DNA of 32,283 bases, taken from Oscillospiraceae bacterium. Lineage in GTDB: Bacteria; Bacillota; Clostridia; Oscillospirales; Ruminococcaceae. The stretch covers positions 1 through 32,283 of the forward strand of contig JAEEXH010000028.1 in the NCBI GenBank assembly GCA_016291435.1. Direction: 5' to 3'. A program made the position numbers and the translations under genes. A model generated the notes under the pieces. It ran no database searches, had not been told where the DNA came from, and worked only from the letters and a program-made list of their open reading frames with translations. This document shows positions 1 through 32,283 of the stretch, one piece after another. The first letter of the stretch is position 1, and each line of letters opens with the position of its first letter.

Positions 1-1
1 A

Positions 2-868
2 GAACAATATGATTTATATATTACCGGTTCTAACGCGTTCTTGCTGAGTTCTGATCTCGCAACGCTCTTTACCGGGCGCACCTTTGAAATCAAGGTTTAC
101 CCATTTTCTTTTAAAGAGTATATCCGTTATTTTGACTATGATAATCTCTATGATGCGTTCGACCTTTATGTCCGGGAAGGCGGCATGTCAGGTTCATATG
201 TTTACAAAGATGAAGAATCCAAATATGACTATATTGAAGAAGTCTTCAACACTTTGATAATCCGGGACATTCGTCAGAAATACCGCATCCGGAATACCAC
301 TCTGATGGATCGGATCGTAGATTATCTCATGGATAATATTTCCAATCTCACATCTGCGCGGAACATCGCAGATACTTTTCACGGAAACAAGGACAAGATC
401 AATCATAAGACGGTGGGCTCTTATATGCAGTATCTATGCAATGCGTTTGCATTCTATAAGATTCGCAGATATGACATCAAAGGGAAGAAGTATCTTGCAT
501 CTAATGAAAAATATTATCTCAGCGACCACGTATTCCGATATGCAAAACTCGGAACCAAGAATCTTGATTATGGCAGAATCCTCGAAAATATCGTTGCCAT
601 TGAACTTCTTCGCAGAGGCTATGAGGTCTACGTCGGCATTCTATATAAAAAAGAGATTGACTTTGTGGCTGTGAAACGCGACGAGAAAATCTATATTCAG
701 GTTTCAGACAACATCACCGACGAAAAGACATTTACGCGCGAGGTTTCACCGTTGCTTTCGATTCAGGACGCATATCCGAAAATGATTATCGCAAGAACCC
801 GACATGATGCTTATCAATATGAAGGCGTCAGAATTGTTGATATTGCAAACTGGCTTGCAGATCATTGA
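2..868 (+). CDS. AAA ATPase with DUF4143 C-terminal domain, 5'-truncated by window edge
   Basis: The reading frame is open from the first bases of the window (EQYDLYITGSNAFLLSSDLA), so the TTG at 41 is not a real start and the N-terminus, including the Walker A and B motifs, lies outside. The ITGSNA stretch matches the sensor region after Walker B in this family. The C-terminal half has the DUF4143 pattern, with an EIDFVA...IYIQV segment resembling a PD-(D/E)XK nuclease fold (residues about 210-230 of the visible part). These proteins are common, poorly understood accessory ATPases of bacterial genomes, and no substrate is established. The gene is convergent with topB, with a 13-base-arm inverted repeat between them. 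Family assignment is firm; biological role is unknown. Confidence 0.85.
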   Translation, partial: EQYDLYITGSNAFLLSSDLATLFTGRTFEIKVYPFSFKEYIRYFDYDNLYDAFDLYVREGGMSGSYVYKDEESKYDYIEEVFNTLIIRDIRQKYRIRNTTLMDRIVDYLMDNISNLTSARNIADTFHGNKDKINHKTVGSYMQYLCNAFAFYKIRRYDIKGKKYLASNEKYYLSDHVFRYAKLGTKNLDYGRILENIVAIELLRRGYEVYVGILYKKEIDFVAVKRDEKIYIQVSDNITDEKTFTREVSPLLSIQDAYPKMIIARTRHDAYQYEGVRIVDIANWLADH

Positions 869-873
869 ATTCT

Positions 874-910
874 GTTTCCCAAAATCGAGTGAAAACTGAT
901 TTTGGGAAAC
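874..910. terminator. Inverted repeat between convergent genes, likely bidirectional terminator
   Basis: Perfect 13-base arms (GTTTCCCAAAATC and its complement) enclose an 11-base loop between the stop codons of the DUF4143 ATPase and topB. There is no long T-run on either side, so termination is inferred from placement between converging genes. Confidence 0.6.
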
Positions 911-914
911 TGCT

Positions 915-3011
915 TTATTCTCTCGGCGGAAACGCGAAACCCTGCGTGCCGTCGGTTTTCAGAATCACATACGCATCGAATGTCCTTCCGGCTTTGCTCG
1001 TGAATCCGCGGATGAGATCGGTCGTGTGCAGTTCCAGCAGCTTTTTCGCTTGTTCCGGCGGGATCTTCCTGCTGCACATCGTTTTCCAGATCACAAAGCC
1101 GCAGCCGTTTTTGCCCGATGAACAGGCATAGGATTTCGGATATTCAGCAACCGGCTTGCCGCATTTCGGGCATGCGCCGATCACGCTGCGCTCCGGCGCG
1201 GGATAGAACGGATTGTTTCTCGTTTCCGGCGGAACCGCGAGCTCGTCGCGAATCAGCCGCCGCACCTGCCCGGCGATCTGTTCTGTGAATTCATCGCCGG
1301 TGATGTCCGATTTGCCGCGCTCAATCTGCTGCAAAACAGTTTCCCATTCTGCGGTTGTCTTCGCCGATTTCAGCGACTGCGGCACCACCTGGATCAGCAG
1401 CTTTCCTTTTTCTGTCGGGTGAATCTGCTTGCCCCTGCGCACGATAAATCCGCGCTTAACAAGCCCTTCGATGACAGCGGCTCTGGTTGCCTGCGTGCCG
1501 ATGCCCTTCTTTTCAATATCGGCATCTTTTTCGTAGGAATCATTGCCGGCGCGCTCCATTGCAGAAAGCAAAGTCGCATCGGTATACGGCTTCGGCGGCT
1601 TGGAAAAGTGTTCTGTGACCGCTGCCTGCACATGTTCAAATGTCTGTCCCTCTGTGAGCTGCGGCAGCGTATCTTCCGCATCGTCATCTTCCGGCATATC
1701 TGTCTGTGCATTCGTCATCCGTCCGCGCATGGTCTGTGACATGCCTTTCCATCCCTCCTGCATGACCGTTCTGCCGGTCGAGGTAAAGATTGCACCTGCA
1801 CATGTGATCTCTGCGGTAACCGCTTCATACACATGCGGTGTACCGACGGCGGCGATCAGGCGCGCCGCGACCAGCGACAGGATATTCCGTTCGCCCAGCG
1901 GCAGACTGGAAAGGCAGATGTTTGCAATTTCTGCAGTGGGCAACAGGGCGTGATGATCGGAAACCTTGCTGTCATTGATCAGTCGCTTCACATCCGGAGT
2001 ATCCGACAAAATGTCTGCTGCGACCGGCATTGCTTCGCCGACTGTCCTGATCAGCGCGGTGACGGTCTGTTCCATGTCTGTGGTGATGTAATTGCTGTCC
2101 GTGCGCGGATAGGTCAGCAGCTTTGATTCATAGAGACTCTGCGCATAGTTCAGCGTTTCCTCAGCGGTGTATCCGAACATCTTGTTTGCTGCGACCTGCA
2201 AGCCTGTCAGGTGATAGAGCTTCGGAGGGTGCTCCGTTTTCTTCTCGCGTCTGATCGCGGTCACGGTCGCTGTCTGTCCGCTGCACTGCGCCTGCAATGC
2301 TTCTGCCTGAGCTTGTTCTGCAAAGTGCTCGCTGACGACTTTGCATTCGCAGTCCAGCTCGACCGTATAATACGGCTTCTTCACAAACTCGCTGATTTCC
2401 GCGTCACGCTGCACAATCATCGCAAGCGTCGGTGTTTGCACACGCCCGACAGAGATTCCGCCTTTGACGCGAAACAGCGCACTGAACAGCCTGCTGCCGT
2501 TGATGCCGATCAGCCAGTCGGCTTTGGCGCGCGCAAAGCCTGCTGCAAAGAGATTGTCATATGCCGACATCGGCTTGAGATTTGCAAAACCCTGCCGGAT
2601 CGCGGATTCTTCGAGAGAGGAAATCCACAGCCGAAGTACCGGCTTTTTGCATTCGGTTCGCAGATACACATACCGGAAAATACACTCGCCCTCACGTCCG
2701 GCATCGGTTGCTTCGACGATTTCCGTGATGCGCGGATCCAGCATGAGACGTTTCACTGTTTCATACTGCTCCGCTGCGTTTGTCATCACCGTCAGCTGCC
2801 ATACCTGCGGGATAATCGGCAGGTTTTCGATCTTGTGCTGTGCATATTTCTCATCGTAGTATTCCGGCATTGCAAGCTCGACCAGATGTCCGCGGCACCA
2901 TGTCACAATGCAGTCGGCACCTTCGATATACCCTTTCTGCTCGGTCTCCGCGCCAAGCACAGCGGCGAGGGTACGCCCGACAGAGGGCTTTTCAGCAATA
3001 ATCAGTCTCAT
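915..3011 (-). CDS. topB: DNA topoisomerase III (TopB), mobile-element type
   Basis: Type IA topoisomerase that cuts and passes single DNA strands; copies like this are a standard part of Tn1549/CTn-type conjugative elements and probably help DNA processing during transfer or replication. The N-terminus MRLIIAEKPSVG opens the Toprim domain. DAGREGE (residues 103-109) carries its acidic metal-binding residues. YPRTDS holds the catalytic tyrosine (about residue 301). The C-terminus has a zinc-ribbon-like CPKCGK...C...C segment followed by a short repeat-like domain. Length, about 698 residues, is normal. I chose the ATG at 3011 over the one at 3017, because AAGGA lies only one base from the upstream ATG but about seven from this one. 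It is the last gene of the minus-strand conjugation operon in view. Confidence 0.95.
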   Translation of the reverse strand: MRLIIAEKPSVGRTLAAVLGAETEQKGYIEGADCIVTWCRGHLVELAMPEYYDEKYAQHKIENLPIIPQVWQLTVMTNAAEQYETVKRLMLDPRITEIVEATDAGREGECIFRYVYLRTECKKPVLRLWISSLEESAIRQGFANLKPMSAYDNLFAAGFARAKADWLIGINGSRLFSALFRVKGGISVGRVQTPTLAMIVQRDAEISEFVKKPYYTVELDCECKVVSEHFAEQAQAEALQAQCSGQTATVTAIRREKKTEHPPKLYHLTGLQVAANKMFGYTAEETLNYAQSLYESKLLTYPRTDSNYITTDMEQTVTALIRTVGEAMPVAADILSDTPDVKRLINDSKVSDHHALLPTAEIANICLSSLPLGERNILSLVAARLIAAVGTPHVYEAVTAEITCAGAIFTSTGRTVMQEGWKGMSQTMRGRMTNAQTDMPEDDDAEDTLPQLTEGQTFEHVQAAVTEHFSKPPKPYTDATLLSAMERAGNDSYEKDADIEKKGIGTQATRAAVIEGLVKRGFIVRRGKQIHPTEKGKLLIQVVPQSLKSAKTTAEWETVLQQIERGKSDITGDEFTEQIAGQVRRLIRDELAVPPETRNNPFYPAPERSVIGACPKCGKPVAEYPKSYACSSGKNGCGFVIWKTMCSRKIPPEQAKKLLELHTTDLIRGFTSKAGRTFDAYVILKTDGTQGFAFPPRE

Positions 3012-3051
3012 AATCATTTCCTTTCTGTTTTTTCATTTCGGAGGGAGATTC

Positions 3052-3738
3052 TCAGCGAATCTCCACTCCGTCTTCCCCGATGTCTTCGTCTTCATCCTCA
3101 TCGGCGAAATCATCGCCGGGGATGCTGCGCTTCTTTTTGATCGAGCGCAGTTTCACAAACACGATCGCCGCGAGCACCAGAAGAAAGCCTCCACCGCCGA
3201 CTGCATACAGCATCATCTCAGAGCTGCCGGACGGCTGATCTGCCTCCTCAGTCTGCAACGCCGTGGAAGCGGTTGTCTCGGTCTGCGCGGTATCGGTCGT
3301 GCGCGATGTGCTCTGCTGTGTGCGGTAGCTGTCCAGCGCATTGTCCTCGTCATCGCCGTGATACAACAGAGCATACATGTCGAAATCATCCACTTTGTTC
3401 AGAAAATATACATTGTCCCCGTCGGTGTCGGCATAGTCGATGATAATGAAGAATACATGCCCGTCCTTTGTCGTGACGGAGATAAACTGCATCTGCGCGG
3501 ATGCATAGATTACGCGCTGAATCAGCTCGGCGTTGCCGTCGGTATCATAATGCGGATCGCTGAAATAATCGTAGGATGAAACAGTGGTATAGCTTGCGAG
3601 ATAATGCTGTGCATCAAATGCGGTCGTCGAGCCGGATACTGTGGTTTCGGTGGTTTCTGCCGCGGTGTCCGCATGCACAGGTGCTGTCATCGCTGCAAAG
3701 CAGACTGCGGCAGCAAGAACAGAAGCAATCTTTTTCAT
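3052..3738 (-). CDS. DUF4366-type single-pass membrane protein of the conjugative element
   Basis: A 228-residue protein with an N-terminal signal peptide (MKKIASVLAAAVCFAAMTAPVHA), a Thr/Ser-rich extracellular part, and one transmembrane helix near residues 175-195 followed by a basic stretch (RSIKKKR) and an acidic tail. This matches the DUF4366 (CD1107-like) proteins found between DUF4315 and topB in Tn1549-type elements. The start overlaps the DUF4315 stop (ATGA), so the two are translationally coupled. It should lie in the membrane with its long N-terminal part outside. Its role in transfer is not known; a place in the conjugation channel or at the cell-cell contact is an inference from context. 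Confidence 0.85.
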   Translation of the reverse strand: MKKIASVLAAAVCFAAMTAPVHADTAAETTETTVSGSTTAFDAQHYLASYTTVSSYDYFSDPHYDTDGNAELIQRVIYASAQMQFISVTTKDGHVFFIIIDYADTDGDNVYFLNKVDDFDMYALLYHGDDEDNALDSYRTQQSTSRTTDTAQTETTASTALQTEEADQPSGSSEMMLYAVGGGGFLLVLAAIVFVKLRSIKKKRSIPGDDFADEDEDEDIGEDGVEIR

Positions 3739-4004
3739 ACAGATGTATCCTCCTCCCGGACAGCAGCCTTGCGCTGCTGCTTTGCTTTGTTGTGCAGATA
3801 TTCTGTGAACTCTGCAACGATTTCCTCGCTGGATTCCGGCACGCAGCGGATCATTTCGATCAGCTTCGCCGCTTCCAGCTCTTCAAGCTCCTTTTGGAGC
3901 TGTTTTTTTGCGAGCGTATCGGCATCAATGCGCGCACTCAGCTTCTCGATGCGCCGTTTCACTTTGGCGATCTTTTCGTCAAAGGTTTCCGGTGTTTGCT
4001 TCAT
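3735..4004 (-). CDS. DUF4315 small coiled-coil protein
   Basis: An 89-residue, charged, largely helical protein. Residues about 10-50 (KIAKVKRRIEKLSARIDAD and onward) show heptad-like spacing of hydrophobic residues, consistent with a coiled coil. It matches DUF4315, a family nearly confined to Tn1549/CTn-type elements and always next to the DUF4366 gene. The ribosome binding site AAAGGAGG stands 8-9 bases upstream. No catalytic motif is visible. It may be a cytoplasmic partner of the membrane components, but that is inference from the fixed gene order. Confidence 0.85.
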   Translation of the reverse strand: MKQTPETFDEKIAKVKRRIEKLSARIDADTLAKKQLQKELEELEAAKLIEMIRCVPESSEEIVAEFTEYLHNKAKQQRKAAVREEDTSV

Positions 4005-4019
4005 GAATCAATCCTCCTT

Positions 4020-6398
4020 TTATGATATAAGCAGCCGCGGGTCAACCGCTTTCCAGCTGCTGAATGATGAACTTTTGTATGCGAGTGTGATATGCAGATA
4101 ATCGAACGCGCTGTCATAATGCGTCCCGCTGCACTCCTGTTGTCCGGTGGTGTATCCGATGATGTCTCCCGCCGAAACGGAAGCACCTTCAGACAGCCCC
4201 GCAGTCGGTATGACCGCGGAATAGGACGCTCTGAGCTGCACGGTATCGTCGTTCATCCGGAGATGCACCGCATGTTCACCTTTTGCAGTCAGAACAACCG
4301 AATCGTCATCGACCGCGGTGACTTCGCCGTCAAACATCGCATACACGATGATATTGCTGTTTGCAATGATGTCGGTGCCGTCGTGCTCTTTGTTCGCCGC
4401 CGCAAGACCGCAGTGCATGCCGCCCCATTTCTGTCCGTTTGGCATATCCATTCCGAAATCATGCAGGATGCGCCCTTGTTCCGTCAGTGACCGCATGGTG
4501 TCCAGAATCGGACTTCGGATGACCTGATGCCCGCCGTACAGCGAAATTGCCGTGCCTTCTTTCGTCTGTCCGCCCTCTGCCAGCAGAAGATAATATTGAT
4601 AGATCTCAGGATTCATCGCCGTCAGGATATTCTCGATTGCCGCGTCAAAACTCTGTTTCTTTTGGATGCCGTAAAACAGCGCAGTGGTATTGATCAGCTC
4701 ATAATTCTGCTGATACTTGCACTTGTGCGCGACCAGCAGCGCCATGTCGTTCACGATGTACCATCCCGTTGAGGCGAAGCTGTCATTCGCGTTCAGAATC
4801 TCATTGTTTTGCAGACTGTAGATCAGCCAGAATGTCCCGTCGTGGTTCTCCGTAAACGGACGGAGTGGAGCCGGCAATGCGGCATCGGAGAATGTGAATA
4901 CCCCGCGGATCACATCGCCGGAACCCGCATGGAATCCGTCCAGAATATCCGCTTCCGTGAGCTCTGTGTAAACGCGCCGCCAATAGCCGTCCGGCGCGTA
5001 GGTGTGCGAGAATTCATACTGCGATTTCAGCAGAAGGTCCATTGCAAACCGCGCTTCGTCGCCGTATTCCCACATCTGCGTTGTCTTGGTGCCGGCATCG
5101 TAGTTGTAGCAGTACGCGCAGAGGAATGACCAGAGCTTCCACACATCGAATTCAAACGCATCGGCGGTGCGGGATGACAGATTGAACTGTGCCGGTATCT
5201 TGCGGTAGCCGTCGGTGTCCACGCCGAATGCGCGCAGCCCCTGCTTCCATGTGGATTCGCTGCCGCATGCAATGAGATTTGCGTTCATCGTATAAGCCTG
5301 CTGCAAATAATACCGTTCCGCATCGGACAAGTCCTGATCTCTGGTGTTATATGTCCCGAGTATCCAAAGAGAATCCGGCGCGAGACTGAGGAGTGCGCTG
5401 AGCGGTGCAGCACAGGAAAAGCAGAAGAATGCGGTCAGCACCAGCGGAACAGCGGCTTTGCCTGCAATCTGCCGGAGCGTTCTGCCGATCGACTTTGCTG
5501 TGTCCTGCATATATTCTTTTGCGCTGCGGTGTGTTTTCGGCGGCGGGAGACCTTTCTTGTTTGCCTCCGAGGTCTTGTGCAGCATGCTCTGTCGCTGTTT
5601 CAGCTTCTGATCGGCAAGACCTGCGCGCTTTTTCAGCTTGGATTCCCGCTTTTTCTCCCGCTGAAGCTTTGCCTGCCTGCCGCCCTGCTTCACCGCCGCC
5701 GCATATTCGGACAGCTTGAGCGCAGCCTGCGCGGTTTCGTTGTCGCCGGCATTCTGCGCCGCCTGCTGCCGGAGTGATTGCTTCAACGACTGTGCGAGCA
5801 TTTTGCCGCTCTCGCTCTTGGGCTTTGATAGGTTGCGGATTTTCTGCTGCGAGCGATACAGCTTCTTGTCGGCGCCGTTTGCCTGTTTCAGTGCTTTATT
5901 GTACTTGCGAAATGCTTTGTTCTGCTTGGATATGTTCTTTTTCGGCAGCTTCTCAGAAAGCATTTTTTGTTTTGCCGTCTGATGCAGCTTCTTCTCCTTC
6001 TGGAGCGTTGTCATGCGCTGTTTGCGTACCTTTTTTAGCTCCCGCTTTGCCGGCGCACGGGCATATTGCTTATGAATGCCGATCTGTTTTTTTGTGCCGC
6101 GGTACTTCCTGGCACTCAGCCGGTACTGCGATAGATTTGCCGCGGCTCTTCCGAGCAAACGGGATACCGTCACAACTGCCTGTCCGGTATCCGTCTGTCT
6201 GAGCTGCTGCTCTGCTTCGATTTTGGCTGTCTGCATCACATTACGGACGGTCTGTTCGGTACTGCGGTCGAGCTTTGTCAGCGGTCTGGCAATCGGCTGC
6301 ACGACATATTGATGCGATACACGCGCCGTGACCTTGACCGGTTTCAGAATCACGGTGCGCAGCTTCCGCAGTTTGCGGGGATTCAGGATGCGCGGCAT
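4020..6398 (-). CDS. CD1108-like conjugation membrane protein with degenerate M23 peptidase domain
   Basis: A 792-residue protein in the position of the CD1108-family cell-wall-processing component. Residues 1-300 are extremely rich in Lys, Arg, Gln and Ala and predicted helical. A hydrophobic segment at about 310-335 (VPLVLTAFFCFSCAAPLSAL) should cross the membrane, leaving the C-terminal half outside. The last 130 residues resemble a LytM/M23 endopeptidase: HDGTD supplies the His and Asp metal ligands (H672, D676) and LHIT the third (H769). The usual HxH appears here as Y-L-H, and the other catalytic His of the RYAHLS motif is also not His, so peptidase activity is doubtful. AAGGAGG lies 8 bases before the ATG. 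Confidence 0.8.
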   Translation of the reverse strand: MPRILNPRKLRKLRTVILKPVKVTARVSHQYVVQPIARPLTKLDRSTEQTVRNVMQTAKIEAEQQLRQTDTGQAVVTVSRLLGRAAANLSQYRLSARKYRGTKKQIGIHKQYARAPAKRELKKVRKQRMTTLQKEKKLHQTAKQKMLSEKLPKKNISKQNKAFRKYNKALKQANGADKKLYRSQQKIRNLSKPKSESGKMLAQSLKQSLRQQAAQNAGDNETAQAALKLSEYAAAVKQGGRQAKLQREKKRESKLKKRAGLADQKLKQRQSMLHKTSEANKKGLPPPKTHRSAKEYMQDTAKSIGRTLRQIAGKAAVPLVLTAFFCFSCAAPLSALLSLAPDSLWILGTYNTRDQDLSDAERYYLQQAYTMNANLIACGSESTWKQGLRAFGVDTDGYRKIPAQFNLSSRTADAFEFDVWKLWSFLCAYCYNYDAGTKTTQMWEYGDEARFAMDLLLKSQYEFSHTYAPDGYWRRVYTELTEADILDGFHAGSGDVIRGVFTFSDAALPAPLRPFTENHDGTFWLIYSLQNNEILNANDSFASTGWYIVNDMALLVAHKCKYQQNYELINTTALFYGIQKKQSFDAAIENILTAMNPEIYQYYLLLAEGGQTKEGTAISLYGGHQVIRSPILDTMRSLTEQGRILHDFGMDMPNGQKWGGMHCGLAAANKEHDGTDIIANSNIIVYAMFDGEVTAVDDDSVVLTAKGEHAVHLRMNDDTVQLRASYSAVIPTAGLSEGASVSAGDIIGYTTGQQECSGTHYDSAFDYLHITLAYKSSSFSSWKAVDPRLLIS

Positions 6399-6419
6399 CG
6401 GAACCGCCTCCTTTCCGGT

Positions 6420-8801
6420 TTACTTTTCCTTCGGTCGGGTGTCCATGAGCCGGAACAGCTCTGTGTCTTTCGGGAAATCATCCTCAAACGGGAGCACCGT
6501 GCCGCCGTAGAGCAGCAGCCCGTGACCTGCCTGTGCGTTGGTGATGTACTTCTGCTGTTCTTCGGAAAGGTGCTTTGCCGCTGCGAGAATCGCACGGTCC
6601 TCCGGTGACTGCGACAGCAGATACAGGAATTCGCTGTTCGAGAGAATGCTCTCTGCGCCCGCGCCGGTGATGAGGTCGCGCACATTCTGTGTGATGCCGG
6701 TCGGTACGCCGCCCCACTTGCGGAAACGCTTCCACATCTCCACGCAATACTGCGCGGTGTGCTTTTCGCGGAGCATCAGGTGAAATTCATCGCAGTAATA
6801 CCATGTCTTCCGGTTGCGGTCGCGGTTCAGCGATACACGGTTCCAGACTTCATTCTGGATGATCAGCATGGCAAGATCGCGGAGCTGATCGTTCAGGTCA
6901 CGGATATCAAAGCAGACCAGCCGGTTGTTGATGTCCACGGTCGTGCGGTGATTGAAGAAACGCTGCGAGCCGGATACATACATATCCATCGAATCGGCGA
7001 CACGCTTGCCGACACCGTCCGGCGAGGATGCGGACTGTAACCGCAGTTCATTTTGCAGATGCTCCAGCATCGGCATCGTTTCGACATCGGGATTGCTTTT
7101 CAGGTATTTCATGTAAACCGCGCGCAGGCAGCGGTCGATCAGGGAGACCTCATCCGCCTGCAATGAATCGCCGACAATCAGGGAACAGAAGGAAATCATG
7201 AAATTGGATTTGTTTGCAATCAGTTCCTCGTTGATGTTATCCAAGGGGATATCCATCGGATTGATGTAATTGCCGGAATCGGTGGAGATCTTGATGACCT
7301 GCCCGTGCAGTCGTTCTACCAGCGGACGGTACTCTCCCTCGGGATCGTTGATGACAATATCATGCTCCGTGCGGAAAAACACATCGCAGATTTCGCGCTT
7401 CACCGCCATAGATTTGCCCTTGCCCGGTACCGCGAGAACCAGACCGTTCGGATTGCTCAGCTTCAGCCTGTCCGCCATGATCATATTGCGGGACAGCGTG
7501 TTCAGCCCGTAATAAGTCGCGTTCGCAGCTTGAAACAGCTCCTCTGTTGTGAACGGGACAAAGCCTGCAATCGCGCTGGTTGTGAGGCAGCGGTCGATCG
7601 GGATGCCGTTCCAGCCGAGCGGCAGCGACGAGCCGATTGCCTGCTCCTGCATGTAATCCATCTGAATCAGGCGTCCGTTGTTCTTCTGCGTGATGCGCTT
7701 GAGCTTGTCGATGAGAATTCGCAGTTTTTTCGGCGTTTCCGCATAGCAGCGCACTGTCAGCGTGATGTGGAACAGGCGCTCGGATTTGTCGTTCAGATCT
7801 TTGAGCATCTGGTTCAGATCGTCAATATACATCTGAATTCTCGGCGGCAGAATGGAAATGTCATAGCCATCGCGGGATGCTTTCTTCTGCTCGTCGATCT
7901 TTGATTTCTCTACATCGGAGAGCTTTGCGCGGCAGAATTTGAGCGCGGCGACCTGATCGTAGGGCTGTGCGTGGATATTCACCGCGAGAATCTCATCTTC
8001 CCGCAGGAAGTCCCAGAGAATCCGGTCGGAGATTTCCCCGCCGATGATATTGATGCTCGCCACAGCGCCGCAGGCATTGCCCATCTCAAATGTAGACTTG
8101 TTCAGCACCAGCGACGTCGGCGCGATGAAATCCTTTGTGGAATACCCGCCTCTGCGCAGTGTTTCCCAGTCAAAGAGGAACGGCTGTGTTTCAAACGGGT
8201 TGAGCGCGCGGTAGAGTGATTCGAGACGCTGTGCGCCGTTCAGTGCAGAAGCCTGCACACCAAGTGCGCGGAACAGCCGGATCAGCTCATTGGAGATCGT
8301 ATCGAGCTTGATTTTTGCAGCCGCCGGGGAATCCGCCTCCACCGTAAACGTGAGATACTTGCGGAACTGCCGTCCGTTTGTACCCTGTTCAAGCTGATAA
8401 AACAGCACAGAGGTATATTCTGCGCGGAGCGTGTCTGTATCATCGCCGGCTTTCGGAATCTCCATCTGTTGTTTCAGCGCTGCGATATCCGTGTTCTGAT
8501 TCTCAAATGTGAGCTGAAACAGCACGCTCTCATCGAAGTAATTGAGAATATCGCAATAGCTGTTGAAGATCTCATCTTGCCGTTCATCGCTTGCCAGTTG
8601 GTAATTCAGATCACCGAACTGTACCGTGCGGGAGTAATGCGTTTCGTCGATCATGCAGATGCCGTTCTTCAGCATTTCCAGATAGGGGAGCGTGCGCTGG
8701 ACGGTCATCTTCTGTTTGCCGTTGAGCTGTGCAATGCGCTTGCGGATTGCCTTTTCCTCTGCTTTGCTGAGTCTTGATGTTTTGGCTTTTTTCTGCGCCA
8801 T
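6420..8801 (-). CDS. virB4: VirB4-like conjugation ATPase
   Basis: A 793-residue ATPase of the type IV secretion channel, expected at the cytoplasmic membrane, where it powers assembly of the channel and transfer. The Walker A motif is VPGKGKS (about 458-464), preceded by Ala where Gly is usual, and Walker B is WYYCDEFHLML near residue 700. The segment MWKRFRKWGGVPTGITQN downstream is typical of VirB4/TraE-type ATPases. Length matches the CD1110-type VirB4 of Tn1549-like elements. The ribosome binding site AAGGAGG is formed by the last codons of prgI, whose stop is one base from this start, so the pair is coupled. The frame is intact. Confidence 0.95.
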   Translation of the reverse strand: MAQKKAKTSRLSKAEEKAIRKRIAQLNGKQKMTVQRTLPYLEMLKNGICMIDETHYSRTVQFGDLNYQLASDERQDEIFNSYCDILNYFDESVLFQLTFENQNTDIAALKQQMEIPKAGDDTDTLRAEYTSVLFYQLEQGTNGRQFRKYLTFTVEADSPAAAKIKLDTISNELIRLFRALGVQASALNGAQRLESLYRALNPFETQPFLFDWETLRRGGYSTKDFIAPTSLVLNKSTFEMGNACGAVASINIIGGEISDRILWDFLREDEILAVNIHAQPYDQVAALKFCRAKLSDVEKSKIDEQKKASRDGYDISILPPRIQMYIDDLNQMLKDLNDKSERLFHITLTVRCYAETPKKLRILIDKLKRITQKNNGRLIQMDYMQEQAIGSSLPLGWNGIPIDRCLTTSAIAGFVPFTTEELFQAANATYYGLNTLSRNMIMADRLKLSNPNGLVLAVPGKGKSMAVKREICDVFFRTEHDIVINDPEGEYRPLVERLHGQVIKISTDSGNYINPMDIPLDNINEELIANKSNFMISFCSLIVGDSLQADEVSLIDRCLRAVYMKYLKSNPDVETMPMLEHLQNELRLQSASSPDGVGKRVADSMDMYVSGSQRFFNHRTTVDINNRLVCFDIRDLNDQLRDLAMLIIQNEVWNRVSLNRDRNRKTWYYCDEFHLMLREKHTAQYCVEMWKRFRKWGGVPTGITQNVRDLITGAGAESILSNSEFLYLLSQSPEDRAILAAAKHLSEEQQKYITNAQAGHGLLLYGGTVLPFEDDFPKDTELFRLMDTRPKEK

Positions 8802-8802
8802 A

Positions 8803-9171
8803 TCATTTTCCTCCTTTCCGCAGACGCTGCATCAGCCGCTGATACTCGATCCGCTTTTCAATTTCGCGGAACGCGGATTCTGTTTTGTAGACACGGAGCT
8901 TGTCCGTCCGCCAGAAGTGCAGCATCAGGCGGATGTACTTTTCCAGCGGCAGACCATTCTTCTCGAATAGTCCGAACAGAATTGCCGGGGAAGCTGCAAA
9001 TCCCATCAGGAAGACGGCTGCTGTGATGCCAAGCCCTTTCGTGAGGAAGTAGACCGGCAGACCGCAGCAGGCGCCGATCAGGAAGCAGACTGCCTGCCGT
9101 TTCGTGAGATTCAGGATGAATTTTTCGCGGATACTGTTGATGTCCTTTGGGACACGAATGTATTTTGCCAT
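8803..9171 (-). CDS. prgI: PrgI-family membrane protein (VirB3-like)
   Basis: A 122-residue protein with two close transmembrane helices (about residues 28-46 and 48-68) after a conserved N-terminus (YIRVPKDINSIREKF). This is the PrgI pattern, and PrgI is regarded as the Gram-positive counterpart of VirB3, always directly upstream of virB4 as here. It likely sits in the membrane and docks VirB4 to the channel. The start has AAGGAG about 8 bases upstream. Confidence 0.92.
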   Translation of the reverse strand: MAKYIRVPKDINSIREKFILNLTKRQAVCFLIGACCGLPVYFLTKGLGITAAVFLMGFAASPAILFGLFEKNGLPLEKYIRLMLHFWRTDKLRVYKTESAFREIEKRIEYQRLMQRLRKGGK

Positions 9172-9185
9172 CTCAGGCTCCTTTC

Positions 9186-10136
9186 TCAGTGCGCGTTAAA
9201 TACCGATTTGCTGATACTGCCTGATTTCAGAATCGTGAAACACAGCGCGAGCGCATAGCCCATGAGCAGGATCAGCTGCATCGTCAGGTTGTCCGTTCCG
9301 GAATTCAGCGATGTGATCACTGCGTTGAAGATCGACTGAAAGATGCTCAGCGCTACGATGATAAAGAAACCCTGAAAGCCGAGCGCCACAACATTGCGGA
9401 TCCAATTCTTTCCGATCTCGCCCCAGTCCCGGTTCATTATTGTTGCAACCGGCAGCGGCGCGGCGGTCAGATACATGAAAATCTCGATCATGCGGGACGC
9501 CAGCACGATGATCATCACCACCAGCAGCGCACCGACAGCCAGCAGCAGGAATCCCGAGAGAATCAGATCGACCAGCAGTTCCGGGATGCCCATACCGGTC
9601 GGGTCAATCACGATCCGCGGCGTACCGTCCATGAAGCTGCCGTCCAGCCCGAATACCGTATGAATCGCGCTGTTTGTAGCGGCAGTGCCGAAGGACAGAA
9701 AACCGGACGTGATCTCGTAGACATTGGAAATCAGGATCAGACCGCAGACTGTCTTGAATATCCATTTGAACAGGATCGACAGGTCGAAATCGCGGAAGTT
9801 GTTGCCCTCCATGATCATTTGCAGCAGATCGCTCAGAAGAATCACGACCATGATGAGCCACGCAATCGGGACGACAGCATTGCTGCACAGCGTTTCCATG
9901 CGGCTCCAGAGGCTTGCGCCGGAGCCTGTGCCAAGCGTCACATCGAATTCGGACGGATGCTTTGACAGGAAATTTGCAAATAAGCCGTTTCCGGACGCAT
10001 TGCTGTCCATTCCCATTTTCAGCAGCTCCTGACTCGATTGAAGCGCATGTTCCACGACCTCCGCGAGCCCGGTGATGATCTTCTGTTCCAATTCATCTGC
10101 CAGGTCACTCAGCCAGTTTGTCTCGATGAATGCCAT
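9186..10136 (-). CDS. VirB6/TrbL-like polytopic conjugation channel protein (CD1112-like)
   Basis: A protein of about 316 residues with an amphipathic N-terminus and at least five hydrophobic segments (for example WLIMVVILLSDLLQMIM, LILSGFLLLAVGALLVVMIIVL, GFQGFFIIVALSIFQSI, LILLMGYALALCFTIL). This fits the VirB6/TrbL-type channel component of Tn1549-like elements, which lies in the inner part of the mating channel. Of two ATGs I prefer the one at 10136: AAGGAGG touches the ATG at 10142 directly, leaving no spacer, but is six bases from the second. In related elements this gene follows the Maff2 gene directly; here a minus-to-plus ATPase cassette separates the two. Confidence 0.9.
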   Translation of the reverse strand: MAFIETNWLSDLADELEQKIITGLAEVVEHALQSSQELLKMGMDSNASGNGLFANFLSKHPSEFDVTLGTGSGASLWSRMETLCSNAVVPIAWLIMVVILLSDLLQMIMEGNNFRDFDLSILFKWIFKTVCGLILISNVYEITSGFLSFGTAATNSAIHTVFGLDGSFMDGTPRIVIDPTGMGIPELLVDLILSGFLLLAVGALLVVMIIVLASRMIEIFMYLTAAPLPVATIMNRDWGEIGKNWIRNVVALGFQGFFIIVALSIFQSIFNAVITSLNSGTDNLTMQLILLMGYALALCFTILKSGSISKSVFNAH

Positions 10137-10224
10137 GTGCATCCTCCTTTCTGAACAATTCTTTGCTTCGGTTCATCGTCTTACAAGCAATTATCGTATT
10201 ATTTAGTTTCTTTGGAATACCCCC

Positions 10225-10253
10225 TTGACAATCTGCCAATCATATAGTATAAT
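10225..10253 (+). promoter_or_regulatory. Consensus sigma-A promoter of the DUF234 ATPase
   Basis: TTGACA at 10225-10230 and TATAAT at 10248-10253 with a 17-base spacer, both perfect matches. The -10 box begins an 8-base inverted repeat (TATAATCT at 10248-10255, AGATTATA at 10271-10278) that spans the expected start of transcription. It could be an operator or an RNA hairpin near the 5' end. Confidence 0.9.
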
Positions 10254-10293
10254 CTAAATTATAATAAGAGAGATTATACAAGGAGGGATTGCT

Positions 10294-11691
10294 ATGCGTT
10301 TTCTTGGCAGAGATCAGGAGCTGTCAGCTCTGGAACGGGAATACAAACGCGGCGGCGGATTTGTTGTCGTATACGGGCGCAGGCGCGTCGGCAAAACCAC
10401 GCTCATCAAGGAATTCATCAAGGGGAAGAATGCGTTGTATTTCCTTGCAAACGAGGAAAGCGACCGCCAGAACCTCAACAAATTCACAGAGAAGCTCGCA
10501 GATTTCACGCAGCAGCCGCATCTTGCGGGCAGCCGTCTGGAAAGCTGGCAGAGTGCATTCCGTATGCTTGTGGCATATCAGCCGCAGGAGAAAAAGGTGC
10601 TTGTCATCGACGAATTTCAGTATCTTGTCAGCGTGAACGCCGCATACCCTTCGATCTTTCAGGAAGCGTGGGATGAGATCCTGAAGGACAGCAATGTCAT
10701 GGTCATCCTCTGCGGTTCATTGATCAGCATGATGACCTCGAAGGTGCTGTCTCGTTCGAGCCCGCTGTACGGCAGACGCACGGCACAGATTCGCTTGCAG
10801 CCGCTTCGGTTTGCAGAATACCGGCAGGCATTCCCTGATAAATCATTCACAGAGCTGACGGAACTCTATGCTGTGACCGGCGGCGTGCCGAAATATATCG
10901 AGTTTTTTGATAACGGCCTTTCCCTGTGGGAGAATGTATCCGACGTGATACTGGCAAAATCGGGCTTTCTCTACGAAGAGCCGATCTTCCTTCTGGAAAA
11001 GGAAGTGCGCGAGACTGTCAACTACTTTTCCATCATGAAAGCAATCTCGCTCGGCAATCATAAGCTTTCAAAGATCGCAGGACTGCTGGAACAGCCGACA
11101 ACCTCTGTTTCGCCGTATCTTGCAACGCTGAGCGACCTGTTCCTCGTCGAAAAGCGTGTGCCGGTCACCGAACAGAACCCTGAAAAAAGCAGAAAGGGTT
11201 TATACTATATCTGCGATTATTTCATGGATTTCTGGTTCAGATTTGTATACCCGCACCGCGGCGAGCTGGAAATGGACAATACCGGGTATGTGCTGAAAAA
11301 GATACAGTCCGCCTTTATCGAAAATCATGTGAGCTATGTGTTTGAGGCGATTTCGCGTGAAAACTTCGCCGCATACTGTACCTCCGGCAATACGGATTTT
11401 GTACCTGCAAAAATCGGCGCATACTGGAACGGCAGTACTGAAATTGATGTCGTGGCAGTAGATCAGGAGCATGACAGTATTTTCGCGGGCGAATGCAAAT
11501 ACTACGACAAGCCGGTTCCTGCCGATGTGTATTTCGATCTGAAGAAAAAGTGCGACAGTATCCCGGAGTTCCGCGGAAAACACATTGTATACGGCATCTT
11601 TTCAAAGAGCGGCTTTGCGCAGAGACTGCTGGATGCCGCAAAAGAGAATTCTGAGCTATATCTGTTTGATCAGGGTGAACGAATCTTGTAA
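10294..11691 (+). CDS. AAA ATPase with DUF234 / PD-(D/E)XK-like C-terminus
   Basis: A 465-residue ATPase of the archaeal-type ATPase_2 family. Walker A is GRRRVGKT (28-35) and Walker B is VLVIDEF (102-108), followed by a CGSLISMM sensor segment near 140. A helical middle region (about 250-330) resembles a winged helix. The C-terminus has EID (383-385) and ECK (400-402), the D...ExK pattern of PD-(D/E)XK nucleases, as in DUF234. Biological targets of this family are not established. The gene lies on the plus strand inside a minus-strand conjugation operon and has its own consensus promoter, a strong AAGGAGGG ribosome binding site and a terminator, so it behaves as a self-contained cassette. 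A toxin, defence or regulatory role is possible but unsupported. Confidence 0.88.
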   Translation: MRFLGRDQELSALEREYKRGGGFVVVYGRRRVGKTTLIKEFIKGKNALYFLANEESDRQNLNKFTEKLADFTQQPHLAGSRLESWQSAFRMLVAYQPQEKKVLVIDEFQYLVSVNAAYPSIFQEAWDEILKDSNVMVILCGSLISMMTSKVLSRSSPLYGRRTAQIRLQPLRFAEYRQAFPDKSFTELTELYAVTGGVPKYIEFFDNGLSLWENVSDVILAKSGFLYEEPIFLLEKEVRETVNYFSIMKAISLGNHKLSKIAGLLEQPTTSVSPYLATLSDLFLVEKRVPVTEQNPEKSRKGLYYICDYFMDFWFRFVYPHRGELEMDNTGYVLKKIQSAFIENHVSYVFEAISRENFAAYCTSGNTDFVPAKIGAYWNGSTEIDVVAVDQEHDSIFAGECKYYDKPVPADVYFDLKKKCDSIPEFRGKHIVYGIFSKSGFAQRLLDAAKENSELYLFDQGERIL

Positions 11692-11736
11692 ATGGCAGAG
11701 ACTTCGGCACAGCCGGGAGACTATAAATGATACAGT

Positions 11737-11775
11737 GAATGCGGTGCAGTGCAGACTGCACCGCATTCTCTTTTT
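11737..11775 (+). terminator. Rho-independent terminator of the ATPase cassette
   Basis: Perfect 14-base arms (GAATGCGGTGCAGT and its complement) around a 4-base loop, followed by TCTTTTTCC. On the minus strand no T-run follows, so operon transcription in the other direction need not stop here. Confidence 0.92.
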
Positions 11776-11780
11776 CCGGC

Positions 11781-12161
11781 TCAGGCCGTCGCCATCGCGT
11801 CCGACATCATACCTGTGAGCACCGGCACGAGCAGCACGCCCGCCATAATGACAGCGGCGCCTGCCATGGTCTGCTTGATGCCCTGCGACTTGTTTGCCGC
11901 ATTGTCCGAGCCGTAGCCCTCAAGCAGATTGATCACGCCGAACACGGCGAGACCCGCACCGACCATGATGATCAGCGCACGGAGCACCTTGCCGGTCACG
12001 GCAATGAAGTTTGCCGGATTGATCTCGGCAGCCGAGACCTGCACTGCAAACATCACGCAGGCCGCGAGCACGCTCAGCACGATCAAGGTGAGCTGCTTCG
12101 CGCAGCGGCAGCGGCGGGAAAGCGTACCCGCCGGTGCTGCACACACATTCTGCTTTTTCAT
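11781..12161 (-). CDS. Maff2-family small membrane protein of the conjugation operon
   Basis: A 126-residue protein beginning MKKQNVCAA, with a hydrophobic segment or signal at about 25-45 (LTLIVLSVLAACVMFAVQVSA) and two more helices (LIIMVGAGLAVFGVINLL, MAGAAVIMAGVLLVPVL). The topology and the place between virD4 and virB6 match the Maff2 family of Tn1549-like elements. The shape is reminiscent of VirB2-type pilin subunits, but that equivalence is an inference. The frame stays open upstream to 12419; I chose this ATG because AAGGAGG stands 8 bases before it and the upstream part reads as an antisense shadow of virD4. Confidence 0.88.
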   Translation of the reverse strand: MKKQNVCAAPAGTLSRRCRCAKQLTLIVLSVLAACVMFAVQVSAAEINPANFIAVTGKVLRALIIMVGAGLAVFGVINLLEGYGSDNAANKSQGIKQTMAGAAVIMAGVLLVPVLTGMMSDAMATA

Positions 12162-12180
12162 TGCGCACTCCTCCTTTCTC

Positions 12181-14178
12181 TCAGATTTCCGTTTTGCTTT
12201 CGTAGACTTCCACAGCGGTGTCTCCCGACACGACTGCTTTATTGCGCTTCCGGATGCCGCGCGTATAGGCGGCAATATCAAAGGTATACTTTTTGCCGCC
12301 GTCGGGATCGCCGGTGTGCGCATCCAGAAGACTGCCGTACATCGGATGTGCGGTGATATCGTACTTGTCACAGAAAAACGGATGAAAACCTCTGACCCGT
12401 GCAATACATTTCCCGCCATCCATTGTGAAGATTTCTGATTCTGTCATGAGCTCACGCCCGGCTTTCTGATAATTCGTGCCGCTGGAGGGAGATTGTCCCC
12501 GCGTGTCACTTGTGGAGACCGTATCAATCGTTTCCTTGCCGAGCACCTCGGACAAATCCTTGAGCGTGGTCTTTTCGCCGCCTCCGAGAAACAGCATTGT
12601 ATCGCAGTTGCCTTCGATTGTGTCTGCGTTATCCTTATAGAGATCCTTGAGCTGCGACTTGGTCTGCAAAATGATGCTTGCGGAGATTTCACGCGAACGG
12701 ATTGTCGCAATCAGCTTGTCGAAGTTCGGGATTTCACCGATGTTTTTGAACTCATCGAGCAGACAGTGCACATGATATTTCAGCTTGCCGCCGGGATTGT
12801 TGTCTGCTCTCGTGCATAGCATGTTAAACATCTGCGTGTATAACAGCGCAACCAGAAAATTAAAGGTTGCATCCGTATCCGGCACAATGACAAACAGTGC
12901 CGAGAGCTCATCGCCGAGCTTGTCGAGCTCCAGCTCGTCATAGCGCGTGATTTCCAAAATCTCATCGATGCTGAACACGCCGAGCCGTGTGGCACAGGAG
13001 ATCAGGATAGATTATGCCGTCTTTCCGGCTGCCAGCTTATACGCCTTGAACTGACGGATCGCGAAGCGGGCAATGGATGCCTGCGCTTCTGTCGGCGTTT
13101 CCCCGTCCAGATTGTTCATGATCGCGCGGAAATACAGGCTGCTTTCGGTGTCCTGTTCGAGCAGCTTCCGGCTTTCCTCCGCATCCATCATGCGGTTGTC
13201 CAGCCAGCGCTCGATGCCCTCAAACATCAGATCAACATGGTTTTTGAAGCTTTCGTCATTTTCACGCACCTCGGAATCGTTGATCAGCTCGATCAGAGAT
13301 TCAAAATTGCGTTCCTCCGCGGGATAGATTGCAAAAATCAGTGCGATATACGCGGTATAGAGCAGGCGCTCCGCCTTGACCCAGAAATCCTCGGCGGCTT
13401 TCTGCTGCCCCGAGCCGGAGGTATTGCGAATCAGGACATCGACCAGCTTCAGAATATCTGCCTCGCGGTGATCGTCGCGGATATATGCCATCGTGTTGTA
13501 TTGCATCGACTTGCCGAAATCGACCGTGTTAAACACTTTGATGTTGTACGGCTCATAGATGACCTTGCCGCTGCTGTCCTTCTGCACTCTGCCTCTGGCA
13601 TCCCGCACCGGTCTGCCGCGCTGCAGCATCCTGCCGCATTCAATGAGAATCGTGCCTTTCGGGTCGGTCACAACATAGCTGCTGTACATCTGCATCAGAT
13701 TCGGCTTGAGGTAATAGCGCGTTTTGCCCGTGCCCGAGCCGCCGATGATCTCCTGATTCTTGTTCCGCGCCAGCTTGAAGCTTTTGGGTTTGCCCATCGT
13801 GAGAAAGAGCGTTGCCGTGATGATCATGTTGTCGCAGAAGTTCTTTGCACGGAGCATCGCCGCTTCTTCCGGCGTGCCCCATCTTGCGCTGCCGTGCTCT
13901 TTGCCGGTGCGCATCTTTTTTGCCGTGGATCTTCGATATTGCATGATGCCGAAGAACGCCAGCGCGATCAGCGCGCCGCCGAGCAGATCGGCAGGATGCA
14001 TGCTCGGCAGGGGATCAGACATTGCCGTGCCGAACTGATCAAGGAAAGACAGCACTTTTTTGTCAGCGCTCCTGCCCTCTGCGAACCGCACAGCCCAGAC
14101 GGCATGATTGCCGCACCATGCGACCAGCAGATAGGGGATCGACATCAGCAGGGACTTTTTCAGCTTTGCAGCATCCAT
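12181..14178 (-). pseudogene. virD4: VirD4/TraG coupling protein gene interrupted by an in-frame TAA
   Basis: The coupling protein brings the relaxase-DNA complex to the mating channel. The frame covers 666 codons, normal for the family, with N-terminal transmembrane segments (about 8-30 and 63-80), Walker A GGSGTGKT (146-153), and Walker B LLDEF plus ATIRSREISASIILQ in the C-terminal part. A single TAA at 13012-13014 (codon 389) falls between AAGKTA and SILISC, with no frameshift: the coding signal continues in the same frame on both sides. Family members I recall have Lys at this place, so one AAA-to-TAA change explains it. The truncated product would keep Walker A but lose Walker B and the rest of the motor. 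The GTG at 12978 has no ribosome binding site. The start overlaps the pcfB stop (TGATG). A sequencing error cannot be excluded. Confidence 0.9.
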
Positions 14179-14675
14179 CAGCGTGTCACCTCCCCGTGTG
14201 AGAGATCGTGCTCTTTCTGCACGGCAGATCTTCCGGCATGGGCTTTCTGCGCCGCCTGCGCCATTTCCTGCCGCTTTTCCCGCGGAATCGTATGCTCTTT
14301 GACACGCTGCTGCATGATGCCTGCATATTCGGCGAATGCCTGCTGCATTCTTTCGAGCTTGCTTGCCTGAAAGATCACATGAAACACCGGCGGATCGCTG
14401 CCGACTTCGCGGCGCAGCGCATACTGCACGCCGTGCTTCTGCGCTGCACGCTCGAAATCCTTGATATTGCCCGCATTGACTTCGATACTTTCCAGCTTTC
14501 TGCCCGAACGGGCAGCCAGGTCGCCGAGTGTGGTTCTCGTGCGCTGGGAAGTATCGGGCGGACTGCGCAGCATCTCTGTGAGGGCGCCTTTCAGCACCTC
14601 CGGCGTCATTTGTGCTGCGCGGATGATGATGTCCAGTGTTTTCCCGGCGACCTGATCGGAGACCGACGCCGCCAT
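14178..14675 (-). CDS. pcfB: PcfB-family (DUF3801) conjugation protein
   Basis: A 165-residue protein, by family an accessory component encoded directly before the VirD4-type coupling protein PcfC/TraG and thought to help couple DNA to the channel. The N-terminal segment (VAGKTLDIIIRAAQMTPEVL) and the central stretch NIKDFERAAQKHGVQYALRR match DUF3801. The C-terminal part is charged and helical. Its start forms TAATG with the stop of the upstream small gene and has no clear ribosome binding site of its own, so it was probably translated by coupling. Insertion of IS21 in that upstream gene removes this arrangement, so expression is likely reduced. Confidence 0.88.
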   Translation of the reverse strand: MAASVSDQVAGKTLDIIIRAAQMTPEVLKGALTEMLRSPPDTSQRTRTTLGDLAARSGRKLESIEVNAGNIKDFERAAQKHGVQYALRREVGSDPPVFHVIFQASKLERMQQAFAEYAGIMQQRVKEHTIPREKRQEMAQAAQKAHAGRSAVQKEHDLSHGEVTR

Positions 14676-14747
14676 TACGTTTCGTAGATCTTGCCGAAGC
14701 GGAAGTATCTCCGTTCGGCGATCAGAGCATTGCGGAAGAGGTCATAG
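14675..14747 (-). pseudogene. 3' remnant of small conjugative-element gene split by IS21
   Basis: Between the left end of the insertion sequence and pcfB the minus strand encodes YDLFRNALIAERRYF and a short tail ending KIYET, then a TAA that shares a base with the pcfB ATG. Joined at the 7-base target duplication to the piece at the other side of the insertion, it gives one uninterrupted 88-residue frame. No start codon of its own is available. Confidence 0.85.
14741..14747. repeat. IS21 target-site duplication, left copy
   Basis: GTCATAG directly before the TG of the left terminus; the identical heptamer follows the right terminus at 17691-17697. Target duplications of 4-8 bases are usual for IS21. 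Confidence 0.93.
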
Positions 14748-14764
14748 TGATTATTTCGCGCTCC

Positions 14765-14857
14765 GGAAAGCATCGATTCGCCAGAAGGAAAGCGCCAGCG
14801 CACGACGAGGAAAGCAGTAAAACGCACAAGGAAAGCAGCAACTCGCCAAAGGAAAGC
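14765..14857 (+). repeat. Five GGAAAGC end repeats of IS21, left side
   Basis: GGAAAGC begins at 14765, 14787, 14809, 14830 and 14851, i.e. every 21-22 bases, two helical turns, with a looser CGC motif in between. The likely function is binding of IstA along one face of the DNA, by analogy with known IS21 ends. Confidence 0.85.
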
Positions 14858-14871
14858 ACTTCGTGTATAAT
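14843..14871 (+). promoter_or_regulatory. Possible istA promoter
   Basis: A perfect TATAAT at 14866-14871 lies 46 bases before the istA start. The -35 position, 17 bases upstream, reads TCGCCA and is poor. The last GGAAAGC end repeat falls between the two boxes, so transposase binding could repress the promoter. Confidence 0.45.
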
Positions 14872-14916
14872 AGAATTAGAGGCGCAGCCTCAATTCTAAC
14901 GAAGGGAGCCAAAATT

Positions 14917-16476
14917 ATGGCGAACAAAATCGATGTGAAGCTCATCCTTGAGCTTCTCCAGACCCCGATGTCGCAGCGTGAGATCATTAAAACGCGGCAC
15001 ATCTCCTCAAAGTCGATTACGGCTGTATGCCGCCGCGCTGCTGAATTGGGTGTCAGCTATGCGGATCTGGCAGACAAGAGTGACGACGAGGTCTATCTGC
15101 TCTTCTTTCCGGACAAGTTCCAGAAGGAGACCGTATACGCTCCGGTCAACTATGACTATGTCCACGGTGAATTGAAGAAGACTGGTGTTACACTCAAGCT
15201 GCTGTGGCAGGAGTACAAGGACGGTGTGAAGGTGGGGGTTCCGGTCGGATACACAAAGTTCCGTGATGATTATGCAAAGTATGTCGAACAGAACAACCTC
15301 ACAAACCACATCACGCACAAGCCCGGTGTTGTATGTGAAGTGGACTGGAGTGGCAAAACGATGCGGCTGAACGATCCTGAAGAGGGTAAGGTGCATCCCG
15401 TCTATCTCTTTGTCGCAGCACTGCCCTACAGCCAGCTTGCGTATGTCGAGCCTTGCCTGAATATGAATGAGCAGACGTGGATCAACTGCAATATTCATAT
15501 GTTCGAGTATTTCGGTGGCGTTACGCTCCGTATCGTCTGCGACAATCTTAAAACCGGCGTGATCACACATCCCCGCGAGGGCGACATCGTTCTGAACCAG
15601 TGCTATGAGGATTTCTCAAACCACTACTGCACTGCGGTCATGCCCGCAGGCGTGAAGCAGCCGAAGCAGAAGGCATCTGTCGAGGGTACTGTTGGGAAGA
15701 TCGCTACTGCCATCATCGCCCGTCTGCGCAATACTGAGTATACTTCTCTCCATAAGCTGAAAATGGATGTTGCAGCGGCGCTGGAGGATTTCAACAACAA
15801 GCCCTTCCAGAAACGTGAAGGCAGCCGCCGCGAGGTGTTTGAAGCGAATGAGCGCATCACGCTGCGGCCGCTGCCAGCCTTTCCGTATGAGTACGCCGTG
15901 TGGGAATACGGACGCGTCATTGGCGCGGATTTTCATGTGACCTACCAGACGTGCAAGTATTCTGTGCCGTATCGTTTTGTCGGCAAGATGGTTGACTTGA
16001 AGATCACCGAAAGCATGATTGATATTTACTGCGGCCATGAGCGTATTTCCTCCCACAAGCGTTTTCCGAGCTACGTCCGCAACAGGTATGACACTTATCC
16101 GGAGGATATTCCTGAACGCTTCCAGAAAACGGAATGGAACGAGCTTACGCTCCGGCAGTGGGCGGCTTCCATCGGTAAGCACACACTGGCAGTTATTGAC
16201 CGAATTTTCAAGAGCTACCGCACGTCTGAACAGGGCATTAATCCCTCAATGTCCGTGCTGAAGCTGAGCAAGAAGTATTCCTCCGAGCGTCTGGAAACGG
16301 CTTGTGAACTGGCACTCGAACACGTCAGTGTACCGCGCTATTCCCATCTCAAAGCGATCCTTTCTTCCGGTCAGGATGTGGAATACAAGGAGAGCAAAAA
16401 GCAGGAGAACGAATCGTTGCCCGCCGGATTTGTGCGCGGTGCTGCCTATTACGGAGGTGACGATCATGTTGAGTGA
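14917..16476 (+). CDS. istA: IS21-family transposase IstA
   Basis: A 519-residue DDE transposase that cuts and joins the element's ends. The N-terminal helix-turn-helix region (about 8-45, SQREIIKTRHISSKSITAV) should bind the end repeats. The catalytic core shows the three acidic residues in context: EVDWSG, IVCDNLKTGV and ASVEGTVGKI. The C-terminal part is the usual IS21 domain. I start at the ATG giving MANKIDVKL because AGGGAG lies 8 bases upstream; the frame extends 54 bases further 5' without a comparable site. The stop overlaps istB by 11 bases, the normal IS21 arrangement. No frameshift or stop is visible, so it is probably active. Confidence 0.96.
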   Translation: MANKIDVKLILELLQTPMSQREIIKTRHISSKSITAVCRRAAELGVSYADLADKSDDEVYLLFFPDKFQKETVYAPVNYDYVHGELKKTGVTLKLLWQEYKDGVKVGVPVGYTKFRDDYAKYVEQNNLTNHITHKPGVVCEVDWSGKTMRLNDPEEGKVHPVYLFVAALPYSQLAYVEPCLNMNEQTWINCNIHMFEYFGGVTLRIVCDNLKTGVITHPREGDIVLNQCYEDFSNHYCTAVMPAGVKQPKQKASVEGTVGKIATAIIARLRNTEYTSLHKLKMDVAAALEDFNNKPFQKREGSRREVFEANERITLRPLPAFPYEYAVWEYGRVIGADFHVTYQTCKYSVPYRFVGKMVDLKITESMIDIYCGHERISSHKRFPSYVRNRYDTYPEDIPERFQKTEWNELTLRQWAASIGKHTLAVIDRIFKSYRTSEQGINPSMSVLKLSKKYSSERLETACELALEHVSVPRYSHLKAILSSGQDVEYKESKKQENESLPAGFVRGAAYYGGDDHVE

Positions 16477-17212
16477 AGAAACAAGACGCAAGCTGCGTGA
16501 GATGAACTTCGGCGAGCTGGTCGAAGCTCTTGATCTTCAGGAAAAGCAGCCGGAATATCTGGCACTTTCGTTTGATGAACGCATGAATCTTGCTGTTGAT
16601 TACACCTATTCTGCCAAGTACAATGCCAAGGTTCACCGCCTGATCAATGCAGCCAAATTCCGTATTGCAGATGCGGCGCTTGTGAATGTGTACTATGAAA
16701 AGCGCGGGCTGGACAAGGATCTGATCCTGACGCTCGGAACCTGCGGTTTCATCGAAAAGAACCAGCCGGTCGTATTCAATGGATTCACCGGTTCCGGTAA
16801 GAGCTACCTTGCGTGTGCCATCGGCAGACAGGCTTGTATGCAGGGATTCCGCACGAGGTATATCCGGGTTCCCGATCTGATGCAGCTGCTCAGCGAGGCT
16901 TCTTTGGATGTACACGGCAGATCCAAGCTCCTGAAAAAGTTCAGCGGATACCGTTTGTTGATCCTTGACGAATGGCTGCTCAATGACATGACGGAGAGCG
17001 AGCAGCATTTCATCTTTGAGCTGATCGAGCGCCGCTATGACTGCACCTCCACGATTTTCTGTACACAGTACAAACGTGAAGACTGGCACAGCCGGCTGGG
17101 CGGCGGCATTCACGCCGACGCGATCATGGACAGAATCGTACATACCGCTGCGTGGGTGTACTCCGGTGACATCAACATGCGCGAGTTGCAGGCGAAGGAG
17201 GCAGAGTCATGA
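16466..17212 (+). CDS. istB: IS21-family helper ATPase IstB
   Basis: A 248-residue AAA+ ATPase related to DnaC, which remodels target DNA and regulates IstA. Walker A is GFTGSGKS (about 108-115) and Walker B LLILDEW (about 162-168). An arginine-rich C-terminal part with MDRIVHTA completes the family pattern. The start is the ATG preceded by GGAGGTGA at a 5-base distance; the reading frame runs further upstream only within istA. Length is normal for IstB. The gene is intact. Confidence 0.96.
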   Translation: MLSEETRRKLREMNFGELVEALDLQEKQPEYLALSFDERMNLAVDYTYSAKYNAKVHRLINAAKFRIADAALVNVYYEKRGLDKDLILTLGTCGFIEKNQPVVFNGFTGSGKSYLACAIGRQACMQGFRTRYIRVPDLMQLLSEASLDVHGRSKLLKKFSGYRLLILDEWLLNDMTESEQHFIFELIERRYDCTSTIFCTQYKREDWHSRLGGGIHADAIMDRIVHTAAWVYSGDINMRELQAKEAES

Positions 17213-17406
17213 TGGAAGATTACTGCGCCTTCAGCAAGGATCACAAATGCGTGAAATGGGAGGATTATGAGTTGACTCGCCATGAATTGGAAGAAGCCGA
17301 TCGCCTTTGTCACGGCAACTGGATCGAGATCCAAAGACTGTATGCGTACATTGATATGCTCAGATCCATCTTGAAGGAAAATAATATCGATTATCCGGAG
17401 ATGTGA
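17209..17406 (+). CDS. Small third gene of the IS21 element, function unknown
   Basis: A 65-residue acidic protein (MMEDYCAFSKDHKCVKWEDY...), mainly helical in its second half. Its ATG overlaps the istB stop (ATGA), and GAAGGAGG lies 7 bases upstream, so it is very likely translated by coupling to istB. Two cysteines near the N-terminus (C6 and C14) with a Trp/Tyr-rich context could form a small metal-binding or disulphide unit, but the pattern is too short to name. I do not recognise the family. Most IS21 elements carry only istA and istB, so this is an accessory gene. Confidence 0.7.
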   Translation: MMEDYCAFSKDHKCVKWEDYELTRHELEEADRLCHGNWIEIQRLYAYIDMLRSILKENNIDYPEM

Positions 17407-17470
17407 TGATCCGTTACATTAGGTAGGTTCACTGCTAATCGGGGCTGGAACTCCCCAGCGTGCCGCCGCC

Positions 17471-17529
17471 GTTTTCACGGCTTCCGCCTTCATTCCGCTA
17501 CGCTCCATTCCGGCGGAAGCCGTGAAAAC
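17471..17529. repeat. Long perfect inverted repeat downstream of the IS21 genes
   Basis: Perfect 18-base arms (GTTTTCACGGCTTCCGCC and its complement) separated by 23 bases. In RNA it would form a very stable hairpin. No T-run of more than three follows, so it may block antisense read-through or stop transcription in either direction rather than act as a textbook terminator. The stretch from the small gene's stop to the IS end holds nothing else but this and the end repeats. Confidence 0.75.
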
Positions 17530-17600
17530 ATTTATTCAGATATGTTCCTCTCACATATATGGTTCCGAATCTAGGGGGAATTATGAATTCCTCGGCAAGT

Positions 17601-17673
17601 GCTTTCCATATTACGCGCTGGTGCTTTCCGTGAAGCGAAATGGCGCTTTCCGCAGTGCGAAACGGTGCTTTCT
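17601..17673 (-). repeat. Four GGAAAGC-type end repeats of IS21, right side
   Basis: GCTTTCC (the complement of the left motif) begins at 17601, 17623 and 17645, and a GCTTTCT variant at 17667, with exact 22-base spacing. Orientation is inverted relative to the left set, as expected for transposase sites at the two ends. Confidence 0.85.
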
Positions 17674-17687
17674 TGGGCATGAAATAT

Positions 17688-17891
17688 TCAGTCATAGTCC
17701 TCGTTCGCGTCTTTCTCACTGAGGTAGAAGCCGAGCGGTACAGTTTCGGGCTCTTCATCGAAGTTCTCCGGCGCGTAGTAGCCGTAGATTGCCCACGCCT
17801 CATCGCCTTCCTCGGTATCGCCGATGACCACCGAAATGCTGTACAGAAACGCCGCATTGATGATCTCGGCCTGCATTGTCTCAAGAAACAT
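17688..17891 (-). pseudogene. 5' part of small conjugative-element gene truncated by IS21
   Basis: The minus strand reads MFLETMQAEIINAAF and continues for 67 residues to NEDYD, where the first bases of the IS terminus supply a TGA stop. An AAGGAGGA ribosome binding site lies 6 bases before the ATG. The rest of the frame is found on the far side of the insertion. The intact product would be 88 residues, acidic in the middle and ending in a basic, aromatic tail. I do not recognise the family. Its place between repA and pcfB suggests a role in the element's maintenance or transfer. The truncated 67-residue form may still be made. Confidence 0.8.
17691..17697. repeat. IS21 target-site duplication, right copy
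   Basis: GTCATAG immediately after the CA of the right terminus, identical to the heptamer at 14741-14747. Confidence 0.93.
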
Positions 17892-17911
17892 CGTGATTCC
17901 TCCTTGTCGTG

Positions 17912-18964
17912 TTAGGTAAACATTCGGTCGATCCCGTCTGAGATGATGCTGCTGTCGCAGAGCCATTGCCACAGACAGGAACGCATATACTTTGCCATGT
18001 GCCGGATCTCGCCGCCGTGCTCGCGCAGAATCCGCTGCCATTCCTCGTCAAAGCTGCAGAGCCAGCCGTATAGTCCGTCATACTCTGCGATATGGGCGTT
18101 GATCCTGTCGATCACCTGATGATACTTCACGGTCTCGCCCTGATACCGTGCTCTCTCCTTGGTTGCCATCTCGGAGAGCGCCAACAGGATCATGTCGAAG
18201 CGCCGGATTGTCGCTTCATCGCTGTTGCTGAGATAATATCGGATGCCGGAAGCCAGCTCCAGTGCCTGCTGCATGACCTTCTGGCTTTGCATGAAGCGGT
18301 AGGAAATCCGGCACTGAACGAGCAGTTCGGTGTCAAGACCGCAGCTCCGGATGATGTCCAGCGTTTCCGCATCCGAAGCACCAAGCTCGTCGGTATAGCC
18401 CATCGCAAGCAGAATCGCATTGCATCCCTGCGGAAGCGGCTCTGCCGCCTCACTCACTCCCTCCGGCTCAGTACCCGCAGGATTCTGAGAGAGTGAGGGA
18501 GATGAGATTTGATTCTTTTCGTATTCTGTTCTATCAGTATTTAATTGCGCGGGATTCTCCAATATCGGTTTCTCCAACGTTGGATTTTCCAATGGTGGTG
18601 AGCGTTCCACTTCTCTGTCCGGCTGAAAATCTTGGTTATCCGCCGGGTTCTCGTAGACCAGATACTCGTTGCCACCCATTCTGCCGTCTGCGGTGCGGAG
18701 CCGCCGACGGGAGATGTAACCGCCTGCCTCGAGCTCTCTGAGCCCGCTGCGCACGCTGTCGATATTGTCTTTGGAGAGCGCTGTCAGACCGGTCAGGGTA
18801 TAGTTCCAGTCGTCCGGCAGGCTCAGGATCACAGTCAACAGACCTTTTGCTTTCAGAGACAGCATTTGGTCTCTAAGATGATACCTTGCCATGACAGTGT
18901 AATTCCTGTCTTTTGGAACGCGGAATACCGTTCCGTTTGGATGTGGGTCGATTGGCTTTGGCAT
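17912..18964 (-). CDS. RepA-type replication initiator of the conjugative element
   Basis: A 350-residue protein whose first 105 residues (TVFRVPKDRNYTVMARYHLR, LSLKAKGLLTVILSLPDDWN, GLRELEAGGYISRRR) match the winged-helix N-terminus of replication-initiator-A/DUF6017-type proteins of Tn1549-like elements. A Pro/Glu/Asn-rich linker at about 110-170 contains near-repeats (LENPTLEKPILENPAQLN). The C-terminal half is helical and less familiar. Such proteins are believed to start replication of the excised circle. AAAGGAG lies 9 bases before the ATG. The gene heads the operon in view and is followed, 20 bases on, by the split small gene. The C-terminal domain assignment is open. Confidence 0.8.
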   Translation of the reverse strand: MPKPIDPHPNGTVFRVPKDRNYTVMARYHLRDQMLSLKAKGLLTVILSLPDDWNYTLTGLTALSKDNIDSVRSGLRELEAGGYISRRRLRTADGRMGGNEYLVYENPADNQDFQPDREVERSPPLENPTLEKPILENPAQLNTDRTEYEKNQISSPSLSQNPAGTEPEGVSEAAEPLPQGCNAILLAMGYTDELGASDAETLDIIRSCGLDTELLVQCRISYRFMQSQKVMQQALELASGIRYYLSNSDEATIRRFDMILLALSEMATKERARYQGETVKYHQVIDRINAHIAEYDGLYGWLCSFDEEWQRILREHGGEIRHMAKYMRSCLWQWLCDSSIISDGIDRMFT

Positions 18965-19021
18965 ATCAATCTGCTCCTTTCAGATGGAATATATTAAATG
19001 AATTATCGTAAAATAGGCATG

Positions 19022-19055
19022 AAAAAAGCCGCCTTACTGAAATCGTAAGACGGCT
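19022..19055 (-). terminator. Rho-independent terminator or attenuator upstream of repA
   Basis: On the minus strand, ten-base arms (GCCGTCTTAC / GTAAGGCGGC, one G-T pair) around a 7-base loop are followed by TTTTTT. It stops transcripts entering repA from the tRNA side. If a repA promoter lies upstream, it would act as an attenuator, since it ends only about 60 bases from the repA start. Confidence 0.85.
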
Positions 19056-19348
19056 AAAAAAGCAAAATATGGCATTGTCAAATTGCACAAACGACGTGTT
19101 GAAAAGCCTCAAACAGGCAAAAAAAGTGAAAAATATTCATTCCGCATACATATTTTGAGGGGCGTTTCCCAGGTCGAAAGTGGCATTTTTCCCGCAAATA
19201 GGGGCATTGAGTACACGCGAATTTCGTTGTTTTGCGGGACAGAGGGTAAAAACTCAAAGTGAAAAAAAAGTGAAAACCCTTGAAAAACAGCTGCAAATAG
19301 CGAATTATTTTTCACTATTCGGAAATATTTAACAATACCGAAGACAAG

Positions 19349-19391
19349 AAAAATGACGAAAGTGCGTATTTTCCGCGCTTTCGTCATTTTT
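19349..19391 (-). terminator. Terminator of tRNA-Val
   Basis: Arms of about 18 bases (AAAAATGACGAAAG... and complement, one mismatch) with a T5 tract, directly after the 3' end of the tRNA gene. The A/T-rich flanks make it work in both directions. Confidence 0.9.
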
Positions 19392-19398
19392 GAGAGAG

Positions 19399-19472
<74 letters not shown>

Positions 19473-19489
19473 GTTATCGTTACCTGTAT

Positions 19490-19518
19490 ATTATATCATA
19501 TCTTTGCAGATTTGTCAA
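19490..19518 (-). promoter_or_regulatory. Consensus promoter of tRNA-Val
   Basis: On the minus strand, TTGACA (19513-19518) and TATAAT (19490-19495) are separated by 17 bases, perfect consensus, with the -10 box 17 bases before the mature tRNA 5' end. Confidence 0.92.
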
Positions 19519-19926
19519 GTGCCAATTTGACATTTTTATGATGTGCGAAAAATGACGCATCACCGCGCATCTGAATGGGGGCTGCACGGGCATGCGGTCC
19601 GTGATGTTCCTGTTAGGGCGCGGCGTCAGAAATGAGCGCGGGCAGCCGTTTCTTCACAGCAGATCCTTTCCTTCTCAGATACTACAATATAATAGTATTA
19701 AAAATGCAATGCGCAATGGCTGCGGCAGATCTTCCGGTTCCCCGTGCTTTTCAGGCGGCACAAGATGTGGTATCTGATTCCCGGCAGTGCCGCCGGATAT
19801 AGGGCGGCGCAAAAAAATGACAAATCTGAAATATTACGATCGCCATAAAACATATCGCTTTATGACAATTCTGCACAAAACCGGTATTTGTTAGCTGTAT
19901 AATTTGTAAAATGTCGTTGAATCGAC
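19519..19926. other. Non-coding stretch upstream of the SipW operon
   Basis: No gene is supported here. It contains a GC-rich hairpin at 19788-19810 (GTGCCGCC / GGGCGGCGC) followed by seven As, and two runs of ACAAATCTG-like sequence that recur in both flanking promoters. The A-run after the stem would give no U-tract on either strand, so it is not a standard terminator. Confidence 0.5.
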
Positions 19927-19955
19927 TTGACAAATCTGACGATGTATGGTATACT
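19927..19955 (+). promoter_or_regulatory. Consensus promoter of the SipW/BsaA-like operon
   Basis: TTGACA (19927-19932), a 17-base spacer, and TATACT (19950-19955). It stands about 155 bases before the signal peptidase start, so the transcript has a long leader. Confidence 0.88.
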
Positions 19956-19961
19956 AAATCA

Positions 19962-20105
19962 TCAACCAATGGGGAAGCTATACCTGTTTCGGGTGTGCAG
20001 GCGTACTGAGCGGCCAGCTCCCTTCACTTGCACGGGCTCTGCGGAGCACCGTACTCTCTGCGGGCATCTGTTTGAATGCTGCAGTGCAATGTTATAGGAG
20101 GAAAA
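19962..20105 (+). promoter_or_regulatory. Structured 5' leader of the SipW operon, class unknown
   Basis: Between the promoter and the ribosome binding site the RNA can fold into a helix GGG-(GA)-AGCT (19972-19979) with AGCTCCC (20016-20022) enclosing a CCTG/CAGG hairpin, and a second helix TTGCAC (20028-20033) with GTGCAA (20084-20089) enclosing GCTC-TGCG-GAGC (20036-20047). The second helix ends 7 bases before the AGGAGG site. I find no signature of a named riboswitch, T-box or small RNA that I can recognise. Confidence 0.5.
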
Positions 20106-20109
20106 GCCG

Positions 20110-20751
20110 ATGGACCAGAACAGCCAGAGCCCGCCGGAGAAAAAGGGCTATCTCATCTATGTCATTGTCCGCAAGATCATTGTATATTTACTGTGTATCG
20201 CCATTGTTGTCGGCGCGATCCTGTTCGCTTCGAGCAGGACACCCGATAAGTCACTGTTCGGATACCGCTATTATACCGTGATTACGCCTTCGATGACGCC
20301 TGCCTACAAGGTCGGCGACATGGTGTTCGTACAGATCACCGATGCCGATGACATTGCAGTCGGGGATGTGATCACCTTTAATCCTTCCGGCGACAGCGAA
20401 GCATATCTGACGCACCGCGTGACCGAAAAGCTGACGAATTATGAGGGAACCGGTGTCACATGCTTCCGTACCAAGGGTGATGCGAACGATTCCGAGGATG
20501 CCTTCCTCATTGATGAGGCAAGAGTCATCGGGCGCGTGAAATTCGGCGTCCCGAAGCTCGGCTATATTGTCCGCTTTGTGCAGCTTCGGTGGTATTTTAT
20601 CCTGCCGATCCTGCTTCTGATCGGGGTGATGCTCCGCTTGCTGCGTGCCTATTTCGCTGATGATGAGGATAATGCAGAAGATGAAGCGGACAGCGGCTCC
20701 AATCCGACAGAATCTCAGGCTGATGCAGCCAAAATCCAAGAAAAGGAGTAG
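20110..20751 (+). CDS. sipW: SipW-like (ER-type) signal peptidase I
   Basis: A 213-residue membrane peptidase that removes signal peptides from a restricted set of secreted proteins. A transmembrane helix at about 22-40 is followed by the catalytic serine in VITPSMTPAYKVGD (S61). The second catalytic residue is His in LTHRV (H102), not Lys, which marks the SipW/SPC18 class. KGDANDSED (123-130) gives the conserved acidic residues, and a second helix (YFILPILLLIGVMLRLL) lies near the C-terminus, ending in an acidic cytoplasmic tail. AGGAGG stands 8 bases upstream. The stop is 6 bases before the BsaA-like gene, which it very likely serves, as SipW does for TasA in Bacillus and for BsaA in Clostridium perfringens. 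Confidence 0.92.
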   Translation: MDQNSQSPPEKKGYLIYVIVRKIIVYLLCIAIVVGAILFASSRTPDKSLFGYRYYTVITPSMTPAYKVGDMVFVQITDADDIAVGDVITFNPSGDSEAYLTHRVTEKLTNYEGTGVTCFRTKGDANDSEDAFLIDEARVIGRVKFGVPKLGYIVRFVQLRWYFILPILLLIGVMLRLLRAYFADDEDNAEDEADSGSNPTESQADAAKIQEKE

Positions 20752-20757
20752 AGAATT

Positions 20758-22065
20758 ATGAAGAAGAACAGCAAGAAGAACGAACGCCGTGCGCTGATCG
20801 GCGCACTGTGCCTCGCTGCGGTGATTGCCGGAGGCTCGACCTTTGCGTGGTTCACCAGCAAGGATGAGGTTACGAACCGTCTGACGGCTTCCGCGGATTA
20901 CGGCGTGAGCATCGTCGAAGACTTCACTCCGCCTGAGGACTGGCTCCCGGGTCAGAAGATCAACAAGGATGTCTCCGCTGTCAATACAGGCAATGTTGAC
21001 GCATATGTCCGTCTGGCGATTCTGAACGATCTGAAGGTCAATGTGAAGGGCAGCGGCGCTGGTGTGGATTCTGATGCAACTGCTCTCCCGACTGCTCCTA
21101 CCGATGAGGAATTTGTTGAGCTGAATCTCACCGCTGTGGAAGGCACTGCTCAGACCGCTACTGCGAATGCAGTTGCTAAGACCGCGAATTCTGTCAGCAC
21201 GCTGCAGGCAGGCGGCACTTTGGTCTGGACACCGGACGGCGCTGTGCAGCCTACGGATGCGCAGAATGTTTCTGCGGGCGATGATGTTACAAACACCGAT
21301 CCTGATTATGATGAAGCTGATCAGTTCAAGCCTACGAAGACCGGTCTCTACATCTTCAAGAGAACTGTGTATGAGGATCCCAACGGCAAAGAAGTGAAGT
21401 ATTCCGGCTACTTCTACGATAAGGATACTGGTAAGTACTACGCACTCGAGACTGAGCCGAACACCGTCTATATCAACGGCATTACTGTGACGGATGCAAA
21501 CAATGACGGCGTTCCGGAGTCCGTTTCCGGCGTCAAGCTTGCAACCACCAAGGATATCACGGTCAGCAATACCGATACCGCTGCGCCGAAGCTGATCGAC
21601 ATCAAGTGGTATAAGGGCGCAGTCGGCGAGACCGGCGAGTCAAACGCGAACAATGTCACAGCAGGTAACACGGCCGCAACCTGGATCCAGCTCTCCTATG
21701 AGGGTGTGACCGGCAAGCCGATCCTGATCGACATCGAGCTGGCAAGCGGCTGGGCGGACAACTGGACCTACATCCAGACCAACAATGATCCGAAGGTCGA
21801 TGACAAGAACGACTTTGGCTACTTCTACTACAATGACATCGTCAAGGCTGGCAACACCACGCCGAAGCTGATCGACAGCGTCACGCTCGACAGCGCAGTC
21901 ACGCAGGATGCCTACAACGATCTCGTCTATGATCTGAGTGTCGTGCTCGACAGCGTCCAGATCGCAAAGAATGAGGATCAGACGAATTACACCAACGACA
22001 CGATCAAGACATGGCGGAACGGTGCAAGCGTCAACGCAGGCACCGGCAAGCCCACCTGGAACTGA
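20758..22065 (+). CDS. BsaA/TasA-like secreted fibre or matrix protein
   Basis: A 435-residue secreted protein with a SipW-type leader: basic MKKNSKKNERR, hydrophobic LIGALCLAAVIAGGSTFAWF, then TSKDEVTNRLTASADY. The segment VNTGNVDAYVRLAI is the hallmark of the TasA/camelysin/BsaA group, in which beta-sandwich subunits form extracellular fibres. The C-terminal VVLDSVQIAKNEDQTNY followed by KTW fits the family's usual ADAIQ...W ending. The long middle part (about 110-330) is Asp/Asn/Thr-rich and less conserved. Codon choice is strongly biased, suggesting high expression. It follows sipW at 6 bases with AAAAGGAG in the last sipW codons. It is probably the major subunit; the polymer itself is an inference. 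Confidence 0.85.
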   Translation: MKKNSKKNERRALIGALCLAAVIAGGSTFAWFTSKDEVTNRLTASADYGVSIVEDFTPPEDWLPGQKINKDVSAVNTGNVDAYVRLAILNDLKVNVKGSGAGVDSDATALPTAPTDEEFVELNLTAVEGTAQTATANAVAKTANSVSTLQAGGTLVWTPDGAVQPTDAQNVSAGDDVTNTDPDYDEADQFKPTKTGLYIFKRTVYEDPNGKEVKYSGYFYDKDTGKYYALETEPNTVYINGITVTDANNDGVPESVSGVKLATTKDITVSNTDTAAPKLIDIKWYKGAVGETGESNANNVTAGNTAATWIQLSYEGVTGKPILIDIELASGWADNWTYIQTNNDPKVDDKNDFGYFYYNDIVKAGNTTPKLIDSVTLDSAVTQDAYNDLVYDLSVVLDSVQIAKNEDQTNYTNDTIKTWRNGASVNAGTGKPTWN

Positions 22066-22149
22066 TTTTATGGCTGAGACCGGAGGGGTCAGAAGCATAA
22101 AAGGCATTTCCGTGACACGGTAAAATAAGCATATGGAGGAGGCTGGCGA

Positions 22150-22911
22150 ATGAGCATCAAACGGTTGATGACTGCTCTGACGGCGGGCCTCCTCCTTTTT
22201 TCCTGTCAGTCTCTGACAGCTTTTGCGGAGGTCGCTCTGCCCGAGGGTGCGGTAAAGGGACTTCCGGAGAGGCTGACCGCGATGGATTCTGAGGGCAATG
22301 CAGTCAGCTCCGATACGGGCGAATATTTCTTCCATGTGGAGGATATGGACTACGGTGTGACCTACACGAAGGATGTCCAGCTCATGAATCTGCGCGATGA
22401 CAAATCGTACCATATCTATTTCTATGTGGAGCCGCTCTGGAAGGACGGCGAGATCGACCTGGAGGAAGGCTGCGACTGCACCTTCTGGCTGGACGGGCAG
22501 GAGGTCTACCGCGGCAAGGTGACCGGCGAGCCCTATGACGGCTACATGGATCTGACCAAAGAGGTGCTGGACTGCGGCAATTATGCCCCGGGCGAGTCGC
22601 ACACGCTGCGGTGCTCTGTGATCTGGAATGATCTCGATGTGCTGGTCGGCGTGGATAACGGGCATCGGCTTGTCGATATCGACGGCGAGCATGTGCTGGT
22701 CGGCTCGCAGGATTCCGGCTATGTCGAGGGTGAGATCGAGTTCAAGTGGATCTTCTATGCCGCTGTGGATGAGACCTATGATCCGCCGAAAACCGGCTTT
22801 CTCGCCGCAGACAGCCGTTTCTGGATCCTCTGCATCGCAGTGCTCAGCGTTCTGACATGCGGCATGATCGTGCTCGTGCTTCTCAAGAAGAAGCGGAAAC
22901 AGAAGCAATGA
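22150..22911 (+). CDS. Secreted protein with PPKTG cell-wall sorting signal
   Basis: A 253-residue protein with a signal peptide (MSIKRLMTALTAGLLLFSCQSLTAFA) and a classical C-terminal sorting signal: PPKTG at 212-216, a hydrophobic helix (FWILCIAVLSVLTCGMIVLVLL), and the basic tail KKKRKQKQ. The body is a beta-rich, Asp/Glu-rich domain (FHVEDMDYGVTYTKDVQL, SHTLRCSVIWNDLD) resembling the other fibre-type proteins in this locus. The next gene, a class B sortase, overlaps by ATGA and is the obvious partner enzyme. I infer that it anchors a fibre to the wall; substrate choice of this sortase is not shown by the sequence. GGAGGAGG-type ribosome binding site present. Confidence 0.85.
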   Translation: MSIKRLMTALTAGLLLFSCQSLTAFAEVALPEGAVKGLPERLTAMDSEGNAVSSDTGEYFFHVEDMDYGVTYTKDVQLMNLRDDKSYHIYFYVEPLWKDGEIDLEEGCDCTFWLDGQEVYRGKVTGEPYDGYMDLTKEVLDCGNYAPGESHTLRCSVIWNDLDVLVGVDNGHRLVDIDGEHVLVGSQDSGYVEGEIEFKWIFYAAVDETYDPPKTGFLAADSRFWILCIAVLSVLTCGMIVLVLLKKKRKQKQ

Positions 22912-23666
22912 AGCGCGGGTTTCTGATCTGCGCGCTGATTGTTCTGCTTGCAGCGGGTGCATACTGCGGCTGGCGCTACTATCAGGCGGAAATCCTGCCG
23001 GAGCAGCAGCTCACCGAAGCGAATGAACAGCAGGAGCAGCTGTTCGACGCGATCCGCCCGCCGGAGGAGTCTTCACAGCAGGCGTCGGACGGAGAGCCCG
23101 CTGCGCCTGAGAACCCGCTCGCAGATGCCGAGGCGGTCAATTCCGACACAGTCGGCTGGCTGACCGTGCCCGGCACACATATTGATTATCCCGTCTGTCA
23201 GGCCGCGGACAATGACTTTTATCTGCACAACGGCTTTGATAGAAAGCCGAATTACGGGCTCGGCTGCCCGTTTCTCGATTACCGCTGCGAGGGCGATTTC
23301 AGCGGGTTCAATTCGATCATCTACGGGCATCATATCACGAAGCAGCGCATGTTTGCGGATATTGCAAAATACAAGGATAAAGCATTTTTTCGGGCGCACC
23401 CGACGGGCAGTCTTGTGCTGCGGGACGGTATACATGAGATCCGTTTCTTTGCATACCTGACCGTGCCGAGCACTGCGCCTGCCTATCATGCGGTGTTCCT
23501 GACCGACGGCGAACGGCAGGATTATCTCGATTATCTCTTTGCGGAGGCGGTCTGGAGCACTGTTGATCCCGCCGAAATCCATACGGATATGCACCTGATC
23601 CTGCTCTCAACCTGCACTTATGAGTTCAACGAGGCACGGGGCGTTCTGGTCGGTATCCTGCAATAA
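22908..23666 (+). CDS. srtB: Class B sortase
   Basis: A 252-residue membrane-anchored transpeptidase that cleaves sorting motifs and joins proteins to peptidoglycan. An N-terminal membrane anchor (FLICALIVLLAAGAYCGW) and an Ala/Glu/Pro linker precede the catalytic domain. Its His is H141 in IIYGHHI, Cys is C236 in LLSTCTYEF, and Arg is R244 in NEARGVLVG. The VGWLTVPGTHIDYPVCQ segment and the insertion between His and Cys are typical of class B. The ATG overlaps the stop of the PPKTG gene, with no strong ribosome binding site, so translation is coupled. It is the last gene of this plus-strand operon. Confidence 0.94.
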   Translation: MKRGFLICALIVLLAAGAYCGWRYYQAEILPEQQLTEANEQQEQLFDAIRPPEESSQQASDGEPAAPENPLADAEAVNSDTVGWLTVPGTHIDYPVCQAADNDFYLHNGFDRKPNYGLGCPFLDYRCEGDFSGFNSIIYGHHITKQRMFADIAKYKDKAFFRAHPTGSLVLRDGIHEIRFFAYLTVPSTAPAYHAVFLTDGERQDYLDYLFAEAVWSTVDPAEIHTDMHLILLSTCTYEFNEARGVLVGILQ

Positions 23667-23692
23667 AGTGCTGCATCCGAAGAACATGAAAA

Positions 23693-23737
23693 AGCACCGC
23701 ACATCCGCAGAGACACGGAGTGCGGTGCTATTCTTTT
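23693..23737 (+). terminator. Terminator after srtB
   Basis: Ten-base arms (AGCACCGCAC / GTGCGGTGCT), extended by an inner CCG/CGG step, with TTCTTTTTCC following. It overlaps the 3' end of the convergent second signal peptidase gene. Confidence 0.88.
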
Positions 23738-24216
23738 TCCTTGCTGAGCCGCACGGAGATCAGAAGGATCACCGCCAGCATGGAGACTGTCACGATTCCC
23801 GCCGTGCTTCGCAGAAACGCGGCCGCATAGCCGAGCTTCGGGATGCTCAGAACGATCTTCCCGAGATAGGTTTCCTCTGTGACAGGGGCGTCTTCGCTGT
23901 TGTTCGCATCGCCCTTTGTGATGATGCCTTCTTCTTCGATGCGGACCGCGCGGTGCGTGACCAGCATCCGATCCCCGGTGCGGAACGAAATGACATCGCC
24001 CGCGCGGATCTCGGAAAAGGGCGTGTTTCGATTGACAACGCAGACGCTTCCGACGGGGATCGCAGGGGACATGGAGCCGGTCGTCACCACATAGAAGCGG
24101 AAGCCGCAGCAGATGAGCAGCAGCAGCGCGGCGGCGGCAGCAAGAAACAGATATTTCAGGACGGTTCCTGCGGCATGAAGCACCTTTTTCAGCGGGATCA
24201 CCCCTTTCGGCAGCAT
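23728..24216 (-). CDS. Second SipW-like (ER-type) signal peptidase I
   Basis: A 162-residue membrane peptidase of the same class as the one upstream but shorter and clearly diverged. A transmembrane helix at 20-37 precedes VVTTGSMSPAIPVG with Ser48. His88 lies in VTHRAV, and KGDANNSEDAPV carries the acidic residues. A C-terminal helix is followed by a short charged tail. It is transcribed away from the 24556 operon and from its own promoter, about 32 bases of leader before the ATG I chose. No good ribosome binding site precedes that ATG, while AAAGGGGTGA lies inside the first codons, so a start some 30 bases further in cannot be excluded. It may process the subunits encoded next door. Confidence 0.88.
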   Translation of the reverse strand: MLPKGVIPLKKVLHAAGTVLKYLFLAAAAALLLLICCGFRFYVVTTGSMSPAIPVGSVCVVNRNTPFSEIRAGDVISFRTGDRMLVTHRAVRIEEEGIITKGDANNSEDAPVTEETYLGKIVLSIPKLGYAAAFLRSTAGIVTVSMLAVILLISVRLSKEKE

Positions 24217-24254
24217 CGGAATATACGGCGCAGTGATATGCGGGTTCCGCTTTC

Positions 24255-24283
24255 ATTATACCACAATCCGCATGGCATTTCAA
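24255..24283 (-). promoter_or_regulatory. Promoter of the second SipW-like peptidase
   Basis: On the minus strand, TTGAAA (24278-24283), a 17-base spacer, and TATAAT (24255-24260). Confidence 0.82.
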
Positions 24284-24429
24284 GTGCATTTTTTCGTAAA
24301 ATCGAAGAAATTGCGCGAAAGCGCGGCGGATTGTGCAGCGCGCATGCGAGCCGGTATGCATTATAGCCGAACCGGTATACTGAAATTCATGCAAATCGCC
24401 AAAACTATGCCGCAGAGCTTCTGCGGCAG

Positions 24430-24458
24430 TTGCATTTTACGCGTATTTGTGATATAAT
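24430..24458 (+). promoter_or_regulatory. Promoter of the adhesin operon
   Basis: TTGCAT (24430-24435), a 17-base spacer, and a perfect TATAAT (24453-24458), about 98 bases before the first gene. Confidence 0.78.
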
Positions 24459-24555
24459 AAACAGTAAGTATATCTGATAGTAAAATCGGATTCTTATACC
24501 CATTTGTCCGGCAGCTGCATGCTGAAACGGAAATTACAGAAAGGAGGGATCCTGT

Positions 24556-25341
24556 ATGACACAGAAGCTCAGTCTGCGCAGACTGCTTCGCAAAGATGAC
24601 CGCAGAAAGCTGCTCATCGCGCTGCTTTTGTTGCTGGCCGTTATCCTGCTGACCAAGGGGATGTTTGCGCTGCTGCACAGCACGGATTCCTCTACCAACC
24701 GCTTCAAATCAACAAATCTCGGCAATATCGTGCTGCTGGAGCCGACATGGGACAGCACCGGCCATGATATGGCAAAGACGGCTGAGCCCGGCATGGTCAT
24801 CCCGAAGGATCCCTACGCTGTCAATGACAGCCAGCTGAACATGTATATCCGGCTGAAATTCACTGTAAATCTCGGTGAATTCGATGCCTCAGGCAAAACG
24901 GACAAATACAGGGAAGAATTCAACGCGGATGCCGATGAGAGAGATCAGCGCCGTCTGCGCGGTATCCTTTCTGCGATCATGCAGGAGGAAGGCACTGCCT
25001 TCGTCTCGGCGGAGACTTCTGCTGCGCAGACCGAGGACTGGACGGTCTTAAGTCTAAATCCCGCATTTGCAGCGGATCCGCAGAATTACAGCGAGGACGA
25101 AGACGAGCTCGTCTATTACTTCTACTACATCGCAGATACAGGAAATATGGCAGTCACCGCACCAGGAGCTGCAACGCCGGAGCTCTTTGATCATCTGGTG
25201 ATGCCGGTCTACAAGAAGGAGTGGCTCGGCGTATTTGATCAGCCCTATTCGATCACCGTGGCGGCAGAGGGTCTGCCGGTCGGCAGCGAGGGTGCCATGA
25301 CGGTCGAGCAGGCGATCGCTGCTTTTACGGCAGCAGCATAA
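24556..25341 (+). CDS. SipW-type secreted subunit, minor fibre protein candidate
   Basis: A 261-residue protein with a basic N-terminus (LSLRRLLRKDDRRK) and a hydrophobic leader (LLIALLLLLAVILLTKGMFALL), followed by HSTDSSTNRFKSTNLGNIVL. The STxxxTNxF then GNI pattern just after the leader is that of SipW-dependent secreted proteins. The segment PYAVNDSQLNMYIRLKFTVN resembles the N-x-G/V-D-x-YVR core of the TasA/BsaA group. The C-terminal MTVEQAIAAF is compatible with the usual family ending. There is no sorting signal. AAAGGAGG lies 8 bases upstream, and the gene is followed after 18 bases by the giant adhesin gene. Family membership is inferred from short motifs. Confidence 0.7.
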   Translation: MTQKLSLRRLLRKDDRRKLLIALLLLLAVILLTKGMFALLHSTDSSTNRFKSTNLGNIVLLEPTWDSTGHDMAKTAEPGMVIPKDPYAVNDSQLNMYIRLKFTVNLGEFDASGKTDKYREEFNADADERDQRRLRGILSAIMQEEGTAFVSAETSAAQTEDWTVLSLNPAFAADPQNYSEDEDELVYYFYYIADTGNMAVTAPGAATPELFDHLVMPVYKKEWLGVFDQPYSITVAAEGLPVGSEGAMTVEQAIAAFTAAA

Positions 25342-25359
25342 AGGAAAGGAGTGTCAGAA

Positions 25360-28300
25360 ATGTTTGAGATCCCGAAGGCGCGGTTTTTGAGCGGTATCCT
25401 TGCAGCCATGATGGCGGTCTGGAACATCTGCGCATTCCCTGCTGCTGCGGAAGACAGCACGGAGACCGCAGCAAGCGGCAGTGCATATACAACCGATACG
25501 ACTGCGGAAACGACTGCGGCAGTCACAACGGCAGGAACAGAGGAAACGACCGCTGTGACCGATGCGGCGGAAACAGATGAGCCCCCGGCAGCGCCGGAGG
25601 AGAATCTGGTATATCAGAATGTTGCGCTCTATCCCGAGGAGGAGCAGGGGAGCAAAGCCGTGACGCTGGACGGCATGATGCCGGAGGGCGCCGATGTGAC
25701 AGCCGTCGATGTTTCGGATCAGTATGACGGAATCGCTGCCTATGACATCACGATCATGAGCGGCGAGACAGCGTTTCAGCCCGCGGAGGAAAGTCCCATT
25801 CTGGTCGAGATCGTGGATCCCGCGATCCCGGCGGATGTCCCTGTCACGCTCTGGCATGTTCAGGATGACGGCACACGGGAGCAGATCCTGTATTTCTCTG
25901 CCGTAGAGGGCAAGATCAGCTTTTATGCATATGGCTTCAGCGTCTATGAGATCGTGAAGGAGGAAGGCACGGCTGCTGCGGGCGGCTGGCAGCTTGTAAA
26001 CGGCATTGAAGATCTGCTGGCGCACGGCTCCGATGGTCTTTATATCTGTAACCCCGGCGGCTTTTTCTTCAAGAATACGGAGGTCAGTGCAAACAACAGA
26101 ATCGGTATCGGAAAGACAAAGCCTGCGACTGCCACACCGCCCGATGCGGCTGTCCCGTATTTTTTTGAGCCGGTCGAGGGAACAACAAATAAAGTCTACG
26201 CCTATTGCTACCGCGACGGCGAGAAGATCTATGTATACAACAATAACAATAATTCCCTTCGGCTCGGCACGGAAGCGACTGCCTTTACTGTCAGCTATGA
26301 CGATACCAACGGCTTCCGCTTCAATAACGGCGCGTGGTACTGGAACATGCAGGGCGGCGTAAACGGCAGCCGGTTCTGTTCCTATAACAATGCGGACGAT
26401 GTCAACGCCCGTCTGAATCTCATGTATTATCATGTGGAGGGCGATGATCCCTTCGGACTGGACGGCAAGACCTACGGCCTGATGTATTATCCCGGCGGCA
26501 CGCAAGGCTATGCGATGATGTCGTCTGAAAATCCGCATGCGCTGACCGAGATCGTGACGCGTGAGCTGGGTGATCCGAACGGTGTGACACTTTATGTGGA
26601 CGAGGGCAGTGCGGTCAGTGAGTGGACCTTTGAAGCTGTGGGCGGAGACCAATACAAGCTTTCGTGCGACGGCGAATATCTCACAGTCAGCGGAAACAGC
26701 CTGACGATGACAGCTTCTGCTGAAGATGCTGCGGTGTTTCATGTGCTCGGCGATCAGAACGGGCGTTATCAGCTGAAATACAGCGGGCAGTTTGTGACCT
26801 ATGTTCCGCCTGCGGAAGGCTCGACCGATCCTGCTTTGTTTACGCTGACGCCGACCGGCAGCACATGGCTGAATCTGATCGGTCGTGCAGACCTGAATCA
26901 GCAGCTGCTCACATTCTCCGCAGAGAGAATCAGTGCCTCCGATCTCCAGAATGACAAGATGTATATCATGTATATCCGTATCTGGAATCCGGACACCTTA
27001 AAGTATGATCTGTATGCGATCGACCGCGACGGTTCCCTGTATCCCTGCTATTCCGAGGGCGGCAAGATCATGTGGCTCGGCGACGGCACAACCTCTTTTG
27101 AGTGGAAATTCACGGAGCATCTCGATGCGGTTACCAAGGAGCCGAATCAATACTACGAGTTTTACAATCCTTACTCCGAGAAGTATCTTGCGCCGCAGCT
27201 GACAGGCAGGCAGATCCTTTCCGATGATACCATCGGCATCAATATGGAAGGCAGACAAAACGGCGACTACTCCTCTCAGCTGGTCGCGTGGGATAAAGGG
27301 CGATATGCGTATATCGGTGTGCGCCCGAATGCGGACAAAACCGCAATTGAGCCCTGCGGCGCTGCTGTCTCCTATCCGGTCTTTTTCGCGACCCTGGATG
27401 AACTGAATCTCACCGACCGCCTCCACGAGGTGCCGACCATCGACAACAAAGACTACGGCATCACGATGAAGATGGTCAATTTCGATAAGCAATCCGGCAT
27501 GAGCTACGGAAATTCCAACGCTTCCGAAGCGACATGGACTTATTTCGGCGGCAGCGACTCCAACCAGATCAAGCACGGTCTGCTTTCCAATCATCTGCAG
27601 GAGAACGGGTATCCTGTCACCAATACCAATGTCGATTTCGCCGGGGCATTTGCCAACGCGACTGAGGTCAATCATCTCTTTCTGGAGCGCGTGCATGATA
27701 CGAGCGGCTATTTTGAATTCGACAGCTGTCAGAATTTCGCAACCCTGAAGGCAACCGACGAAAACGGAAATGTGGTCGGATTCAACAGCAGTTCAGAAGG
27801 CTACGAAGACACAGTTGATTTTACCGTATATCACGAGCTCGGTACGCACAGCAGAAACAATGGTAGCAGCCCCACGCTGAAGCACGGTCAGTTCTTCCCG
27901 TATGATACCATTCTGCCCGGCGTTTACACGACGGCGAATAATACCGAAAACCTTTATACCGCACTCGCAAACAGAGAGAATGCCAATGTCGGTAAGCTTC
28001 CGCCCGAGGATCCCAGAAAATATGAGAAGCTGCACCTGATCCAGACAGAGGCACCGAGTGAGGCAGACTTCTACTTCGGCATGGAGATGGAGGCAGCGTT
28101 CGTGCAGACGCCGTCGGGTCTCGATGCATGGGGGCATGATATTGTCTTCGAGTTCACCGGTGACGATGATTTCTGGCTCTATGTTGACGATGTGCTGGTG
28201 CTCGATCTCGGCGGCACACACTCTGCCGTGATGGGCAAGGTCAATTTCCGGACCGGTGAAGTGACCTTTGATAAAGAAGGAAACAAAACACACGGAACAA

Positions 28301-31300
28301 TGGAAACGACAAACCTGCGTCAGATCTTCACGGATAATTACATGTCCAATCATCCCGGCGCAACGCAGGCGGAGCTCAACACATATCTTTCGGAGTATTT
28401 TGCAGAAGGCGAAAATATCTTCAGGGATTACTCCAACCACAAGATGAAGATCTTCTATATGGAGCGCGGCGGCAACGCTTCCAACCTCTATATGCACTTT
28501 AACATCGCGGCTGTCACGCCGGGTCAGGTCGTTGTCGGCAAGAATGTCGTCGGTTCCGGTGCCGCTCTGCTGGACATGGATTTCCTTGAGTATCCGTTCC
28601 AGATCTACTACACCCTGCCCGACGGCGAAGGCGGTGTGGCAGGTGAGGAGCATCTGCTCGAAAACAACGATGAGAATATCTGCGTGGTCTATGAGAATTC
28701 GGGCTTGCCGGTTTCCTATTCCAGAAAATACAGACCGCCGGGATTCTCGGAGGAACAGTCGTATGATCATGTTTATTTCGTAAATCCCTCCAGGGACATT
28801 GCGATCAACTTCCCGGACGGTACCATTTCCTATCGCATTGTCGAGTGTGCCGTTGACCCGTCGGTTTACAGCACTGTCACGATCAACGGAGAGGCTGTAC
28901 CGCCTGAGCGGGTCGAGGTCCGCGGTACGCTGAAGAGCTATTCAACCGTGCCAGGTTCTGCAACGCAGAAGCCGAGTCTTGCCTTCGACAACCATGTTTC
29001 CGACAATGTGATCAAGGATCTGTTTGTGACCAAGCAGCTTCTCGATGAGAATGACAACGAGATCACGGACGATTCTGTGACATTCGACTTCCGGCTCTCT
29101 CTTTCGTCGATTCAGGTTGCGCCGGAGAATATCCCGCAGGTCAGTATGCACGATTATTATGTGCTGTCTCCCGAGGGGAAGCTTTGCGTCTTTGATCAGG
29201 AAGAACAGAAATTTGTCCCGACCTCGGTCGATTACAGCCGTGAATTCATTTCTGATCTGAAGGCTGCGGCGGAGAATAATACGACAGTCTCCGGTATTTC
29301 TCTCTATGATGTGACATTCACCACCTCGCCGCACGGCGGCATTTCCAAGATTCCTGCCGGATACACGATCTGTGTGCCGAGTCTTCCGGTCGGATCCGTC
29401 TTCAAGGTGACCGAGGATAACAAGGAAGGCTACGGCCTGGTCGGCTACGAGCAGATTCTCGGCGAAAGAATCAACGAGCATCAGCAGCATGAACCCATTC
29501 CTTCCTACGATCAGTATGCCGGACACAATACGGTCAATGTCGGCAGAGTCATCGCGGAGGAAAATCCCCAGATGATGGTCGTCAACAAGAAGGGCTACAG
29601 CCTCAGTGTCAATAAGAGCTGGAGCGACCTGAGCATCACGACCGCACACGACGCGGTGTATGTTGCTGTGTATGTGGACGGCACGCTGCTTCCGGGAACC
29701 GTCCGCCGGATCAAATCGCCGGATACCAGTGCCTACTACTTCTGGAATGATCTTGAACCGAATGCCGACGGCACCGAGCGCACCAGTATGGATGGATATA
29801 CCGTGCGGGAAGTCAAGCTCACCGGCGCCGTTGTCGGCGATGACAATGTCGTGACATCCTATGCCACGCTCACACCGGTCCCGGATGGCGGTACGATCAT
29901 CCTGAATGCGACACGTACACCGGATATGATCCCGCCCGGCGAGACGAATCCGGATGCGGAATACGAGTATGTGGTTTCCGGCGAAAAGGGAATCCCTGAT
30001 GGGACGACCCGAACCGACACCATCACCAACAACCGCAAGGGCGGCATCGCTGTGAGACTCTTCCGCTGGGATTCGACAGTTCCGCTGAAGGGCGGCATAT
30101 TCACTCTCACCGACAGCCAGGGCAATACCGTCGGCGAATACACTTCCGACTCGCAGGGCATTGTCACGATGCTCTATGATTTCCGGAAGAATGAGATGTA
30201 TACCCTGACGCAGACGGCAGCGCCGCGCGGCTATGTCGGCCTGCAGAAGAATGTCTGCTTCCGCGTGGAGAACGACAATACGGTTGCCCTCTTCTATGAG
30301 GACGGGACACCCTGGGGTCCGCAGGACGAACAGGATCCGCACTGGGCAAATAAGAAGAACGGCAGCGACGGTTTCTACGGGTTTGTGGACCTGTATAACA
30401 AGCCGTTCAATTTCAAGATTGCCAAGATGGACAGCGCAGACCACGAACACATGCTGGAAGGCGCGCACTTTGCCCTCTACAAGGAAGCAAAAACCTCGAT
30501 CATCGGCTATGTGAAGAACAAGGATCCGCTGACCGGCTTCGAGGATATGACTACCAATGAAGAAGGCATTGTGTATGTCTGCGGCGGAGACAGCGGCCGG
30601 ACGGTCAATCCGGGCGCGGAAGGCGCGGTCTACTTCCTGAATGAGACAGTTGCGCCGCGCGGATATCAGCGAATGGAGGAAGACATCATTCTGCGGATCT
30701 CCCCGCTCGGTGTGCCCAGTCTCATCAGCGACAGCTACAACGGCAGACTGGTCGAGACGGAGGACAGCTATATCTATACGCTCGATGTTCCGAATACCAG
30801 TATGCTGTATTTTGACATTGAGAAGACGATCTTTGTCGATCAGTACATCCACGACAGCGATCCCACGCAGAAGTTCCTGTTCCGGATCGACCGGTTTGCG
30901 CCGAATGCGACTGTATTCACCGATCCGCTGGATTCCTTCTATGTTACGCTGAACTGCAAAGATCAGGCGGAAACACCGAAAACGCTCCCGCCTGTTACCG
31001 ACCGCTTCCGCTACGATGCGGACAGCGGCGAGGTCACGGTCAGCTATCTTGATTCCGAATCCTACACCTTCCCCGCCGCTGTCTGGCAGGGCACGCAGCT
31101 GGTCGGTGTCACGGAGCCCGGGATCTATCTGGTGACGGAGATGGCCGGCTGGTCGGAGACAGATTATGATTTCTGGGACGGCACCAATGTCTACCGCGGA
31201 TTTGCCGGCGGCGGTGAGAAGCTCACAGGAACACAGACTGTCAAGATGATCGTCACATCCGCGAATTCGTCCTACAAAAAGGACAGCACAAAGACCGACC

Positions 31301-31416
31301 GGCCGACTGCATGCTTTACCAATACCGAGAATGAATACGCATTCCTGAGTTCACAGGCATTTGCAGAGAACAGATTCCGTGTTCCGGTGCAGGAGGAGCA
31401 GGAGGCACAATCCTGA
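25360..31416 (+). CDS. Giant secreted adhesin with fibro-slime and Cna-B/SpaA-like domains
   Basis: A 2,018-residue secreted protein. A signal peptide (FLSGILAAMMAVWNICAFPAAA) is followed by a Thr/Ala/Glu-rich linker (about 33-85), a large beta-rich N-terminal part, and a fibro-slime domain (about 700-1050) with the signature DDDFWLYVDDVLVLDLGG near 933. Cna-B/SpaA-like domains begin at about 1215, 1412 (SVNKSWSDL), 1559, 1683 and 1816. The 1683 domain keeps Lys1689 and Glu1762, placed as the isopeptide pair; the 1559 domain has Arg and Gln instead. The end (RFRVPVQEEQEAQS) has no LPxTG-like motif or membrane helix. AAGGAG precedes the ATG by 8 bases; the GTG nine bases earlier overlaps the ribosome binding site. 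It probably binds other cells or fibre substrates, held by the neighbouring subunits; that is inferred. Confidence 0.88.
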   Translation: MFEIPKARFLSGILAAMMAVWNICAFPAAAEDSTETAASGSAYTTDTTAETTAAVTTAGTEETTAVTDAAETDEPPAAPEENLVYQNVALYPEEEQGSKAVTLDGMMPEGADVTAVDVSDQYDGIAAYDITIMSGETAFQPAEESPILVEIVDPAIPADVPVTLWHVQDDGTREQILYFSAVEGKISFYAYGFSVYEIVKEEGTAAAGGWQLVNGIEDLLAHGSDGLYICNPGGFFFKNTEVSANNRIGIGKTKPATATPPDAAVPYFFEPVEGTTNKVYAYCYRDGEKIYVYNNNNNSLRLGTEATAFTVSYDDTNGFRFNNGAWYWNMQGGVNGSRFCSYNNADDVNARLNLMYYHVEGDDPFGLDGKTYGLMYYPGGTQGYAMMSSENPHALTEIVTRELGDPNGVTLYVDEGSAVSEWTFEAVGGDQYKLSCDGEYLTVSGNSLTMTASAEDAAVFHVLGDQNGRYQLKYSGQFVTYVPPAEGSTDPALFTLTPTGSTWLNLIGRADLNQQLLTFSAERISASDLQNDKMYIMYIRIWNPDTLKYDLYAIDRDGSLYPCYSEGGKIMWLGDGTTSFEWKFTEHLDAVTKEPNQYYEFYNPYSEKYLAPQLTGRQILSDDTIGINMEGRQNGDYSSQLVAWDKGRYAYIGVRPNADKTAIEPCGAAVSYPVFFATLDELNLTDRLHEVPTIDNKDYGITMKMVNFDKQSGMSYGNSNASEATWTYFGGSDSNQIKHGLLSNHLQENGYPVTNTNVDFAGAFANATEVNHLFLERVHDTSGYFEFDSCQNFATLKATDENGNVVGFNSSSEGYEDTVDFTVYHELGTHSRNNGSSPTLKHGQFFPYDTILPGVYTTANNTENLYTALANRENANVGKLPPEDPRKYEKLHLIQTEAPSEADFYFGMEMEAAFVQTPSGLDAWGHDIVFEFTGDDDFWLYVDDVLVLDLGGTHSAVMGKVNFRTGEVTFDKEGNKTHGTMETTNLRQIFTDNYMSNHPGATQAELNTYLSEYFAEGENIFRDYSNHKMKIFYMERGGNASNLYMHFNIAAVTPGQVVVGKNVVGSGAALLDMDFLEYPFQIYYTLPDGEGGVAGEEHLLENNDENICVVYENSGLPVSYSRKYRPPGFSEEQSYDHVYFVNPSRDIAINFPDGTISYRIVECAVDPSVYSTVTINGEAVPPERVEVRGTLKSYSTVPGSATQKPSLAFDNHVSDNVIKDLFVTKQLLDENDNEITDDSVTFDFRLSLSSIQVAPENIPQVSMHDYYVLSPEGKLCVFDQEEQKFVPTSVDYSREFISDLKAAAENNTTVSGISLYDVTFTTSPHGGISKIPAGYTICVPSLPVGSVFKVTEDNKEGYGLVGYEQILGERINEHQQHEPIPSYDQYAGHNTVNVGRVIAEENPQMMVVNKKGYSLSVNKSWSDLSITTAHDAVYVAVYVDGTLLPGTVRRIKSPDTSAYYFWNDLEPNADGTERTSMDGYTVREVKLTGAVVGDDNVVTSYATLTPVPDGGTIILNATRTPDMIPPGETNPDAEYEYVVSGEKGIPDGTTRTDTITNNRKGGIAVRLFRWDSTVPLKGGIFTLTDSQGNTVGEYTSDSQGIVTMLYDFRKNEMYTLTQTAAPRGYVGLQKNVCFRVENDNTVALFYEDGTPWGPQDEQDPHWANKKNGSDGFYGFVDLYNKPFNFKIAKMDSADHEHMLEGAHFALYKEAKTSIIGYVKNKDPLTGFEDMTTNEEGIVYVCGGDSGRTVNPGAEGAVYFLNETVAPRGYQRMEEDIILRISPLGVPSLISDSYNGRLVETEDSYIYTLDVPNTSMLYFDIEKTIFVDQYIHDSDPTQKFLFRIDRFAPNATVFTDPLDSFYVTLNCKDQAETPKTLPPVTDRFRYDADSGEVTVSYLDSESYTFPAAVWQGTQLVGVTEPGIYLVTEMAGWSETDYDFWDGTNVYRGFAGGGEKLTGTQTVKMIVTSANSSYKKDSTKTDRPTACFTNTENEYAFLSSQAFAENRFRVPVQEEQEAQS

Positions 31417-31435
31417 CGAAAAGGAGGTTTGATGG

Positions 31436-32071
31436 ATGAAACGGCGTCACAAACGGGCAGCGCTCATTGCCGGCATCGCATTTATGGTTCTGACACCGCT
31501 TGTCGTGTTTGCCGCGCTTTACAGAAGCTCAAAGCGTGTGAATCCATTTCAGCCCGGCTCCGTGGAGATCGAGGTGCAGGAGAACGGCGATCCCGGCGCT
31601 GCCCTTGAGCAGCAGGAATACACATGGACAGAGGACAACGGCTCCTATGTTTCTGAGAAGCCTGTGCGGATCAAGGATGACCGCACCAATCCGGGCGAGG
31701 AGCTGCGTGTCTGTCTCGTGCCGATGTGGTTCGATCCGGACGGCGGGATCTGCGGTGTTTTTGATATGAGCCATCCGGTGCTGAGCGGCAATACACTGAC
31801 CTATACCGACGGCGACAATCAGATGATTCTGCATCTGGTTGACGGCTGGGCGGCAAACGGCTGGGAATACCGGTCGGACGGCTGCTTCTATTACACCGGA
31901 GCGCTGAACGGCAGTCATCTGACGGTGCAGCTTCTGTCAAGCGTCGAACTGAATGCGGCAGCCTATTCGCTCACAGAGGACTATGAGCTGCAGCTCGATG
32001 TCCTTGCGGACGCGATCCAGAGCAGCGGCAGCGCGGCTTCAACGAGAGAGTGGGCAGCGCATACACCGTGA
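31436..32071 (+). CDS. SipW-type secreted subunit, second minor fibre protein candidate
   Basis: A 211-residue protein with a basic start (MKRRHKRAALIAG) and hydrophobic leader (IAFMVLTPLVVFAAL), then YRSSKRVNPFQPGSVEIEV, which parallels the S-x-x-x-x-N-x-F-x-x-G-x-V-x-I-x-V sequence after the leader of SipW substrates. The C-terminal LADAIQSSGSAASTREW matches the family's ADAIQ...A...W ending well. There is no sorting signal. The ATG I use follows AAGGAGG at 8 bases, with an out-of-frame ATG between. It is the last gene of the operon, 19 bases after the adhesin. A role as a cap or adaptor is possible. Confidence 0.78.
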   Translation: MKRRHKRAALIAGIAFMVLTPLVVFAALYRSSKRVNPFQPGSVEIEVQENGDPGAALEQQEYTWTEDNGSYVSEKPVRIKDDRTNPGEELRVCLVPMWFDPDGGICGVFDMSHPVLSGNTLTYTDGDNQMILHLVDGWAANGWEYRSDGCFYYTGALNGSHLTVQLLSSVELNAAAYSLTEDYELQLDVLADAIQSSGSAASTREWAAHTP

Positions 32072-32101
32072 CGGCATGCGGTCTGAATCAGATCTGAATA
32101 T

Positions 32102-32141
32102 GCAGCGGCAGCGGGAGAAGATCCCGGTGCCGCTGCTTTTT
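32102..32141 (+). terminator. Terminator of the adhesin operon
   Basis: Fifteen-base arms (GCAGCGGCAGCGGGA / TCCCGGTGCCGCTGC, one mismatch) with a 5-base loop and TTTTT. Confidence 0.92.
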
Positions 32142-32236
32142 GTATGCGATATCCCGGCAAATTCTGTGCTTTTTGTTTATTTTTTCTGTTGTGTATTGTA
32201 AGCGCCAACCATTCCCGGCTCAACTCATAAAGAAAT

Positions 32237-32259
32237 GAGCCGAGGAACATCCTCGGCTC
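32237..32259. terminator. Perfect hairpin near right edge, possible terminator of a gene outside
   Basis: Ten-base arms (GAGCCGAGGA / TCCTCGGCTC) with a 3-base loop. On the minus strand ATTTCTTT follows, so it may end a leftward gene lying beyond the window; this is not certain. Confidence 0.5.
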
Positions 32260-32283
32260 AAAATGTATCAGTGTAACGCGAAC

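Follow-up and report, generated by a model that had tools for sequence, protein, structure and literature searches.

The window, by which we mean the whole 32,283-nucleotide stretch of DNA that was analysed, is a single contig (1–32283) of a genome assembled in 155 contigs. It carries eight open reading frames between positions 20110 and 32071, in the order sipW1, bsaA, ppktg, srtB, sipW2 (on the minus strand), subM, the gene of a giant secreted adhesin and subC (Table 1), and all eight were found where an earlier note on this DNA had placed them. The source of the locus is a rumen bacterium. Residues 679–2021 of the giant are 100% identical to the public MAG Oscillospiraceae bacterium Tb.RUG.209.

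Table 1. Genes and sequence features of the SipW–sortase locus in the window
Feature	Position	Strand	Remarks
Sigma-70-like promoter upstream of sipW1	19927..19955	+	TTGACA-17-TATACT, read by eye
sipW1, SipW/ER-type signal peptidase	20110..20751	+	213 aa; TIGR02228 85.8 bits (cut-off 51.85)
bsaA, BsaA-family SipW-dependent fibre subunit	20758..22065	+	435 aa; TIGR04090 97.6 bits (cut-off 60)
Mature N-terminus of BsaA, putative donor strand	20842..20883	+	FAWFTSKDEVTNRL
ppktg, wall protein	22150..22911	+	253 aa; conventional-looking signal peptide
PPKTG sorting motif	22783..22797	+	followed by hydrophobic stretch and KKKRK
srtB, class B-like sortase	22908..23666	+	reading frame could start at 22857
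sipW2, second SipW-type peptidase	23728..24216	-	162 aa; TIGR02228 81.1 bits (cut-off 51.85)
subM, second subunit	24556..25341	+	261 aa; bsaA-like, kept at this position
Mature N-terminus of SubM	24664..24705	+	FALLHSTDSSTNRF
Giant secreted adhesin	25351..31416	+	2,021 aa from GTG 25351; 2,018 aa from ATG 25360
Putative C-terminal docking module of the giant	30808..31335	+	common to giants otherwise unlike that of the window
Donor-strand-like tail of the giant	31336..31377	+	YAFLSSQAFAENRF; rank 1 under the subunit N-terminus profile
subC, third subunit	31436..32071	+	211 aa; directly 3' of the giant; weak TIGR04090 match, 21.3 bits (cut-off 60)

An invertible promoter upstream of sipW1 was considered and rejected: the inverted repeats at 19489–19520 and 19925–19956 (78% complementary) were judged by eye to be a pair of promoter-like sites, facing a tRNA gene in one case and sipW1 in the other. 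A riboswitch in the same region was also discarded, as Rfam returned only a tRNA at gathering scores and chance-level matches below them. The upstream regions gave no useful alignment.

The two SipW-type peptidases of the earlier note were borne out. The whole genome has four matches to TIGR02228, of which only sipW1 and sipW2 exceed the cut-off; SipW1 has the motifs TPSM, LTHR and TKGDAN, and the minus-strand orientation of sipW2 had gone unmentioned. Among the three SipW-type subunits then proposed, bsaA is firm, being above the TIGR04090 cut-off and the only subunit to match the SipW-type signal TIGR04088 (24.3 bits, cut-off 19). Together with the adjoining SipW gene, these are the features of a BsaA/TasA-type fibre. 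The other two are probable subunits. SubM, which gave no TIGR04090 match and no library family over its cut-off, was assigned from its similarity to the bsaA profile and from its N-terminus. SubC is also found 3' of tailed giants elsewhere (for example in loci L012, L025, L094, L095, L100, L103, L110 and L111), and the N-termini of SubC proteins deviate from the regular subunit motif. A PDB sequence search with BsaA and SubC returned no match at E ≤ 1. According to the accessible parts of two reports on Bacillus subtilis, the mature N-terminus of TasA (residues 28–38, with hydrophobic contacts at F29, I32 and F39) completes the next subunit, and the N-terminus of TapA is TasA-like and is thought to start the fibre (PMC9674648, PMC10151520). 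By analogy, the subunits described here may polymerise into fibres by donor strands.

The earlier note had also described a PPKTG protein coupled to a class B sortase. The coupling was found as an ATGA overlap (22908–22911) of the ppktg stop with the likely srtB start. The best match of the sortase is indeed class B, TIGR03064 (E 5.7e-41), and the catalytic residues are present, with His in IYGHH, Cys in LSTCT and Arg in STCTYEFNEARGVLVG; however, its 140.4 bits lie under the TIGR03064 cut-off of 153.75 and its 24.9 bits against Pfam Sortase under that of 26.6, so we call it only class B-like. The PPKTG protein matched no family over cut-off in the domain and family libraries. Its C-terminus (PPKTG...KKKRKQKQ) has the (S/P)PXTG motif, hydrophobic stretch and positive tail of a SrtB substrate, and xPxTG is present in 17 of the 19 intact ppktg C-termini, the exceptions being L059 (PPKIG) and L108 (LPKTN). 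No donor-like strand was seen by eye at its N-terminus. Its AF2 model is a beta-sandwich with TasA among the best structural matches, the likeness being weak; in a PDB sequence search its matches were all weak and to unrelated proteins, levansucrase being an example, and one scan of viral contigs found no relatives. The SrtB of Clostridioides difficile cleaves PPKTG and ties it to mDAP, as stated in the accessible part of that report (PMC4591827). Since the window protein shares this motif and its model is weakly TasA-like, a sortase-fixed base for the fibre is plausible.

The giant contains two SpaA stretches (62.6 bits) and a fibro-slime/PA14 stretch (Fibro_Slime, 47.3 bits). Neither reading of its C-terminal sequence nor a motif scan of the identical end in L009 revealed an LPxTG-type signal. 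It scores 42.8 bits against the sortase-assembled pilin family NF033902, under the cut-off of 95, and a sortase-polymerised pilus was rejected for lack of a sorting signal. The claim that the adhesin has no anchor of its own thus stands as regards the wall but is incomplete, because a subunit-like tail occupies the anchor's place. In giants of SipW loci this tail comes straight after the last Cna-B-like strand (YAFLSSQAFAENRF in the window, FAYLSAQAYAENTI in L012, YAYLTSQAWAKNSI in L035), and in L061 and L063 a large protein encoded near subM ends in the same module and tail, although this protein has no Pfam match. The docking-module profile matched 13 genomes of the 396 in the family, among them that of the window and the probably false G395, and three of the 391 class genomes, again including that of the window. 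L102 (in G395), a weak match, and L099 (in G143), a broken fragment, were not counted as tailed giants. L104 (in G723), at first set aside as a tailed giant, ends in WKWLSDTAAAINQFTN, with SipW on another contig of its genome (P = 0.096).

We also looked at 19 relatives of the giant without SipW genes, meaning that none lies within the available stretch, several of which are short contigs (L020, L030, L033). By eye, these giants carry an anchor where those of SipW loci have the tail: in 16 of the 19, [ILV]PTG or LPxTG precedes a C-terminal hydrophobic stretch with positively charged residues after it; the other three (L010, L011, L018) have a similar end without the motif. A sortase of another group lies near the giant in 13 loci without SipW genes. 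L034, one of the 19, and L015 were rejected as SipW-linked giants, their sipW2 matches being weak (6e-6 and 1e-5, respectively); the protein matched in L034 reads as an ordinary signal peptidase.

The tail of the giant aligns without gaps to the mature N-termini of BsaA and SubM, with a common aromatic or hydrophobic start, an S and an N-x-hydrophobic end, so that the giant, like TapA, has a segment resembling the donor strand of the subunits. The similarity was scored with a profile whose training set comprised only 25 distinct N-termini, all from bsaA or subM and all showing the regular motif, which is what the profile describes: 28 subunit rows without the motif (20 of them subC) were skipped, L008, L009, L032 and L093 were left out as copies, and one fitting subC row is absent from the counting profile. 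The window tail ranked first of 2,008 positions, and first of 1,948 with a second background. It scored 14.7 with the subM profile and 8.4 with the bsaA profile. In the first profile test, no position scored above the tail in 10 of 15 tailed giants. When the second background was used and the target was restricted to the last 80 residues, rank 1 was obtained in 8 of 15 giants of the family (L057 included), a count that overstates the evidence as these giants are kin, in 5 of 8 SipW-linked giants of other families, which were chosen after their C-termini had been read, and in none of the 19 controls. Five of these other families are represented by L103, L105, L106, L108 and L110. When the profile columns were shuffled, none of 2,000 profiles reached the observed total for the eight other-family giants and 11 of 2,000 did so for 12 family giants (L028, L057 and L097 omitted from the 15). 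In the reverse direction, a profile of 12 tails ranked the subunit N-terminus first in 23 of 35 subunits and within the first three in 33.

Additionally, a count by rule was made of closed reading frames of at least 800 aa, unshadowed by a longer one, with a hydrophobic stretch near the start. At P ≤ 0.05, 14 of the 26 within 2.5 kb of a SipW-system match were positive, compared with 2 of the 30 elsewhere; the 26 include four (L034, L101, L112, L114) that are not giants of the tailed kind, and the 14 include L111, in which a tail is visible by eye and another stretch scores higher. The two positives elsewhere were L098, whose genome has SipW in another place, and L116. Not every tail fits equally well. 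Scores were weak in L063, L096 and L097, the tails of L108 and L109 agree chiefly at the N-x-F end, and that of L123 is off by one residue. The 3,054-residue giant of L057, beside ppktg and srtB, has neither tail nor anchor; a tailed giant is present elsewhere in its genome, on a different contig (L096).

These results bear on two other explanations of the tail. It might be the last strand or linker of the final Cna-B-like domain, similar to the subunits by convergence, in which case the giant would be released or only loosely bound. The tail does come directly after a strand ending in FTNT, and the AF2 model, in which it sits in the unstructured end, was built on five sequences. Yet the last strand of that model (167–172) stops before the tail, and the likeness recurs in other families, is absent from the 19 homologous giants without SipW genes and was not reproduced by shuffled profiles in the other-family set (0 of 2,000), which makes this explanation rather improbable. 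We give even less credit to the idea that the tail is a recognition site through which SipW would process or hand over the giant, without a structural strand. The common residues start at about the expected SipW cut in the subunits (a site inferred from TasA), but the matching positions extend well into the mature part, up to the N-x-hydrophobic end. Moreover, the subunits are cut after a membrane segment, and none was seen by eye before the tail in the window giant, L061 or L063. In L105 (DSWFRDETETDNFF) and L106 (DSWFRDETEADNYF) the tail-like segment is followed by 46 and 52 more residues, respectively, which is also at odds with such a site.

The gene set is real and conserved, and the recurrence of the same gene order in other genomes shows that it is not due to chance. 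A search with the giant gave 29 loci, four of which have SipW genes around it: L025, L028 (Ruminococcus flavefaciens FD-1) and L035, in which the eight genes are complete and ordered as in the window but sipW2 is on the plus strand, and L012, a SipW-type locus without srtB. L009 and L032 are shorter and cover only part of such a locus, and L095 is a further complete set. In a census of 70 loci by profile matches at E ≤ 1e-5, all eight gene types occurred in nine: the window, L025, L028, L035, L095, L059, L061, L063 and L097. In the last four the giant was recognised by its C-terminal module alone, and its frame is broken in L059. Of 297 family genomes, 11 gave a match to the PPKTG protein, including the window's own and, in G026, a weak partial one, and the system is therefore patchy. 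The family search also covered four congeneric genomes, none of which had the protein; one of them, G108, keeps a remnant of the locus.

The earlier note had named conserved linkage between the two halves of the locus as a check, and this held: 12 of 20 ppktg loci have an srtB-type sortase, and in a tree that carries a long-branch warning the 13 srtB copies that these 12 loci contain cluster together and are separated from 13 sortases of non-SipW loci (support 100/100). It is nevertheless conceivable that two independent systems are neighbours here, one being a SipW fibre and its adhesin, the other a sortase and its PPKTG wall protein, unrelated to the fibre. In the accessible part of the Clostridium perfringens report, loss of srtB left the BsaA protein profile and the pellicles unchanged (PMC7395162). 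Because srtB is thus dispensable for BsaA polymers in that species, the finding fits either a base role or no role, and not that of a polymerase. Eight of the 20 ppktg loci lack srtB, and in G019 and G143 the tailed giant and the ppktg part are on separate contigs. On the other hand, 19 of the 20 contain a gene of SipW or BsaA type, and the remaining one (L058) is cut by a contig end; ppktg directly adjoins bsaA in most of them, and TasA is among the best matches of the PPKTG protein model. We therefore consider two unrelated neighbours unlikely, while giving them more weight than either explanation of the tail above.

The arrangement we favour, and hold to be reasonably probable, is a SipW fibre with an exchangeable giant adhesin held by a donor strand at one end and the PPKTG protein as the sortase-fixed base. 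SipW1 and SipW2 would trim BsaA, SubM and SubC, and each new N-terminus would be inserted as a strand into a neighbouring subunit, completing its beta-sandwich. The giant Cna-B/fibro-slime adhesin would leave the cell by the ordinary Sec route, and we infer that its C-terminal tail mimics a donor strand and occupies the groove left open in an end subunit, perhaps SubC or the subunit that normally receives SubM. By analogy with TasA fibres, the tail would provide a fibre's first strand, and the giant, which donates a strand but accepts none, would sit at one end. The PPKTG protein, whose signal peptide looks conventional and whose N-terminus is not donor-like, may be a TasA-like domain joined to a sorting signal but lacking its own donor strand. 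It could thus only accept a strand, at the opposite end, where the adjoining sortase would tie it to peptidoglycan. The outcome would be a fibre whose base is covalently fixed and whose tip is exchangeable and presumably adhesive, provided that tip and base belong to one and the same fibre. The proposal of the earlier note, a SipW fibre joined to a sortase-fixed base, is thereby partly supported: the linkage was found and the base is plausible, but it overlooked how the giant may be attached.

Its view that no described system has exactly this set needs to be narrowed. The accessible part of the C. perfringens report describes a sipW-bsaABCRSD operon with a BsaA-family subunit, SipW and a neighbouring srtB upstream, so the SipW–sortase pairing by itself is not new; that operon has a two-component system, whereas none lies in the window, whose contig ends 212 bases past subC, and neither a PPxTG gene nor a giant is mentioned there (PMC7395162). 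What appears undescribed is the tail: in the open-access literature searched we found no description of a donor-strand tail on an exchangeable giant. The TasA/TapA/SipW system of B. subtilis shares SipW, the SipW-type signal, the mature N-terminus as donor strand and an accessory protein, TapA, offering a TasA-like strand, as far as the accessible parts of those reports go (PMC9674648, PMC10151520); here, in contrast, it is an adhesin of 2,018 residues that has the strand-like segment, at its C-terminus, and a sortase and a wall-sorted protein are added. C. difficile shares the PPKTG motif and a sortase best matched to class B, but there, in the part of the report available, the (S/P)PXTG substrates lie outside the srtB operon and include Cna-B adhesins (PMC4591827), whereas here the likely substrate is small, perhaps TasA-like, and its gene overlaps srtB. 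The TasA–CalY–CapP system of Bacillus cereus likewise has SipW-type subunits and a wall-associated helper, and is sortase-independent; the accessible part of its description gives CapP a predicted helical N-domain and a C-domain of QKKV/AEE repeats, and mentions neither a giant nor a sorting signal (PMC13082335). Sortase-assembled Cna-B pili of the SpaA type resemble the giant in its Cna-B/SpaA domains, but the giant has no sorting signal and the best match of the sortase is class B, not a pilus sortase. In chaperone-usher pili, a FimH-type tip adhesin is joined by donor-strand complementation and is the strand acceptor; the principle of a tip adhesin is alike, except that here the adhesin would give the strand, and no homology is claimed.

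More generally, we lean slightly towards the view that in many Bacillota the SipW fibres are pili whose giant tip adhesins can be exchanged and dock through a C-terminal copy of the donor strand. TasA-type fibres are treated as biofilm matrix; if giants dock in this way, the fibres would be organelles of adhesion whose tips can be exchanged. They would parallel, in Gram-positive bacteria, the tip adhesins of chaperone-usher pili, except that the adhesin gives the strand. The strand copy would then sort proteins to fibres much as LPxTG sorts them to the cell wall, and anchorless giants of gut and rumen Clostridia that belong to SipW fibres could be predicted from a short motif. The PPxTG base would similarly be a testable candidate for the wall-fixing of SipW fibres. 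R. flavefaciens FD-1, a named strain and a plant-fibre degrader, has the whole gene set, and attachment to plant fibre would be testable there.

Upstream of the fibre locus, the window contains conjugation-type genes, an IS21 element and an HTH_36 protein, followed by tRNA-Val; what looks like an integrative element adjoins the locus. In another genome (locus L064), a protein that resembles this HTH_36 protein by eye lies directly after a SipW locus, hinting that loci of this kind move together with mobile elements.

Positions of the features in the window and in related loci
Feature	Where	Coordinates	Strand
Conjugation-type genes (TraG P-loop, TrbL, coupling protein, CD1107-like, topoisomerase)	window	within 915-19472
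IS21 element	window	14863-17212
HTH_36 protein	window, upstream of fibre locus, before tRNA-Val
tRNA-Val	window	19398-19472	minus
Paired promoter-like sites	window	19489-19520; 19925-19956
sipW2	window	23728-24216
HTH_36-like protein	L064	7193-8218
Second block	L028	21544-25717
Protein after subC	L110; L111	3665-5068; 13747-15153
Fibre-locus remnant	L101	2340-3945

Two similar promoter-like sites (TTGACAAATCTG...), 78% complementary and running in opposite directions, were also seen, one pointing at the tRNA gene and the other at the peptidase gene sipW1; perhaps they share a common regulator. The second peptidase gene, sipW2, is opposite to its adjoining genes, as in one copy of L094 and in an additional bsaA-ppktg-srtB-sipW2 (minus) block of Ruminococcus flavefaciens FD-1 (L028); in L012, L025, L035 and L095 it is not reversed. 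The ppktg gene of this second block is fragmented, and the first half of its sortase gene is the same as in the other srtB copy of L028, a sequence pattern as after gene conversion.

In 13 loci (L010, L011, L013, L016, L018, L019, L021, L023, L024, L026, L027, L029 and L031) a homologue of the giant adhesin has a sortase of another group nearby, and most of these giants have an [ILV]PTG-type end; this is a parallel system without SipW. Two SipW loci of one other genome (L110, L111) encode an additional protein of 468-469 aa after the subunit gene subC, with a hydrophobic and positive C-terminus, possibly a base protein of another kind.

Finally, genome G108, of the same genus as the window, retains a locus remnant (L101), in which the start of sipW1 runs into giant-like sequence and the tail is still readable.
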